Part shown: one piece after another, positions 1 through 53,076 of the stretch | Numbering within the stretch: the first letter of the stretch is position 1 | Layout of the letters: each line of letters starts with the position of its first letter | Origin: Turicibacter sp. | Lineage (GTDB): Bacteria; Bacillota_I; Bacilli_A; MOL361; Turicibacteraceae | Assembly (NCBI GenBank): GCA_009787345.1 | Contig: WRGF01000217.1 | Location: forward strand, 1-53,076 | Direction: 5' to 3' | DNA: 53,076 nt | The notes under the pieces: model-generated | What the model was told of the DNA's origin: nothing | The model's input: only the letters and a program-made list of their open reading frames with translations | Databases searched by the model: none | Position numbers and translations under genes: made by a program

Positions 1-2
1 AA

Positions 3-923
<921 letters not shown>

Positions 924-953
924 CAGCTGATGCAATCAAAGTGAGGTTAAACC

Positions 954-1364
954 ATGAAAGAAATGCATGTTCGAGTGGTGACTCCCGATAAATTAATCTT
1001 TGATGGCCAGGCTACCCGCATTCAGGTGAAAGGGACCGAAGGCCAGTTCATGGTCCTCCCCCGCCACCTTCCCATGGTTTCCCTCTTGGGATTGGGAGAG
1101 CTTCGGATTGATTCCCCCCATGATGCTGAAAGCCACTACATCGCCATTGATGAAGGTGTACTGGAAGTTTCCAACAATAAAATTACCATCTTGGCAACCG
1201 ATGCCCTTGCCGCGGAAGATATTGACGTGGCAAGGCTCCGCATGGACTTAGAGCGGGAAGAACGCCATAAGCAAAACTTAAAAAGCCGCGACGAAATGCT
1301 TCGCCAGGAACTTGAAATCAACAAGCTCCTCAACAAGCTCCGTGTCGGTGAACGAAGAAGATAA
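954..1364 (+). CDS. atpC: ATP synthase F1 epsilon subunit
   Basis: Epsilon subunit of the F1 central stalk, which couples rotation to catalysis and inhibits ATP hydrolysis. The 136 residues are the normal family length. The N-terminal beta-sandwich is recognisable (HVRVVTPDKLIFDGQA, then GTEGQFMVLPRHLPMV). The last 45 residues form the charged two-helix C-terminal domain (ARLRMDLEREERHKQN). The start at 954 has a GAGGT ribosome site just upstream. It follows atpD by 30 bases and is the last gene of the atp operon, with a strong terminator at 1374-1412. Confidence 0.97.
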   Translation: MKEMHVRVVTPDKLIFDGQATRIQVKGTEGQFMVLPRHLPMVSLLGLGELRIDSPHDAESHYIAIDEGVLEVSNNKITILATDALAAEDIDVARLRMDLEREERHKQNLKSRDEMLRQELEINKLLNKLRVGERRR

Positions 1365-1373
1365 ATCTAAAAT

Positions 1374-1412
1374 GATAAGGGATGAAGATAACCACTTCAT
1401 CCCTTATCTTAT
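1374..1412 (+). terminator. Terminator of the atp operon
   Basis: Perfect 14-bp stem: bases 1374-1387 are the reverse complement of 1395-1408, with a 7-base loop and a T/A-rich tail. It lies 10 bases after the atpC stop. Confidence 0.85.
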
Positions 1413-1448
1413 ATATGCAATGGCCAAAGCCCGAAAGGAGTCATCCTC

Positions 1449-1667
1449 ATGAACATCCACGCCTATTTCCAAATCATCTTCCACATCCTCATGCTGCCTG
1501 TCAGCTTCCGTGTCCTCACCGCCCTTCGCATCGAGGAACTATTCAAAAAAGGAACTACCCGCCAGGTCATCATCGGCTTTTATTTCATCGCCACAGTCGC
1601 CATCACCCAGCAGTTCCTCCAGTATTTTTATCACGTCTTTGCCCTCCTTTCGCAAATTTTCGAATAA
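1449..1667 (+). CDS. DUF1146 family small membrane protein (YwzB-like)
   Basis: A 72-residue hydrophobic protein with two predicted membrane segments (about residues 8-25 and 42-65) and a short charged loop between them (LRIEELFKKGTTRQ). Length, layout and position directly after atpC match the DUF1146/YwzB family of Bacilli; its function is unknown. A strong ribosome site (AAAGGAG) precedes the ATG. The atp terminator lies between this gene and atpC, so it is probably transcribed by read-through or from its own promoter. The family call rests on pattern and synteny, without a database match. Confidence 0.8.
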   Translation: MNIHAYFQIIFHILMLPVSFRVLTALRIEELFKKGTTRQVIIGFYFIATVAITQQFLQYFYHVFALLSQIFE

Positions 1668-1720
1668 TCTACCCCCCGCCCTCATATGATGTAAGGAATG
1701 AATCGTATGGGGGAATTTTT

Positions 1721-2695
1721 ATGAAATCAATCGTAGCCTTGAGCTTTAGCTTTATACTTATCCTAACCTTAATCCCATTAGCTGTTTTTTTAACCTCTGC
1801 GGTAAATATGCCAACCCCTACCCTTATTTCAAATGGGACTTGGGAGTATTCAGCATATACCACAGGAAAAAAAGAAGAAATAGAAGCCCTTGCACCGACG
1901 GTGATTCCAGTCATGAGGTATGCGGATGACCGGTTGGAGGAAATCGACCTGGAGGATTACGTGAAAGGGGTCGTCGCCTCGGAAATGTACCCCAGTTTCG
2001 AAATGGAAGCCTTAAAAGCCCAAGCCATCGTTGCCAGAACCTTCGTCTTATATAGCCTCCAATCATCGGAGCACGTTCTGGACACCGTCATGGACCAGGT
2101 GTTTCGCGACGAAGGACAGCTTCGTGAGCGTTGGAGCGCCGATTTCGATGGCTATTGGGCCAGGATTACGGAAGCGGTGGATACCACAGAAGGCCTGGTG
2201 GTCAAATACGATGGGCAATTGGTGGAAACCCTATTCTTCGCCATGACCAATGGGTTCACGGAAAACTCCGAAGATGTTTTCGGGGGGACACGGGCCCATT
2301 TGCGCTCCATCGAATCCCCTTGGGACACTGGCGTGCCTAATTTCGAAGTGGAAACCGAGTTTACCCTGCAAAATTTCCGGAATGCCCTTGGGGATTCCAG
2401 TTTGACCGTATCTGACATCGCCATCCTAAGCCGGACACCCGGCGGGCGGGTAGCAGAGGTCCAGGTTGGGAATACTACCATGCGGGGGACGCAATTCCGC
2501 TCAGCCCTTGGGTTGAGGAGTGCCGATTTCAGGGTAACTTCCCGCAACAATTTAGTCGTCATTACGACACGGGGGAGCGGGCACGGTGTCGGAATGAGTC
2601 AACATGGGGCGAATCAGATGGCTTTGGCGGGGAAAACCTATGCTGATATCCTTCGTTTTTACTATCAGGGCATTGAAATTGTCCCAAATCATTAA
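1721..2695 (+). CDS. spoIID: Stage II sporulation protein D (peptidoglycan lytic transglycosylase)
   Basis: SpoIID is the lytic transglycosylase of the DMP engulfment complex that moves the mother-cell membrane around the forespore. The 324-residue protein has an N-terminal membrane anchor (about residues 4-25) followed by an extracellular SpoIID/LytB domain. The motif VASEMYPSFEMEALKAQA holds the glutamate expected to be catalytic. The C-terminal motif GSGHGVGMSQHGA is the family signature. ATG 1721 is chosen because GGGGG lies upstream and it opens directly into the membrane anchor; the frame extends further upstream without sense. spoIIQ follows 54 bases later. In Bacillus murA normally precedes spoIID; here DUF1146 does. 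Confidence 0.95.
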   Translation: MKSIVALSFSFILILTLIPLAVFLTSAVNMPTPTLISNGTWEYSAYTTGKKEEIEALAPTVIPVMRYADDRLEEIDLEDYVKGVVASEMYPSFEMEALKAQAIVARTFVLYSLQSSEHVLDTVMDQVFRDEGQLRERWSADFDGYWARITEAVDTTEGLVVKYDGQLVETLFFAMTNGFTENSEDVFGGTRAHLRSIESPWDTGVPNFEVETEFTLQNFRNALGDSSLTVSDIAILSRTPGGRVAEVQVGNTTMRGTQFRSALGLRSADFRVTSRNNLVVITTRGSGHGVGMSQHGANQMALAGKTYADILRFYYQGIEIVPNH

Positions 2696-2749
2696 CTTGC
2701 GTGTTTAAGAATTTCATATCGTGCCCATCATAGGGGTGAGGTGATGATA

Positions 2750-3436
2750 ATGAAATCAAATGAAAAAACAAATGTTAAAGGTAAAGGGTTCTTCAAGAAA
2801 GTTGACCCCATCAGTTTCGCCCTAGTCGTCCTGCTTGGTGCATCCGCATCATTCGCAGCGTTCCAATTGGTTTGGAATGCAGATGCCCCGGTAGTAAGCC
2901 CAGGTGTTGTGGACAACGACGATTCAACCATCCCAGTCGTATCCAACGTGGCATGGCTTGAAGAAGAAGTAATCTCCCCACTTGAAACTGAAGAAGTTGC
3001 GGTCATGACTTCCTTCTTCGATGCAGAAGCAGACTCCGCAGCAGCAATCGCTGACAGCTTATTCGTATTCCCAGTTGGCTCTGGCGCCTATATGTCCCAA
3101 AACTCTTTCGGAACCAGCTTCGCAGCAGCAAATGGCGATGTTGCCAATGTTGTTTCCATGTTATCCGGTGTGGTAACTTCTGTTGAGCATGACGAGCTAG
3201 TCCGCGGGACAATCGTAACCATCCAACACGAAAACGGGGCCATCTCTGTTTACAACGGGCTTTATGACGTAACCGTGACAGGCGGGGAAGAAATCGAGCA
3301 GGGCACAGTCCTTGGAACTACTGGGCTTTCCTTAATGGAGCCAGAATCCGGGAATGTCGTACACGTTCAATTCTTGCTTGATGGCGTAGAAATCAACCCA
3401 GAATCTGTCCTAAACCAACGTTTAGGCGACCTATAA
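2750..3436 (+). CDS. spoIIQ: Stage II sporulation protein Q (degenerate LytM/M23 domain)
   Basis: SpoIIQ is the forespore membrane protein that pairs with SpoIIIAH to form the engulfment channel. The 228-residue protein has a single membrane anchor near the N-terminus (SFALVVLLGASASFAAFQLV), then an acidic extracellular stretch and a LytM-like fold (from about residue 105). The zinc-binding residues of M23 peptidases are missing: the usual HxxxD position reads GTSFAAANGD, and the last motif is HVQF rather than HxH. It is therefore unlikely to cleave peptidoglycan, which fits the role of SpoIIQ as a scaffold. The start is chosen at 2750 after an AGGGGTGAGGTG ribosome site; in-frame GTG 2741 and ATG 2744 are alternatives. 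Terminator 3439-3490 follows. Confidence 0.85.
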   Translation: MKSNEKTNVKGKGFFKKVDPISFALVVLLGASASFAAFQLVWNADAPVVSPGVVDNDDSTIPVVSNVAWLEEEVISPLETEEVAVMTSFFDAEADSAAAIADSLFVFPVGSGAYMSQNSFGTSFAAANGDVANVVSMLSGVVTSVEHDELVRGTIVTIQHENGAISVYNGLYDVTVTGGEEIEQGTVLGTTGLSLMEPESGNVVHVQFLLDGVEINPESVLNQRLGDL

Positions 3437-3438
3437 GA

Positions 3439-3490
3439 TGCAAAAAAGTTGGGCTATCCCTCATACGGGGAAAGCCCGACTTTTTTGCAT
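3439..3490 (+). terminator. Terminator after spoIIQ
   Basis: A long inverted repeat (GCAAAAAAGT-GGGCT on the left, AGCCC-ACTTTTTTGC on the right) starts 3 bases after the spoIIQ stop. It can act in both directions. Confidence 0.85.
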
Positions 3491-3714
3491 GATTTCATGA
3501 AAGCGGAACCATTTTTTAGCGGCGGATTATTTGTAGAAAAAAGGAGAAAAAAGGTGGAAAAATGGTGGTGTCCACGCTCTAATTGTGTTAAAATTAACCT
3601 TAGCGGCGTTTTTATAGGCAGCGGACAACTTTTAGGTAAATGAAAAGATCCGTTATATTTTCCTGCCTATTTTGCCATACTAATATTGAAAAAATGGTCT
3701 GGAGGAAGGTTCTC

Positions 3715-4710
3715 ATGTTATTCTCTAAAGATATTGGAATAGACTTAGGTACCGCAAACGTATTAATATATGAAAAGGGCAAGGGGATTGTCCTTGAAGA
3801 GCCATCTGTTGTGTCATTGGACGCAGGGTCAGGGCGCATGATTGCAGCAGGTGAGGAAGCCCGCCAGATGATTGGGCGCACACCAGGCAAAATCGAAGTT
3901 ATCCGTCCCATGAAAGATGGGGTCATCGCTGATATTGAGGCGACGGAGATGATGCTAAAACATTTTATCAATGCTGTGAATATAAAGGGAATGCTCTCCC
4001 AGCCTTCGATTATGATCTGCTGCCCGACCAACATCACTTTGGTGGAAAAAAATGCCATCCGAGAAGCTGCTGAAAAATGCGGTGCAAGGGAAGTCATTAT
4101 TGAGGAAGAACCGAAAATCGCAGCCCTTGGGGCAGGGATGGATATTTCCAAGCCATCAGGGAACATGATTATCGACATCGGTGGGGGAACCACGGACATT
4201 GCCGTCCTTTCCTTAGGGGACATCGTAACTTCCACTTCCATCAAAATGGCAGGGAACCGCTTTGACCAAGACATCATTGATTACATTAAGAAAAACTACA
4301 AGCTGTTGATTGGGGACCGTACAGCCGAGGACATTAAAGTCGGGGTAGCTACCGTTTACCCTGAAGGCCGAGATGAGGAACTTCAAGTCCGTGGGCGCGA
4401 CCTGATTTCAGGGCTTCCACGCACCATCACCATTTCTTCATCTGAAGTGGAAGAATCCCTTCGCGAATCTGTCCGCATCATCGTCCATGCGACGAAAAAC
4501 GTGTTGGAGCAAACACCACCGGAACTTTCCGCCGACATTATGAACAAAGGGATTGTCCTAACAGGTGGCGGGGCACTCCTTCATGGCCTAGACCAACTGT
4601 TGACCGAAGAACTTCACGTCCCAGTATTCGTTGCCGACAACCCACTTCACTGTGTAGTTGTTGGAACCGGAATCATGCTAGACCACATCGACAAAATCCG
4701 TCGTCGTTAG
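3715..4710 (+). CDS. mbl: MreB-family actin homologue Mbl
   Basis: Cytoskeletal ATPase that guides lateral cell-wall synthesis in rod-shaped cells. It is 331 residues, the full family length. The N-terminus reads MLFSKDIGIDLGTANVLIY (actin phosphate-1 motif), followed by ICCPTNIT and the adenosine motifs DIGGGTTDIAVLS and VLTGGGALLHGL. Closest resemblance by eye is to Bacillus Mbl rather than MreB, and the place after spoIIQ supports this. Start ATG 3715 has GGAGG 8 bases upstream; the frame is open upstream to 3640 but that part is not MreB-like. In Bacillus spoIIID lies immediately upstream; here the gap holds no HTH gene. Confidence 0.95.
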   Translation: MLFSKDIGIDLGTANVLIYEKGKGIVLEEPSVVSLDAGSGRMIAAGEEARQMIGRTPGKIEVIRPMKDGVIADIEATEMMLKHFINAVNIKGMLSQPSIMICCPTNITLVEKNAIREAAEKCGAREVIIEEEPKIAALGAGMDISKPSGNMIIDIGGGTTDIAVLSLGDIVTSTSIKMAGNRFDQDIIDYIKKNYKLLIGDRTAEDIKVGVATVYPEGRDEELQVRGRDLISGLPRTITISSSEVEESLRESVRIIVHATKNVLEQTPPELSADIMNKGIVLTGGGALLHGLDQLLTEELHVPVFVADNPLHCVVVGTGIMLDHIDKIRRR

Positions 4711-4720
4711 TAAATAAATA

Positions 4721-4757
4721 CAAAAATGGCAGAAGAAACCCACTTCCGCCATTTTGC
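4721..4757 (+). terminator. Terminator after mbl
   Basis: Stem AAAATGGC-GAAG paired with CTTC-GCCATTTT, one mismatch, 10 bases after the mbl stop. Confidence 0.7.
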
Positions 4758-4832
4758 ATGTTCTGGAATGTTTTTGTTAGGCATGATTTCCATGGATGTT
4801 CTAGGACAACCCATGTTTTTATTTTTAACACG

Positions 4833-4924
4833 CACCTTCCATTCGGGAGGAGAGAAGAACTAGGCCCTCCGAACCGTTGATTCATGGAGCAGCCCGAAGT
4901 TAGAATAAATTTGAATGGAAGGTG
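4833..4924 (+). promoter_or_regulatory. Structured leader that can mask the rarA ribosome site
   Basis: Bases 4833-4844 (CACCTTCCATTC) are the exact reverse complement of 4913-4924, a 12-bp closing stem. The right arm contains the rarA Shine-Dalgarno (GGAAGGTGGG). Inside lies a second hairpin (GGGAGG at 4845-4850 with CCTCC near 4866). If transcribed as one RNA, the closing stem would hide the ribosome site, as in translational riboswitches or autoregulatory leaders. I do not recognise a known RNA family here. Regulation is inference. Confidence 0.45.
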
Positions 4925-4934
4925 GGTTTACCTC

Positions 4935-6197
4935 ATGAAACCTTTGGCAGATTTGATTCGCCCTTACACCCTTGATGATGTTGTTGGCCAGTCCCATTTA
5001 ATCGGTGAAGGCCAAATCCTCCGAAAGTTGATTGAAGCCAACCATATCCCAAACCTGATATTTTATGGGCCGTCGGGGACGGGAAAAACCACCCTTGCCA
5101 ACATTATTGCCAGGATGTCCAACAAGAAAATCCATAAGCTCAATGCGACGGAAGCCAATACCGCTGACATCAAGGAAGTGATTGGCTCTATCCATACCCT
5201 TGAAGGCTCCAATGGGATTTTGCTTTACCTTGACGAGATTCAGAATTTTAATAAAAAACAGCAGCAGTCCATTTTGAAATACATCGAAACCGGGGAAATC
5301 ACCCTCATTGCCAGCACGACGGAAAATCCCTACTTTACCATTTTCAGTGCGATTTTGAGCCGTTCCACCATTTTGGAATTTCATGCCCTGACCCCTGATG
5401 ATGTGGAATCAGGCTTGAAACGGGGGGCAGAGTTAGTCCAAGAGGAATTTTTCCTGAATTCCTTTCAAATGGAGGAAGGGGCTTTGGCATACATCGCAAA
5501 AGTGTCCAATGGTGATTTGCGCCGGGCGCTGAATGCCCTGGAAATTGCCCTTTACCCCCACACCCGCGAGAAGGATTTTGTGCTGACCAAGGAATGGGCG
5601 AAGGAATGTACGGTGACGGCCGGATTTGCCTATGACCGGTTTGGCGACCAGCATTATGATACCCTCAGTGCGTTCCAAAAGTCCATCCGGGGCAGCGACC
5701 CAGATGCTTCCATCCATTATTTGGCGAGGCTCATCAAAGCAGGCGACCTTCTTTCCATCTGCCGAAGGCTTTTAGTGATTGCCGCTGAGGATATAGGTCT
5801 TGCTTATCCACAGGCCATCGGCATCGTGAAATCCTGTACGGATGCCGCCCAGCAGCTAGGGTTTCCCGAAGCCAGAATCCCTCTTGCACAGGCGGTCATT
5901 TTGCTAGCCAACTCCCCGAAATCCAACTCCGCCAACGTGGCCATCGATAAGGCGCTTTCCGATATCGGGAAAGGATTTGCAGCACCCATTCCGAAGCATT
6001 TGCGGGATGGGCATTACAGTGGGTCGAAAGATTTAGGCAATGCCATCGACTATAAATACCCTCATGCGTACCCGAACCATTACGTTGCCCAACAGTATTT
6101 GCCGGACGCTTTGAAGGGGCGGGCTTACTACGAGGCGGGCGATAATAAGTTTGAGCAGGGCTTCCACCAGTACCAGGAAAATATCAAACAAAACTAG
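4935..6197 (+). CDS. rarA: Replication-associated recombination protein A (AAA+ ATPase)
   Basis: RarA/MgsA is a clamp-loader-like AAA+ ATPase that acts at stalled replication forks. The 420 residues are the normal length. Walker A GPSGTGKTTLAN lies at about residues 39-50; Walker B is LYLDEIQNF; sensor 1 is IASTTENPYF; and the arginine-finger region is LSRSTILEF. The C-terminal tetramerisation domain ends with the typical PHAYPNHYVAQQYLPD stretch. ATG 4935 is chosen because the conserved N-terminus (MKPLADLIRPYTLDDVVGQ) starts there and GGAAGGTGGG precedes it. An in-frame ATG at 4884 would add 17 residues but has no ribosome site. An inverted repeat upstream can pair with the ribosome site. 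Confidence 0.95.
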   Translation: MKPLADLIRPYTLDDVVGQSHLIGEGQILRKLIEANHIPNLIFYGPSGTGKTTLANIIARMSNKKIHKLNATEANTADIKEVIGSIHTLEGSNGILLYLDEIQNFNKKQQQSILKYIETGEITLIASTTENPYFTIFSAILSRSTILEFHALTPDDVESGLKRGAELVQEEFFLNSFQMEEGALAYIAKVSNGDLRRALNALEIALYPHTREKDFVLTKEWAKECTVTAGFAYDRFGDQHYDTLSAFQKSIRGSDPDASIHYLARLIKAGDLLSICRRLLVIAAEDIGLAYPQAIGIVKSCTDAAQQLGFPEARIPLAQAVILLANSPKSNSANVAIDKALSDIGKGFAAPIPKHLRDGHYSGSKDLGNAIDYKYPHAYPNHYVAQQYLPDALKGRAYYEAGDNKFEQGFHQYQENIKQN

Positions 6198-6283
6198 ACA
6201 TGAATGTCGGGTGAAACTTCTTTACGTGGCGGTCATTTCATATTAAAATGGATAAGTCAAGTAAAGTGCAAAGGGGATATTGT

Positions 6284-6517
6284 ATGTTAAGGAAGCAATC
6301 GTTAACCGTAGAATCAAGGGGATTTTTTTATCAATTATCCACAGCTATTTTATACTTGGGATGGATGCTGGTGCTCCTCGGCATTGGAATCGTTCTGTAC
6401 CAGCTGCTCCCTATTGTGATGGAGTGGCAACGGATGTTTAATGACGGCTATGGCATCATCCACGGAGAATGGGTATCGCCGGAAAGCTATGAATTTTTGA
6501 AGCCGTTTATTCGGTAG
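6284..6517 (+). CDS. Small hypothetical membrane protein
   Basis: A 77-residue protein with one long hydrophobic region (about residues 19-43, ILYLGWMLVLLGIGIVLYQL) followed by a polar C-terminal tail that ends YEFLKPFIR. ATG 6284 follows AAAGGGG by 8 bases. An upstream in-frame ATG at 6248 lacks a ribosome site and would add hydrophilic residues. It lies 86 bases after rarA on the same strand and could be co-transcribed. I do not recognise the family. Confidence 0.6.
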   Translation: MLRKQSLTVESRGFFYQLSTAILYLGWMLVLLGIGIVLYQLLPIVMEWQRMFNDGYGIIHGEWVSPESYEFLKPFIR

Positions 6518-6525
6518 GAGCATCG

Positions 6526-6583
6526 TTTATCGCTGAAAAAATTAATTTATCGCTCGATTTGTCGCTTGAAAATTGAGCGATAT
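6526..6583 (+). repeat. TTATCGCT repeat array upstream of fic (candidate operator)
   Basis: TTTATCGCT occurs at 6526-6534 and 6546-6554, a variant TTGTCGCT at 6558-6565, and an inverted copy AGCGATA at 6576-6582. The 23 bases 6546-6568 recur in inverted orientation at 7375-7397 inside the fic gene with a single mismatch. The inverted copy overlaps the -35 box of the fic promoter. This suggests an autoregulatory binding site; the binding protein is not identified. Confidence 0.65.
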
Positions 6584-6601
6584 TTTTTTGTATGGTATAA
6601 T
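6573..6601 (+). promoter_or_regulatory. Sigma-A type promoter of fic
   Basis: TTGAGC (6573-6578), a 17-base spacer and a perfect TATAAT (6596-6601). The start codon of fic lies 28 bases downstream of the -10 box. The -35 overlaps one copy of the AGCGATA repeat. Confidence 0.75.
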
Positions 6602-6629
6602 GGAATGAGAAAAACAAGGGAGGAAACTG

Positions 6630-7622
6630 ATGAAGCCGGTATTCTCAATGAACAATGCGATGTTAAATAAAATGGTTGAAATTTCCAAAGCTATTGGGCA
6701 TTTGGAGTTTCAAGTCGAGAGAAACCTGAAATTACGGAAAGAAAATCGAATCAAGTCGATTCATTCGTCGTTGGCGATTGAAAACAATAGTTTAAGTGTT
6801 GAGCAAATAACCGACATTATTGATGGTAAGCGAGTGCTAGGAAATCCCAAGGAAATCCGGGAGGTTAAGAATGCCTATGAAGCTTATGAAGAGATTTTGT
6901 CCCTGAACCCATACAAGCAGAAGGATTTTCTTAAAGCCCATGGACTCATGACGCAAGAAGTCGTGAATGAGTCAGGCCGATATCGTCAAAAAGATGTGGG
7001 TATCTTTGATAGCAATGGTAATGTGGTTCATCTGGGAGCCAGACCGCAATTTTTAGAGGTTTTGATGGATGAGTTGTTTGAATGGGGGGCGACTGATGAT
7101 ACTCCAGAAATCATCAAGAGTTGTGTCTTTCATTATGAAATAGAAACCATTCACCCATTTGCAGATGGAAATGGTAGGATGGGACGCTTATGGCAGACCG
7201 TGATATTGGCAAACTGGAATCCCATTTTTGCGTGGATACCCATTGAAACGATTATTTATGAGCATCAAGCCGCTTACTACAATGTTCTAGCCCAAGCAGA
7301 TAAGCTAAATGACTCCACTGTTTTTATTGAATTTATGTTGAATGTCATTCTTGAAACGCTTATCGCTTATAAAACAAGCGATAAATCGAGCGATAAAAAT
7401 GAAATCGAATTCCCCGATGAAATGACGGGAGTTGAAACGCAAGTTTATCTATTACTCAAGAAATATTTGGCTGACCATGAGAGCATCAATACCACAGTTG
7501 CAACGAAACTCATCGGCAAATCAGCCCCCACAGTCCGAAAATACTTATCGAGATTGGTTACACTTGGATTGCTTGAAGCACACGGTAGCAACAAAAACCG
7601 AACTTACACGTTAAAACACTAA
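6630..7622 (+). CDS. Fic family protein (AMPylase/deAMPylase type) with C-terminal winged helix
   Basis: Fic enzymes transfer AMP or related groups from a nucleotide to hydroxyls of target proteins. The 330-residue protein has an N-terminal helix with the inhibitory motif SSLAIEN (residues 46-52, pattern S/T-xxx-E-N), so it is likely self-inhibited. The core motif HPFADGNGRMGR begins at H175 and is intact (catalytic His, acidic and phosphate-binding residues). After a short polar linker rich in SDK repeats (about 245-257), the last 65 residues look like a winged helix (TVATKLIGKSAPTVRKYLSRLVTLGLL). AGGGAGGA precedes the ATG. The gene is monocistronic, with its own promoter and a terminator at 7621-7650. 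The linker-coding DNA repeats the promoter array in inverted form. Target unknown; no antitoxin partner gene is seen. Confidence 0.92.
   Translation: MKPVFSMNNAMLNKMVEISKAIGHLEFQVERNLKLRKENRIKSIHSSLAIENNSLSVEQITDIIDGKRVLGNPKEIREVKNAYEAYEEILSLNPYKQKDFLKAHGLMTQEVVNESGRYRQKDVGIFDSNGNVVHLGARPQFLEVLMDELFEWGATDDTPEIIKSCVFHYEIETIHPFADGNGRMGRLWQTVILANWNPIFAWIPIETIIYEHQAAYYNVLAQADKLNDSTVFIEFMLNVILETLIAYKTSDKSSDKNEIEFPDEMTGVETQVYLLLKKYLADHESINTTVATKLIGKSAPTVRKYLSRLVTLGLLEAHGSNKNRTYTLKH
7360..7397 (+). repeat. Intragenic inverted repeat in the fic linker
   Basis: TTATCGCTT (7360-7368) and AAGCGATAA (7376-7384) form a perfect 9-bp hairpin with a 7-base loop. A further AGCGATAAA follows at 7389-7397. Bases 7375-7397 are the reverse complement of 6546-6568 upstream of the gene with one mismatch. 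The stretch encodes part of the linker (TSDKSSDK). Confidence 0.75.
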
Positions 7623-7650
7623 AGCCCTTGCCACCTTCAAGGGCTTTTCC
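7621..7650 (+). terminator. Terminator after fic
   Basis: AAGCCCTTG (7622-7630) pairs with CAAGGGCTT (7638-7646), followed by TT. A 27-base stretch beginning inside this terminator (7634-7660) is identical to 9157-9183 after the next operon. Confidence 0.75.
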
Positions 7651-7676
7651 CATGCCTAAAGAACTCGAAAAAACGA

Positions 7677-7745
7677 GCGTTTATGTCATTTTTTGCGACG
7701 CTCATGTAAAAGAGGGTATCGCAATCCCTCTCCATCAGGTAAAAT
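7677..7745 (+). promoter_or_regulatory. LytTR-type (AgrA) regulated promoter P1
   Basis: Direct repeats GCGTTTAT (7677) and ACGCTCAT (7698), 21 bp apart. A weak -35 TATCGC (7717), a 17-base spacer and -10 TAAAAT (7740-7745) follow. The second repeat starts 42 bp before the -10, as in the three other promoters of the island. This is the expected layout for a LytTR activator bound to one face of the DNA. It serves the gene at 7804. Confidence 0.75.
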
Positions 7746-7803
7746 AAAAATTGCCAGAATATTGAGGGAATTTTTGGTAGATTATACTTGGAGGTAAAAG
7801 GTT

Positions 7804-8694
7804 ATGAAATTTACAAAGATTAGAAAACGATTTAACCAATCCTTTTTCATGGGCTTGGTAACGATGACCATCGTTTCACCCCTTATTGGAATTCCAAATG
7901 GAGTAGTTCAAGCGAATCCGGTTAATTTACAAGGAATCAGCGAGGGTATGCAAGAGGTTATTGAAATAAAAGCGGACTATGATGTTCACACAAAAATGGA
8001 TTTTTTCTCCAATGGGGCTATTCTAAACGATAGCTATTTTGAATCTATTTTGATTCACAATGAAATGGGATATGAAGTTGAGATAAGCCTTCCATTTTAC
8101 TTATTGGAGGAAATTTCTAAGACGACATTGTTAAATATTGCGAATGAAAGTAATGAAAAAATTACCATTTATGGTATTGAACTAATTGAACACGAAGATG
8201 AAGAAGTTTGGATTGAGAAAAAAATAGATGATTCCCCAATAGGGAGAATTTTAGGAGTCGGCACTTTGACGCCGAATCCAGCGATTTACCGAACTACGGT
8301 AAATCGTCGCCCGGCGAGCTTTAGTAATACTTTTGGAACTAGTCAACGTGTTTTAACGGTTGCTAGGCAAATGAGTACAACCTTATCCAGCACATGGACA
8401 AGAACAACGACTGTTTCTCTTAATACAGGGACAGGAAATCAGTCTCCTTGGCAACGGAGTGGAGGACTGGCTCATAGTGTTACGGCTACAAGGACCCGCA
8501 CGCATGTATTTAATGGTCCATCGGAAAATTCACATTATCGTTCTACTGATTTCAGACAACAATTTGAATATGAGCCTATTGAATGGACACAGACACGTTC
8601 TCAAACAACAGGTATAGTCACTAACACCCAAACACGAAGTGGGACTGGTGTCAGACCACATTCTATTATCTGGTATAGTGTTGGGATTCGATGA
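7804..8694 (+). CDS. Secreted protein of unknown family, agr-island unit 1
   Basis: A 296-residue protein with a signal peptide (basic KFTKIRKRF, hydrophobic core to about residue 32, likely cleavage after VVQA). The N-terminal half is acidic and mixed in composition. The C-terminal half (from about 165) is very rich in Thr, Ser and Arg with alternating patterns such as TTTVSLNTGTGNQ, suggestive of beta structure. There is no cysteine. It ends SIIWYSVGIR, comparable to the RWYRR end of the secreted protein at 12397. GGAGG precedes the ATG. It lies behind a LytTR promoter and directly before a small membrane protein. I do not recognise the family; a toxin-like or surface-active role is conceivable but unproven. 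More AT-rich than the core genes. Confidence 0.7.
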   Translation: MKFTKIRKRFNQSFFMGLVTMTIVSPLIGIPNGVVQANPVNLQGISEGMQEVIEIKADYDVHTKMDFFSNGAILNDSYFESILIHNEMGYEVEISLPFYLLEEISKTTLLNIANESNEKITIYGIELIEHEDEEVWIEKKIDDSPIGRILGVGTLTPNPAIYRTTVNRRPASFSNTFGTSQRVLTVARQMSTTLSSTWTRTTTVSLNTGTGNQSPWQRSGGLAHSVTATRTRTHVFNGPSENSHYRSTDFRQQFEYEPIEWTQTRSQTTGIVTNTQTRSGTGVRPHSIIWYSVGIR

Positions 8695-8698
8695 AAAT

Positions 8699-9124
8699 AT
8701 GCCTAAAACGCTAGTAGGTATTTTCCTACATGCACTAATTCTATTACTTGGATTTTTTCGTTGCGGAAATAAAGTTACCTTAGAGTTGAATGTAGACTAT
8801 CAATTTGTAGGTATTGTTTTACCAGAAAGTTATTATTCCCAACAAAGTGTATCTTTTCCTATAATTCAAAAACAAATTTTGAAACATAATTTAGAGGTAC
8901 TGACTGAGAAACAGGGTTGGAAACGTGTGGACTTAGGATCAATAGCTAGTCAGGAAAAAGGGTGGATATCTTTTCGTAATAATCTGTTTGATATTCGTTT
9001 GATTGCGGTGGGACCGTCCGAGGAAAGTTCTGCTAACAGCCGTATTTTTCACTTATATTACCAAGAAAAAGAGGGAAATGTTCTCTATATATTAATCAAT
9101 TATGATGTGTTAGTTGTAAATTAA
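8699..9124 (+). CDS. Small membrane-anchored protein, partner of the 7804 product
   Basis: A 141-residue protein with one N-terminal hydrophobic segment (VGIFLHALILLLGFF) and an extracytoplasmic domain of about 115 residues. Start ATG 8699 lies 4 bases after the stop of the upstream gene and has only a weak ribosome site, so translation is probably coupled. The frame is open further upstream (ATG 8639) but that overlaps the previous gene. A cysteine follows the hydrophobic core (FFRCGN), but it is not a good lipobox. The start MPK, the size and the position mirror the 13065 gene after the second secreted protein. A protective (immunity) role is inference from arrangement only. Confidence 0.6.
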   Translation: MPKTLVGIFLHALILLLGFFRCGNKVTLELNVDYQFVGIVLPESYYSQQSVSFPIIQKQILKHNLEVLTEKQGWKRVDLGSIASQEKGWISFRNNLFDIRLIAVGPSEESSANSRIFHLYYQEKEGNVLYILINYDVLVVN

Positions 9125-9136
9125 CCTTTGATTCAT

Positions 9137-9173
9137 AAAAGCCCTTGTAGGAGAAACCTTCAAGGGCTTTTCC
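9137..9173 (+). terminator. Terminator after the first secreted-protein operon
   Basis: AAAAGCCCTTG (9137-9147) pairs with CAAGGGCTTTT (9161-9171). Its right arm and the next bases duplicate 7634-7660. Confidence 0.8.
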
Positions 9174-9223
9174 CATGCCTAAAATGGATAGCCCTTCGCT
9201 ACTATTCCACAAAAAAAAATCCA

Positions 9224-9292
9224 ACGTTCATGCAGCTTTATCACACGTTCACGCAAAACAGGGTATCGCAAACTCCTCCCATCAGGTGAAAT
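9224..9292 (+). promoter_or_regulatory. LytTR-type promoter P2 of the agr operon
   Basis: Direct repeats ACGTTCAT (9224) and ACGTTCAC (9245), 21 bp apart; -35 TATCGC (9264), 17-base spacer, -10 TGAAAT (9287-9292). The second repeat starts 42 bp before the -10. It drives agrBDCA, so activation by AgrA would give the positive feedback known from agr systems. Leader from the predicted start to agrB is about 120 bases. Confidence 0.78.
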
Positions 9293-9419
9293 AGAAATTC
9301 CTAGAATATTGGGGAATGTTTTCGGTAAATGTAAAAATATGTTGTAATTGGATCATCTTTGTTGTAACCCCTCACACTATTCTGGTACAATGGGAAGTAT
9401 CAGGGAGGGAGTGAGGCAT

Positions 9420-10036
9420 TTGTTGTCAATCGAAACAACAGCCCTGGGTCTGGCTGAAAAAATAGCGACCCACAAAGAACTGGACAGGAAAGCATTCCTC
9501 AAAATTAAACTGGGAATCGAAGTGTTCCTCATCAACCTAACGAAAATGACGATTATCTACGGCGTGGCTTTCGGGCTCGGCATCCTCAGGGAAACGTTCA
9601 TCCTAAATCTTGCGTACTTTTTGCTAAGAAGACATTCATACGGACTTCATGCTAAAGCAAGCCTAAATTGCACAATCGTCAGTTTATTGGTTTTCGTAGG
9701 ATTGCCGTACTTTCTTCGTTCATTTGAAGCGGATTATCTAATGACTGTGATAGGGTTCATTCCCGTATTCGTGGGGCTTTACTTATACGCTCCCGCCGAC
9801 ACGGAAAAAAATCCCTTACTGGGGGAAAAACGAGGAAAAAATTAAGGTCAAAAAGCTTAAAGTGGGGGCTTGCCTTAATGGTGGTAGCCCTGGTGCAACC
9901 GAGTTCCGACATCAGGTTTTTAATCTTGCTAGGGGCAGTCGTCCAAATTATCATGATATTACCAATCACATACAAAATTTTAAAGAGGGGGTACAATAAC
10001 TATGAAAACTATCAAAAACTTACTAACCAAACTTAA
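9420..10036 (+). CDS. agrB: AgrB, peptide-processing membrane protease (interrupted by a -1 frameshift)
   Basis: AgrB cleaves and cyclises the AgrD precursor in the membrane. The zero frame from TTG 9420 (GGGAGGG 10 bases upstream; TTG 9423 and GTG 9411 are alternatives) ends at a stop at 9843-9845 after 141 residues. Catalytic His and Cys are present in HAKASLNC, preceded by the usual LRRHSYG, and the family motif YAPADTEKNP is intact. The missing C-terminus is encoded in the -1 frame. From the A6 run at 9836-9841 it reads KKLRSKSLKWG, then two hydrophobic segments (ALMVVALV, FLILLGAVVQIIMILPI), to a stop at 10034-10036. The joined protein would be about 205 residues, close to family length, and would overlap agrD. 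The shift could be sequencing error, mutation, phase variation or programmed slippage (A AAA AAT). Confidence 0.85.
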
Positions 10037-10163
10037 CGGGGGAACCTTCTTGGCACTGGCAACCGCCTTTTTATGGCTAGGGGAACAAGCTATCGGGGCG
10101 CATTGCCAGGGATTTATTTTTGAGTCAGAGATTCCAAAGGAATTACTAGGGGAAGAAAACTAA
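10002..10163 (+). CDS. agrD: AgrD, autoinducing peptide precursor
   Basis: A 53-residue peptide placed between agrB and agrC. It has the three parts of an AgrD: an amphipathic N-terminus (MKTIKNLLTKLNGG, then FLALATAFLWLG), a core with a single cysteine at residue 35 (GAHCQGFIF), and an acidic tail with the conserved PKELL (46-50). By analogy with staphylococcal AgrD, AgrB would cut after the hydrophobic core and form a thiolactone through Cys35. A ring CQGFIF with an N-terminal tail is the likely pheromone; exact ends cannot be read from sequence. AGAGGGGG precedes the ATG. The stop lies 1 base before agrC. Confidence 0.88.
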   Translation: MKTIKNLLTKLNGGTFLALATAFLWLGEQAIGAHCQGFIFESEIPKELLGEEN

Positions 10164-10164
10164 G

Positions 10165-11448
10165 ATGCTGGATTTATGGATGCATTTTAATCAGTTTAGT
10201 TCGATGATTATTACGGTGGCTATTCTATCCAGTGAGAAACTTAAAAAGAGTTTTCTCGCTGGATGGATAATTATTATTACATTCGTTTCGTGGTTTGCAT
10301 ACGAAAACATCAGCCTTAACATGTTACCTGTGCTCGTTTTGCTTCAAGTGGGCATTATTTTATGGGGAACTGAAAAGAAAATTATGAATATTTGCTTGCT
10401 CATATTCTCGACCTTATTGGCAGTAGTGACCAGTTATCTAAGTCAGTTACTATCGCCCACCAGAAATTTTCATATTGTTACGCTCTCGCATACAATGTTG
10501 ATGCTTTTTTTTGCGTACCTTTTTAAAATTTTCCTTAAAGAAAAGCAACTACACGCGATGCTTGAATCTCCCCATTCCAAAATTATCCTAGGATTGCTCT
10601 CTGCTACATTTCTAATTTTCTATGCGGACATTATCATCGGCTCTTACTTGGGGTTTTCGACAGAGGTCCTTTTTGGCAGAGGGATGATTTTAGCCTGTTA
10701 TCTCATCGTCATCTTCATTATCTTCAAGGCATTCACCCAAAGTGTAAAAAAGGAAAAGGATTTAGAGGGCAAGGTTTTGGAAAGTATGCTAAAAGAACAA
10801 TCTTTTGAAATTTTAAAGGAGCAGATTCTCTCGGCAATGAAAACTCACGAACAGACTTTACGAATCCATCATGATATGAAAAATATGTTGCTTGGCTTTG
10901 AAGGCTATTTAAAATCAGGGGATTCCAAGGGAATGAAGGACTATTATTATAGCTCGGTTCTTCCGCAACACGAAAAAATCGACAAGGAGGAACTTTATTT
11001 GCTTCCTCTTGTCCGTCTTGAAAACATTGCAATCCAAGGAATGCTACGGGGGAAATTGGCGGATGCTATGAACTTAGGTGTCGAAGTATCTTTGGAACTG
11101 GAAGATGAAATTCAGGAAATTAGCATGAATCCCATTGATTTAATTCGTGTTTTGGGGATTTTATTGGATAATGCCATTGAAGCGGCTTTAGAAACAAACG
11201 CTCCCGTCATAAAAATGGCTTTCATTAAGGAGGAAAATAGACTTCTGATTGTCGTGCAAAACAACTTTAAAGGGGAAATTCCCTTCGATGAAATGTACCG
11301 ACATGGATTTTCCACGAAAGGGGAAGATAGAGGGATTGGTTTAAGCAACTTAGCAGAAATTTTAGAAGAATCCGAAGGCGTTCAAGTGTACCACGAAGTG
11401 GAAGGGGATTTGTTCGTCCAACATCTAGAGATTATAGGGGGAGATTAA
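10165..11448 (+). CDS. agrC: AgrC-type sensor histidine kinase
   Basis: Receptor kinase for the AgrD-derived peptide. The 427-residue protein has six to seven N-terminal hydrophobic segments (about residues 13-190) forming the sensor, as in AgrC and other HPK10 kinases. A coiled stretch leads to the H-box LRIHHDMKNML (His235/236), and the GHKL ATPase domain follows with N-box LLDNAIEAAL and G-box GIGLSNLAEIL. AGGGGAAG precedes ATG 10165. agrD ends 1 base upstream and agrA starts 1 base downstream, so the genes form one operon with tight coupling. Ligand specificity is inferred from the adjacent agrD. Confidence 0.95.
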   Translation: MLDLWMHFNQFSSMIITVAILSSEKLKKSFLAGWIIIITFVSWFAYENISLNMLPVLVLLQVGIILWGTEKKIMNICLLIFSTLLAVVTSYLSQLLSPTRNFHIVTLSHTMLMLFFAYLFKIFLKEKQLHAMLESPHSKIILGLLSATFLIFYADIIIGSYLGFSTEVLFGRGMILACYLIVIFIIFKAFTQSVKKEKDLEGKVLESMLKEQSFEILKEQILSAMKTHEQTLRIHHDMKNMLLGFEGYLKSGDSKGMKDYYYSSVLPQHEKIDKEELYLLPLVRLENIAIQGMLRGKLADAMNLGVEVSLELEDEIQEISMNPIDLIRVLGILLDNAIEAALETNAPVIKMAFIKEENRLLIVVQNNFKGEIPFDEMYRHGFSTKGEDRGIGLSNLAEILEESEGVQVYHEVEGDLFVQHLEIIGGD

Positions 11449-11449
11449 A

Positions 11450-12193
11450 ATGTCGGAGATAATCATTTGCGAAGATAGCGAAAAAATAAGAAACCGCCTA
11501 CAAATTAGCGTGGAAAAGCACCTTCAGGAGAACAATTACATCATGTCACTGGGCTTAGTGACCCCAAAGCCTCTGGAGGTTTTAGAACATATTGGAAAAA
11601 ACGATGCTAAAAGAATTTATTTTTTGGATGTGGAACTCGGGGCGGACATAAATGGAATTGAACTGGCGAAAAAAATCAGGGAAGTTGATTCAGAAGGAGT
11701 CATCATTTTTGTGACTGCCTACTCCAAATACGCTTCTCTCACCTACAAGTACAAATTAAACGTATGGGACTACATTGAAAAAGAAACCATCGCCTACACA
11801 GCAAAAAAAGTCTGCGAGTGCTTGGATACCCTTCATGAAAAAACTTTGCAGAAGAGTGATGAAGCCGCGAAAATTTTGACTGTCATTTCTAGAAACCGTG
11901 AATATCACCTTAAACACGAGGACATCCTTTACTTTACTTATGATTCGGAATATCGGGAAGTTACGGTTCATCTCCGAAGCCGGCAAAAACTCGGCTTTAA
12001 CGGAAAAATGGATGACCTCGAAAAAATCGGGAGCAATTTTTACCGTACCAATCGAGCCACCATTGTTAATAAAGATCATATCAAGTCCATAGATGGGCGA
12101 AAAGGGCTCTTGCACCTCCTCGGGGATGAGAAGTGCGATATTTCCGTAAGGAAGTTAAAGGTCCTTCGGGATGAAAGGAAAGCAATGGAGTAG
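11450..12193 (+). CDS. agrA: AgrA-type response regulator (receiver + LytTR DNA-binding domain)
   Basis: Response regulator paired with AgrC. Receiver domain residues 1-125: acidic pair in IICEDSEK, phospho-acceptor Asp60 (YFLDVELG), switch threonine in VTAYSKY and lysine near 107. The LytTR domain spans residues 140-247 (ISRNREYHLKHEDILYFTYD, FYRTNRATIVNKDHI). LytTR proteins bind pairs of short direct repeats about two helical turns apart. Exactly such pairs precede agrB and three nearby operons, which makes AgrA their probable activator. AGGGGGAG precedes the ATG. The 3' end of the gene forms part of the terminator stem. Confidence 0.95.
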   Translation: MSEIIICEDSEKIRNRLQISVEKHLQENNYIMSLGLVTPKPLEVLEHIGKNDAKRIYFLDVELGADINGIELAKKIREVDSEGVIIFVTAYSKYASLTYKYKLNVWDYIEKETIAYTAKKVCECLDTLHEKTLQKSDEAAKILTVISRNREYHLKHEDILYFTYDSEYREVTVHLRSRQKLGFNGKMDDLEKIGSNFYRTNRATIVNKDHIKSIDGRKGLLHLLGDEKCDISVRKLKVLRDERKAME

Positions 12194-12217
12194 CTCTTCA
12201 TTGCTTTCCTTTTTTTA
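12174..12217 (+). terminator. Terminator of the agr operon
   Basis: Perfect 14-bp stem (12174-12187 with 12199-12212) followed by T residues. The left arm lies inside the last codons of agrA. Confidence 0.85.
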
Positions 12218-12218
12218 A

Positions 12219-12286
12219 ACGTTCAACCCGAAAAAAAGACGTTCATGCAAAAGGGGATTGCGGTCAAGGTTATCATGAGGTAGAAT
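12219..12286 (+). promoter_or_regulatory. LytTR-type promoter P3
   Basis: Direct repeats ACGTTCAA (12219) and ACGTTCAT (12239), 20 bp apart; -35 TTGCGG (12258), 17-base spacer, -10 TAGAAT (12281-12286). Again 42 bp from the second repeat to the -10. It begins directly at the agr terminator and serves the gene at 12397. Confidence 0.75.
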
Positions 12287-12396
12287 CGGATTACGGAGAG
12301 AGATTCTAATAAAATAGTATACTTTTTCCGAAGTCCATACACTAGTAAGAGATGCTTAGTAGGAAGGGCTTTATTTTAATAATTGGGGGTTACGAA

Positions 12397-13065
12397 ATGA
12401 AAAACGTATCAAGAAAAGTTGCATTGTCATTTTTAGCAGTTTCAGCTTTACAATCATCGGTTACAATTAATCAACCAGTAAAAGTCAGAGCGCATGAACT
12501 GGTTCAAAATCAATCTATGGAGATTTTGAACATCGAAGATTTGAATCAATTCTTTGGTGATGTCATAGACGGTTCCAAGGAAATCACTAAACTCATAGAA
12601 GGGGATAGTATTACATTTATCATTCCAGAAAAAGACTATGGAATAACTAATCGTTGTGCCAGCTGTTTTGACACGACGATAACACAAGTAAGTTCGGCAA
12701 CTTATAGAGAGAAACATTTATCGACACTGGTAACTTCTTCTGTATGGTCAACTGCTTCCAATGCAGTGCGTCCAACGATAACTGCAAGTACTAACGCAAA
12801 TATGTCAGTATCATTTAGAGGGAGCAATGGTACAGGCACAGTTTCAGTAACAGCAACAGCAGGATTTGGGGTAAGTCAGACTTGGACGGCACAGCCTAAT
12901 GTTCCTGGAAATCGTGTTTCTCTGGGGATATTTGGGACTACTGTTACTATTGCACGTCAGAGAATTCGCTTTTATGCAAGAGCAACGGGAAGATTCTCTC
13001 ATTCGGAGTATCGTAATTCTGTCACAATAAATACTCCTTATGTAGGACGCTGGTATCGCCGTTAA
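12397..13065 (+). CDS. Secreted protein of unknown family, agr-island unit 2
   Basis: A 222-residue protein with a signal peptide (MKNVSRKV, then ALSFLAVSALQSSVT; cleavage perhaps after KVRA). After an acidic N-terminal part, a CASC motif (CxxC) lies near residue 86. The rest is rich in Ser, Thr, Val and Arg with glycine runs (RGSNGTGTVSVTATAGFG), likely beta-rich, and the C-terminus is basic (GRWYRR). Start ATG 12397 follows TGGGGG; an upstream in-frame ATG at 12352 would put polar residues before the signal peptide. Its stop codon overlaps the start of the next gene (TAATG). Architecture, promoter and partner gene parallel the 7804 unit, although sequence similarity between the two is weak by eye. 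Function unknown. Confidence 0.7.
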   Translation: MKNVSRKVALSFLAVSALQSSVTINQPVKVRAHELVQNQSMEILNIEDLNQFFGDVIDGSKEITKLIEGDSITFIIPEKDYGITNRCASCFDTTITQVSSATYREKHLSTLVTSSVWSTASNAVRPTITASTNANMSVSFRGSNGTGTVSVTATAGFGVSQTWTAQPNVPGNRVSLGIFGTTVTIARQRIRFYARATGRFSHSEYRNSVTINTPYVGRWYRR

Positions 13066-13469
13066 TGCCTAAAGAGAGAGCCCTCAAAATTACTTCTCTT
13101 TGTATCTTTTTCTCCATTGCGTGTATGTTTGTATTTACCCTCATCAGAGACAACAATGGGCAAATTCCACTTGTTTTAACTAAAGGACAACTCCGCCAAG
13201 GTACCTATATTGCAATTCATGAAAGAGATGCCTGGGATTTAGGTAGCCCATTGGCAATATATTTTTTTCAGGATGAGAATAATGAATTTAGGATTACTGA
13301 TGGTGGCTTAGAAGTAATATTACAAGGGCAGTTGATGCATGTAGGAAATGGTGTATTTAAGATTGTCGAAAACTATGGTTATGTTATAACTACCAGTTCT
13401 GGTATCATCTTAAATTTAGATGTTTTTGAACCCCGTATTTTATATAAGGAATTCTTTTTTGCAAGCTGA
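13065..13469 (+). CDS. Small membrane-anchored protein, partner of the 12397 product
   Basis: A 134-residue protein with an N-terminal hydrophobic segment (ITSLCIFFSIACMFVFTLI, about residues 9-27) and an extracellular domain of about 105 residues, likely beta-rich. The ATG shares one base with the stop of the upstream gene (TAATG), a classical coupling arrangement. MPK start, size and topology match the 8699 gene in the first unit. I do not recognise the family. An immunity or chaperone role toward the secreted partner is inference from the conserved two-gene order. Confidence 0.65.
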   Translation: MPKERALKITSLCIFFSIACMFVFTLIRDNNGQIPLVLTKGQLRQGTYIAIHERDAWDLGSPLAIYFFQDENNEFRITDGGLEVILQGQLMHVGNGVFKIVENYGYVITTSSGIILNLDVFEPRILYKEFFFAS

Positions 13470-13493
13470 ACAAAATTTTAATCTATCTTTTAG

Positions 13494-13537
13494 AAACCGA
13501 TTCTACGAGTTCTGTTTATGGGAGAGTCGGTTTTTTA
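13494..13537 (+). terminator. Terminator after the second secreted-protein operon
   Basis: AAACCGA (13494-13500) pairs with TCGGTTT (13527-13533), followed by a T run. Confidence 0.65.
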
Positions 13538-13569
13538 TGTAAATACCGACTACTATCTATAAAAAATCA

Positions 13570-13638
13570 ACGCCCATAACAGTTTCTTTAACGTTCATGC
13601 AAAGGAGTCTTGAATTGGCTGTGAGAGTAGATTATAAT
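13570..13638 (+). promoter_or_regulatory. LytTR-type promoter P4
   Basis: Direct repeats ACGCCCAT (13570, degenerate) and ACGTTCAT (13591), 21 bp apart; -35 TTGAAT (13610), 17-base spacer, -10 TATAAT (13633-13638). The second repeat starts 42 bp before the -10, as in P1-P3. With the best core promoter and the poorest distal repeat, it may be less AgrA-dependent. Confidence 0.7.
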
Positions 13639-13647
13639 CATCTCACG

Positions 13648-13689
13648 GACAACAGTACATCTGGAATGAATTTCAGATGTACTGTTGTC
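13648..13689 (+). other. 5'-terminal mRNA hairpin in the leader of the SH3 gene
   Basis: A perfect 16-bp stem: 13648-13663 is the reverse complement of 13674-13689, with a 10-base loop. It starts about 3 bases after the predicted transcription start of P4 and has no T run behind it. It is therefore more likely an RNA-stabilising 5' structure than a terminator. The start codon lies 48 bases further on. Confidence 0.7.
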
Positions 13690-13737
13690 TTGCTAAATCT
13701 ATGGTGTAAGTATGCACACAAAAAGGAGAATGAGAGT

Positions 13738-14133
13738 ATGAAGTACACACAAATCGAAGTACCAGTCGCGGTGAAAACTGCACTAAAAATTATTCCTGTT
13801 GCGGGAGTTGCTTTAGGAATTTTTTTCAGCCCAACGTCAGCGGTATCTGCAAATGAAGCCGTACCAACATTAGGTTATGCTCCAATTACCGAATTGAATG
13901 TTCAACTCTTTACTGTCCGCTCAAATAGTACCAATTTCCGTTCTGGACCTGGGACTGGCTATACTGCTTTAGGACAAGTACATGCTGGAACCAGCTTAAG
14001 TTTGGTAAGGCAACAATCTGGTTGGGGGCTTTTCAATATCCAAAGTGGAGCCAATGCAGGTCGTCAAGGTTGGATTCAAATGAATTTAGTGAATGCTGGA
14101 CCAGTTGCCTTTTCAATTGGCAATGCCCAATAG
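13738..14133 (+). CDS. Secreted protein with bacterial SH3 (SH3_3) domain
   Basis: A 131-residue protein with a signal peptide (hydrophobic ALKIIPVAGVALGIFFSP, likely cleavage at AVSANEA, about residue 38). The mature part is a single SH3_3 domain with the typical NFRSGPGTGYTALGQV (about residues 62-77) and GWGLFNI and GWIQM strands. Such domains usually bind cell-wall peptides or support autolysins; no catalytic domain is present. Start ATG 13738 follows AAAGGAG. It is driven by the LytTR-type promoter P4 and carries a 5'-terminal RNA hairpin, so it is a probable member of the agr regulon. A terminator follows. Confidence 0.82.
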   Translation: MKYTQIEVPVAVKTALKIIPVAGVALGIFFSPTSAVSANEAVPTLGYAPITELNVQLFTVRSNSTNFRSGPGTGYTALGQVHAGTSLSLVRQQSGWGLFNIQSGANAGRQGWIQMNLVNAGPVAFSIGNAQ

Positions 14134-14161
14134 TAGTAGAGCAAGAAAGCTAAATTAGCAT

Positions 14162-14193
14162 ACTAAAAAAGGAGCGCTTGCTTCTTTTTTAGT
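14162..14193 (+). terminator. Terminator after the SH3 gene
   Basis: ACTAAAAAAGGAGC pairs with GCTTCTTTTTTAGT around a short loop, with one mismatch. Incomplete termination would let transcripts continue into the lipoprotein gene. Confidence 0.7.
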
Positions 14194-14228
14194 ATTCCAA
14201 GCAAATGATAAGAGGGAGGAAATTGCCT

Positions 14229-15047
14229 ATGAAAACTATGGCACTAGGAATGACTTTATTGCTTTCAACGACACTCGTTGGGTGCTCAAACGAGAGGGAA
14301 AACGTAGGGGAACTAAATACGGAAGTTGAATATGTAGCGGAAAAAACGGCTTACGAGGTAGTTCCTGTTGAAGTGGAGGAAAACGACCTGTCAAATGATT
14401 TACCATTTACTGTTTTTGAAACGTCGTTGAAAGAAGCTATTCTTCAAATGGATGCCGAAATTGCCGACTTATTTCTTGATATGTATACCTTTGACGTACC
14501 TTTTGGGGCGATTTCCATTGACGAAGCGGCTGAAATTGGTGCCCGGTATATTAAAGAAATGCTTGGTTTTGATATTCAAAGTCAATATGTGGCAGTTGCA
14601 TTTTACGACCGTGTAAGCGATAGTGGACAGTATTGGCGGGGGCGGGTTGGCGACTCTGCCGAGGATATTGCCACTTTTCGCCATCGATTTGAGTTTATGG
14701 TGGATGTGTTGACGGGAGAGTGGACGAGTATTCAGCATGTGTGGGATGAATCCGTCACAGCAGGGGTTACCGACTTTTATACGACTTTAACACCAGAGCA
14801 GATTGCCCATTTTACTACCTTGGCAGAGGACTTTGCGAAACGCCATTTCCAAGTAGAAGCCATTGAGGGTATTACCTATTTCGGTGCCGAATCCCGTTGG
14901 ATTGCCCCCATTGAGGACTTGGACAACATCATCCAAGAGTTCGTCGCCCTATTTACGGTGACTTATAACTCCCAAGAAGCTAGCGTAGGGATTGCAGTGG
15001 AAAACGAACAACTTCGTTTTTTTACGCTAGACATGCTAAATGACTAG
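14229..15047 (+). CDS. Predicted lipoprotein of unknown function
   Basis: A 272-residue protein with a lipoprotein signal: MKTMALGMTLLLSTTLVGC, lipobox LVGC with Cys19. It would be anchored to the outer face of the membrane. The mature part is acidic. The central part (SIDEAAEIGARYIKEML, then VDVLTGEWTSIQ) resembles PepSY-like or YpmB-type folds in rhythm, but I cannot assign it. Start ATG 14229 has GGGAGG 9 bases upstream; ATG 14205 would add 8 polar residues. The FtsX-like permease gene starts 27 bases downstream, so the two are probably an operon. The pair follows the agr island but has no LytTR repeats of its own. Confidence 0.75.
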   Translation: MKTMALGMTLLLSTTLVGCSNERENVGELNTEVEYVAEKTAYEVVPVEVEENDLSNDLPFTVFETSLKEAILQMDAEIADLFLDMYTFDVPFGAISIDEAAEIGARYIKEMLGFDIQSQYVAVAFYDRVSDSGQYWRGRVGDSAEDIATFRHRFEFMVDVLTGEWTSIQHVWDESVTAGVTDFYTTLTPEQIAHFTTLAEDFAKRHFQVEAIEGITYFGAESRWIAPIEDLDNIIQEFVALFTVTYNSQEASVGIAVENEQLRFFTLDMLND

Positions 15048-15074
15048 ATTAATAGGAAAGGGGACGGATAGAAG

Positions 15075-16598
15075 ATGAATTTTTTGAAGCGGGGAAGCCT
15101 TGCCATTGCAAGGAATCCTAAAAAATTTCTGGCATTACTCGGAACGGTATTTATTTTAGGAACGCTGATGGCGGGTGCCTTTTCCATACAACAATCCATT
15201 AGGGCAACGGAAGAACGGTTATGGGATAGGGTGCCACCAGTAGCGGCAATCACGCCGAATATGGCACACTTACGGGCGAATAATTGGAATCTGAGCAACA
15301 CACCTACCATTCAAACGTTTGAAGAAGTAGCAGCATTGCCCCAAGTCGTTGGATTTGATTTTAGCGTGGATAGTTTTGGTGGCACCCTCTATTCGCAAAA
15401 TTTGGTCCGTTATTGGAATCCCCAGTGGGAAAACGAAGATAGTGCAAGCCTTCATTATACAATAGAGTGGATTTTAGGAACACCCACGCAGTACGAGCAA
15501 TTTTCCGTGAGGGGAGTCAATAACCTTGAATTGATGGACATTCAAGCGGGATTAATCAGCTTATCTCAAGGGACAACCTTTTCAGGGGAAACTAACGAGG
15601 CCATCGTTTCCGAAGAATTTGCCAGGGTAAATAACCTTACTATTGGCTCGACATTGCCCTTTCGTGAAGTATTTTTCGATACCCGTGGCTTAGACCTTTT
15701 TGATTTTGGGGATATGCTGGAAAACGCGGTCTATGCCGAAGTTGGTCATCAGCTTACCGTGGTAGGTATTTTCACTATTACTGGCGAACTGGGGATGGGG
15801 GCTTCCGAAATGTCCGACAGTTTATTCTCAGCATTGACGGCAGAGCAAGAAATTTTGAACCGGATTTACGTTCCCATTTCCCTCGTGGAAGAGATGCACC
15901 AATTTCAAATCGACAACCGCATGGCCCTCCTTGGCGACGTAGGGGATTTGTCAACGAACTTCAACTCCATTTTCCTTTTAAGCAATCCGCGTGAAATGGC
16001 AGGGTTCGTGGAAGAAGCCAGTGAACTTCTTCCCCAAGGTTGGGACATCAGCTTTTTGGAAGGGGACTTTTACTACCTACTGGTAGCCATGGATAACCTT
16101 TTGTGGATTGCCGACCTGGTTTTTTGGTTTAGCATAGGTGCTGTGGTGGTGACTTTGACCCTCCTTGTCCTCCTTTTCATGAAGGACCGAAAAGCCGAAA
16201 TTGGGATTTACCTGGCACTGGGGGAGAAAAAGCATAAAGTCCTAAGCCAGATTTTATTTGAAGTAGTGGCATGTTGCTTCCTCGCCTTGTGCCTGTCATT
16301 ATTTTCAGGGAATTTTTTGGGAGGCATGCTCTCCAACCAACTCATCGAACAGGATGTTTTGCAGCAAATGGAGGAATCCTCAACGAGTATTTTCGATTCA
16401 AGGCCGCCCCACCCCCACTTGGCAAATTTCAGCCTGCCACCCATGACGGTTGAGGAAATGCTGGAAACGTACCAAATGGCCCTTACCTTAAACGAGGAAT
16501 TAACTTTCTTAGGTCTAGGCTTGGCAGTGGTGGCGCTTTCCACGGTCATCCCCATCACCTACGCACTGAATTTAAAGCCAAAGCAAATCGTCGGGTGA
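15075..16598 (+). CDS. FtsX-like ABC permease (MacB type) without adjacent ATPase
   Basis: A 507-residue protein with one N-terminal membrane segment (about residues 17-38), a large extracytoplasmic domain (40-340) and three C-terminal segments (LLWIADLVFWFSIGAVVVTLTL; VLSQILFEVVACCFLALCLSLF; LTFLGLGLAVVALSTVIPI). This is the four-segment layout of FtsX/MacB-like proteins, which move lipoproteins or peptides or act as mechanotransmitters with an ATPase partner. No ATP-binding gene lies beside it, so it must use one encoded elsewhere or work alone with the upstream lipoprotein. The ribosome site GGGGACGG is weak. The start at 15075 opens with a basic N-terminus before the membrane segment. Confidence 0.82.
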   Translation: MNFLKRGSLAIARNPKKFLALLGTVFILGTLMAGAFSIQQSIRATEERLWDRVPPVAAITPNMAHLRANNWNLSNTPTIQTFEEVAALPQVVGFDFSVDSFGGTLYSQNLVRYWNPQWENEDSASLHYTIEWILGTPTQYEQFSVRGVNNLELMDIQAGLISLSQGTTFSGETNEAIVSEEFARVNNLTIGSTLPFREVFFDTRGLDLFDFGDMLENAVYAEVGHQLTVVGIFTITGELGMGASEMSDSLFSALTAEQEILNRIYVPISLVEEMHQFQIDNRMALLGDVGDLSTNFNSIFLLSNPREMAGFVEEASELLPQGWDISFLEGDFYYLLVAMDNLLWIADLVFWFSIGAVVVTLTLLVLLFMKDRKAEIGIYLALGEKKHKVLSQILFEVVACCFLALCLSLFSGNFLGGMLSNQLIEQDVLQQMEESSTSIFDSRPPHPHLANFSLPPMTVEEMLETYQMALTLNEELTFLGLGLAVVALSTVIPITYALNLKPKQIVG

Positions 16599-16599
16599 C

Positions 16600-16637
16600 A
16601 AAAAGGCATGGCGGTCAAAAAAACCGCCATGCCTTTT
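16600..16637. terminator. Bidirectional terminator between the permease and yigZ
   Basis: AAAAAGGCATGGCGGT (16600-16615) pairs with ACCGCCATGCCTTTTT (16623 onward); A and T runs on both sides let it serve both converging genes. Confidence 0.88.
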
Positions 16638-17261
16638 TTATGCTAAGGGCACCTCTTGATAGGAAGTGTCCCCTTCTTCAATTTCAACTTTTCCTTGGGT
16701 TAAATCCGTTAGCCATCCCATAAATTCATTGCCAGCCTCTACTTCCAACTTAACATTTTCCCCGTATTGCACATCCTTTAATACGTAAGGGCTCCCCTCA
16801 AGCCTATTTTGCAAAGTTGCCAAAAGGGGGTACTCAGTATGGACGAAAAACGTCTTCATGGTTTTTCGTTGCACCAAACCGATGGCTTTCAAGGCTTCTG
16901 ACACCGCTTTCCCATAAGTGCGGATTAGCCCGCCAGCTCCCAGTTTAATGCCCCCAAAGTAGCGGGTCACCACCACGGAGGTATTTTTAATGCCCTGTTT
17001 GCGAAGCACCTCAAGCATGGGAACCCCGGCAGTGCCACTAGGCTCCCCATCATCATTGGCCCGCTGGGTTTCATTGTTATCGCCGATTTGGTAAGCCGAA
17101 CAATTATGATTGGCATTATAATGGAGCTTCTTGATTCCCTTAATGAAATCCTGGGCCTCGGCATCGCTATAAACACGCTTCACATGGCAAATGAAGCGGG
17201 ACTTGTCCACAATAATTTCATGCTCCCCATCATGGGCAGCCATTAAATAGGGTTCTTTCAT
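16638..17261 (-). CDS. yigZ: YigZ/YvyE family protein (IMPACT N-terminal domain)
   Basis: A 207-residue member of the UPF0029/IMPACT family. The N-terminal domain carries the conserved NCSAYQIG, DDGEPSGTAGVPMLEVL and VVTRYFGGIKLGAGGLIRTYG. The C-terminal domain (about 140-207) is a small EF-G-like fold. The molecular role is not established; relatives in eukaryotes regulate Gcn2. ATG 17261 on the minus strand is preceded by a GGAGG ribosome site. In Bacillus the homologue yvyE also lies in the comFA/hpf region. Gene end meets the bidirectional terminator. Confidence 0.93.
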   Translation of the reverse strand: MKEPYLMAAHDGEHEIIVDKSRFICHVKRVYSDAEAQDFIKGIKKLHYNANHNCSAYQIGDNNETQRANDDGEPSGTAGVPMLEVLRKQGIKNTSVVVTRYFGGIKLGAGGLIRTYGKAVSEALKAIGLVQRKTMKTFFVHTEYPLLATLQNRLEGSPYVLKDVQYGENVKLEVEAGNEFMGWLTDLTQGKVEIEEGDTSYQEVPLA

Positions 17262-17572
17262 TGAATGTTTCCTCCCTTAATAAAAAGTGCAGTAAGCCCG
17301 TCTGCGGAGAGTTAAAATTTGTGCCTGGAATGGCATTGAATCTGGGTGGGTTTCCCAGAAGCGATGACATTTATCACCCCACTAATTGTGGAAACCTTCC
17401 TTACGGAAGGGCGGGAATCCCAGGGTCAGGTTTTAACTCGGAGTGGCTTGCGGAACTAGATTGACTTCCATAAATAATACCTCAATCATACCATAAAAAT
17501 CGGTTTTTTTCCAAAACAGGCAGGAATTTTTGCCCCTTTGGCGTATGTTATAGGCTAAAGGATGTGTTAGAT
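17262..17572. other. Intergenic stretch, divergent yigZ/comFA, with inverted repeats
   Basis: No gene I can support. An open frame of 67 codons (17261-17464, +) lacks a ribosome site and any family resemblance. The segment 17390-17430 holds a short hairpin (CCTTCC TTA CGGAAGG) followed by GGGAATCCCAGGGTC. Its texture recalls the 3' ends of IS200/IS605 elements with their guide RNA, but no tnpB can be read. The promoters for yigZ and comFA must lie here. Confidence 0.35.
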
Positions 17573-18904
17573 ATGGATATTTATGGACGTGAGTGGTTGG
17601 AAGGAGAGTTTCAGGAAATCCTTCAAACGGGAATTTTGACGAGCGATGATGTTGTTAGGGTAAAGGGCGTTGATGGACAGTGCAACCGCTGTTTTAACGT
17701 AGACCCGACCCGGTTCGGAAGCTATAACTCTGACGGGGAAACCGTTCGTTACTGCCGTGTTTGCTTGGAATTTGGGCGGGTTTGCGAACGGACTTTCCTT
17801 TACCGTTCCCAGAAACCTTTGGAAATTGGTGGACAGGCGGGAACCTTGGACGTGGATTTTTCGTTGTCGCCCCTGCAAAAAAAGGCGTCAGCCTTCGCCC
17901 AAAAAACCTTCTTGGACCAGTCAGCCGGGATGGTTTGGGCAGTGTGCGGGGCTGGGAAAACCGAGATGATGTTTGAAACCATCGCCTTAGCCCTCAATTC
18001 GGGGAAGCGGGTTTGTTGGGCGATTCCCCGGACCGATGTGGTCATCGAACTCCTGCCCCGCCTGCAAAAAGCTTTTCCTAAAGCATCCGTGGTTGGGCTT
18101 TTTGGCAACTCCAAGCAAAAGCGCGATTATGGGGACATCGTCGTCACCACCGTCCATCAGCTCATCCGGTTCCATCATGCTTTTGGGTTGATGATTATTG
18201 ATGAGGTGGATGCTTTTCCTTACACTTTTGACGAAATGCTGCCCCGTGTCGCATTGAAAGCGTGTCGGATGGACTGCGCGACCATTTATTTGTCTGCCAC
18301 CCCTACGGCTAAGGACCAGCTGGCCATCAAAAGGGGCGGCCTCCCCTGTTGCAAGATTCCGGCGAGGTTTCACTTAAAGCCACTGGATGTCCCTAAGTTT
18401 TACTGGTTGGGGAATTTCAAGAAAAAGCTTCAAAAAAATCAGTTGCCGAACCCCTTGAAAAAATGGCTCAAAGGAAAGTTGGCAGACGAAAGGCGGGCGC
18501 TCTTATTTGTACCCACCATTGCAAGCGGGCAAAAACTTCAGGGCATCCTTGAAAAAGAATTGGGGGAGCCTGTCAAGTTTGTTTTTTCAAGCGACCCCCT
18601 CCGGGCAGAGAAGGTCAAAGCCTATAAAGAAGGGGAAGGGCAGTTTTTAATGACCACCATGATTCTTGAACGGGGGGTGACCATTCCTGACATTGACGTG
18701 GCGGTGATTGATGCTGGAAATGCTGTTTACGAAGAAAGCGCCTTGGTGCAAATCAGTGGGCGGGTAGGGCGGTCCCCAAAATTTCCTAGCGGTGAAATCG
18801 CCTTTTTCCATTATGGGAGAACCTTAGCGATGGAAAGTGCCCGTGACCAAATCCAGGGTATGAACCACCAGGCCATGAAGGAGGGAATATTATGCCTTGC
18901 TTGA
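17573..18904 (+). CDS. comFA: Competence DNA helicase ComFA
   Basis: ATP-dependent helicase/translocase that pulls single-stranded DNA into the cell during transformation. The 443-residue protein has the ComFA zinc finger (CNRC about residues 39-42, CRVC about 63-66). The superfamily 2 helicase core includes Walker A AVCGAGKTE, the DEVD box, motif III YLSATPT, and C-terminal motifs TTMILERGVTIP and QISGRVGRS. ATG 17573 is chosen because AAAGGA lies 11 bases upstream; GTG 17564 is an alternative. comFC overlaps its end by 13 bases. Whether the cell is competent is unknown, since comFC is incomplete. Confidence 0.93.
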   Translation: MDIYGREWLEGEFQEILQTGILTSDDVVRVKGVDGQCNRCFNVDPTRFGSYNSDGETVRYCRVCLEFGRVCERTFLYRSQKPLEIGGQAGTLDVDFSLSPLQKKASAFAQKTFLDQSAGMVWAVCGAGKTEMMFETIALALNSGKRVCWAIPRTDVVIELLPRLQKAFPKASVVGLFGNSKQKRDYGDIVVTTVHQLIRFHHAFGLMIIDEVDAFPYTFDEMLPRVALKACRMDCATIYLSATPTAKDQLAIKRGGLPCCKIPARFHLKPLDVPKFYWLGNFKKKLQKNQLPNPLKKWLKGKLADERRALLFVPTIASGQKLQGILEKELGEPVKFVFSSDPLRAEKVKAYKEGEGQFLMTTMILERGVTIPDIDVAVIDAGNAVYEESALVQISGRVGRSPKFPSGEIAFFHYGRTLAMESARDQIQGMNHQAMKEGILCLA

Positions 18905-19263
18905 GCTGTCATGAACCCATTGAAATCAGCGGCTTTTTCATGGTGTTTTCGTTGACAGACCCTCTTTTATGCGGGCGTTGCCAAAAGCATCTGAAAACAG
19001 GGGTTGGAACCCGGATTTTTGAGGATAATGAATGGATGCGCCAGCAGCTTCACCGCCTGGAACTAGGGGATGTGGCCCTGCTCCCAATTTTTCAACCCAT
19101 CTTAAAAAAGCGGCTATCCGGTCATTTCAAAAAAGGGGAGGTCGTAGCAGGTAGCCAAAGCGAGTGGCTTAATTTCTTGATAGAAATGCTGCAAGATAAA
19201 TCAGGAATGCCAAAAGTAAGCCTGTGCATCGAAGGGGAAGGAGGCGATTTTTCGATTGTGTGA
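18892..19263 (+). CDS. comFC: ComFC N-terminal part only (truncated competence protein)
   Basis: Normal ComFC is about 220-240 residues: a zinc finger and then a phosphoribosyltransferase-like domain. Here 123 residues remain. The zinc finger is clear (CLSCHEPIE ... CGRCQKH) and the next region fits the family (NEWMRQQLHRLELGDVALLPIF). After residue 85 the sequence leaves the family pattern, and the catalytic loop and nucleotide-binding motif are absent. The gene overlaps comFA by 13 bases, so it is still coupled to it. I find no obvious frame in which the lost domain continues before hpf. It is probably a non-functional or reduced protein. Confidence 0.75.
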   Translation: MPCLSCHEPIEISGFFMVFSLTDPLLCGRCQKHLKTGVGTRIFEDNEWMRQQLHRLELGDVALLPIFQPILKKRLSGHFKKGEVVAGSQSEWLNFLIEMLQDKSGMPKVSLCIEGEGGDFSIV

Positions 19264-19391
19264 ATGATAATCACTCTCATGGACATACTATAGATGTCGC
19301 AAATAATTATGGGCGAAACGACAGAAAACGCTTTGTTTTTCGGAAGTTTTATGGTAAAATTTAAATATAGCAACTAAAAGGAGTGATTCTG

Positions 19392-19937
19392 ATGAGAATT
19401 CAAGTTAGAGGAGCAAATAACTTCGTCGTAACCGGGGCCATCGAGGAATATATCAGCAATAAGGTAGGCAGCCTTGAAAAATTTATCCCCCAAAGTCAGA
19501 ATCTGGAAGCCCGCGTCAATGTGAAAATCTATGACCTGACCCAAAAAGTCGAAGTGACCATCCCAGGAAAGCAGTTCATCCTGCGCGCCGAGGAAAGCCA
19601 TAACGACCTGTATGCAGCCATCGACTTGGTTGTGGACAAATTAGAGCGCCAAATCCGCAAGCATAAAACGAAAGCGAACCGCAAAATCAAGGAACGCGAA
19701 GGAATTAAAGATTACTTCTCTTCCATCGGCGACGAGATTGAAATCGAAGTCGTGGAGGAAACACCATATAAAGTGAAGCAAGTCCACTTAAAGCCAATGG
19801 ATGTGGAAGAAGCCATCATGCAAATGGAGCTTTTAGGCCATGACTTCTACGTTTACCGTGACCAGCAAGTGGATGCGGTCTGTGTCCTTTACAGCCGTGA
19901 AGATGGGCACTACGGTGTCATCGAAACCAACCATTAA
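19392..19937 (+). CDS. hpf: Ribosome hibernation promoting factor, long form
   Basis: Long HPF binds the 30S decoding region and joins two ribosomes into inactive 100S dimers in stationary phase. The 181 residues match the long form. The N-terminal S30AE domain (residues 1-100) contains VTGAIEEYISNKVGSLEKF and NDLYAAIDLVVDKLERQIRKHK. A linker leads to the C-terminal dimerisation domain (about 123-181) with VHLKPMDVEEAIMQMELLGHDFYVYRD. ATG 19392 follows AAAGGAG. The hpf-secA order is typical of Bacilli, although arsenic gene remnants now separate them. A strong terminator follows. Confidence 0.96.
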   Translation: MRIQVRGANNFVVTGAIEEYISNKVGSLEKFIPQSQNLEARVNVKIYDLTQKVEVTIPGKQFILRAEESHNDLYAAIDLVVDKLERQIRKHKTKANRKIKEREGIKDYFSSIGDEIEIEVVEETPYKVKQVHLKPMDVEEAIMQMELLGHDFYVYRDQQVDAVCVLYSREDGHYGVIETNH

Positions 19938-19939
19938 TA

Positions 19940-19980
19940 AGCAAAAAAGGAGCCCCATTCTGAAAGGGGCTCCTTTTTTT
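19940..19980. terminator. Terminator of hpf (also usable by the converging arsC)
   Basis: AAAAAAGGAGCCCC pairs with GGGGCTCCTTTTTT around a 9-base loop; A and T runs lie on both sides. Confidence 0.88.
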
Positions 19981-20376
19981 AGATTTCACCTTTGCGAATG
20001 CGAGCAACCAATTCTTCGACCTTCGCATTGATGGTGTTTCTCGTAAAGCGGAACTCTTCATCGGATTTTCCGCTCGGGTCATCCAGTCCCAATCTTCACG
20101 GTGGGAGCATGGCAAGTTGGGGCAGTTCACGTTGCAGCCCATGGTAATGACAATATCCACTTCAGGAATGTCTGCCAACAACTTGGATGATTGGGTCATT
20201 TCCATGTCGATGCCCACTTCTTTCATTAAGCGGACGGCATCTTGGTTAATATGTGGGCGTTGCTCCGTTCCCGCAGAGTACGCTTCAAACACGTCAAGCC
20301 CCAGCACCTTTCCGAAGGATTCCGCCATTTGCGAACGGCAAGAATTATGGACACATACGAACGCTACTTTTTTCAT
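19979..20376 (-). pseudogene. arsC: Arsenate reductase ArsC (thioredoxin-coupled type), frameshifted
   Basis: ArsC reduces arsenate to arsenite with three cysteines. The N-terminal 95 codons are intact: active site VCVHNSCRSQMAE (Cys8, Cys13 and Arg14) and the resolving cysteines in GCNVNCPNLPC. At the GGG run at 20088-20090 (CCC on the plus strand) one G appears to be lost. Reading on in the shifted frame restores LDDPSGKSDEEFRFTRN and a normal C-terminus ending at 19979, about 132 residues in total. In the unshifted frame the protein continues with unrelated residues to 19918. It follows a truncated aquaporin on the same strand, so the whole arsenic unit looks decayed. A one-base sequencing error is the alternative. 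Confidence 0.88.
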
Positions 20377-20396
20377 GATTTTTCTCTCCTTTTGTT

Positions 20397-20623
20397 TTAT
20401 GCTTTCAATTTTTCCTTGGTTGGAATGGACTTGTGAGGGGGAATATCCTTCGTTTCCCGAAAGAAATAATGGTATACCCCGTAAGCGATTAATGCCCCTG
20501 CCAATTGCATGAGGATGAAAACCATCCCGTCGAAGGGGCGGATACCAAAATCGGAATTGGTTAAAATCCTGGCAAGGGTTACTTGGGGATTGGCGAAAAT
20601 GGTGGCGAAAACCGCCGGTTTTT
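20397..20623 (-). pseudogene. Aquaporin (MIP/GlpF-like) C-terminal fragment
   Basis: On the minus strand, 75 codons encode the end of a MIP channel. The second NPA-type motif reads FANPQVTLARILTNS, followed by a last membrane helix (MVFILMQLAGALIAYGVYHYFF) and a charged tail. The frame is closed upstream at about 20624, so the first two thirds are missing. Its stop lies 20 bases before arsC. Aquaglyceroporins paired with ArsC let arsenite leave the cell (known from AqpS/ArsC), which explains the neighbourhood. The fragment cannot form a channel. Confidence 0.75.
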
Positions 20624-20799
20624 AGGCCAAACTTTTAAATGTCAGGGGAAACTCATTGGGTTTCCGGCTTTCCCTCTTTATTTTTAACCCATAAAATGAT
20701 AAAATAACAAGGCAGAGCTATATACTACAACCCTTTTTGGGAATTATATGATACAGGTGGGTGAGAGTGAAATTCTCCCACAAAAAGGAGCGATAAGCC

Positions 20800-23319
20800 A
20801 TGATTACAGGAATTAAGAAAATGTTTGACCCAGGAGCTAAGGAATTGAAAAAAGCGGAGAAAATCGCTGATGAAGTCATCGCATTGGAACCACAGATTGC
20901 TCAGTTGACAGACGAACAACTACAACATAAAACTTTGGAATTCAAGGAACGCATTGAAAAAGGGGAAACGTTGGACGACCTATTGGTGGAAGCCTTTGCC
21001 GTTGCCCGTGAAGCGTCCCACCGCGTCCTTGGCATGAAGCCTTACCGCGTACAGATCATCGGCGGGATTGTCCTCCATGGCGGGAACATCGCAGAGATGA
21101 GGACCGGAGAAGGGAAGACCCTTACTTCGACCATGCCAGCTTATTTGAATGGTTTATCGGGCAAAGGTGTCCACATCATCACCGTCAATGAATATCTGGC
21201 GAGCCGTGATGCCAAGGAAATGGGCGAGCTTTACCAGTGGCTTGGCCTGACCGTCGGGCTTAACCTGAATGGCCTGACTTCCGAGCAAAAACAGGAGGCT
21301 TATGGCTGCGACATTACTTATTCCACCAACAACGAGATGGGATTTGACTACCTTCGCGACCACATGGTGCTTTATGCGAAGCAAATGGTACAGCGTCCCC
21401 TGAATTATGCCATCGTCGATGAGGTTGACTCCATTTTAGTCGATGAGGCCCGTACCCCGCTGATTATTTCCGGTGGGCAAAAGAAAACGGCAAACCTTTA
21501 CGTCTATGCCGACCGTTTTGTAAAAATGCTAAAAGCCGATGTTGATTATGAAATCGACATCAAAACGAAGAATATTCAGTTGAACGAAAGTGGGATTGGC
21601 AAGGCCGAGACTTCCTTCAGGATTTCCAACCTTTATGACATCCGCCATGCGGTATTATTGCACCACATCAACAACGCCTTAAAGGCCAACTACATCATGG
21701 GGCTTGACGTGGATTATGTGGTCCAAGAAGGCGAAATCGTCATCGTTGACCAGTTCACAGGACGCTTGATGAAAGGCCGTGCCTATTCCGAGGGGCTACA
21801 CCAGGCCATTCAGGCCAAAGAAGGGGTTGCCATCAAGCAGGAAACTTCCACATTGGCGACCATTACGTTCCAAAACCTGTTTCGTTTGTACAACAGGCTA
21901 TCAGGGATGACTGGGACGGCGAAAACCGAGGAGGAGGAGTTTCGCAACATCTACAACATGCTCGTTGTGGAAATCCCAACCAACCGCCCAATCTCCCGCC
22001 AAGATTCACCAGATTTAGTCTATAAGGATATGAACGCTAAATTTAAGGCGGTTGTGGAGGAAGTGGCAAGGCGCCACCAAACCGGCCAACCTATTCTACT
22101 AGGTACCGTAGCCGTTGAAACTTCTGAATTAGTGTCCCAGATGCTGAAGAAAAAAGGGGTTCCCCACAACGTCTTGAATGCGAAAAACCATGAGCGCGAA
22201 GCGGAAATCATCGTTAACGCGGGTGCTCTTGGTGCGGTTACCATCGCCACTAACATGGCTGGCCGTGGGACTGACATCAAGTTGTCCGACGAAGTGAAGG
22301 CCCTTGGCGGCTTGGCCGTTATCGGGACAGAGCGCCATGAGTCCCGCCGTATTGACAACCAGCTCCGTGGACGTTCCGGACGCCAAGGTGACCCGGGTTA
22401 TACCCGTTTTTACCTGTCATTCCAAGATGAGCTCATGCGCCGTTTTGGTTCCGAACGGATGCAGACCATGGTTGACCGCATCGGGATGGGCGATGATGAG
22501 CCGATCGAATCCAAAATGGTTTCCAAAGCGGTTGAAGGCGCCCAAAAACGGGTGGAGGGCAATAACTACGATACCCGTAAAACCTTATTGGAATACGATG
22601 ACGTTATCCGCCGCCAACGTGATGTTATCTACGGAGAGCGCCAGGCTATTTTGCTCCAGGAAGATTTATCAGATACGATTTTCAAGATGTTCGACGCTTC
22701 CGTCGGGCGGGTCGTGGGACGATTCGCTCCAGAGGTTACCGGTGTCAAATCCAAGGATGAAGGAACTGTTTACAATTACGAAGGGTTACGAATATTCTTA
22801 AATACCAACTGGTTCCCAATAGAAAAAATTGAAAAGTCAGACATCGAAGGTAAGTCCCCCGATGAGCTTATCCCTTACATTAAAGATTTAGTAATGTCCA
22901 GCTACAAAGAAAAAGAAGCCTCCATTGACGAGAAAACGTTCAAGGAGTTCCAGGCAGTCATCCTCCTCCGTGTGGTGGATACCCACTGGATGAATCACAT
23001 CGACAGCATGGATGCACTACGGCAAGGAATCCACTTGCGTTCTTACGGTCAGACCAATCCGTTATTGGATTACCAAACCGAAGGATTTGAAATGTTCCAG
23101 CGTTTGATTGCCAGTATCGAGGATGATGTGACCAGTTACATCTTGCGTGCGGAAATCCGCCAGAACCAGAAACGTGAAGAAGTGGCGAAGCCGATTGCAG
23201 CAAAAAGCGGCAAAGAAGACGAGTCAAAACAGCCAGTCATCAACAAAGATAAACTCGGCCGCAACGACATTTGCGCGTGCGGTAGCGGCAAAAAGTACAA
23301 ACAGTGCTGCGGCGCTTAA
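20800..23319 (+). CDS. secA: Protein translocase ATPase SecA
   Basis: Motor ATPase of the Sec pathway, which pushes preproteins through SecYEG. The 839 residues have all domains: Walker [10 protein letters not shown] (about residues 101-109), [19 protein letters not shown], a preprotein-binding region (about 225-370), and NBD2 motifs [11 protein letters not shown] and [14 protein letters not shown] helical scaffold and wing follow, then a C-terminal zinc-binding tail [20 protein letters not shown] precedes ATG 20800. prfB follows 68 bases later, as in Bacillus. Confidence 0.98.
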
Positions 23320-23387
23320 CATGAGGAATGGGAAGAGGGGGAATCCTATACTTCCCATTTCATTAATATAAAGAGTGGTGAAATACC

Positions 23388-24485
23388 TTGGAATTACATG
23401 AGTTGCGAAGTGAAATCAAAAAAATGACCGAACGGATCGAGCAGTTCCGCCAATCCTTGGATTTGGAAGCGAAAGAAGAAAGCATCAGGCATTATGACGA
23501 CCAAATGCAAGAACCCGTTTTTTGGGACGATCAGCGCCATGCCCAGGAAGTAATTAATGCCGCCAATGCCATCAAGGACAAGGTGAACAACTACTACGGG
23601 CTTCATAACCAAGTGGAGGAACTGGCCCTTGGTCTGGAGATGCTCACGGAGGAACAGGATGCCGACCTTCAGGAAGAGCTGGAATCCCAAATTGGGGAAG
23701 TAAGCGAAAAGCTTAATAAATTTGAGCTGGAAATTCTGCTGAGCGGGCCTTACGATGCGAACAATGCCATTTTAGAACTCCATCCCGGAGCCGGGGGCAC
23801 GGAATCCCAGGATTGGGCCGAAATGCTTTACCGGATGTTCACCCGCTATGCGGAGCGAAAAGGCTTTAAGGTGGAAGTCATGGATTATCTGGCAGGCGAG
23901 GAAGCGGGCATTAAAAGCGTAACCGTGAAAATCAAAGGCCCTAATGCCTTCGGCTACTTCAAGGCAGAAAAAGGGGTCCACCGCTTAGTGAGGATTTCCC
24001 CATTTGATTCCGGTGGCCGCCGTCATACTTCTTTTTGTTCCTGTGATGTCATGCCTGAATTTTCCGATGACGTGGACATTGAAATCCGTACGGAGGACTT
24101 GAAGGTGGATACTTACCGTGCCAGCGGAGCGGGTGGGCAGCACATCAACACCACGGACTCTGCGGTCAGGATAACCCACGTTCCCACAAACACCGTGGTG
24201 ACTTGCCAAAGCCAGCGTTCCCAAATCAAGAACCGCGAAGCGGCCATGCAAATGCTCAAGGCCAAGTTATATCAACGAAAGCTTGAGGAGCAGGAAGCCG
24301 AAATAGCAAAAATCCGTGGTGAAGTCAAGGAAATCGGCTGGGGCTCCCAAATCCGCTCCTACGTTTTCCACCCTTACTCCATGGTGAAAGACCACCGCAC
24401 GTCCTACGAGGTCGGCAATGTCCAAGGGGTCATGGACGGGGATTTAGACGGATTTATTGATTCGTATTTAAGGCATACTATTTAA
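23388..24485 (+). CDS. prfB: Peptide chain release factor 2 (no programmed frameshift)
   Basis: RF2 releases peptides at UGA and UAA codons. The 365 residues carry the GGQ motif in [15 protein letters not shown] and the RF2-type codon-recognition region. Start is TTG 23388 ([10 protein letters not shown]). Most prfB genes have an in-frame UGA near codon 25 that is bypassed by a +1 shift as autoregulation. Here that site reads TCC TTG GAT TTG (SLDL) and the frame is continuous, so this control is absent. It lies between secA and luxS. Confidence 0.96.
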
Positions 24486-24498
24486 GGGGAGAGATGAC

Positions 24499-24978
24499 AT
24501 GAAAAAAATTCCTAGTTTTACCGTAAACCATATTGACTTAAACCGTGGGATTTACGTGTCCCGCCAAGATAATGTCGGCGATTTAGTGGTAACGACGTTT
24601 GATATCCGCATGAAGCTGCCAAACCGCGAGCCAGTCATGAACATGGCGGAAATCCACACTATCGAGCACTTGGGGGCGACGTTCCTTCGCAATCACCCCA
24701 CCGAAGCAGATAACATCGTCTATTTCGGTCCCATGGGCTGCCGTACCGGTTTTTACCTCATTGTAAAAGGTGATGTATCATCCAAGGAAATCGCACCGTT
24801 GGTCACGGAGTGCTATGACTTTATGTCCAATTTCGAAGGGGATGTACCAGGTGCAAGCGCCCGCGACTGTGGGAATTACCTGGACATCAACCTGCCTATG
24901 GCTAAGTATGAGTCTAAGTTGTTCTTGGAGCAGACGTTGAATCATTTGACGAATGAAAACCTAGTCTATCCCGCATAA
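24499..24978 (+). CDS. luxS: S-ribosylhomocysteine lyase LuxS
   Basis: LuxS splits S-ribosylhomocysteine into homocysteine and DPD, the precursor of autoinducer-2, in the activated methyl cycle. The 159 residues are the family length. The metal ligands are seen in HTIEHLGA (about residues 53-60) and in the cysteine of ARDCGNY (about 126), and the catalytic cysteine in MGCRTGFYL (about 84). GGGGAGAG precedes the ATG, 13 bases after prfB. A strong terminator follows. With the agr locus, this is the second signalling gene of the window; luxS alone may be purely metabolic. Confidence 0.97.
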   Translation: MKKIPSFTVNHIDLNRGIYVSRQDNVGDLVVTTFDIRMKLPNREPVMNMAEIHTIEHLGATFLRNHPTEADNIVYFGPMGCRTGFYLIVKGDVSSKEIAPLVTECYDFMSNFEGDVPGASARDCGNYLDINLPMAKYESKLFLEQTLNHLTNENLVYPA

Positions 24979-25022
24979 AAAAATAGTCAGCACTTACGTG
25001 CCGGCTATTTTTTTATGCGGGA
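24969..25022. terminator. Long bidirectional terminator after luxS
   Basis: TCCCGCATAAAAAAATAG (24969-24986) pairs with CTATTTTTTTATGCGGGA (25005-25022); an inner GCAC/GTGC pair extends the stem. The left arm covers the last luxS codons. Confidence 0.85.
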
Positions 25023-25457
25023 TAGTGAAGGGACATCGGATGGTATCGCCTAAAATTTGATGCCAGATATTATGGCTAGCTTTCCCGTTGTCAACGTTGA
25101 CTTTTAACTACATTTCAAAAAAACGCTAACATGAGTTGTGGAGAAGGTGTGTAACGACTAGAAAAAAACACCTAATAATTGTCTGAATTTACCGGTACTG
25201 GAATGAAAACGTGGTGAAAATGCGGAAAATTGTGTTTTATTTCGACATTTCCCCCTAATTTTATTAAAAATATGATATAATCGAAAAGACAAAAGTTTCG
25301 GAAGGTATTTTTTTGTACTATCCGTTTTTCAAAAGTCACAAGGGGTGAAACCAAATCGGCTGCCCAAATTAAAACGAAGATCCATAGACTTTAAATAAAA
25401 AAATGCTCCAAGATGTGAGGCTTTTAAAAAACAAAACGAAAGAGCAAGGTGGAAAAT
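25023..25457. other. Intergenic region before ftsE
   Basis: No gene seen. It is AT-rich. A good -10 (TATAAT at 25276-25281) lies 177 bases before ftsE and probably drives it, although a clear -35 at 17 bases is lacking. A 12-bp palindrome GTCAACGTTGAC lies at 25090-25101. The remaining leader (25290-25450) is unusually long; I see no known riboswitch in it. Confidence 0.4.
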
Positions 25458-26138
25458 ATGATTGAATTCATAAATGTCAGTAAAAGGTACCCCAATGGGG
25501 TCGCTGGATTACGGAATATGAATCTAAGAGTCGAAAATGGTGAATTTGTTTTCGTCATTGGCCAAAGCGGGGAAGGAAAATCCACGTTATTGAAGCTGAT
25601 GACAAGGCAAGAAATCGCCACCAGCGGAAAAGTTATCATTGATGATGAAGATATTATGAAAATCAGCAAGTTCAAAGTCCATCTCCTGCGCCGCAAGGTT
25701 GGGGTCGTATTCCAGGACTTTAAATTATTGCCGAAAATGACGGTTTTTGAAAATGTGGCTTTTGCCCTTGAGGCTATTGGCCTCGCAGACAGTCAGGTCA
25801 AGGAAAAAACACTGCGCGTCCTTGAAATGGTAGGCTTATCTGAAAAAATCAACGACTACCCTAACCAATTATCTGGTGGGGAACAACAGCGTGTAGCAAT
25901 TGCCCGTGCTATTGCCAATGACCCGCCTATTATTATCGCTGATGAGCCAACAGGAAACCTTGACCCGGAAAACTCCTCGCAGATCATGGACATTCTGCGA
26001 CGCTTGAATAGCGAAGGGAAAACCATCATCATGGCAACCCATAACTACGATTTGATCTATGAGAAGGATTGCCGGGTCATCCAAATCAAGCAGGGAACCA
26101 TACATCAAGATGAAGTGAGGGGATATTATGAAGCTTAG
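25458..26138 (+). CDS. ftsE: Cell-division ABC transporter ATP-binding protein FtsE
   Basis: ATPase of the FtsEX complex, which activates peptidoglycan hydrolases at the cell surface. It is 226 residues. Walker A is GQSGEGKST (glutamate instead of the more common alanine), the Q-loop is [10 protein letters not shown], the signature [14 protein letters not shown], and Walker [13 protein letters not shown] with H-loop ATHNY. ATG 25458 is preferred over GTG 25449, with AAGGTGG upstream. ftsX overlaps by 11 bases and an M23 hydrolase gene follows, which fits the known role of the complex. Confidence 0.96.
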
Positions 26139-27039
26139 GCAATTTCAACGGAATGTGCGGGACGGATTTAAAAACACGTGGAACCATTTGTTTATGTCAT
26201 TGTCTTCCGTCATAACCTTGACCATTACTTTAAGCCTTTGTGCCGGGTTCTTGTTGTTTGCTGCAAATACCCAGGAATTTACCCGGGGCATTGAAGGGGA
26301 AGTCAGGATTTTTGCCCAGATTTCACCCGAAGCGGAGGATGAGGATATCCAGCAAATCCTAGACACCATCGATAGCATCCCGGAAGCCTCTGTCCTTAGC
26401 TTTAATACAGGCGAGGAAGAGTATGCTTACGTTATGGCGCGGATGGCTGGCGATGACGAGCAGGCCCGGGAAGCACTCAGCTTAGCAACGGAAGGGCTTC
26501 AACTGCCGTCTACAGTTATTATTGACGCAACCAGCGTCGATTATGTACGCGACGTGGCAACCCAAGTCGATGGGATGGATCACATCATGTCGGTCAACTT
26601 TGGCGACGAAGAAATGCTTTCCACGTTGACGACGCTTACAGGGACAATCCGAAACGTTATGATCATCCTCGTAGCCGTATTGATGGTCTTGGCAGTATTC
26701 CTGATTCAAAATACCATCAAACTAACGATTTACTCACGCCAGGAAGAACTTAAAATCCAAAAATTAGTGGGTGCGTCTGTTATCCACGTTACTGTGCCAT
26801 TTATTGTGGAAGGCCTCATTATCGGCGTATTGGGCGCTAGTATCCCGATTTTACTGACGATGATCGGTTATGCGGCTATTTACCGTGAAGCGGGTGGCTT
26901 TATGGTCGTCCAGCTATTATCCATGGCAGGGCCGAACCCACTCGTTTATCAAATCGGGTTTGGCATGGGGCTTATTTCCATCGGAGTCAGCTTATTGGGA
27001 AGCTTTTTCGCAGTATCGCGCTACGCCTTGAAAGAGTAG
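26128..27039 (+). CDS. ftsX: Cell-division ABC transporter permease FtsX
   Basis: Membrane partner of FtsE; its outer loop contacts the hydrolase. The 303-residue protein has the FtsX layout: a cytoplasmic N-terminus (FQRNVRDGFKNTWNHLFMSL), TM1 (about 25-45), an extracellular domain (45-170) and three C-terminal helices (about 172-195, 225-250, 270-297). The conserved RQEELKIQKLVGAS lies between TM2 and TM3. The start overlaps ftsE by 11 bases. The M23 gene begins 18 bases later. Confidence 0.95.
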   Translation: MKLRQFQRNVRDGFKNTWNHLFMSLSSVITLTITLSLCAGFLLFAANTQEFTRGIEGEVRIFAQISPEAEDEDIQQILDTIDSIPEASVLSFNTGEEEYAYVMARMAGDDEQAREALSLATEGLQLPSTVIIDATSVDYVRDVATQVDGMDHIMSVNFGDEEMLSTLTTLTGTIRNVMIILVAVLMVLAVFLIQNTIKLTIYSRQEELKIQKLVGASVIHVTVPFIVEGLIIGVLGASIPILLTMIGYAAIYREAGGFMVVQLLSMAGPNPLVYQIGFGMGLISIGVSLLGSFFAVSRYALKE

Positions 27040-27057
27040 CAGAAGGGGAGAAACAAC

Positions 27058-28338
27058 ATGGGACGAAAGATGAAAAAAGGACTTATAAAAATTTTAACTC
27101 TAGGGCTTTTGGGGTCTATGCTGCAACCATTGCTTCCTATGAATGGGCTTGAAGCGGCTTTGGCCTCTGATGTATGTACAACGGTGCAGGAATGCCGCGA
27201 GGTACTAAGCAACGCCAATCAGAATATCTCCAACCTAGCCGGGGAAGAAGCCGTGCTTACGGGGCAAATCGATGAACTGATCAATCGCATTGAAAACATC
27301 CAGTTGCAGATTGAGCAGTCGGAAGCCCGTATCGCACAGCTCCAACAAGAAATCGACCAGTTGACAGCTTCCATCGAAGCAATCGAATCTGACATTGAAG
27401 AAAAAGAAGAAGAACTGGAAGCCATCAATGTGGAAATCCAGGAATTAAGCGACATAATTGGCGAAAGGATGGTCGTGACACAGCGCAATCGTTTCACCAA
27501 CATCTGGTTAGAGCTTTTAGGCCAGTCACCCGATTTATTGACACTTATTAGAAATTTTGCCATGATGTCAAATATACTAGAACATGATGCAAGGTTAATG
27601 GAACAGTTGCACGAATTGGTTACCCGCCAAGAAGCCCTGATTGCGGAACTGGAAAACCAGCGACAGGCCCTTGCCGACCAACAACAGGATTTGTTTGAAC
27701 AGCAGGCCGGCCAAGAAGAAGAGATTGCCATCCATAGCGAGCTTCAGGCAGAACTTGCCGAACAGCAGCGTTATTTGGCAACGCAACGGGAAGCGATTAT
27801 CCAGGAACGCTTAAGCGAGCAGGACCTGGCTGACATCGCCAACCGCCAAATCCAGCAAATCGAAGAACTGGAGCGCCGGCAAAGCGCCGGTGGCGGCGTA
27901 GCAGCCAATACCATCTCAGGTGGCGGGAACTTTATTATCCCCCTTGAGCGCGGACGCGTTTCCTGTGAATTTGGGAACAGCTGTTATTTTGGCCACACAG
28001 GTATTGACTTAGCCAACTTCGGCGATACTTCAACTAGGGTCTTGGCGGCTGCTGATGGCATCGTCACCGTATCAGGATGGCACCGCATGTATGGGAACTG
28101 GGTTGTCATTACCCATAATATTAATGGGCAGGTCTTTACGACCCTTTATGCCCACTTGCACCAGTCCCCCTTCGTTTCAGTAGGCGATCTGGTCAGCCAA
28201 GGGACCATACTTGGGACCATGGGCAATACCGGGAATTCATTCGGGGCCCATCTGCATTTTGAAATCTACGTTGGGGCGATGAACTGGCCCCATGCCCAAA
28301 ACCCCCGCAACTTTATCCATTTCCCAGCATCATGGTAG
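27058..28338 (+). CDS. M23 peptidase with coiled coil (EnvC/PcsB-like FtsEX effector)
   Basis: Secreted peptidoglycan endopeptidase or its activator. The 426-residue protein has a signal peptide (LIKILTLGLLGSMLQPLLP, cleavage about 35-40) and a long coiled coil (about residues 50-270, rich in E, Q, L, I). The C-terminal LytM domain has all zinc ligands: HTGIDLA, and HLHFEIY at the end. The layout is that of EnvC and PcsB, which are controlled through FtsX; its position directly after ftsEX supports the same role here. AGGGGAG precedes ATG 27058. Confidence 0.9.
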   Translation: MGRKMKKGLIKILTLGLLGSMLQPLLPMNGLEAALASDVCTTVQECREVLSNANQNISNLAGEEAVLTGQIDELINRIENIQLQIEQSEARIAQLQQEIDQLTASIEAIESDIEEKEEELEAINVEIQELSDIIGERMVVTQRNRFTNIWLELLGQSPDLLTLIRNFAMMSNILEHDARLMEQLHELVTRQEALIAELENQRQALADQQQDLFEQQAGQEEEIAIHSELQAELAEQQRYLATQREAIIQERLSEQDLADIANRQIQQIEELERRQSAGGGVAANTISGGGNFIIPLERGRVSCEFGNSCYFGHTGIDLANFGDTSTRVLAAADGIVTVSGWHRMYGNWVVITHNINGQVFTTLYAHLHQSPFVSVGDLVSQGTILGTMGNTGNSFGAHLHFEIYVGAMNWPHAQNPRNFIHFPASW

Positions 28339-28371
28339 TATTTGCACCATGATCAAAGGAGAGCATTCAGT

Positions 28372-29473
28372 ATGTTAAAGAAATTGATGGTCAGGGCCAG
28401 CCTGGCAGTATTCTTATTATCCGGAGCCGCTGCCGGCTGGAACTCAAGTTATCCCATTCAGGGGATTGCCGTCTCGGCTGCAACGAAGGAAGAGCTTGAA
28501 AAAGAAATTTCCGATGCAGCCCAAAAAATAGCAGAGTTGGAAAAAGAAGAAGCAACAATCCGGGTGGATGTCGAAGTGCTGGACAATGATTTGGCAACCA
28601 TCCTCGAAAGGATTGCAGAACTTGAAGCGTCCCTTGAAAAAGCGGAAGCACGGGTTTTGGAACTCGATGCGGAAATAGAAGTTATCCGGCAACAGCTTGG
28701 CCTTCGTTTAGAGTTGAGCCAGCGCCTATCACATAGCAACGTCATCCTTAATGTCTTGGAAAGTTCAGATGGGCTATTGGATTTAATCCGCAATTTTAGG
28801 TTCATCGCAGACCAGGCCAACATCGAGGCTGACCTCATTGGCAACCTGACGGCGCTTGTGGAAGAACAGCAGGCGTTATTGGAAACAAATCGCCAGCCAA
28901 CAAGCAGAGCTTGCGGACAAACAAGTTGAGCTTGAGGCAAAGCGCAAAGAATTTATGGCGCGCCTCGAAGAAATCGAGCAAGATCAAATGTCTGCCAATG
29001 ACGTCAAAAAAATTGCCCAGGAGCAACTAGATGCCATCAATAATTATGGCGTCACACCAGTACCAGGCGGAGGAAGTTTTGTCATCCCTCTAGCCAGTGG
29101 CGTGGTCACCTGTGAATTCATGTGCTATGGCGGGCATACCGGCATCGACTTGTCCAGCAGCAACAAAACCCAAGCGGTCCTTGCAGCAGCAGGCGGGACG
29201 GTGGTTGTGGCAGGATGGCATAATTCTTATGGGAACTATGTCATCATCTCCCATAACCTGGACGGCCAGCAATACACCACCCTTTATGCCCACATGTCCT
29301 CCCTTGCTGTTTCAAAAGGGCAGCAGGTCGGCTCAGGGCAGTTTATTGGAAACATGGGAAGCACCGGCAACTCGACGGGCGCCCATCTTCATTTTGAAAT
29401 TTATGTTGGGGGCTACAATTACCCCAATGCCAGCAACCCGCGCCAATTTATTAACTTTCCGGGCAGCTGGTAA
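28372..29473 (+). pseudogene. Second M23 peptidase with coiled coil, frameshifted
   Basis: A paralogue of the preceding gene. The first frame from ATG 28372 gives a signal peptide (MVRASLAVFLLSGAAAGW) and coiled coil up to LVEEQQALLE. At the AAA run at 28883-28885 the frame breaks and would stop at 28929. The next frame continues the coil (QIASQQAELADKQVELEAKRKEF) and a complete LytM domain with HTGIDLS and HLHFEIYVGG, ending at 29473. Removing one A rejoins them into a protein of about 366 residues. The LytM domain keeps its zinc ligands and no other damage is visible, so the lesion is recent or is a sequencing error. Confidence 0.85.
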
Positions 29474-29485
29474 CCAATTTACAAT

Positions 29486-29528
29486 AGGCTTGTCATGAAT
29501 GTTTGCAACACTTCGTGACAAGCCTTTT
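29486..29528 (+). terminator. Terminator after the second M23 gene
   Basis: AGGCTTGTCA (29486-29495) pairs with TGACAAGCCT (29516-29525), then TTT. Confidence 0.75.
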
Positions 29529-29574
29529 GATTTATGATAAAGTATACCTAGACATATTGTTTGGAGGAGTCAGC

Positions 29575-30999
29575 ATGAACCATAAAATCAAGCTTTTCGT
29601 AAGCTTTTTGCTGGGGGTTGCCTTAACCGGGGCCGTCGCTATATTTTTTGTTTTTAACCAAGCACGGACCATTGTTTCCCCGTCCAACGCTGGGACGATT
29701 GATGCGGTTGAGGATGTGTTCAACCGGTTGAGGAGCCTGCATTATTTTTATGAAGGCGACGACCAGCAGCTTATTAACGGGGCAATCGAAGGGATGGTCA
29801 ATGCCCTGGGGGATCCCCATTCCAGTTTTTTCACCTTGGATGAATTCGATAATTTTTCCAGCGGTTTGAGGGATTCATTTGTGGGCATCGGGGCTGAGGT
29901 CACCAGTGTCAACGGCTATACCATGATTGTCAACCCATTCCCGGGCTCCCCTGCTGAAGAGGCAGGCTTGATGCCAAACGACCTGGTCATTACCATCGAC
30001 GGGGAGAATGTGGTCGGGATGCCCCTAAACGAAGTCATCGGTAACATCCGTGGGCCCGAAGGGACAGAAGTGACCATGGGCATCCGCAGGGGCGGGTCGG
30101 CGGAGCTCATTTATCTGGTTCCTGTCCGCGGGGTCATCCCTCAGGAATCGGTCCGCAGCGAATTGAAAATGGTCGATGAAGTCCCGATTGGCTATGTCCA
30201 AATCCTAAGTTTTGGGGAATCGACTGCTGCTGAATTCTTTGCGGCAATCAGTGATTTGGAATCCCAGGGAATCGAAGGGCTGGTGGTGGACGTGCGCAAT
30301 AATTCCGGAGGCTACCTACGGGCTGTTGTGGATATGCTGGATTACCTCTTGCCGGAAGGGGAAGTCATCACATCCGTTGTCAACCGGGAAGGTCGCGGGG
30401 AAACCTTTATGAGCAGCGGTGAGTCCCCTGGAAAGACGTATCCGATTGTGACCCTTATTAACGGTGGCAGTGCTTCGGCTTCGGAAATATTTGCTGCCGC
30501 CATGCAAGAAGCTGCCCGTCAGGAAGTGGTGGGGCTTACCTCATTTGGGAAAGGCACCGTCCAAGTCACCATCCCACTGGATGCGGCACATATGCTTAAG
30601 ATTACCACTCAGGTATGGCGGACATCAGACGGCAACTGGATCAATGAAACAGGGGTTGAACCGTCCGTTGTAGTGGAAGACCCGGAATTTTACTTCTTCT
30701 CCCAAGTCATTGTAGAGGACGGGAACGAGATTACCTTTGATACGGTTAGCCCAGTGGTTATGAATGCCCAAAACATCTTGCAACTGATGGGTTACCTCGA
30801 AGACCGAAATGACGGTTATTTTGACCAAGCAACTGTAGATAGCGTCCGTGCCTTCCAAGAAAGCCAAGGGCTTGAAGTGACGGGCACCTTAAATAGCGAA
30901 ACGGCAACCGCTTTAAGCCTTGCCCTTCGGGAGAAGGCCCGCGACCCTCAGTTTGACAGCCAACTTCAAGCAGCGTTACAAATAGCAGCAGGAAATTAG
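29575..30999 (+). CDS. ctpB: C-terminal processing protease CtpB (S41 family)
   Basis: Membrane-anchored serine protease; in Bacillus CtpB triggers sigma-K activation in sporulation. The 474-residue protein has an N-terminal anchor (about 8-28), a PDZ domain (about 90-180: GIGAEVTSVNGY, DLVITIDGENV), and an S41 core with the catalytic serine in GGSASASEIFAAA and lysine in SFGKGTVQ. A C-terminal peptidoglycan-binding domain reads YFDQATVDSVRAFQ. ATG 29575 follows TTGGAGGAG. The ftsEX-hydrolase-ctpB order is conserved in Bacilli. Confidence 0.93.
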   Translation: MNHKIKLFVSFLLGVALTGAVAIFFVFNQARTIVSPSNAGTIDAVEDVFNRLRSLHYFYEGDDQQLINGAIEGMVNALGDPHSSFFTLDEFDNFSSGLRDSFVGIGAEVTSVNGYTMIVNPFPGSPAEEAGLMPNDLVITIDGENVVGMPLNEVIGNIRGPEGTEVTMGIRRGGSAELIYLVPVRGVIPQESVRSELKMVDEVPIGYVQILSFGESTAAEFFAAISDLESQGIEGLVVDVRNNSGGYLRAVVDMLDYLLPEGEVITSVVNREGRGETFMSSGESPGKTYPIVTLINGGSASASEIFAAAMQEAARQEVVGLTSFGKGTVQVTIPLDAAHMLKITTQVWRTSDGNWINETGVEPSVVVEDPEFYFFSQVIVEDGNEITFDTVSPVVMNAQNILQLMGYLEDRNDGYFDQATVDSVRAFQESQGLEVTGTLNSETATALSLALREKARDPQFDSQLQAALQIAAGN

Positions 31000-31004
31000 C
31001 ATTT

Positions 31005-31046
31005 ACCCGCCCAAGGCTTAAAAAATAAGCTTTGGCGGGTATTTTT
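31005..31046 (+). terminator. Terminator after ctpB
   Basis: ACCCGCC-AAGGCTTA (31005-31020) pairs with TAAGCTTTGGCGGGT (31026-31040), followed by a T run. Confidence 0.85.
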
Positions 31047-31148
31047 ACGGGGAAACTGATTAGGAAGGGGCTGATTTTCACAAGCTAAGGTGAGGCAGTT
31101 TTTTCGTTACGGGGGAGGCGTGATAAATTAGAGATTGAGGTGAGTGTT

Positions 31149-33116
31149 ATGGCAAATGAACAATTTCAGGTAGTTTCCCAATACAAACCATCCGGGGACC
31201 AGCCAGAGGCCATTGAGAAATTAGTCCAGAACTTAAAAAATGGTGTGAAGGAGCAAGTCCTTTTGGGAGCCACTGGTACAGGGAAAACTTTTACCATTGC
31301 CAACGTGGTGCAGGCTGTCAATAAGCCGACCCTCGTGCTGGCCCATAATAAAACCCTTGCAGGGCAACTATACAGTGAGTTGAAGGAGTTTTTCCCCAAC
31401 AATGCGGTGGAGTATTTTGTGAGTTATTACGATTACTACCAGCCGGAAGCCTATGTGGTATCGTCAGACACCTTCATCGAAAAGGATTCCCAAATCAACG
31501 ATGAAATTGATAAGCTCCGCCACTCCGCGACGGCTGCCCTTTTGGAGCGCAATGATGTGATTGTGGTGGCCTCCGTTTCCTGTATTTACGGTATCGGGGA
31601 CCCGACGGAATACAAATCCATGATGGTTTCCCTCCGTGTCGGCATGGAGCTTGAACGAAATGCCCTTTTAAATGAGTTGGTGCGAATCCAATATGCGAGA
31701 AATGACATCGACTTCCAGCGGGGGACTTTCAGGGTCCGGGGCGACGTGGTAGAGATTTTTCCCGTGGGCAATGAAAAGAATGCTGTCAGGATTGAGTTTT
31801 TTGGAGACGAAATTGACCGTATCCGTGAGGTGGATACATTGACCGGGGAAGTTTTAAACGAACGGAAACACATCTCTATCTTCCCGGCTTCCCACTTCGT
31901 TACGGGTGAGGAGCGACTGAAAGTCGCCTTGAAGAATATCGAACAAGAGCTTGAACTGCAAATCGAGAAGTTCAAGGAGGAGGGCAAATTAATCGAAGCC
32001 CAGCGTATCGAACAACGGACCCGTTATGACCTGGAAATGCTTGCGGAAATGGGCTTTTGTTCCGGGGTGGAAAACTATTCAGGCCCGCTATCGCTAAGGG
32101 CACCGGGGTCAACCCCTTATTGCTTACTGGACTTTTTCCCAGACGACTGGCTGTTGGTCGCGGACGAGTCCCACGTCATGTTGCCCCAGGTCCGTGGGAT
32201 GTACAATGGCGACCGGGCACGAAAAGAAACCCTGGTCAACCACGGCTTTAGGCTTCCCTCCGCTCTTGATAACCGCCCCTTGAAATTTGCGGAGTTCGAG
32301 GAAAAAATCCATCAGGCCATTTACGTTTCGGCAACCCCTGGGGATTATGAACTTGGAAAAACCGATGAGGTCATCCAGCAAATCATCCGTCCGACTGGGC
32401 TATTGGATCCCATTGTGGATATCCATCCGAGCCGGGGGCAAATCGACCATCTGGTTGGGGAAATCTATAAGCGGATTGAAAACAACGAGCGGATTTTGGT
32501 GACCACACTTACAATCAAGATGTCGGAAGAACTTAGCAGTTATTTAAAAGAGCTGGGCATTAAAGTCGCTTATCTCCATTCGGAAATCAAGACCCTGGAG
32601 CGGATTGAAATCATCCACGATTTGCGGGTTGGCAAGTACGATGTCCTAGTCGGAATCAACCTCCTGCGGGAAGGATTGGACATACCGGAAGTTTCCTTGG
32701 TGGCAATCCTTGATGCGGATAAGGAAGGCTTTTTAAGGAGCGACCGTTCCCTCATCCAGACCATTGGGCGGGCGGCTAGGAATGCGAAGGGGCGGGTTAT
32801 CCTTTATGCCGACAAGATGACCGGTTCCATGGAGCGGGCCCTCGAAGAAACCAGCCGCCGCCGAAAAATCCAAGAAGCCCACAACCTTGAACACGGCATT
32901 ACGCCTAAGACCATCAATAAAAAAATCACCGATGTCATCCGGGCAACACAAGCAGCAGGGCCAGATGCGAAACGGAAGAAAAAATTGACCAAAAAAGAGA
33001 AAGAGAAGCTGCTTAAGACGTTGGAAACTGAAATGAAGGCCGCAGCGAAGGCACTCGATTTTGAATCGGCGGCAACGTTAAGGGATGCATTATTGGAATT
33101 AAAAGCTGAAATGTAA
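31149..33116 (+). CDS. uvrB: Excinuclease ABC subunit B
   Basis: UvrB is the damage-verification helicase of nucleotide excision repair and joins UvrA and UvrC. The 655 residues are normal. Walker A is GATGTGKTF (about residues 39-47), the beta-hairpin carries [11 protein letters not shown], and the core motifs DESHV and RAARN are present. The C-terminal UVR motif ([15 protein letters not shown]) binds UvrC. Start ATG 31149 follows GAGGTGAG; GTG 31140 is an alternative. uvrA, which usually follows, is not in the window after it: an unrelated membrane protein and rlmD come next. Confidence 0.97.
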
Positions 33117-33227
33117 GGAAAATGACTGAAATAAGTGGTATAATTAGGGTAGTCCATCCAATTTTGCAAGCCGTTTAAAGCGGGGAAGTAACCGGGCGTG
33201 TTCCACTTTTTAGATAGGAGTGATAAA

Positions 33228-34124
33228 ATGGCACAGCAAGAAGCCGCGCAACCAAAAATTAAAAGCAAGGTACCTACCGACCCTGCTAAAATCCGTTTAC
33301 AAAAACAAATCAGGCGAGCCATGTTCAGGAAACGCCTTTATCAATTTTACGTCTTGTTGCTCGTCGTTTTGACAGGGGCATTTGCCTATCATGTCTTTAA
33401 CTATTTCGTCTTGCAGCATAACGAAACAGCGGGCATCCCAGAATTTGGGAACCGTCTGGAATACTTAGAAGAAATCCCGCCAAGCCTGTTTGAATCATCG
33501 GTTGCCTTTGGTCTAGGGCTTCCAGGCGTGGAGAGCCTGACCATTGAGAACCCACATAACGGCGTTGTTGTTTTCTTTGACCTGCGTGTCAGTGATGGGA
33601 CCGAGTTAGGGACGGCACAAGCAACAGCCCAGCAAATTGCCAATCATTTTCGGGAAGCCGCTGGGGATTTATTAGAAGGCTATAACCTGCAATTAGTCGT
33701 TTCCAGGGGAGATATTGCTGCTTTGGCGACTCAAAACCGGGAAGCGTCCATCGAGGCGGTCTATGAACATTTTTATTTCCTGGCAGACACGACGGTCACA
33801 CATGCCGAGGAGTTCCCAACAGAAAGTAACATCAGCCGTGCCCAAACCAACATCAACAACCTAAATAGCCGCTTCAACAATCAGGAATTTTTCGCTGAAC
33901 AGGCCCAACCAGATGCCGGTGCACGGGTTGGCGAACTTCAGGGAAGGTTGGATGCCATCGTCCCATGGACACCTGAAGAATTGGAAGCGGCGTTAGAGCA
34001 GCATAATAACCGCTTGCCTGACGTGCTTCAAGGCGTAGAACGGTTAGTGCCACGGACCAACGTCAACGATTTCCCAAGTTGGGGAATCATTAACCGGGAA
34101 ACCGGGGAATTTCAGTGGAATTGA
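33228..34124 (+). CDS. Hypothetical single-pass membrane protein
   Basis: A 298-residue protein with a basic cytoplasmic N-terminus of about 40 residues (IRLQKQIRRAMFRKRL), one membrane helix (about 43-65, FYVLLLVVLTGAFAYHVF) and an acidic extracellular domain of about 230 residues. The outer part contains two helical, Q/N-rich stretches (for example SRAQTNINNLNSRFNNQEFF). ATG 33228 follows AGGAG. It lies where uvrA is usual after uvrB. I do not recognise a family and see no catalytic motif. Topology suggests a cell-surface or envelope role. Confidence 0.7.
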   Translation: MAQQEAAQPKIKSKVPTDPAKIRLQKQIRRAMFRKRLYQFYVLLLVVLTGAFAYHVFNYFVLQHNETAGIPEFGNRLEYLEEIPPSLFESSVAFGLGLPGVESLTIENPHNGVVVFFDLRVSDGTELGTAQATAQQIANHFREAAGDLLEGYNLQLVVSRGDIAALATQNREASIEAVYEHFYFLADTTVTHAEEFPTESNISRAQTNINNLNSRFNNQEFFAEQAQPDAGARVGELQGRLDAIVPWTPEELEAALEQHNNRLPDVLQGVERLVPRTNVNDFPSWGIINRETGEFQWN

Positions 34125-34202
34125 TTAACTACCCAAAATACGTTCGTTTGATGGCGGGCGTCTTTTGGGTTTTAAAAAACAACGAGATGAGGGAGTACAC
34201 CG

Positions 34203-35585
34203 ATGAATGGCAAATTAAAAGAACTTCCCGTTCAAAAAAATGGGGAATATAGCGCCCAAGTTGAAAGCCTGACCCATGATGGGCTTGGCGTCGCACGGGT
34301 AGAAGGCTTTCCGGTATTTTTGTCCAATGCCCTGCCTCAAGAAGAGGTCCTGTTCAGCCCGACCTTGATGAAGAAAAATTTTGCTTTTGGGCGGGTCGTG
34401 GATATCCTAAAGGAAAGCCCCCAAAGGGTCACCCCATTATGTCCTATTTATAAACAATGTGGCGGTTGCCAGCTCCAGCATTTGGCTTATCCCGCACAGC
34501 TTGAGGAAAAACAGCAATTGGTTGCCAGCCACCTGGCGCGCATTGGGAAATTAGATGCCCAGCTGGTGCTTCCAACGATTGGCATGGAAGAACCTTGGCG
34601 TTACCGCAACAAGACCCAGGTCCCTTTTGGAAAAGATGAATTGGGTAACGTCGTGGCTGGTTTTTACAAACGGCGCAGCCATGAAATCATGGACATGGGC
34701 GAGTGCCTGATCCAAACTGAAATTACAGATGCCATCGTCCGTACGGTCAAGGAGCTATCCCAGGAATTTGGCATTGAACCTTATGACGAATCGTCCATGA
34801 CCGGAATCATCCGCCACTTGGTCGTCCGCATCGGTTTTAAAACGGGGGAAATCATGGTGACCTTTGTGACCAAGGGAAAAAAATTCCCCTACAAAGACGA
34901 AGTCATCGAACGGCTCCTGAAAGAATATAAAAACATCAAAAGCATCGCCCAAAACATCAACCTAAAAGCAACCAACGTGATTTTTGGGGATGAAACCCGC
35001 ATCCTTTATGGGGAACCGTATATTTACGATGAACTGGATGGCATCCGTTTTGCGATTTCTCCACGGAGCTTTTACCAAATTAACCCCATTCAAACAGAAA
35101 TCCTTTATAAAAAGGCCGTGGAATTTGCGGGCCTTACCGGCAACGAGATTGTTTTTGATGCTTACTGCGGCATAGGGACCATAACCCTGTTTTTGGCCCG
35201 CCATGCAAAAAAAGTCTATGGGGTGGAAATCGTCCCCGAAGCCATTGCTGACGCCCACTCCAACGCCCGCCTGAATGGTGTGGAAAACGTCCAGTTTGAA
35301 GTCGGCAAATCAGAAGCCGTCATCCCGAAATGGCTAAAAGAAGGGATTATTCCCGACGTGATTGTAGTGGACCCTCCCCGAAAAGGCTGTGAGAAGTCAT
35401 TACTTGAAGCTTTCATTGAAGTGGCCCCGAAACGGATTGTCTATGTTTCCTGCGATTCCTCCACTTTGGCGAGGGATTTGGCAATCCTTGCAGAAGGGGG
35501 TTATGAGGTACAGGCTGTCCAGCCAGTGGATATGTTCCCTCAGACCAACCACATCGAAAATGTTGCCCTCCTGACCCGTGTATAA
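34203..35585 (+). CDS. rlmD: 23S rRNA (uracil-C5)-methyltransferase, RlmD/RumA family
   Basis: SAM-dependent enzyme that makes 5-methyluridine in RNA. The 460-residue protein has an N-terminal TRAM domain (about 10-65) and the iron-sulfur cysteines in CPIYKQCGGCQLQHL. The SAM motif is FDAYCGIGTITLF, and the catalytic cysteine is in IVYVSCDSSTLARDL, with the late Gln/Asn loop SFYQINPIQTEIL. In Bacilli, members of this family methylate U747 and/or U1939 (RlmCD), so the exact target is uncertain. A ribosome site GAGGGAG precedes ATG 34203. Confidence 0.93.
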   Translation: MNGKLKELPVQKNGEYSAQVESLTHDGLGVARVEGFPVFLSNALPQEEVLFSPTLMKKNFAFGRVVDILKESPQRVTPLCPIYKQCGGCQLQHLAYPAQLEEKQQLVASHLARIGKLDAQLVLPTIGMEEPWRYRNKTQVPFGKDELGNVVAGFYKRRSHEIMDMGECLIQTEITDAIVRTVKELSQEFGIEPYDESSMTGIIRHLVVRIGFKTGEIMVTFVTKGKKFPYKDEVIERLLKEYKNIKSIAQNINLKATNVIFGDETRILYGEPYIYDELDGIRFAISPRSFYQINPIQTEILYKKAVEFAGLTGNEIVFDAYCGIGTITLFLARHAKKVYGVEIVPEAIADAHSNARLNGVENVQFEVGKSEAVIPKWLKEGIIPDVIVVDPPRKGCEKSLLEAFIEVAPKRIVYVSCDSSTLARDLAILAEGGYEVQAVQPVDMFPQTNHIENVALLTRV

Positions 35586-35683
35586 GTTTACTAAGCCACT
35601 TGCCACTAAGTAGTGCCCTTAGCATATTCCAAAAGCGATTGCATATAATGATAAGTAGATAACAGGCAAAGGACGTGGGATTC

Positions 35684-36520
35684 GTGGCAAAAAAACAAGG
35701 CTGGCTGCTTCGGTTTTTCAAAGGGGTCATCATCGCCCTCGGCTTCATCCTGCCAGGCGTCTCAGGCGGTGTCCTGGCGGCAATATTAGGGATTTACGAA
35801 CGGATGCTTAAATTTTTAGCGAACATGCGGGAAAACTTTAAGGAAAATCTGCTTTTCTTTTTGCCAGTTGCTATTGGCGGGGTTGTTGGAATCGGCTTGC
35901 TGTCTGCCCCTCTTGAGTATTTGCTGGCCCATTATAACATCATTGTCCTTTGGGGATTCAGCGGTGCCATTATTGGGACCCTCCCTTCGCTGATTAAGGA
36001 ATCCACAGCTAAAAGGGGCAGGGACCTCTGGGACTACGTGACGTTCTTTATTGCCCTTATCGGTGGCTTTTTGTTCCTTTACCATTTGTCGGACATCTTC
36101 GGCGTCATCCCGGCAAATTTTGGAGGCTTTGTCGTCGCGGGTGCCCTCATTGCCCTTGGCATCCTGATTCCAGGACTGTCGCCATCCAATTTACTGCTCG
36201 TGATGGGGCTTTATGACCCGATGCTTGATGGCTTTCGCAGTTTCGATTTGACGGGTACGTTCTTTCCCATCGCCATTGGCGGCCTCATTTCCATTTTGTT
36301 ATTCTCCAAGCTGATGGAATACTTATTGATGCATTTTCATAGCCGGGTATACCACTTCATTATCGGGCTCGTCTTTTCCAGTACAGCCCTCATCATCTTG
36401 CCACCCGTTGCCCAGTACGGAGGGTCTACTACGTTGACTTATGTCCTTAGCGGTGTATTCTTCTTAGGTGGGGTTGCCCTCGGGGGTTGGATGTGCAATT
36501 TGGAAGAACGCTATAAATGA
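35684..36520 (+). CDS. DUF368 multi-pass membrane protein
   Basis: A 278-residue integral membrane protein with about eight hydrophobic segments. The start region FFKGVIIALGFILPGVSGGVLAAILGIY is typical of DUF368, and the repeated LIPGLSPSNLLLVMGLYDPM is an internal copy of the same PG(V/L)S motif, pointing to an inverted-repeat transporter fold. Recent work on this family reports undecaprenyl-phosphate flipping for related DUF368 proteins (PopT); that function is transferred by family only. GTG 35684 has AAAGGA at a good distance; GTG 35675 is too close to it. A bidirectional terminator follows. Confidence 0.82.
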   Translation: MAKKQGWLLRFFKGVIIALGFILPGVSGGVLAAILGIYERMLKFLANMRENFKENLLFFLPVAIGGVVGIGLLSAPLEYLLAHYNIIVLWGFSGAIIGTLPSLIKESTAKRGRDLWDYVTFFIALIGGFLFLYHLSDIFGVIPANFGGFVVAGALIALGILIPGLSPSNLLLVMGLYDPMLDGFRSFDLTGTFFPIAIGGLISILLFSKLMEYLLMHFHSRVYHFIIGLVFSSTALIILPPVAQYGGSTTLTYVLSGVFFLGGVALGGWMCNLEERYK

Positions 36521-36528
36521 TAAAAACG

Positions 36529-36568
36529 AAACAGGCTGCTCCCAAAAACCATGGGAGCAGCCTGTTTT
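36529..36568. terminator. Bidirectional terminator between DUF368 and queG
   Basis: AAACAGGCTGCTCCCA pairs with TGGGAGCAGCCTGTTT; perfect 16-bp stem with A/T flanks. Confidence 0.88.
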
Positions 36569-36619
36569 GTAAATTTAAAATTCAGACGGAAAAACGGCAA
36601 CGGTTCTGGTTTGATGAAC

Positions 36620-37732
36620 CTAAGCCTTTTCTAAAGCACTCTTTATTTCCATTAGGATTTCAGGGTGCTCCCAGAGTTTTGTCAGGCGGTCTAATCGATG
36701 TTTGATGGCTTCCGTTGGCTTTAATTGTGCGATGGCCCAAATAGCTGTAGAGACAATGTCAGGGCGAGGGTCTGTTTCTGCAATGTCCAAAAGAAGCGGG
36801 AGGCTTTCATAAGACTTTAAGTTTGCCAAGGCGATGATGGCATTTCGCTGAAGGGTTTTCTTCCCCCTCCACGAACCGGCCATATAGCCAAAGCGTTCTT
36901 TGAATTCTTTGTTGCCCATCTGCAATAGTTCTTCTAAATCTGGTTGGGCATCCAGCGGGTTTGGCTCCATTTCAGGATGGAAGTGAAAGTCTTTCCCAAC
37001 GTTATAAGGGCAAACCACCTGGCAAATGTCGCATCCATAAATGATGTTGCGGATTTTTTTTCGGTACTTGAGTTCCATAACCCCTTTTGTTTGGGTTTGA
37101 TAACTGAGGCAAGTTTTGGCATTCATCTGCCCATTGCCAAGAAGGGCGTCGGTCGGGCAGGCTTTAATGCATTTCACACAGTCCCCACAACCCATTTCCA
37201 GCGGGGCATCGGGTTCAAGCTCCAAATCGGTCAAAATTTCCCCAAGATAAACATAACTCCCAAATTCCGGGGTAATAAGCAAACCATTTTTCCCGATAAA
37301 GCCAAGCCCTGCCCGCTGGGCAACTGCAACGTCGATTAGTTCACCCGTGTCAACCATAGGCTTAAACTCACCAGTCGTAGTTTTTTCACGGATTTTTTCA
37401 ATGAGCTGGTTCATCTTCCCGTTGAGGATGTGGTGATAGTCAATCCCCCAACTAGCCCGTGCAAAAAGGCCGCGAGGGCGTCCGTCGTTAATTTTTTTCA
37501 TGTGGGTTGGATAAGCAAGAGCTACAGAAATAATTGTTTTTGGCGTTTTCATCAAAAGGGATGGGTTGAGCCGTTCGTCTAAATTCCCATGTTCAAACCC
37601 TGAAGCTTGCCCATTTGCAATCTGCTGCTCGATGCCCAAACGGAGGTGTTCAAAATCTTTGGCATCGGTAAAACCAATTTTATTGATTCCAAGCTTATGG
37701 GCTTCCGCGATAATCCATGCTTTTAAATCCAT
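36620..37732 (-). CDS. queG: Epoxyqueuosine reductase QueG
   Basis: Cobalamin-dependent iron-sulfur enzyme of the last step of queuosine synthesis on tRNA. The 370-residue protein has the N-terminal QueG domain (with DTGELIDVAVAQRAGLGFIGKNG), two [4Fe-4S] cysteine sets (CGDCVKCIKACPTDAL and CDICQVVCPYN) and a C-terminal HEAT-like domain (about 290-370). The start is at the conserved MDLKAWIIAEA; an AGGGG ribosome site lies upstream. The frame is open further upstream, but that part has no QueG similarity. Monocistronic on the minus strand. Confidence 0.95.
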   Translation of the reverse strand: MDLKAWIIAEAHKLGINKIGFTDAKDFEHLRLGIEQQIANGQASGFEHGNLDERLNPSLLMKTPKTIISVALAYPTHMKKINDGRPRGLFARASWGIDYHHILNGKMNQLIEKIREKTTTGEFKPMVDTGELIDVAVAQRAGLGFIGKNGLLITPEFGSYVYLGEILTDLELEPDAPLEMGCGDCVKCIKACPTDALLGNGQMNAKTCLSYQTQTKGVMELKYRKKIRNIIYGCDICQVVCPYNVGKDFHFHPEMEPNPLDAQPDLEELLQMGNKEFKERFGYMAGSWRGKKTLQRNAIIALANLKSYESLPLLLDIAETDPRPDIVSTAIWAIAQLKPTEAIKHRLDRLTKLWEHPEILMEIKSALEKA

Positions 37733-37915
37733 TTTCTCAAAACCCCTAACAATTAGATAATTTTTAATGGTATCCCATGCTCCTATTATAACAAAATTCC
37801 AGGCAATCCACGACTTTTCTGCCAACTTGCGTGACGAAATCAAGTAAATACGGTATAATTTTGATAAAAGAGCAAGTCCTGCATTCAATGCTTGTGATTA
37901 AAGGAGCGGATTACA

Positions 37916-39892
37916 TTGAAAAAAATCGCCATTTTATTAGGTTTGGTTTTATTTTTAGCTGGTTGCAGCCAACCAAATAAAGAAGCCTTATTATTTGAGG
38001 AATTTATCCAACATTTTTCGGAGGGTGATTTTGATGCCATGTATGGCCTTTTGACAACAGAGGCGCAGGAACGCATTTCAAGGGATGACTTTATCCAGCG
38101 CTACACCAATATTTTTACCTATGCCCTCGGCGCCCACAACCTGGAATTTGAAAAAGGGGAACGGGAAAACGAAGGGACCATCCCGTTCACGCTTTCTATG
38201 GAAACTGTAGGGGGGACTATCTCATTTGATTACCAACTGCCTTATGTCAGCGAAGGGGAAGGGCTGAGGGTTGATTGGACGGAGGCCTTGATTTTTCCAA
38301 TGATGCAGCCCGGGGATACCGTCCAAAGTGAACAAACCCTAGCCGAACGGGGGCGCATCCTCGATAGGAATGGGGTTGAATTGGCTTATAACGGTACCCT
38401 TCGCCAAATTTACCTGCTGCCTGGGACGTTTGACCATAACCGGATAGCTGAGGTAGCCGAAGCACTGGATGTGAGCGTCGAAGCAATCACCCAGGTACTT
38501 GATGGGGCAACAGGGGACTCGCCAGTTCCTTTTATCAGGCTCCGTCAGGACTCCCCCCACCTCCAAGACCTAAGGGACGGAGGATTTGTCACCGAAGTGC
38601 AGGGAAGCGATGTCCCTAGCCGCCTTTATGCAGATGATGAAGCGTTCGGCCACTTGCTGGGCTTTGTTGCTACCATAACGGAGGAACAGCTGAATGCGGC
38701 TGAACCGGGGATTTATGGTGGGGCATCTATCGTTGGGCAACGTGGGCTTGAACAAGTCCACGAAGCTACCCTTAGGGCCATTCATGGATTTAAGCTCTAC
38801 ATTAGCCGGGATGGAACCAACATCCAGACCCTCATTGACAGACCAGCCGCCAATGGGCAGGACCTTAGGTTGACTATTGATTCAGGGCTTCAGATAGACC
38901 TTTACCATACCATGGCCGGAGAAGAAGGAAACGCCGCCGCAGTCGCGCCAAAAACGGGGGAAATCTTGGCACTCGTGAGCTCGCCATCCTTTAACTCCAA
39001 TCAGTTCATGACCTATACGACGTTGACAGACGCAGCCCTTTGGGACCTTCGCGGTGTGAACCCCAGGGACGTCGTCAGCCGTTTTTCGCAGGTTTATTCC
39101 CCAGGTTCCACGTTTAAGCTCCACACAGCCGCCAGTGGACTCGAAGCGGGGACCTTGGATCCGACCGTTCAAAGGACGATTGATGGCCCGCAATGGCAGC
39201 AGGATAATAGCTGGGGCGGCAGTTTCGTCACCCGGATTAATAACCAAACCCGTATTGGTTTGCTGGAAGCAGTGAAATATTCCGATAACATTTATTTTGC
39301 CCAAGAAGCGCTGGCGATGGGGAAAGATGCTTTTCTATCCGGCGTAGGAAGGTTCACCATCGGCACTGATTTATCCATAGGCTTTCCTTTGCAGCCAAGC
39401 CAGGTTGTAGGGACAGGGGATTTGTCGGACGACGTACTTCTGGCAGATACCGGTTTCGGTCAGGGACAAATCCTCACGACGACCGTTAATATGGCTGCGG
39501 ATTATAGCATGTTATCCAACCAAGGCGTCATTATGTCACCAACTTTGATTTTAGACGGCTTCACACCTGCGCCATTAAAAACGGACGTGGTTTCGCCCCA
39601 AAACCTGGCGATTTTACAGGAAATGTTCGTGGAGGCGGTCTCGGGTGCGGGGGCAACGGGAGAACTTGCACAAATCCCAGGCGTTAGGTTGGCAGGAAAA
39701 ACCGGGACCGCAGAAACGTCAGTTGAACTTGGCGGGGATGCCCCACAGCGGGGCTGGTTCGTGGCAACGGACATCGACTCCTCCAGGATTTCACTTGCCA
39801 TGATGGTGGATGACAACCGGGAAGTCGAAAATGGCACCCGGGGCGTATCTGCCATGGTGGGACAGGTCATCGAACGTTATTTAGCGAGATAA
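37916..39892 (+). CDS. Penicillin-binding protein with MecA-type N-terminal domain (class B PBP)
   Basis: Peptidoglycan transpeptidase anchored as a lipoprotein: MKKIAILLGLVLFLAGC gives a lipobox with Cys17. The 658-residue protein has an NTF2-like MecA_N domain (about 25-135), a PBP dimerisation domain (about 145-310) and a transpeptidase domain (about 325-655). The active-site motifs are SPGSTFKL (SxxK), YSDN (SxN class) and KTGT. This is the architecture of Bacillus PBP3 (PbpC) and PBP2a. Such enzymes often have low beta-lactam affinity, but resistance cannot be read from sequence. Start is TTG 37916 with AAAGGAG upstream. Confidence 0.92.
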   Translation: MKKIAILLGLVLFLAGCSQPNKEALLFEEFIQHFSEGDFDAMYGLLTTEAQERISRDDFIQRYTNIFTYALGAHNLEFEKGERENEGTIPFTLSMETVGGTISFDYQLPYVSEGEGLRVDWTEALIFPMMQPGDTVQSEQTLAERGRILDRNGVELAYNGTLRQIYLLPGTFDHNRIAEVAEALDVSVEAITQVLDGATGDSPVPFIRLRQDSPHLQDLRDGGFVTEVQGSDVPSRLYADDEAFGHLLGFVATITEEQLNAAEPGIYGGASIVGQRGLEQVHEATLRAIHGFKLYISRDGTNIQTLIDRPAANGQDLRLTIDSGLQIDLYHTMAGEEGNAAAVAPKTGEILALVSSPSFNSNQFMTYTTLTDAALWDLRGVNPRDVVSRFSQVYSPGSTFKLHTAASGLEAGTLDPTVQRTIDGPQWQQDNSWGGSFVTRINNQTRIGLLEAVKYSDNIYFAQEALAMGKDAFLSGVGRFTIGTDLSIGFPLQPSQVVGTGDLSDDVLLADTGFGQGQILTTTVNMAADYSMLSNQGVIMSPTLILDGFTPAPLKTDVVSPQNLAILQEMFVEAVSGAGATGELAQIPGVRLAGKTGTAETSVELGGDAPQRGWFVATDIDSSRISLAMMVDDNREVENGTRGVSAMVGQVIERYLAR

Positions 39893-39923
39893 GGGTACCC
39901 ATAAAAGAAAGAAGTGATTGAAG

Positions 39924-40256
39924 ATGAATGAAGCCATCACCCAGTACGGCCTTTATTTTTCGCTGGCAATCGTTACGATCCTTATTATTAAATTCCTGAT
40001 CAAAACCATTTTCAAATTTGCACTGACATTGGCCCTTATGTTTGTGGTCAATCAGTGGACGCCCCTTATTATGCCCGGGATTTTGGATATCCTCCTTGTT
40101 TATGTGGATTTTGGCCCATGGGCTGATTGGATCTTTCCCGTTTTGCCTTTTGTCCTTTCTTTTGTAGTCGCAAGTCTGTTATCCACCTTGATTTGGAACG
40201 CAGCCATGGGACTGTTGAAACTTCCCAAACGAATTTTTCAAGGGATTTTTAGGTAA
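39924..40256 (+). CDS. Small multi-pass membrane protein, unknown
   Basis: A 110-residue hydrophobic protein with three predicted helices (about 8-27, 32-58, 66-95) and a basic C-terminus (KLPKRIFQGIFR). ATG 39924 lies 31 bases after the PBP gene, so it may be co-transcribed; AAGAAGTG is a modest ribosome site, and TTG 39918 is an alternative start. No recognised family. Confidence 0.65.
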   Translation: MNEAITQYGLYFSLAIVTILIIKFLIKTIFKFALTLALMFVVNQWTPLIMPGILDILLVYVDFGPWADWIFPVLPFVLSFVVASLLSTLIWNAAMGLLKLPKRIFQGIFR

Positions 40257-40304
40257 GGGAGGGATTCCTTGATGAGAAAAGTCGTGTGTGGACATGCCGC
40301 CCTT

Positions 40305-40353
40305 TATACGAATAAAAGCCCTCGGCATGCCTAGGGCTTTTATTCGTATAAAA
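40305..40353. terminator. Bidirectional terminator before ppx
   Basis: A perfect 18-bp stem (40305-40322 with 40333-40350) containing AAAAGCCCT/AGGGCTTTT, A/T flanks on both sides. It ends both the PBP unit and the ppk-ppx operon. Confidence 0.9.
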
Positions 40354-40357
40354 AATA

Positions 40358-41815
40358 TCATTGTGTCAAAAATTCCAGGTGGATATCCTTTTTAAGCACC
40401 CGTTCCAAGTGCTTTTTTTGTTTGAGAAGTTCCTCTTTTTTATGAGGGAAATCCGCTGCTAAAGTAAGTTGCAGCCACATGGTTTCAGTGCTGTTGGAAG
40501 CCATTTTGATTAGATTCACCACCGGTTTTCCTTGAAGCCCCATGGCGTCCACGAATTTAATGAGGGAACCTAGTAATTGGAGTTTTTGCTTTTCCTCCTT
40601 CGTGAACCAGCTCTCATAAGGTGCAATGTCTTTTTTAAAACGCCCCCGTGAATGGTAGGAAGCTAAAAGTGCCAGTGCAATCCGTTCTTTGTGGGTAAAG
40701 CCATTCATTGGGATGTTGGCAATAAAGTAAAAGCTATGGGAGCGGCTATCGTTGGCGCTGAACCGCCTTCCGATATTATAAAGGGTCATGCCATATTCTA
40801 AAAATTCGTAGTCGGAATGCTTTAGTTTTAAAAGGCTTGCCAGCTCAAGTGCCTTGTCATATAGAGGAGTTGGGCTGGACAGGGCTTCAATAGCAACTTT
40901 GCGGATAGTCTTGATGGTGAACACTTTTGGGTCGGCGGCCACCAATCCGTCGCGAAAACCTTTGCGGCTAAGGAAAAAAGCCTCGGAACCCAAAATCCGG
41001 CTAAGTTCCACAAAGGTTTGCAGGGCAGGGATAATCGTATCCATCCGGTCTTTGTTGATCGCATCAATGGCAGTCAAATCTTCAATACTTCCAGAAGTAA
41101 AGCGTTCTTGGAGACATTCCAAGTCTGCCAGTTTCATCTGGTAAAGATGCTCGCCTAAAAGGGGATAGCCAATCATTCCTTGATGGGCCCGCGCCAGGTT
41201 TCGGGCACTCCCGCCAATGGCATAAATGGGATAATTGTTTTCTTCTATCCATGGCAGGCTTTCCAATTGCTGCCGGATAAACCCACTGATTTGTTGGCAT
41301 TCCTCCACAGTGGGAATCATGCCTTTGACAAATTGCTGCTTCAGGGAAACAGCTCCAAATGGAAAGCTGTGGTAGTGGACCATCTTACGGTCGATGACCA
41401 GGGTGACTTCTGTGCTGCCGCCCCCTAGGTCAATGGTGTAGCCATTTTGCAAGGGGCTTGAATTAAGGATAGCCTGACAGCCGAAAAAAGCTTCTTCGTA
41501 CTCGGAAATAATCCGGATTTCAAGGCCTGTGACCATTTTGGCAAGCTTGATGATTTCTTTTTTGTTTTTAGCCTGCCTAACAGTGGCTGTAGCGGCACAA
41601 ATCGTGTTTCTGACGTCATAGTAAGCAATCATCCTAGAAAACCCCTGTAAGGTCTCCAAGAGGTTCTCAATGCCTTCAGGGCTTATGTTGCCGTTGCTGT
41701 CAAGATGTCTGCGCAATTGGGCAAATACCTTGATGTTATCGATTTCCTTGAGGCCTTTATAAATAACAAGGCGCACCGAGTTGGAACCGATGTCGATAAT
41801 GGCGGTTTTTTTCAT
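40358..41815 (-). CDS. ppx: Ppx/GppA family exopolyphosphatase
   Basis: Removes terminal phosphates from polyphosphate (or pppGpp). The 485-residue protein shows the actin-like ATPase fold: phosphate-1 motif AIIDIGSNSVRLVIY at the N-terminus, the catalytic-glutamate region (EYEEAFFGCQAIL), phosphate-2 YTIDLGGGSTEVTLV and AIGGSARNLA. The C-terminal half is HD-like, as in long Ppx proteins. It lies 2 bases downstream of ppk on the minus strand, an operon of opposing enzymes that would set the polyphosphate level. Confidence 0.92.
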   Translation of the reverse strand: MKKTAIIDIGSNSVRLVIYKGLKEIDNIKVFAQLRRHLDSNGNISPEGIENLLETLQGFSRMIAYYDVRNTICAATATVRQAKNKKEIIKLAKMVTGLEIRIISEYEEAFFGCQAILNSSPLQNGYTIDLGGGSTEVTLVIDRKMVHYHSFPFGAVSLKQQFVKGMIPTVEECQQISGFIRQQLESLPWIEENNYPIYAIGGSARNLARAHQGMIGYPLLGEHLYQMKLADLECLQERFTSGSIEDLTAIDAINKDRMDTIIPALQTFVELSRILGSEAFFLSRKGFRDGLVAADPKVFTIKTIRKVAIEALSSPTPLYDKALELASLLKLKHSDYEFLEYGMTLYNIGRRFSANDSRSHSFYFIANIPMNGFTHKERIALALLASYHSRGRFKKDIAPYESWFTKEEKQKLQLLGSLIKFVDAMGLQGKPVVNLIKMASNSTETMWLQLTLAADFPHKKEELLKQKKHLERVLKKDIHLEFLTQ

Positions 41816-41817
41816 TC

Positions 41818-43872
41818 TTACTCCTCGTCATCCGTAACCTGATAAGCTTGTTCATATAAAATCAACTGGCTGTTACGGAGGTTTTCTCCTGTATTTTCAA
41901 CGTAATGGTACGTTCCTTCTGATGACTGTTCACGGGCTTTGACATTGTCCGATAAATAAATATCAAGGATTTCCTTAATGCGCGCTTTCAGATTTTCCTG
42001 AAGGACCGGAAATGAGATCTCTACCCGCTTTTCCATGTTGCGGGTCATCAAATCTGCCGAGGACAAAAAGGTCTTATGGGCTCCATTTTGGTGGAAATAA
42101 TAAATCCTCGTATGCTCCAAGAAACGGCCGACAATACTTCTTACCGTAATATTATCACTGACTCCCTCTATTTGTGGGCGAAGGCAACAAGTCCCCCGGA
42201 CGATTAATTCGATTTTGACACCGGCGATGGACGCTTCGTACATTTTTAAGATGAGGACTTTATCTGTCAGGGAATTCATCTTGGCAATGATATGCCCGTT
42301 CCCATGTTCTTTTTGAAACTGTATTTCCCGGTCGATCAAATCAATAAAATCGTTGCGGATGTCCATGGGGGCAACGGATAACTCATGATAATGGGGCTTG
42401 ATGGTGTCCCCGCTCAAGAAATTAAAGAAGTTGGTCGCATCGATACCAATTTGTTCATTGGATGTCAGCAAGCTTAAGTCCGTGTAGAATTTAGCGGTCG
42501 TATCGTTGTAATTCCCTGTGCCTAAATGGACGAAACGCTGGATTTTTTGGTTTTGGCGGCGGACAACCAACGTAATCTTACTGTGGGTCTTTAAAAAATT
42601 AATCCCGTAAATGACATGGCAGCCAGCTTTTTCTAATTGTTTGGCCCACTCCACATTGTTTTCTTCATCGAAACGGGCTTTTAATTCGACCAATACCATG
42701 ACTTGCTTTCCTTGTTGGGCGGCATACTTCAAAGAAGTGATGATGGGGGAATCGCTTGAAATCCGGTAAAGGGTCTGTTTGATGGCGAGGACATCAGGAT
42801 TTTTTGAAGCCTCGTCAATAAAGTCCACCACGGTCTGGAAGGACTCGAACGGGTGGTGGATTAAAATATCCTGTTCCAAAAGCTTAGCAAACATATCTTC
42901 ATGGGAGGATAAATCTTTTGGCGGTTGGGGGATGAGCGATTGGAAGGTCAATTCCTCGTGTTCATGGGAGATCTCCCGGTAAAAGCGGCCCAAAAACGTC
43001 AAATCAAGGGGCCCATCCACCTCAAAGACATCTTTTTCATGGATTTCCAGTTCATCCTGTAGATAAGCAAGCATTGCCCCATCAGCTGGCTTTCTCAGTT
43101 CAAGGCGGACAGCGGAGCCCCACTTCCTTTTGGTCAACTCTTTTTCAATCTCTTTTAAAAGATCCCGGGCCCCTTCTTCATCAATGGTCATATCAGCGTT
43201 TCGGGTAATCCTGAAATGCGTAATCTGCCCCACGTCATAACCGACGAAGAGCTTGCTTAAAAAGGCGCTGATAATATCTTCAAGGAGAACGTAATGGAAG
43301 CCTTCGGTGCGGATATAGCGCGGAAGGACGGAGGGAACTTGGACGATGCCGATTTTGTCTACATCCTCAGAGTGGAGGCTTACGGCAACGTTAAGGCTTT
43401 TGTTGGCCAGTATTGGAAAAGGACGATAGGCATCCACGGCAATAGGGGTCAGGACCGGAAAAACCTGCTCGTCAAAATAAGCTTCCAGCCGTTCCTTTTG
43501 GACAGCGGTCAGTTCCTTGAAGCCTAAAAAACCGATACCTTCGTTGACCAATAAAGGCTCGATCTGATTTTTTAAAATGTCATACTGGTGCCCAATCAGC
43601 GTATGGGCTTTTTTTGAAATGGCGCTCAGCTGTTTTTTAGGGGTCATCCCGGCTTTGCTTTCCGGGCGGTTGAAATTGGCCTCCACCTGGTCTTTAAGCC
43701 CCGCCACCCGTACCATAAAGAATTCATCCAGGTTAGAACTGAAAATGCTAAGGAAATGAAGCCGCTCAAGCAAGGGGTTATGCCAGTCGTTGGCCTCTTC
43801 CAAAACCCGTTCGTTAAAAGCAAGCCAGCTCAGTTCCCGGTTGTTAAAATAAAGTGGGTTGTCTAAAATCAT
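41818..43872 (-). CDS. ppk1: Polyphosphate kinase 1
   Basis: Membrane-associated enzyme that polymerises the gamma-phosphate of ATP into polyphosphate. The 684 residues are the normal length. The N-terminus LYFNNRELSWLAFNERVLEEA is typical. The autophosphorylated histidine is in FVHLGTGNYNDTTAK, and a second conserved histidine is in NFLKTHSKITLV. GGGAGGAAA precedes the start. First gene of the ppk-ppx operon; its promoter must lie in 43873-44070, divergent from the small gene at 44144. Confidence 0.96.
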   Translation of the reverse strand: MILDNPLYFNNRELSWLAFNERVLEEANDWHNPLLERLHFLSIFSSNLDEFFMVRVAGLKDQVEANFNRPESKAGMTPKKQLSAISKKAHTLIGHQYDILKNQIEPLLVNEGIGFLGFKELTAVQKERLEAYFDEQVFPVLTPIAVDAYRPFPILANKSLNVAVSLHSEDVDKIGIVQVPSVLPRYIRTEGFHYVLLEDIISAFLSKLFVGYDVGQITHFRITRNADMTIDEEGARDLLKEIEKELTKRKWGSAVRLELRKPADGAMLAYLQDELEIHEKDVFEVDGPLDLTFLGRFYREISHEHEELTFQSLIPQPPKDLSSHEDMFAKLLEQDILIHHPFESFQTVVDFIDEASKNPDVLAIKQTLYRISSDSPIITSLKYAAQQGKQVMVLVELKARFDEENNVEWAKQLEKAGCHVIYGINFLKTHSKITLVVRRQNQKIQRFVHLGTGNYNDTTAKFYTDLSLLTSNEQIGIDATNFFNFLSGDTIKPHYHELSVAPMDIRNDFIDLIDREIQFQKEHGNGHIIAKMNSLTDKVLILKMYEASIAGVKIELIVRGTCCLRPQIEGVSDNITVRSIVGRFLEHTRIYYFHQNGAHKTFLSSADLMTRNMEKRVEISFPVLQENLKARIKEILDIYLSDNVKAREQSSEGTYHYVENTGENLRNSQLILYEQAYQVTDDEE

Positions 43873-44074
43873 AATTTCCTCCCGGTATTTGTTGGATCAT
43901 CTCTTAATATCATAACCAAAATAAGGGATTTAAACAAGTAAAATTGCACTTTTTGGGCAAGTAAATGCTAAATTGGGGCGTGCGGGGATGTGGGCTTGCC
44001 AGTGCTCTCCCAAAGTGACATAAAATCATTTTATGAGTTTTCCCCATGTAAAATGTGGTAATTTGAAAATAAGA

Positions 44075-44103
44075 TTGACAAATATTGATGAAAACGCTAT
44101 ACT
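44075..44103 (+). promoter_or_regulatory. Strong sigma-A promoter of the 34-residue peptide gene
   Basis: TTGACA (44075-44080), exactly 17 bases, TATACT (44098-44103). Five of six consensus bases in the -10 and a perfect -35; the start codon lies 40 bases downstream. Confidence 0.85.
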
Positions 44104-44143
44104 ATTAGTAGATAAACAATCCAAATTCAAAGGGGGCATCGCC

Positions 44144-44248
44144 ATGAATGGAATCATTGTTACGGTCATCTTAAGTTATTTAGTCTTATCCGTCGTCATG
44201 AACCACTTCGTCCGCATCTACAAATACTTGTCCCAAAAAGGGCAATAA
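44144..44248 (+). CDS. 34-residue single-helix membrane peptide
   Basis: MNGIIVTVILSYLVLSVVM followed by NHFVRIYKYLSQKGQ: one hydrophobic helix (about residues 3-22) and a basic tail. AAAGGGGG lies 7 bases before ATG 44144. The unit has a near-consensus promoter (44075-44103) and its own terminator (44254-44304), so it is an independent, probably well-expressed gene. Length and charge fit type I toxin peptides or small regulatory membrane proteins; no antisense RNA can be shown. The upstream part of the open frame is non-coding. Confidence 0.75.
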   Translation: MNGIIVTVILSYLVLSVVMNHFVRIYKYLSQKGQ

Positions 44249-44253
44249 ATCAT

Positions 44254-44304
44254 TTCATGGGATTAAAGGGAGCTGACTGCCCCGCAGGTCCCATGAATTT
44301 TTTT
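44254..44304 (+). terminator. Terminator after the 34-residue peptide gene
   Basis: TTCATGGGA (44254-44262) pairs with TCCCATGAA (44289-44297), followed by seven T. An inner element (GGGAGC/GCCCC) may extend it. Confidence 0.8.
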
Positions 44305-44365
44305 GGAAGCCCCTTTTTTTTTGCCCATTTTTAAGGTATACTTGATAAAAAAAGGCGGTGGCTTG

Positions 44366-45079
44366 ATGGTAACGGTAAAAAACCTCACGATTGGCAGCGG
44401 GATGCCGAAAATCTGCGTGCCCATTATGGGTACGACAAAAGAAAGCCTGTTGCAGGAGCTTTCCATGCTTGAAGATTACGACCTGGTTGAATGGCGGGCC
44501 GACTTTTTTGAAGGAAACCGGGTTGAAATGTCAAAAATATTAACTGACTTCTTAGGGGATGTCCCTTTGCTCTTAACATTTAGGACCGTCGCTGAAGGCG
44601 GGAATGGTTGGATTTCCTCCGATGCATTTTTGGAACTGGCCGCCCATGCATCCTATGACATATTGGATGTGGAGATGTGCTTTGGTGAAGTGAAGGCTGC
44701 CATCAGCCTGGCCCACGAGCGCCAAAAAACAGTTCTTTTATCCAATCACGATTTTGAAAAGACCCCGTCCTCCTATCTTATGAAGGGACGGATCCAAAGG
44801 ATGGCAGCACTTGGGGCGGATATTTGCAAATTGGCGGTTATGCCCAAGACCCCAGAGGATGTCCTGGCACTCCTACAAGCGACTGCGGAGGCAAAAAAAC
44901 TGTTGGATAAGCCATTGGTCACTATTGCTATGGGGGAACTTGGGTTTTTAACCCGGGTTGCCGGTGGGACTTTTGGCTCCGCCATGACTTTCGCCAGCGG
45001 CACAGGCCCATCCGCCCCAGGCCAAGCGTCAGTTTCTGAAATGCGGATGCTGATGAAGTATTTCGCAGGAAAAGGATAG
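44366..45079 (+). CDS. aroD: 3-dehydroquinate dehydratase, type I
   Basis: Third step of the shikimate pathway, through a Schiff base. The 237-residue protein is a TIM barrel with substrate-binding VEWRADFFE, catalytic histidine in LSNHDFEKTP, Schiff-base lysine in ICKLAVMPKT and the closing loop GTFGSAMTF...APGQ. ATG 44366 has AGGCGG upstream; earlier in-frame codons belong to the leader. It is isolated from other aro genes. Terminator 45176-45218 follows. Confidence 0.95.
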   Translation: MVTVKNLTIGSGMPKICVPIMGTTKESLLQELSMLEDYDLVEWRADFFEGNRVEMSKILTDFLGDVPLLLTFRTVAEGGNGWISSDAFLELAAHASYDILDVEMCFGEVKAAISLAHERQKTVLLSNHDFEKTPSSYLMKGRIQRMAALGADICKLAVMPKTPEDVLALLQATAEAKKLLDKPLVTIAMGELGFLTRVAGGTFGSAMTFASGTGPSAPGQASVSEMRMLMKYFAGKG

Positions 45080-45175
45080 CAGCAAGCGGAGGAATCATTT
45101 CCGCCCTAAGAGGGGCATCGAAAATTTTCAGAATTGCAAGTATCAATTCCTCAATAGGGTGGATTAAAACCAATC

Positions 45176-45218
45176 CTGCAACGGTTAACGCTTTCTTGTT
45201 AACCGTTGCAGTTTTTTT
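45176..45218 (+). terminator. Terminator after aroD
   Basis: CTGCAACGGTTAAC (45176-45189) pairs perfectly with GTTAACCGTTGCAG (45198-45211), then TTTTTTT. Confidence 0.9.
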
Positions 45219-45490
45219 GTGCTTATGAGGTCATAATGTTGAAAGGTGGCGCATAAGTTTAAAAATGCCACCCTGAAGCGGGCTGGCTGATGTTTTTTTA
45301 TTCCCTCCTGACAAAATTTCTGAAAAAAAGCGGCTTGGCCACGCAAAGTCCTACAAATTACCAGTATATGGTATTGTATAATGGGGATGTGGTCACGTTT
45401 AAAGGGTCATTAAATGGGGCATAGTATACACATATATAAAATAGGGGATTTTCATTGATTTTTTTATGTGCGTTTTCATGAAAATAATCA
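45219..45490. other. Intergenic region upstream of adhE
   Basis: No gene seen between the aroD terminator and the adhE promoter. The stretch is AT-rich, with several TATA-like boxes (for example GTATTGTATAATGGGG near 45370). A second, upstream adhE promoter is possible. Confidence 0.4.
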
Positions 45491-45519
45491 TTGCGAAAAA
45501 TTTCACAAATGTGTATAAT
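45491..45519 (+). promoter_or_regulatory. adhE promoter overlapped by a Rex operator
   Basis: TTGCGA (45491-45496), 17 bases, TATAAT (45514-45519). Bases 45491-45508 (TTGCGAAAAATTTCACAA) match the Rex consensus TTGTGAA-N4-TTCACAA at 13 of its 14 defined positions (17 of 18 overall). Rex bound here would cover the -35 and spacer and repress at low NADH. Confidence 0.85.
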
Positions 45520-45528
45520 AATCGTGTA

Positions 45529-45546
45529 AGGTGAAAGTATTCACAA
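45529..45546 (+). promoter_or_regulatory. Second Rex operator downstream of the adhE -10
   Basis: AGGTGAAAGTATTCACAA has a perfect right half TTCACAA and five of seven matches in the left half. It begins about 9 bases after the -10, at the likely transcription start, 38 bp from the first site. Confidence 0.7.
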
Positions 45547-45642
45547 AATTAAAAGCTGCCAACTTCCAATGCCGTTTCCAAAAAACGAAGGAAGTTAGCA
45601 TATTTACCAAATACCAAAAAAAATTCAAAGGGGGCCATACAA

Positions 45643-48327
45643 ATGGCAAACAAGATTACGAATGTGGAAGAGTTAATGTCAACAATGACTGAATTAAGGC
45701 AAGCACAGCGTGAGTTTGGAAAATACACCCAAGAACAAGTAGACGAATTATTTTATAAGGCCGCACGGGCCATCAACAACAAGCGTATCCCATTGGCGAA
45801 AATGGCAGTTGAAGAAACTGGCATGGGCCTAGTTGAAGATAAAGTCATCAAGAACCATTATGCATCTGAGTTCATTTATAATAAGTACCGCAATGAAAAA
45901 ACAGTCGGTGTCCTGGAAACGGACGAGGCTTTCGGAATCGAAAAAGTCGCAGAGCCAATCGGTGTTATCGGGGCGGTCGTACCTACGACGAACCCAACGT
46001 CTACCGCAGCTTTCAAAGTACTGATGGCAATCAAAACCCGCAACGCCATCGTCTTGGCACCGCACCCACGGGCTAAGAAATGTACCAACTACACAGCGCA
46101 AATTATCCGCGAGGTTATCGAAGAGGCCGGCGCGCCTAAAGGATTGATTGCCTGGATTGACGAGCCAAGCCTAGAGCTTACCAACACGGTTATGCGTGAA
46201 GTTGACTTAATCTTGGCAACTGGTGGGCCTGGGATGGTTAAAGCGGCTTACTCTTCCGGGACTCCTGCAATCGGGGTTGGGGCTGGTAATACACCGGTTA
46301 TCATCCACCGCACGGCAAACGTGTCCATGTCTGTCAACTCCATCCTCTTATCAAAAACCTTCGACTACGGGATGATTTGTGCCTCCGAACAGTCCATCAT
46401 CGTCGACCATGAAATCTATGATGCAGTACGTTCAGAACTTTCCCAGCGTGGGGCGCTTATCCTAAATGACGAGCAAAAACAAAAAGTCCGTGAAACCATT
46501 ATTATTGATGGTCATCTGAATGCTAAGATTGTTGGGCAGCCGGCTTGGAAAATCGCTGAACTTTCCGGGTTTGAAGTGCCGAAAGACACGAAAATCCTAG
46601 TAGGTGAAGTGACTGACCCATCCCTTGACGAAGCGTTCTCCCATGAGAAACTTTCTGTTGTCCTTGCGATGTTTAAATCCGAGAACCATGAGCAGGCTGT
46701 TGAAATGGCAACGACTTTGGTTGAGCACTCCGGGCTTGGGCATACATCAGTTATCTATGCAGATGAATTGACTGCCGCTGATGACATCCAAAAAATGGTT
46801 CAGGCTGTGCGCACGACCACTGTCCTTATCAACCAACCAGCGGCACAAGGCGGTATCGGGGATATCTTTAACTTCGCAGTATCACCGTCTCTGACTTTAG
46901 GTTGCGGTTCTTGGGGTAACAACTCTGTGTCCGAAAACGTGGGGCCTAAACACTTAATCAATATTAAAACGGTTGCGAAGAGGAGAGAGAATATGCTTTG
47001 GTTCAAAGTTCCTAGCAAAATTTACCACAAATTCGGAAGCCTTCCAATCGCCCTTCAAGACCTTCAAGAAGATGGCAAGAAGCGTGCCTTCATCGTAACG
47101 GATAAGCCTTTGTTTGACCTGGGTTACACCAATTACGTAACGAAAGAATTAGATAAATACGGAATCCAGTACCAAATCTTCTCGGATGTCCAACCAGACC
47201 CATTGCTATCTGATGCACAAAAAGGTGCAGATGCCATGAAATTGTTCAATCCAGATGTGATTATCGCCTTAGGTGGAGGTTCCCCGATGGATGCCGCTAA
47301 AATCATGTGGACGCTTTATGAGCACCCGGATGCAGATTTCAAAGACCTTGCCATGCGTTTCATGGATATCCGCAAGCGCGTTTACAAATACCCGCGCCTA
47401 GGTAAAAAAGCATCTTTCGTAGCCATCGCCACTTCCGCAGGTACAGGTTCAGAGGTAACGCCTTTCGCAGTTATCACTGATGATGAAACTGGTATCAAAT
47501 ACCCGCTTGCAGACTACGAAATTACACCGACCATGGCAATCGTTGACCCGCAACTGATGCTGACTATGCCAAAAAGCTTGACGGCAGCATCTGGTATCGA
47601 CGTATTGACCCATGCCCTTGAGTCTTTAGTATCCACAGTTGCGACTGAGTACACCATGCCTCTATCATTAGAAGCGGCTAAACTGGTATTTGAATACTTG
47701 CCAGAGTCCGTTGAAGGTGGTGCCAGCGCTAAATTCGCTAAGGAAAAGATGGCGAACGCGTCTTGTATCGCAGGTATGGCTTTCGCCAACGGCTTCTTGG
47801 GAATCTGCCACTCCCTAGCCCACAAACTAGGTGCGAAATTCCACATCCCTCACGGGTTTGCCAATGCCTTATTAATGAACGAAGTGATTAAATACAATGC
47901 GACGGATGCCCCATTCAAGCAAGGGACGTTCGCCCAATACGAAACGCCACAGGCAATCGAGCGCTATGTCCGCGCAGCGGAGTATGTAGGCGTGCAAGGC
48001 AATTCCAATGAAGAAAAAATTGCAGGACTAATCAAAAAAATCGACGAACTTAAAAAAGCTTGTGGCGTACCGATGTCCATCAAGGAATACGGTGTGAGCG
48101 AGAGCGAGTTCTTGGAAGCGGTTGACCAAATGGCGGAGGATGCTTTTGACGACCAATGTACAGGGGCCAACCCACGCTACCCATTGATTGACGATTTGAA
48201 ATCGGTGTACTTGAATGCGTTTTACGGGAGCGCTGATGCCCGCCCAAAGCATAACCTGCACCTGAACACAGAAATCGCAACGAACCACATCGAATCCCAG
48301 CAAAACAACGAGCACACAGGTGCATAA
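45643..48327 (+). CDS. adhE: Bifunctional acetaldehyde-CoA/alcohol dehydrogenase
   Basis: Converts acetyl-CoA to acetaldehyde and then ethanol, oxidising two NADH; forms spirosomes. The 894-residue protein has an N-terminal aldehyde dehydrogenase domain (residues 1-440; catalytic cysteine in DYGMICASEQS), a linker and a C-terminal iron-dependent alcohol dehydrogenase domain (about 450-870; GGGSPMDAAKIMW, and metal-ligand histidines in DVLTHALES, GICHSLAHKLGA and PHGFANALL). AAAGGGGG precedes the ATG. Two Rex-like operators in the promoter link it to the redox state. Terminator 48339-48374. Confidence 0.97.
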   Translation: MANKITNVEELMSTMTELRQAQREFGKYTQEQVDELFYKAARAINNKRIPLAKMAVEETGMGLVEDKVIKNHYASEFIYNKYRNEKTVGVLETDEAFGIEKVAEPIGVIGAVVPTTNPTSTAAFKVLMAIKTRNAIVLAPHPRAKKCTNYTAQIIREVIEEAGAPKGLIAWIDEPSLELTNTVMREVDLILATGGPGMVKAAYSSGTPAIGVGAGNTPVIIHRTANVSMSVNSILLSKTFDYGMICASEQSIIVDHEIYDAVRSELSQRGALILNDEQKQKVRETIIIDGHLNAKIVGQPAWKIAELSGFEVPKDTKILVGEVTDPSLDEAFSHEKLSVVLAMFKSENHEQAVEMATTLVEHSGLGHTSVIYADELTAADDIQKMVQAVRTTTVLINQPAAQGGIGDIFNFAVSPSLTLGCGSWGNNSVSENVGPKHLINIKTVAKRRENMLWFKVPSKIYHKFGSLPIALQDLQEDGKKRAFIVTDKPLFDLGYTNYVTKELDKYGIQYQIFSDVQPDPLLSDAQKGADAMKLFNPDVIIALGGGSPMDAAKIMWTLYEHPDADFKDLAMRFMDIRKRVYKYPRLGKKASFVAIATSAGTGSEVTPFAVITDDETGIKYPLADYEITPTMAIVDPQLMLTMPKSLTAASGIDVLTHALESLVSTVATEYTMPLSLEAAKLVFEYLPESVEGGASAKFAKEKMANASCIAGMAFANGFLGICHSLAHKLGAKFHIPHGFANALLMNEVIKYNATDAPFKQGTFAQYETPQAIERYVRAAEYVGVQGNSNEEKIAGLIKKIDELKKACGVPMSIKEYGVSESEFLEAVDQMAEDAFDDQCTGANPRYPLIDDLKSVYLNAFYGSADARPKHNLHLNTEIATNHIESQQNNEHTGA

Positions 48328-48338
48328 TCTTTGAATAA

Positions 48339-48374
48339 AAAAACTCTCCAGTTGGGTCTCTGGAGAGTTTTTTA
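48339..48374 (+). terminator. Terminator after adhE
   Basis: AAACTCTCCAG pairs with CTGGAGAGTTT, with A and T runs. Confidence 0.9.
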
Positions 48375-48531
48375 TGCTAAGACCGATGCCATTATCTGCA
48401 ATCCCATTAGCGGGTAATTTTCGTTGATGGTATACTATTCAAGGGCAAATATATGTACGAAAAAAAATGAGAAATTGACTAGAAAGCGATTCCCGAACTA
48501 TAAACTTAGACATAACTTTGGAGGCAAGGCC

Positions 48532-48736
48532 ATGGACGATTAATTAACTACCTACATCAAATAAAGGACTTCCTTCGAATTAGGAAAGTACTCCATTCAT
48601 ACCAGAAATTATTATGCTAGTAATGTTTGGGATGATGGCGAATGGCCAGGGTTTTGAGGACTTCGAAATGTTTGGCAATAAATATTTAAGGGTACCTCTA
48701 TTAACTCGCTTTGTTCCTACGGTACTCACTCCGTGA
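48532..48736 (+). pseudogene. ISAs1-like transposase N-terminal remnant
   Basis: After a good ribosome site (GGAGG) the ATG at 48532 meets a stop after three codons. Fragments of one protein then appear in different frames: LHQIKDFLRIRKVLHS, then IPEIIMLVMFGMMANGQGF and EDFEMFGNKYLR. This is the N-terminal pattern of ISAs1/H-repeat transposases (hydrophobic helix, then GxxxxEDxExFG and a LR end). The partial transposase at 52915 has the same pattern. At least one frameshift and an early stop; nothing of the catalytic domain remains. Confidence 0.6.
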
Positions 48737-49053
48737 CCTTCCTCAGAACAAGAAAACCGGTAAGATCCTTGCCCGCATTTGCGAGGATTTTTTCGCCAAG
48801 CCGAGGAGGTGAAAATGCTTCTACAATGCTCACTCCGCTCCTCGGCGCAATAAAGATTCAGGGCATTGCAGTGAAGTGGAGCTTCATGGCATTTTTGCTG
48901 GCAGGGTCCCCGCCCTTCCGTAGGAAGGTATCCTCCTTTGGTGGGCTATTAGGTTGGGCGGAAAAAGACCGTAAATTCGGGTGAATTGGAGTCGTTAGAT
49001 GTGCCCTTCAGTTAAATAAAATTGCAGCCCTTTCCAAATCCGCTCTTAGATTC
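48737..49053. other. Intergenic region with several short inverted repeats
   Basis: No gene I can support; an 83-codon open frame (48733-48984) has no ribosome site or family resemblance. Short hairpins are dense: ACGG-TACTCACT-CCGT near 48719-48736, CCGAGGAGGTG near 48800 facing CCGCTCCTCGG near 48836, and CCTTCCGTAGGAAGG near 48915. This could be a structured RNA or the decayed end of a mobile element. Confidence 0.35.
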
Positions 49054-49055
49054 AC

Positions 49056-49092
49056 ATAAGAAAGCCCGAGCGGTTTCCTCGGGCTTTCTTAT
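49056..49092. terminator. Terminator at the 3' end of tcdA
   Basis: Perfect 15-bp stem ATAAGAAAGCCCGAG (49056-49070) with CTCGGGCTTTCTTAT (49078-49092); bidirectional. Confidence 0.88.
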
Positions 49093-49115
49093 TACACACT
49101 TCTCGGACTGGCTCA

Positions 49116-49871
49116 TTATTCGCTAATCAAATCCCTAACAATCTTCCCGGCCATAATCAATCCCGCAGCCGACGGTACGAAGCTGACACTTCCCGGGATT
49201 TCCCGGCGGATGGTGCAGGTCCGTTGGGTGTCTTTCGGACAAATGCAGGCAACTTTGCAATCGGCAACGGTTTCGTTTTTAGGCTTGATTGGCTTTTCTT
49301 TTGAATAAACCACAGTCAGCTTTTTAACGCCCCGTTTTTTTAGTTCCCGGCGCATGGTCCTTGCCAACGGGCACATTGAGGTGCTATAAAGGTCGGCAAG
49401 TTCAAGCATTTCCGGATGGAGCTTGTTCCCGGCTCCCATGGAACTGATGATTTTAGTCCCTGATTCCTGGGCTTGCATCACCAATGCGATTTTCCCAGAC
49501 ATGGTATCAATAGCATCCACCACATAATCATACTGGCTAAAATTAAATTCGTGGGCATTTTCCGGCAAGTAAAAGGTTTGGTAAGTGTTTACAATGGCAC
49601 GGGGATTAATTTCCAAAATCCGTTCCTTCATGACCTCCACCTTATATTTACCGACGGTTTTGCGGGTCGCAATGACCTGACGGTTCAGGTTGGTCAAACA
49701 TACTTTATCGTCATCAATAATATCAAGGGTTCCCACACCGCTTCGGGCAAGGGCTTCCACCACATAGCCGCCAACGCCGCCAACGCCAAAAACTGCGACC
49801 CGGGCACCCTTTAATTTTTGTAATCCATCTCTACCTGTCAATAATTCTGTGCGTGAAAATGAATGCAGCAT
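49116..49871 (-). CDS. tcdA: tRNA threonylcarbamoyladenosine dehydratase
   Basis: E1-like ATP-dependent enzyme that cyclises t6A to ct6A on tRNAs. The 251-residue protein has the ThiF/MoeB nucleotide fold: GVGGVGGYVVEALARSGVG near the N-terminus, IIDDDKVCLTNLNRQ, VVDAIDTMSGK and SSMGAGNKLHPE. The region TSMCPLARTMRRELKKRGV is typical of the CsdL/TcdA branch. Start ATG 49871 on the minus strand. In Bacillus this gene (yrvM) lies next to rarA; here they are 43 kb apart. Confidence 0.92.
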   Translation of the reverse strand: MLHSFSRTELLTGRDGLQKLKGARVAVFGVGGVGGYVVEALARSGVGTLDIIDDDKVCLTNLNRQVIATRKTVGKYKVEVMKERILEINPRAIVNTYQTFYLPENAHEFNFSQYDYVVDAIDTMSGKIALVMQAQESGTKIISSMGAGNKLHPEMLELADLYSTSMCPLARTMRRELKKRGVKKLTVVYSKEKPIKPKNETVADCKVACICPKDTQRTCTIRREIPGSVSFVPSAAGLIMAGKIVRDLISE

Positions 49872-50034
49872 CTACGTCACCCTCATTTTTCTTAAATTTT
49901 TCCGTAACTTTTATTATATCGACTTTTCGGGCATTTGGCAAGTATTTGTCGACGGATTCGGATAAATGCTAACCCCTTACATTGATTGGAAGCGCCCATT
50001 ATGTGTTATAATTGACGTAGTTGGAGGGGATACC

Positions 50035-50232
50035 ATGCGGGGAATTTCAATGAAGGATAGGAAAAAGCAGCTTGACCAAAGAAAAATGGTCAGTGGGTTC
50101 ATTATATTTTCGGGGCTTTTTACCTTGCTTGCGGATATTATTTTTTACCTATGGGTCAAGGCCCCCATTGCTTGGGAGGTAGCCCTGGTCGCCATCGCCC
50201 TTATCTTTTACGGGCACCGCTTACGAAAATAG
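50035..50232 (+). CDS. Small two-helix membrane protein, unknown
   Basis: A 65-residue protein: a basic N-terminus (MRGISMKDRKKQLDQRKM), then two hydrophobic helices (about 21-39 and 44-60) and a basic end (YGHRLRK). GGAGGGG precedes ATG 50035; a TATAAT at 50007-50012 may be its -10. An inner ATG at 50050 is possible. No recognised family. Confidence 0.65.
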   Translation: MRGISMKDRKKQLDQRKMVSGFIIFSGLFTLLADIIFYLWVKAPIAWEVALVAIALIFYGHRLRK

Positions 50233-50286
50233 GGAGTGATAAATTCGAGATTCCTGGCGAATACTACCATGGAGGAGGCGAAATCC

Positions 50287-50448
50287 ATGGCGACCACAAA
50301 GGAATCCATCGAGCAGATGCTAAACCGAAAGAAGCAAAAGTCCCAGGTGGGGGAACGGTTGAAGCGCCCCGATAAACGTTTAGGGCGCGGCCCACAGGCC
50401 AACCGTTTCCCAAGGCGGAGCGGGCATTCCATCAACAAGGCGGATTAA
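50287..50448 (+). CDS. Small basic protein, unknown
   Basis: A 53-residue, strongly basic protein (MATTKESIEQMLNRKKQKSQ, then RLKRPDKRLGRGPQANRFP). GGAGGCG lies 7 bases before ATG 50287. It starts 54 bases after the preceding small gene and is likely co-transcribed. The composition suggests nucleic-acid or ribosome contact. No recognised family. Confidence 0.6.
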   Translation: MATTKESIEQMLNRKKQKSQVGERLKRPDKRLGRGPQANRFPRRSGHSINKAD

Positions 50449-50889
50449 CGAATAAAAAGGCTGTTGCAAAAAAATCAGTATTTCTTATTACAGCGCTTGA
50501 ATTTTTTCCACAGGGGCATCAAAATCCATAGAAAGAGCACGGAAATCAACTATCGTGAAAACGTTACCCATTATTTACCTTCAGGCAAAATAAGAATAAT
50601 TCCCGAATTTTTGCCGCACTTAAAAAGAGCTCCTCTTAAGAAATGGATTATATTCCCTTAAATGGAGTTTAAATTCTAGACCTCTGTCAATGTATCTACT
50701 TCCAATAGGCATCTCAGCATGATATGGGACAGTGGTTTTTTGGAATTGGTGACCTCATTGTAGCGTCCGGTAAGGTTTAACGAAATTTTTCAGGCCATGT
50801 TGAGGTTTCTTTGTGAATTTCGCTCCCTCAATCGGCAGCTGTCCTCCAAATAGTGGACATCCAGAAAATAATAGGAATATAAAACACCA
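50449..50889. other. Intergenic region with no supported gene
   Basis: An open frame of 65 codons (50464-50661) has no ribosome site and an AT-rich, random-looking product. Short protein-like scraps (for example AMLRFLCEFRSLNRQL near 50793) may be remains of a mobile element, but I cannot assign them. The end of the stretch carries the promoter of the DUF4143 gene. Confidence 0.4.
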
Positions 50890-50932
50890 TTGACAATTCG
50901 TCATTTTTACGATAAAATGAATTATAGTTCAT
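50890..50932 (+). promoter_or_regulatory. Promoter and candidate operator of the DUF4143 ATPase gene
   Basis: TTGACA (50890-50895), 17 bases, TAAAAT (50913-50918). A 16-bp imperfect palindrome ATGAATTATAGTTCAT (50917-50932, 14 of 16 symmetric) covers the end of the -10 and the expected transcription start, a typical repressor position. Confidence 0.7.
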
Positions 50933-50957
50933 ATTATCATAAAAAAGAGGTGTTGAA

Positions 50958-52181
50958 ATGTATATCAAAAGGCAAGCAGAAGCTGATTTCTTAGAGATGA
51001 GTCGATTTTTTAAAGTGGTGTTAGTTACGGGTGCTAGGCAAGTAGGTAAAACTACAATGTTGAAGCATTTAGCTGATGGTGACGATAGAACTTACGTCAG
51101 TCTAGATGATGACCTAGCAAGAACTTTAGCTAGACAAGATCCACGCTTGTTCTTTCAACAATATAAATTGCCAATCATTATTGATGAAGTTCAAAATGCC
51201 CCTGAACTTTTTCCTGAAATAAAGCGTATTGTCGATGAAAGTGATGAGTATGGTCGTATTTGGTTGACAGGTTCCCAGCATTTCAATATGATGAAAAATG
51301 TTCAAGAGTCTTTGGCAGGACGTATCGGCATTCTCAAAATGTATAGTTTTTCTAAGCAAGAAGCTGATGGTATTGAATTTTCTTCTTCCTTAGATTTTTC
51401 GTTTGAAAATTTACAAGACCGTCAAAAGGAAACCAAGCCAACGGACATCCAAGATATATTTGATTATATTTGGACAGGTGGAATGCCTCGAGCAATCGAA
51501 ATGCCTGATAATATTCGCAAAACTTATTTTGATGCCTATACGAACACTTATCTTTTACGTGATGTAGTTGATTTAGGTGGTGTATCTGATGGCACTAAGT
51601 TTGTACGCTTCTTGAGGGCATGTGCTGCCTTAACGAGTGAGCAAGTCAATTATAAAACGTTAGCCGATACATCCGATATTTCATCACATACAGCTAAAAA
51701 ATGGCTTTCCTTGCTAGAAGGAATGGGTATTGTTTATCTTCTTCAACCCTATGCAAATAATGAACTAAAACGCTTGGCAAAAGCACCGAAACTTTATTTC
51801 TTAGACACGGGATATTGTGCAGCACTTTCCATGTGGCCTTCTAAAGAAACTATGATGACCGGACCAGTTGGCGGGAAGTATTTTGAAAACTATGTGATTG
51901 CTGAGCTAGTTCGTGAATTGGAATATGGCGGCAATCAAGCGAACTTGACCTACTATCGTGATGCTAATGCGAAAGAGATTGATGTTTTTATTGAAAGAGG
52001 GCAAGAAATTCATCCGCTAGAAATTAAGCTTTCTGCAAGTCCTCGACGACAAGAAGTACAAAAATTTTCTATTATTGAAAAAACAAAATTCAATCAGAGT
52101 TTTGGAGGAATCATTTGTATGACGTCAGAACCTTATATGATTGATGAAAAAAATTCGATGATACCAGCAAATTTAATTTAA
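50958..52181 (+). CDS. AAA+ ATPase with DUF4143 domain
   Basis: A 407-residue protein. The N-terminal AAA_14 domain has Walker A TGARQVGKTTMLKHL (about residues 24-38), Walker B LPIIIDEVQNAPELF and sensor WLTGSQHF. The C-terminal DUF4143 domain (about 205-375) includes DTSDISSHTAKKWLSLLEGMGIVYLLQPY, a winged-helix-like stretch, and KLYFLDTGYCAAL. The family is widespread and poorly understood, often in accessory regions and nuclease-like at the C-terminus (YYRDANAKEIDVFIE resembles a PD-(D/E)xK core). AT-rich compared with neighbours and surrounded by element remnants, so probably acquired. AAAGAGGTG precedes the ATG. Confidence 0.88.
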   Translation: MYIKRQAEADFLEMSRFFKVVLVTGARQVGKTTMLKHLADGDDRTYVSLDDDLARTLARQDPRLFFQQYKLPIIIDEVQNAPELFPEIKRIVDESDEYGRIWLTGSQHFNMMKNVQESLAGRIGILKMYSFSKQEADGIEFSSSLDFSFENLQDRQKETKPTDIQDIFDYIWTGGMPRAIEMPDNIRKTYFDAYTNTYLLRDVVDLGGVSDGTKFVRFLRACAALTSEQVNYKTLADTSDISSHTAKKWLSLLEGMGIVYLLQPYANNELKRLAKAPKLYFLDTGYCAALSMWPSKETMMTGPVGGKYFENYVIAELVRELEYGGNQANLTYYRDANAKEIDVFIERGQEIHPLEIKLSASPRRQEVQKFSIIEKTKFNQSFGGIICMTSEPYMIDEKNSMIPANLI

Positions 52182-52224
52182 GCTAATATGAAGTGGAGTT
52201 CGTTTTAGCTTAAAAGATATCTTA

Positions 52225-52252
52225 AAGGACTGCTTAAGCGGTCTTTTTTTAT
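52225..52252 (+). terminator. Terminator after the DUF4143 gene
   Basis: AGGAC-GC-TTAA-GC-GTCTTT hairpin followed by a T run, 45 bases after the stop. Confidence 0.65.
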
Positions 52253-52275
52253 GCCTTAAAAGAGAGGAGGTGGGC

Positions 52276-52872
52276 TACGCGGATGACTACATCATTAGGG
52301 TTAAAAGTGAAATGTCGGCAAGGCGGGTCATGAGGACGGTCTGCTAGCACATAGAGACAAAACTGGGCCTTATCGTAAACGCCTCAAAGTCAAAGATAGT
52401 CAAGCCCACTTCCCCTGACTTAAATTTTCTGGGATTCGGCTTCTACCACTCCGCAAAGGAACAGAGCTACCGCTAAAAGCCCCCCGACAAATCAGAGGGG
52501 GAATTCAAGTAAAAGCTTCACGGTTACAGCCGAAGAAATTGGGGCGTGAGCATGGAATACCGTATCCACAAAATTAATGAATACGTCAGGGGTTGGGTGA
52601 ACTACTTTGCCATTGGAGATGCCAAAGGCAAGCTGAAAAGTATTTCATAACATTTAAGGTACCGTTTGAGGATGTGCATCTGGAAACAGTGTAAGAATTG
52701 CAAAACCCGAGTCAAGGCTCTGAGAAAATTGGGAATGCCCCCTCGTGAGGCTTGGAAGAATGGACATTCAAGCAAAGATTATGCCAGAATCGCCCTGTCA
52801 AGGGTGATGACTACCACGGCACGGAAATCAACTTTCAAGAAACCCCTTCCTAGAAGCAGGGATTTCCAGTAA
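52276..52872 (+). pseudogene. ltrA: Group II intron reverse transcriptase/maturase, C-terminal remnant
   Basis: The frame starts at the reverse-transcriptase catalytic box YADDYIIRVKSEMSARRV and continues through IETKLGLIVNASKSK and LNFLGFGFYHSA. The maturase domain X follows (MEYRIHKINEYVRGWVNYFAI, then LRMCIWKQCKNCKTRVKALR and LGMPPREAW). All parts are in one frame but interrupted by at least four stops (after RTVC, SYR, FK and SIS). The first half of the enzyme, including the start codon, is absent. It is a dead copy; no intron RNA domain V could be confirmed behind it. Confidence 0.85.
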
Positions 52873-52914
52873 ATAACAGCCCACTTTCAACTGAAAACCT
52901 GATAAAATAGACGG

Positions 52915-53076
52915 ATGAAAACTAAAACGAACCACCTCACCCAATATTTTATTGATGTTGAAACCACCGAAGAACATGTCGGGTATGTCATTAGCATCCC
53001 GCAAGTCCTGATGATTGTCATTATGGGCAGCATCTGCGGCCTCAAGAACATAAGCCAAATCCATCAATGGGCATCA
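52915..53076 (+). CDS. ISAs1-like transposase, N-terminal part (cut by window edge)
   Basis: 54 codons from ATG 52915 to the window end, frame still open. The start MKTKTNHLTQYFIDVETTEE and the hydrophobic helix IPQVLMIVIMGSICGL with KNISQIHQWA match the N-terminal domain of ISAs1/H-repeat transposases. The similar remnant at 48532 supports the reading. Whether the gene is complete cannot be seen. Confidence 0.6.
   Translation, partial: MKTKTNHLTQYFIDVETTEEHVGYVISIPQVLMIVIMGSICGLKNISQIHQWAS

Follow-up and report, generated by a model that had tools for sequence, protein, structure and literature searches.

The fic gene of the window (the whole stretch of 53,076 nucleotides that was analysed) carries one set of short repeats around its predicted promoter and a second set inside the gene, where the DNA encodes the linker that joins the catalytic and C-terminal domains of its product (Table 1). 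We regard it as reasonably probable that these repeats form an autoregulatory operator array, presumably bound by the winged helix of the Fic protein itself, together with a second, intragenic copy that codes for the linker. At the level of sequence, the comparisons establish the repeats, the promoter footprint, the matching of promoter and linker in three variants, and the constraint on linker DNA across seven families.

Table 1. Features of the fic locus, in coordinates of the window
Feature	Position	Strand	Remarks
Promoter array unit 1, TTTATCGCT	6526-6534	+	Exact match; block kept in L035, flanks differ
Promoter array unit 2, TTTATCGCTCGA	6546-6557	+	TTTATCGCTCG kept in L035
Promoter array unit 3, TTTGTCGCTTGA	6558-6569	+	One mismatch to TTATCGCT; L035: TTTATCGCTTGA
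Predicted fic promoter	6573-6601	+	From a consensus scan; TATAATGG block kept in L035
Promoter array unit 4, inverted (GAGCGATA)	6575-6582	-	Overlaps the predicted -35
fic gene	6630-7622	+	ORF; Fic/AMPylase domain, linker, C-terminal winged-helix-like domain
Inner unit TTATCGCTT	7360-7368	+	Codes for L-I-A-Y; first hairpin arm; L035: TTATTGCTT
Inner unit AAGCGATAA	7376-7384	-	Codes for S250-D-K; second hairpin arm; lost in L035
Inner unit GAGCGATAAA	7388-7397	-	Codes for S254-D-K; CGAGCGATAAA kept in L035
C-terminal winged-helix-like domain	7428-7613	+	Residues 267-328; presumed reader of the arrays

The product contains a Fic domain (PF02661, E 5.6e-19), the catalytic motif HPFx(D/E)GN(G/K)R, present as HPFADGNGRMGR in the translation, and the class II inhibitory motif (S/T)xxxE(G/N), present as SSLAIEN at residues 46-52, where S47, E51 and the N that follows fit the pattern. 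In the AlphaFold model, the C-terminal domain is built of helices at residues 267-282, 288-295 and 299-311 and strands at 315-318 and 325-328, which is the HHH-EE topology of a winged helix, with block pLDDT values of about 70-89; linker residues 252-258, just ahead of this domain, have pLDDT values below 50. A Pfam helix-turn-helix was seen in the C-terminal domain only below the cut-off (a weak HTH_DeoR, E 0.0087). The best fold matches are Fic structures, with 4rgl first and 7xux in the top ten, and the matches to 4rgl and 3eqx span the full length of the product. The 7xux entry, the structure of a FIC-domain protein released in December 2022, is presumably CccR; its sequence identity to the window protein is low (19% in the fold alignment). 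By motif and fold criteria, the product is predicted to be a class II Fic AMPylase with a C-terminal winged helix.

Downstream of fic, bases 7633-7660 are identical to bases 9156-9183 (28 nt), and the adjoining 108 nt (7668-7775 and 9215-9322) agree at 73%. This repeat, whose copies lie 1.5 kb apart, brackets two genes without a Pfam match (7804-8694 and 8639-9124) and looks like a duplication or an insertion scar. Further on (9348-12193), an AgrB-like gene (PF04647), a GHKL histidine kinase and a LytTR response regulator stand in a row as an agr-type quorum-sensing locus.

The original prediction started from a 23-base reverse complement with one mismatch, and bases 6546-6568 (TTTATCGCTCGATTTGTCGCTTG) indeed agree at 22 of 23 positions with the reverse complement of bases 7375-7397 (TTTATCGCTCGATTTATCGCTTG). 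A repeat finder extends the arms to 37 nt (6546-6582 and 7361-7397, 81% complementary), which makes them the longest inverted pair across the entire window. The statement that such a pair is far beyond chance in 53 kb holds as well: the upstream 230 nt and the fic gene reach an inverted score of 20 at best, and 1,000 dinucleotide shuffles gave at most 14. Shorter units do surround both copies. Five of the seven occurrences of TTATCGCT in the 53 kb fall in the promoter and linker clusters; 1.3 occurrences would be expected, and none of 100 shuffles reached seven. A dispersed genomic repeat family was rejected as their source: TTTATCGCTC has just four occurrences in the 3.1-Mb genome, and this fic locus accounts for two of them. 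The outer set is a promoter array of three TTTRTCGCT units, of which the third starts 12 bp after the second, and one inverted unit; as had been proposed, this inverted unit (6575-6582) overlaps the predicted -35 (TTGAGC, 6573-6578), which is followed after a 17-nt spacer by a TATAAT -10 (6596-6601) preceded by TG. Within the gene, the perfect 9-bp hairpin is present (7360-7368 and 7376-7384), and the inner set (TTATCGCTT at 7360, AAGCGATAA at 7376 and GAGCGATAAA at 7388) codes for LIAYKTSDKSSDK, including the predicted SDK linker, T-SDK-S-SDK at residues 249-256, ahead of the C-terminal domain.

The outer set recurs in relatives. In the closest one found, Bacillaceae Marseille-Q3522 (L035), whose Fic protein is 82% identical, the four units and TATAATGG, including the -10, are kept as blocks and the intervening DNA differs. 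Three tandem TTTATCGCTCAA units lie upstream of the fic promoter in G048 (Fic 53% identical), a Neisseria (L036) has a 12-bp array of AAGCGATAA/AAGCGGTAT with units AAGCGATAAAATAAGCGGTATAAC, and in further Fic relatives of the class, units of 11-12 bp with other sequences stand three in tandem at the equivalent place (AACATACAAGAA, TTTAAGCAAGA or TATATCGCTACT). Overall, two or three tandem 11-12-bp repeats are found in the same place in Fic relatives and in SLFN_AlbA_2 genes that have a C-terminal winged helix. Promoter arrays are also found without a clear linker copy (L185, L186, L188 and L189), and among plasmid and phage relatives, L250 has an SDE-type promoter without one. A search of 395 genomes of the class for strict 12-bp-spaced AGCGATAA doublets found real instances only in G048 and the window, the other four lying in ordinary coding sequence; a doublet at the junction of two genes in Streptococcus merionis (L149) was taken as chance. 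These comparisons support, in kind, the view that the outer set behaves as a conserved promoter operator-like element. Two further arrangements were noted: in an Oceanobacillus (L037), Fic ends just before the linker position, yet GGTTACTAGTAACCTGGTAACTT stands upstream of the gene, and in genes of another Fic type (L198, L199, L201 and L202), AAGATAATAAGCAAGATAATAAGCAAGTTA direct repeats overlap the -10 and continue downstream of it rather than lying at the -35.

The linker can match the variant of its own promoter (AGCGATAA, AGCGATGA or ACCGATAT), in either orientation. The match is inverted in the window (score 20) and in L035 (score 13). Oscillospiraceae-type relatives have the promoter motif GATGAAATGAGCGATG and an SDEMSD linker coded by AGCGATGAAATGAGCGATG; in one of these SDE-type genes (L075), promoter and linker agree in direct orientation over 20 bases (AGCGATGAAATGAGCGATG, score 20), and direct matches of 12-15 are found in L070, L061, L077, L083 and L087. 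In a Saccharibacteria MAG (L050), the promoter has TACCGATATAATTACCGATATA, units of the ACCGATATA type code for the linker TDIFPDIDTDK, and the match is direct (score 16). Of 28 genes in which the best match between the upstream region and the gene's own coding sequence scores at least 12, 13 have that match in the linker (6.4% expected); the corresponding p value (4e-9) overstates independence because these genes represent about three independent lineages.

A universal promoter-linker pair was rejected, since no upstream array was found for operon-embedded fic genes: the linker array is kept in those with SDK linkers (Streptococcus, Actinobacillus, Psychrobacter) and in those of Bacteroidales. 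The operon-embedded SDK linkers nevertheless match the non-coding fic promoter arrays of other genes in the class (z=13.5 over other segments of the same genes), and the linker of an Actinobacillus (L042) agrees at 33 of 35 bases with the promoter of G048, which belongs to another genus. SDE linkers likewise match other SDE promoters (z=7.3). For TEQV/TDQV and HQV linkers, no clear match was found to the promoter arrays of Fic-like_C relatives. Among the plasmid and phage relatives, a Fusobacterium gene (L245) has a further TDK linker coded by ACCGATAAA. An orphan Fic linker fragment (an ACCGATA array, KITDIFTDINTDK) occurs in a Lentimicrobiaceae MAG (L177:6942-6972), downstream of a second Fic-like ORF and away from any complete linker-bearing gene, and the fic gene of an Elusimicrobiota (L065, near 2200-2260) is frameshifted where the linker array begins.

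SNQK linkers are coded by (AGTAACCAGAAA)n and KVTQ linkers by (AAGGTTACTCAA)n, that is, by one GGTTACT motif on opposite strands, with unrelated peptides, which argues for recognition of double-stranded DNA. In the genomes with these linkers, the strict doublet is found only in Fic linkers and in one other linker (TEQV, L215), in a protein whose C-terminal part resembles AlbA_2-type proteins. A search of the 395 class genomes for GGTTACT-N5-GGTTACT gave eight matches, six of them in non-coding arrays of three tandem 12-bp units (CCATACAAGTAA or CACCTAAGTAAC; L234, L235 and L238, also L233, L236 and L237). The arrays of L234, L235 and L238 lie directly upstream of genes that start with an AlbA_2-type domain; the L235 gene, the only one of the three checked against Pfam, has SLFN_AlbA_2, HATPase_c_4 and Fic-like_C domains. 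The remaining arrays of the six adjoin apparent gene remnants or replaced genes, and those beside remnants look as if they were on mobile elements. Since the search pattern was taken from coding linkers, the matches in non-coding promoters amount to a prediction; scores of SNQK linkers against these GGTTACT promoters are circular, the pattern having come from the linkers.

A precedent for autoregulation by such a protein is CccR from Yersinia pseudotuberculosis. This class II Fic-wHTH protein represses its own promoter, with 10-bp boxes near the -35/-10, on the evidence of footprinting, ITC and a lacZ fusion (PMC9755527). The fic gene of the window shares with CccR a Fic catalytic domain joined to a C-terminal winged helix and a repeat operator-like array at its own -35/-10. 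It differs in the layout of the sites: CccR has two inverted 10-bp boxes 26 bp apart, whereas the fic promoter of the window has mainly direct 12-bp repeats and one inverted unit, and lacks inverted half-sites with a wide spacer. Proteins of the Fic-like_C / SLFN_AlbA_2 + HATPase_c_4 type (PF21247, PF04326 and PF13749) resemble the window protein in having a catalytic part and a C-terminal winged helix, with three tandem 12-bp units upstream of the -35, but their catalytic domains differ from Fic; no published operator for these proteins was found in the literature searched. CbFic2 from Coxiella burnetii, a Fic protein with a winged helix, binds DNA with nanomolar affinity (PMC10628234). Random DNA was used in that work, which discusses DNA binding in relation to enzyme activity and identifies no operator (PMC10628234).

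On the precedent of CccR, the arrays are probably read by the Fic protein's own winged helix, and another protein could take its place. An array-like set of units could serve any DNA-binding protein, and the fic-only gene of L037, which lacks the winged helix, has a repeat-bearing promoter. A different regulator or a nucleoid protein is nonetheless rather unlikely: the motif changes with the Fic lineage (AGCGATAA, AGCGATGA, ACCGATAT and ACAAG types), TTTATCGCTC is nearly confined to fic in its genome, and the same layout of the arrays is found in SLFN_AlbA_2 genes whose products have a winged helix at the C-terminus.

Codon usage indicates that the linker repeats are constrained as DNA. Four-residue-repeat Fic linkers (SDK, SDE, TDI, SNQK, KVTQ, HDK and HQV) are 12-nt arrays at the DNA level. 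Constraint was measured as the share of conserved residues with an identical codon, in the linker and in its flanks for the same gene pairs. This fraction is 0.90 in TDI, 0.92 in SNQK, 0.91 in H/QDK, 0.72 in KVTQ, 0.78 in SDK and 0.75 in both SDE and HQV linkers, the last despite the lack of a clear promoter-array match. In the flanks of the seven families, it is 0.38-0.50 (catalytic domain) and 0.39-0.53 (wHTH). The linker thus exceeds its flanks in each of the seven families with repeats, whereas two control groups whose linkers lack repeats show no clear excess (0.46 against flanks of 0.44-0.48, and 0.62 against 0.54-0.55). Independently, a sliding scan places the linker first in conservation among the segments of the gene for TDI, NQK and DK. 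With one vote per gene, Ser is AGC in 6/6 genes against 16% and AGT in 9/9 against 16%, Thr is ACC in 11/11 against 31% and ACT in 10/10 against 25%, and Ile is ATA in 11/11 against 18%. As both flanks are unremarkable, the constraint is not explained by a recent transfer of the C-terminal module as a whole. It appears to hold generally for Fic linkers with four-residue repeats, in relatives that span several bacterial phyla, a generality that the original prediction had missed.

These values bear on a further alternative, namely that the linker copy is a functionless relic or duplication, the codon agreement reflecting a recent origin or gene conversion of the repeats. Such a history would suit the partly decayed inner array of L035 and the genes that have a promoter array without a linker copy (L185, L186, L188 and L189). 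It is unlikely, slightly more so than a different regulator, given that codon agreement in the linker (0.72-0.92) exceeds that in both flanking domains (0.38-0.53) and that constraint is likewise seen in families where no upstream array was found from which to copy.

An RNA-level element, whether hairpin, terminator or mRNA processing site, is improbable. The inner 9-bp hairpin has a predicted energy of -11.9 kcal/mol (z -2.9), and promoter units 3-4 form a terminator-like hairpin with a T run, but in L035 the inner hairpin is weaker and rearranged and the T run is not kept, so that both the linker hairpin and the outer terminator were rejected as candidates. Moreover, hairpins of this kind do not arise from arrays of direct repeats, the motif occurs on either strand, and the promoter copies lie at or upstream of the -35.

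The original prediction offered either two operators bound together in looping autorepression or an inversion switch of the intervening 0.8 kb. Its core stands, in that the outer set probably serves the promoter as an operator that relatives have kept, and the inner set repeats this DNA element; the inversion switch and obligatory looping are not supported. An invertible promoter or gene switch would suit the inverted copies of the window and L035, but it is highly improbable: the repeats are short and imperfect, the copies are direct in the SDE (Oscillospiraceae-type) lineage and in the Saccharibacteria MAG, L035 has the same orientation as the window, the eight neighbouring proteins tested included no recombinase, and inversion would part the promoter from its gene. 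Of the readings considered, control by the winged helix of the protein itself has the best support. Looping is not required, since operon-embedded genes carry the linker copy only and other genes the promoter copy only. Homologues with the same linker and no upstream repeats, which had been named as counting against the proposal, are these operon-embedded genes; they speak against looping, yet constraint on their linker DNA persists. A better fit is a roadblock to transcription or an intragenic operator that acts independently.

Intragenic auxiliary operators are known from lac O2 in lacZ and from the internal operator of gal. The window resembles them in having the same motif at the promoter and, some hundred bases downstream, inside the coding region. 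It differs in that the presumed internal operator coincides with an inter-domain linker and has a period of four codons, and in that lineages lacking an upstream copy show the linker constraint as well. The open literature searched contained no earlier account of operators coded within a linker. The view that the repeats act at the peptide level alone, as a flexible or oligomerising linker whose likeness to the promoter is coincidental, would account for the frequency of four-residue repeats in these low-confidence, probably flexible linkers, but it is very improbable, as the constraint on synonymous positions already contradicts it and one coding linker shares 33 of 35 bases with a non-coding promoter array from another genus.

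In the preferred explanation, autoregulation by the Fic protein, the outer set would be the operator array of the fic promoter, with 12-bp-type units around the -35, and the C-terminal winged helix would bind it and repress its own gene. The inner set would be a second copy of the array within the gene, doubling as the code for the linker between the catalytic and DNA-binding domains, and would probably serve as an intragenic operator at which the same protein may reduce or stop transcription across the gene. The peptide repeat of four residues would then be largely a by-product of the DNA array. Several observations weigh against this explanation: the arrays are unlike the widely spaced palindrome of CccR, for many repeat-linker genes no upstream array was found, identity between promoter and linker is limited to about three lineages, and the TEQV/TDQV and HQV linkers have no clear match to known promoter arrays. 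In addition, another regulator could read the arrays, and the inner one is partly decayed in L035, where the inner copy is predicted to be dispensable and thus not essential everywhere.

A wider proposal, to which we give an even chance of being right, is that in proteins combining an enzyme with a winged helix (Fic, perhaps also SLFN_AlbA_2), four-residue linkers are primarily in-frame operator arrays. Their 12-bp period would equal four codons, the variant and strand of the motif would set the peptide (SDK, SDE, TDI, SNQK, KVTQ, HDK or HQV), and in operon-embedded genes the linker would be the only autoregulatory site. If true, the repetitive linkers of many Fic proteins would be DNA sites rather than peptide features, and linker DNA would directly predict the operator for a large set of AMPylases yet to be characterised, many of them encoded within restriction-modification loci. 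Dual coding in bacteria would gain an unusually clear example, one that could be tested by synonymous recoding.

Follow-up and report, generated by a model that had tools for sequence, protein, structure and literature searches.

The agrB gene in the window, which is the whole of a contig of 53,076 nucleotides, is divided between two reading frames, and the most probable explanation of the break is either an ordinary frameshift that abolishes function or an error in the sequence. The reading that we prefer, with roughly even confidence, is a recent frameshift of a single base in agrB, located within the A6 run at 9836-9841 or next to it. A preliminary description of this DNA had raised several explanations; a fixed mutation and a sequencing error, as was already suspected there, are the ones that remain. 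The source genome (3.1 Mb in 221 contigs) is the sole genome of its genus in the collection that we used.

agrB is split between two reading frames

Reading of the printed sequence confirmed the break in agrB. In the zero frame the site reads GGA AAA AAT TAA, the stop occupying 9843-9845. The remainder of the gene lies in the -1 frame, open over 9794-10033 and closed by the stop codon 10034-10036; agrB is therefore not a single open reading frame. The A AAA AAT heptamer reported earlier is indeed in codon phase at the break. The upstream piece contains a G-x-H-A...C motif, which we take to belong to the catalytic half. The NCBIfam profile NF002210 matched the two pieces consecutively, at positions 12-147 of 210 in the N piece (E 9e-42) and 138-207 of 210 in the C piece (E 2e-20). 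Each piece alone scored below the cut-off of this profile, and jointly they cover the full-length AgrB. This two-piece match places the agrB tail in the -1 frame beyond chance. The -1 frame also aligned with the C-termini of AgrB relatives L046 (43% over 76 aa, E 3e-18) and L004/L051 (45% over 75 aa, E 1e-17), and by our own reading of the alignments the conserved motifs across both pieces are spaced as in L004 and L046. Frame reading, profile and alignments together bear out the premature stop and the continuation to 10036.

It had also been proposed that the -1 frame restores the last two membrane segments. A simple hydropathy scan gave four segments in the N piece and a single window above threshold in the C piece, although the relative L051 has six segments in total. 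The source genome holds one AgrB match.

The gene order is agrB-agrD-agrC-agrA, and all three genes beside agrB are unbroken (Table 1). A Pfam search of agrD returned no match. The operon lies, together with a Fic-domain gene (6630-7622, PF02661), within a patch at 6001-14000 of about 39 to 41% G+C; most of the remaining window has roughly 43 to 52%. Upstream of agrB, 7804-8694 and 8639-9124 were considered as a further broken gene and rejected, since the second reads as a small protein of its own, whose leader resembles that of a lipoprotein.

Table 1. Positions of the agr genes, of the sites discussed within agrB and of two further split genes in the window
Feature	Position	Strand	Description
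agrB upstream piece	9420..9845	+	TTG start (TTG 9423 an alternative), catalytic half, premature TAA; Pfam AgrB PF04647 4-139/185, E 2e-26
Second identical in-phase A AAA AAT	9806..9812	+	Inside conserved ADTEKNP motif of agrB; zero-frame reading required
A6 run (9836-9841) in in-phase A AAA AAT	9836..9842	+	Site of frame change; TAA next at 9843-9845
agrB downstream piece, -1 frame	9839..10036	+	C-terminal membrane part; matches AgrB C-termini and NF002210
Putative re-start of agrB C piece	9878..10036	+	Speculative; ATG 9878, GGGGG at 9864-9868 upstream
agrD	10002..10163	+	Unbroken; overlaps end of agrB -1 frame; TIGR04223 19.2 bits against cut-off of 19
agrC sensor kinase	10165..11448	+	Unbroken; NF046015 E 1e-47, under the 500-bit cut-off
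agrA response regulator (Response_reg + LytTR)	11450..12193	+	Unbroken
arsC, split between two frames	19918-20376	minus	Break near 20075 at three-base run; family matches end near residue 100
M23 peptidase, split between two frames	28342-29473		Break near 28887 at three-base run; coiled coil and catalytic domain in different frames

Relatives carry agrB in a single frame

Comparison with the agrB of relatives had been suggested as a check. We sampled 55 loci, of which 51 matched and yielded 43 distinct proteins. A YAPADT-like motif was present in 42 of these (the first ten residues were dropped before counting); the protein without it (L043/L099, from G005) was excluded from the count. In 41 of the 42 motif-bearing proteins a plain single frame extends at least 30 residues beyond the break site, and the remaining one, L033, stops at its contig edge, so that all 41 distinct relatives passing the site read through it in one frame. 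At the family level, a Pfam search found AgrB in seven of eight genomes, with a stop inside the matched part in none of 11 matches.

The closest AgrB among the eight genomes of the order is 50% identical. A search of genome contigs for a closer relative gave 39 loci, none of them close. Viral contigs held no relative of the agrB locus, a protein search of plasmids gave 13 records, all below 60% identity, and megablast of window positions 4800-14200 against plasmids and phages gave no match. No AgrB relative of solved structure was found by sequence search.

At the break site the relatives have a loop rich in lysine and arginine, frequently written in A-rich codons in the plain frame, for example AGA AAA AAA TTA in L017 and AGA AAA AAA TTT in L040. 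The heptamer A AAA AAT itself is read in the plain frame in several of them (e.g., L005, L006, L008, L016 and L017). We attribute the A-run at the agrB site to this loop, because its residues are often encoded by A-rich codons.

Proposed course of the frameshift

The agrB tail carries no further stop and is nearly as similar to L004/L051 as the front half is (45% versus 49%); we therefore regard the break as recent. Its most likely origin would be a slipped-strand mutation in the A-rich stretch, which is predicted to encode the loop, rich in lysine and arginine, that joins membrane segments 4 and 5 of AgrB. Translation would halt at TAA 9843-9845 and yield an AgrB of 141 residues, in which the catalytic half is kept and the C-terminal membrane part is missing. 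From this missing part we infer a loss of AgrB function. Should the sampled population truly carry the allele, as we suppose, the truncated AgrB would be unable to process AgrD normally, no signalling peptide would be made, and the agr system would be off.

Frame breaks across the assembly

The strongest competitor, which we hold at about one chance in three, is an error of consensus or assembly, with one base of the A-run mis-called and agrB of the organism itself a plain open frame. The assembly is a draft of 221 contigs, and the remainder of the agr operon is unbroken. We scanned 739,619 bases of this genome (G000) for frame switches and obtained 337 raw switches, 50 of which passed the filter. 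Both frames were re-read for 18 switches and for 10 G000 switches from a first scan, mostly also among the 50; the others were judged from the scan listing, in which the upstream tail was often shown in the wrong frame. Two complete relatives served as controls, each over 400,000 bases: G005 gave 105 raw switches, of which 6 passed the filter and one was judged a break, and G003 gave 140 raw switches, of which 3 passed and none was judged a break. Thus, six breaks were judged true in this genome, compared with one in the 800,000 bases of the relatives (binomial P 0.051). The value drops to 0.015 when agrB and arsC are added, a biased count, since both had been picked in the preliminary description. 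The scan is crude, as it missed agrB and arsC, and the judgement of six breaks is partly subjective.

The six breaks are those in M23, L064 at 6937 (A5), L065 at 13190 (A7), L112 at 15496 (G6), L105 at 7020 and L120 at 18030 (A6), and four of them thus sit at runs of five or more. Pfam supported both halves of L064 well; in L065 it did so for the downstream half alone. For L112 the matches were weak and below the cut-offs, those of L105 rested on repeats, and the downstream half of L120 had none. The break in L120 may separate two genes rather than divide one. The locus encodes a tubulin-like protein at 16813-20000 (PF13809, E 2e-62), with a long downstream part in the other frame at the A6 run. 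The single break in the controls, L082 of G005, is at a G7 run near 17505; in this complete genome of the Turicibacter family the run splits what we read as an RseP-like membrane protease gene, and it could be phase variable or an error. Locus L061 carries, at 2991-4088, an open reading frame of 365 residues that overlaps one of 187 residues and has a reverse-transcriptase-like YIDD motif.

Several observations speak against a mis-called base in agrB. Longer runs, T8 in agrC, A7 in agrA and A7 in agrB itself, sit in unbroken frames. arsC and a second M23 peptidase had been described as bearing similar indels in homopolymers; both genes are broken, but by our own reading the shift points are three-base runs (G3, A3), with no long homopolymer. 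The argument that these two genes favour error or decay is accordingly weak, although the five further judged breaks do include A7, A6, G6 and A5 runs. All eight known breaks fall in genes that we assume to be dispensable, and the essential genes rpoB, secA and prfB are whole, three genes being too few to decide between error and decay. The smallest contig has exactly 2500 bases; this suggests a metagenome bin built from short reads, in which errors at A6 runs would be rare. The excess of frame breaks is compatible with real decay of genes as well as with a consensus that is somewhat error-prone.

Two other features of the window were seen. The release factor 2 gene prfB (23388-24485; TIGR00020 1-353/353) is a single open frame with a TTG start, so that the programmed +1 frameshift known from many bacteria is missing. 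Behind arsC, the minus strand at 20424-20606 holds a stretch that looks coding but has no complete open frame and may be the remnant of a gene.

Phase variation and recoding

A phase-variable switch, in which the length of the A-run differs between cells and reversibly turns agr on and off, is improbable in our estimate, at about one chance in ten. There is a precedent in S. aureus, in which agr is switched when a poly(A) tract of agrA changes reversibly (PMC6686034), and the partner genes agrD, agrC and agrA are all retained here. A run of six is, however, short and ordinary in this genome. The first sample of the genome, 214 open reading frames of at least 200 aa (238 kb), holds 244 A6, 98 A7 and 26 A8 runs, and the tract in agrB is thus not unusually long. 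The relatives have not kept a longer tract at the site, and the T8 and A7 runs of agrC and agrA leave their frames unbroken; the earlier suggestion of a phase-variable homopolymer is therefore unsupported. We are equally doubtful of the broader notion that the A-run is a functional switch, with a change of run length or low-level -1 shifting producing a mixture of truncated and full-length AgrB. With such a switch, some cells would make the signalling peptide and all would sense it via AgrC and AgrA.

Programmed -1 ribosomal frameshifting at A AAA AAT would yield full-length AgrB, and the truncated form would be made alongside it. The phase of the heptamer (X XXY YYZ), the stop immediately after it and the open, conserved -1 tail are what such a site would have, and a GGGGG stretch lies 10 bases 5' of the heptamer, a spacing like that of the dnaX frameshift stimulator. 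The same heptamer occurs in phase 41 times across the 214 sampled open reading frames, though, and an identical in-phase copy stands 30 bases upstream in agrB, where a shift would garble a conserved motif. A search for a downstream pseudoknot had been recommended as a check. The fold after the site proved average, at -15.7 kcal/mol, and pseudoknot-free folds compared with shuffles gave z values of 0.22 for 9843-9902 and 0.10 for 9848-9907. Among 300 sixty-base windows at 5-14 kb, 93% are less stable than the 60 bases that follow the site, and z = -1.3 was obtained for a 6-bp inverted repeat at 9842-9882. The split arrangement occurs in none of the 41 distinct relatives. Because the heptamer is common in phase, is repeated upstream in agrB, has an average fold behind it and is absent as a shift site from the relatives, programmed recoding at agrB is unlikely, and we give this form of it very little credence.

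Published data point the same way. In E. coli, heptamers without stimulators shift at no more than about 10 times a background of about 0.055%, and the two heterogeneous AAN codons, AAU included, shift less than AAR (PMC4066793). An A6 run also falls short of the nine bases usual for transcriptional slippage (PMC1088944). Across 1,106 genomes, GeneTack detected frame transitions in 206,991 genes but only 146 recoding clusters (PMC3711429). Least probable of all, and hardly to be entertained, is a split AgrB whose C piece is translated on its own from the in-frame ATG 9878, with GGGGG nine bases 5', and partners the N piece: G-rich stretches are common here, there is no sign that this start is used, and no relative passing the site has a split AgrB.

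DISCUSSION

Whether real allele or error, the agrB break calls for no new mechanism. If the allele is real, the lineage would be a signal-negative mutant that retains receptor and regulator. Such mutants are familiar from staphylococci; for the Turicibacter family our literature search turned up little on this state, and no paper on this lineage. If it is an error, the case is a caution for the annotation of signalling genes in draft assemblies.

Among known systems, the locus resembles the agrBDCA operons (AgrB PF04647/NF002210) of Turicibacter and Enterococcus relatives in its B-D-C-A order, its AgrB and AgrD family matches and its LytTR regulator, and differs in that AgrB lies here in two frames and in the 41 distinct relatives in one. 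With dnaX and IS3-type programmed -1 frameshifting it shares an A-rich X XXY YYZ heptamer in phase; in contrast to those systems, the agrB site has no detected stimulator or conservation and a weaker codon, and its heptamer is common in phase elsewhere. Agr-defective staphylococci are alike in that their agr system is off, as we would expect with the truncated AgrB. The S. aureus agrA phase variants likewise have a poly(A) tract in an agr gene, with reversion shown for S. aureus only (PMC6686034). The closest parallel in kind is given by the S. aureus agr frameshift alleles: 2,997 of 39,174 agr operons were frameshifted, and in 114 genomes the hit lay in a polyA tract of agrB (PMC8768832). Those counts are population-wide, whereas ours is one assembly of another lineage with an earlier site in agrB. 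The agrB case is a single instance of the S. aureus type of agr frameshift, in another lineage.
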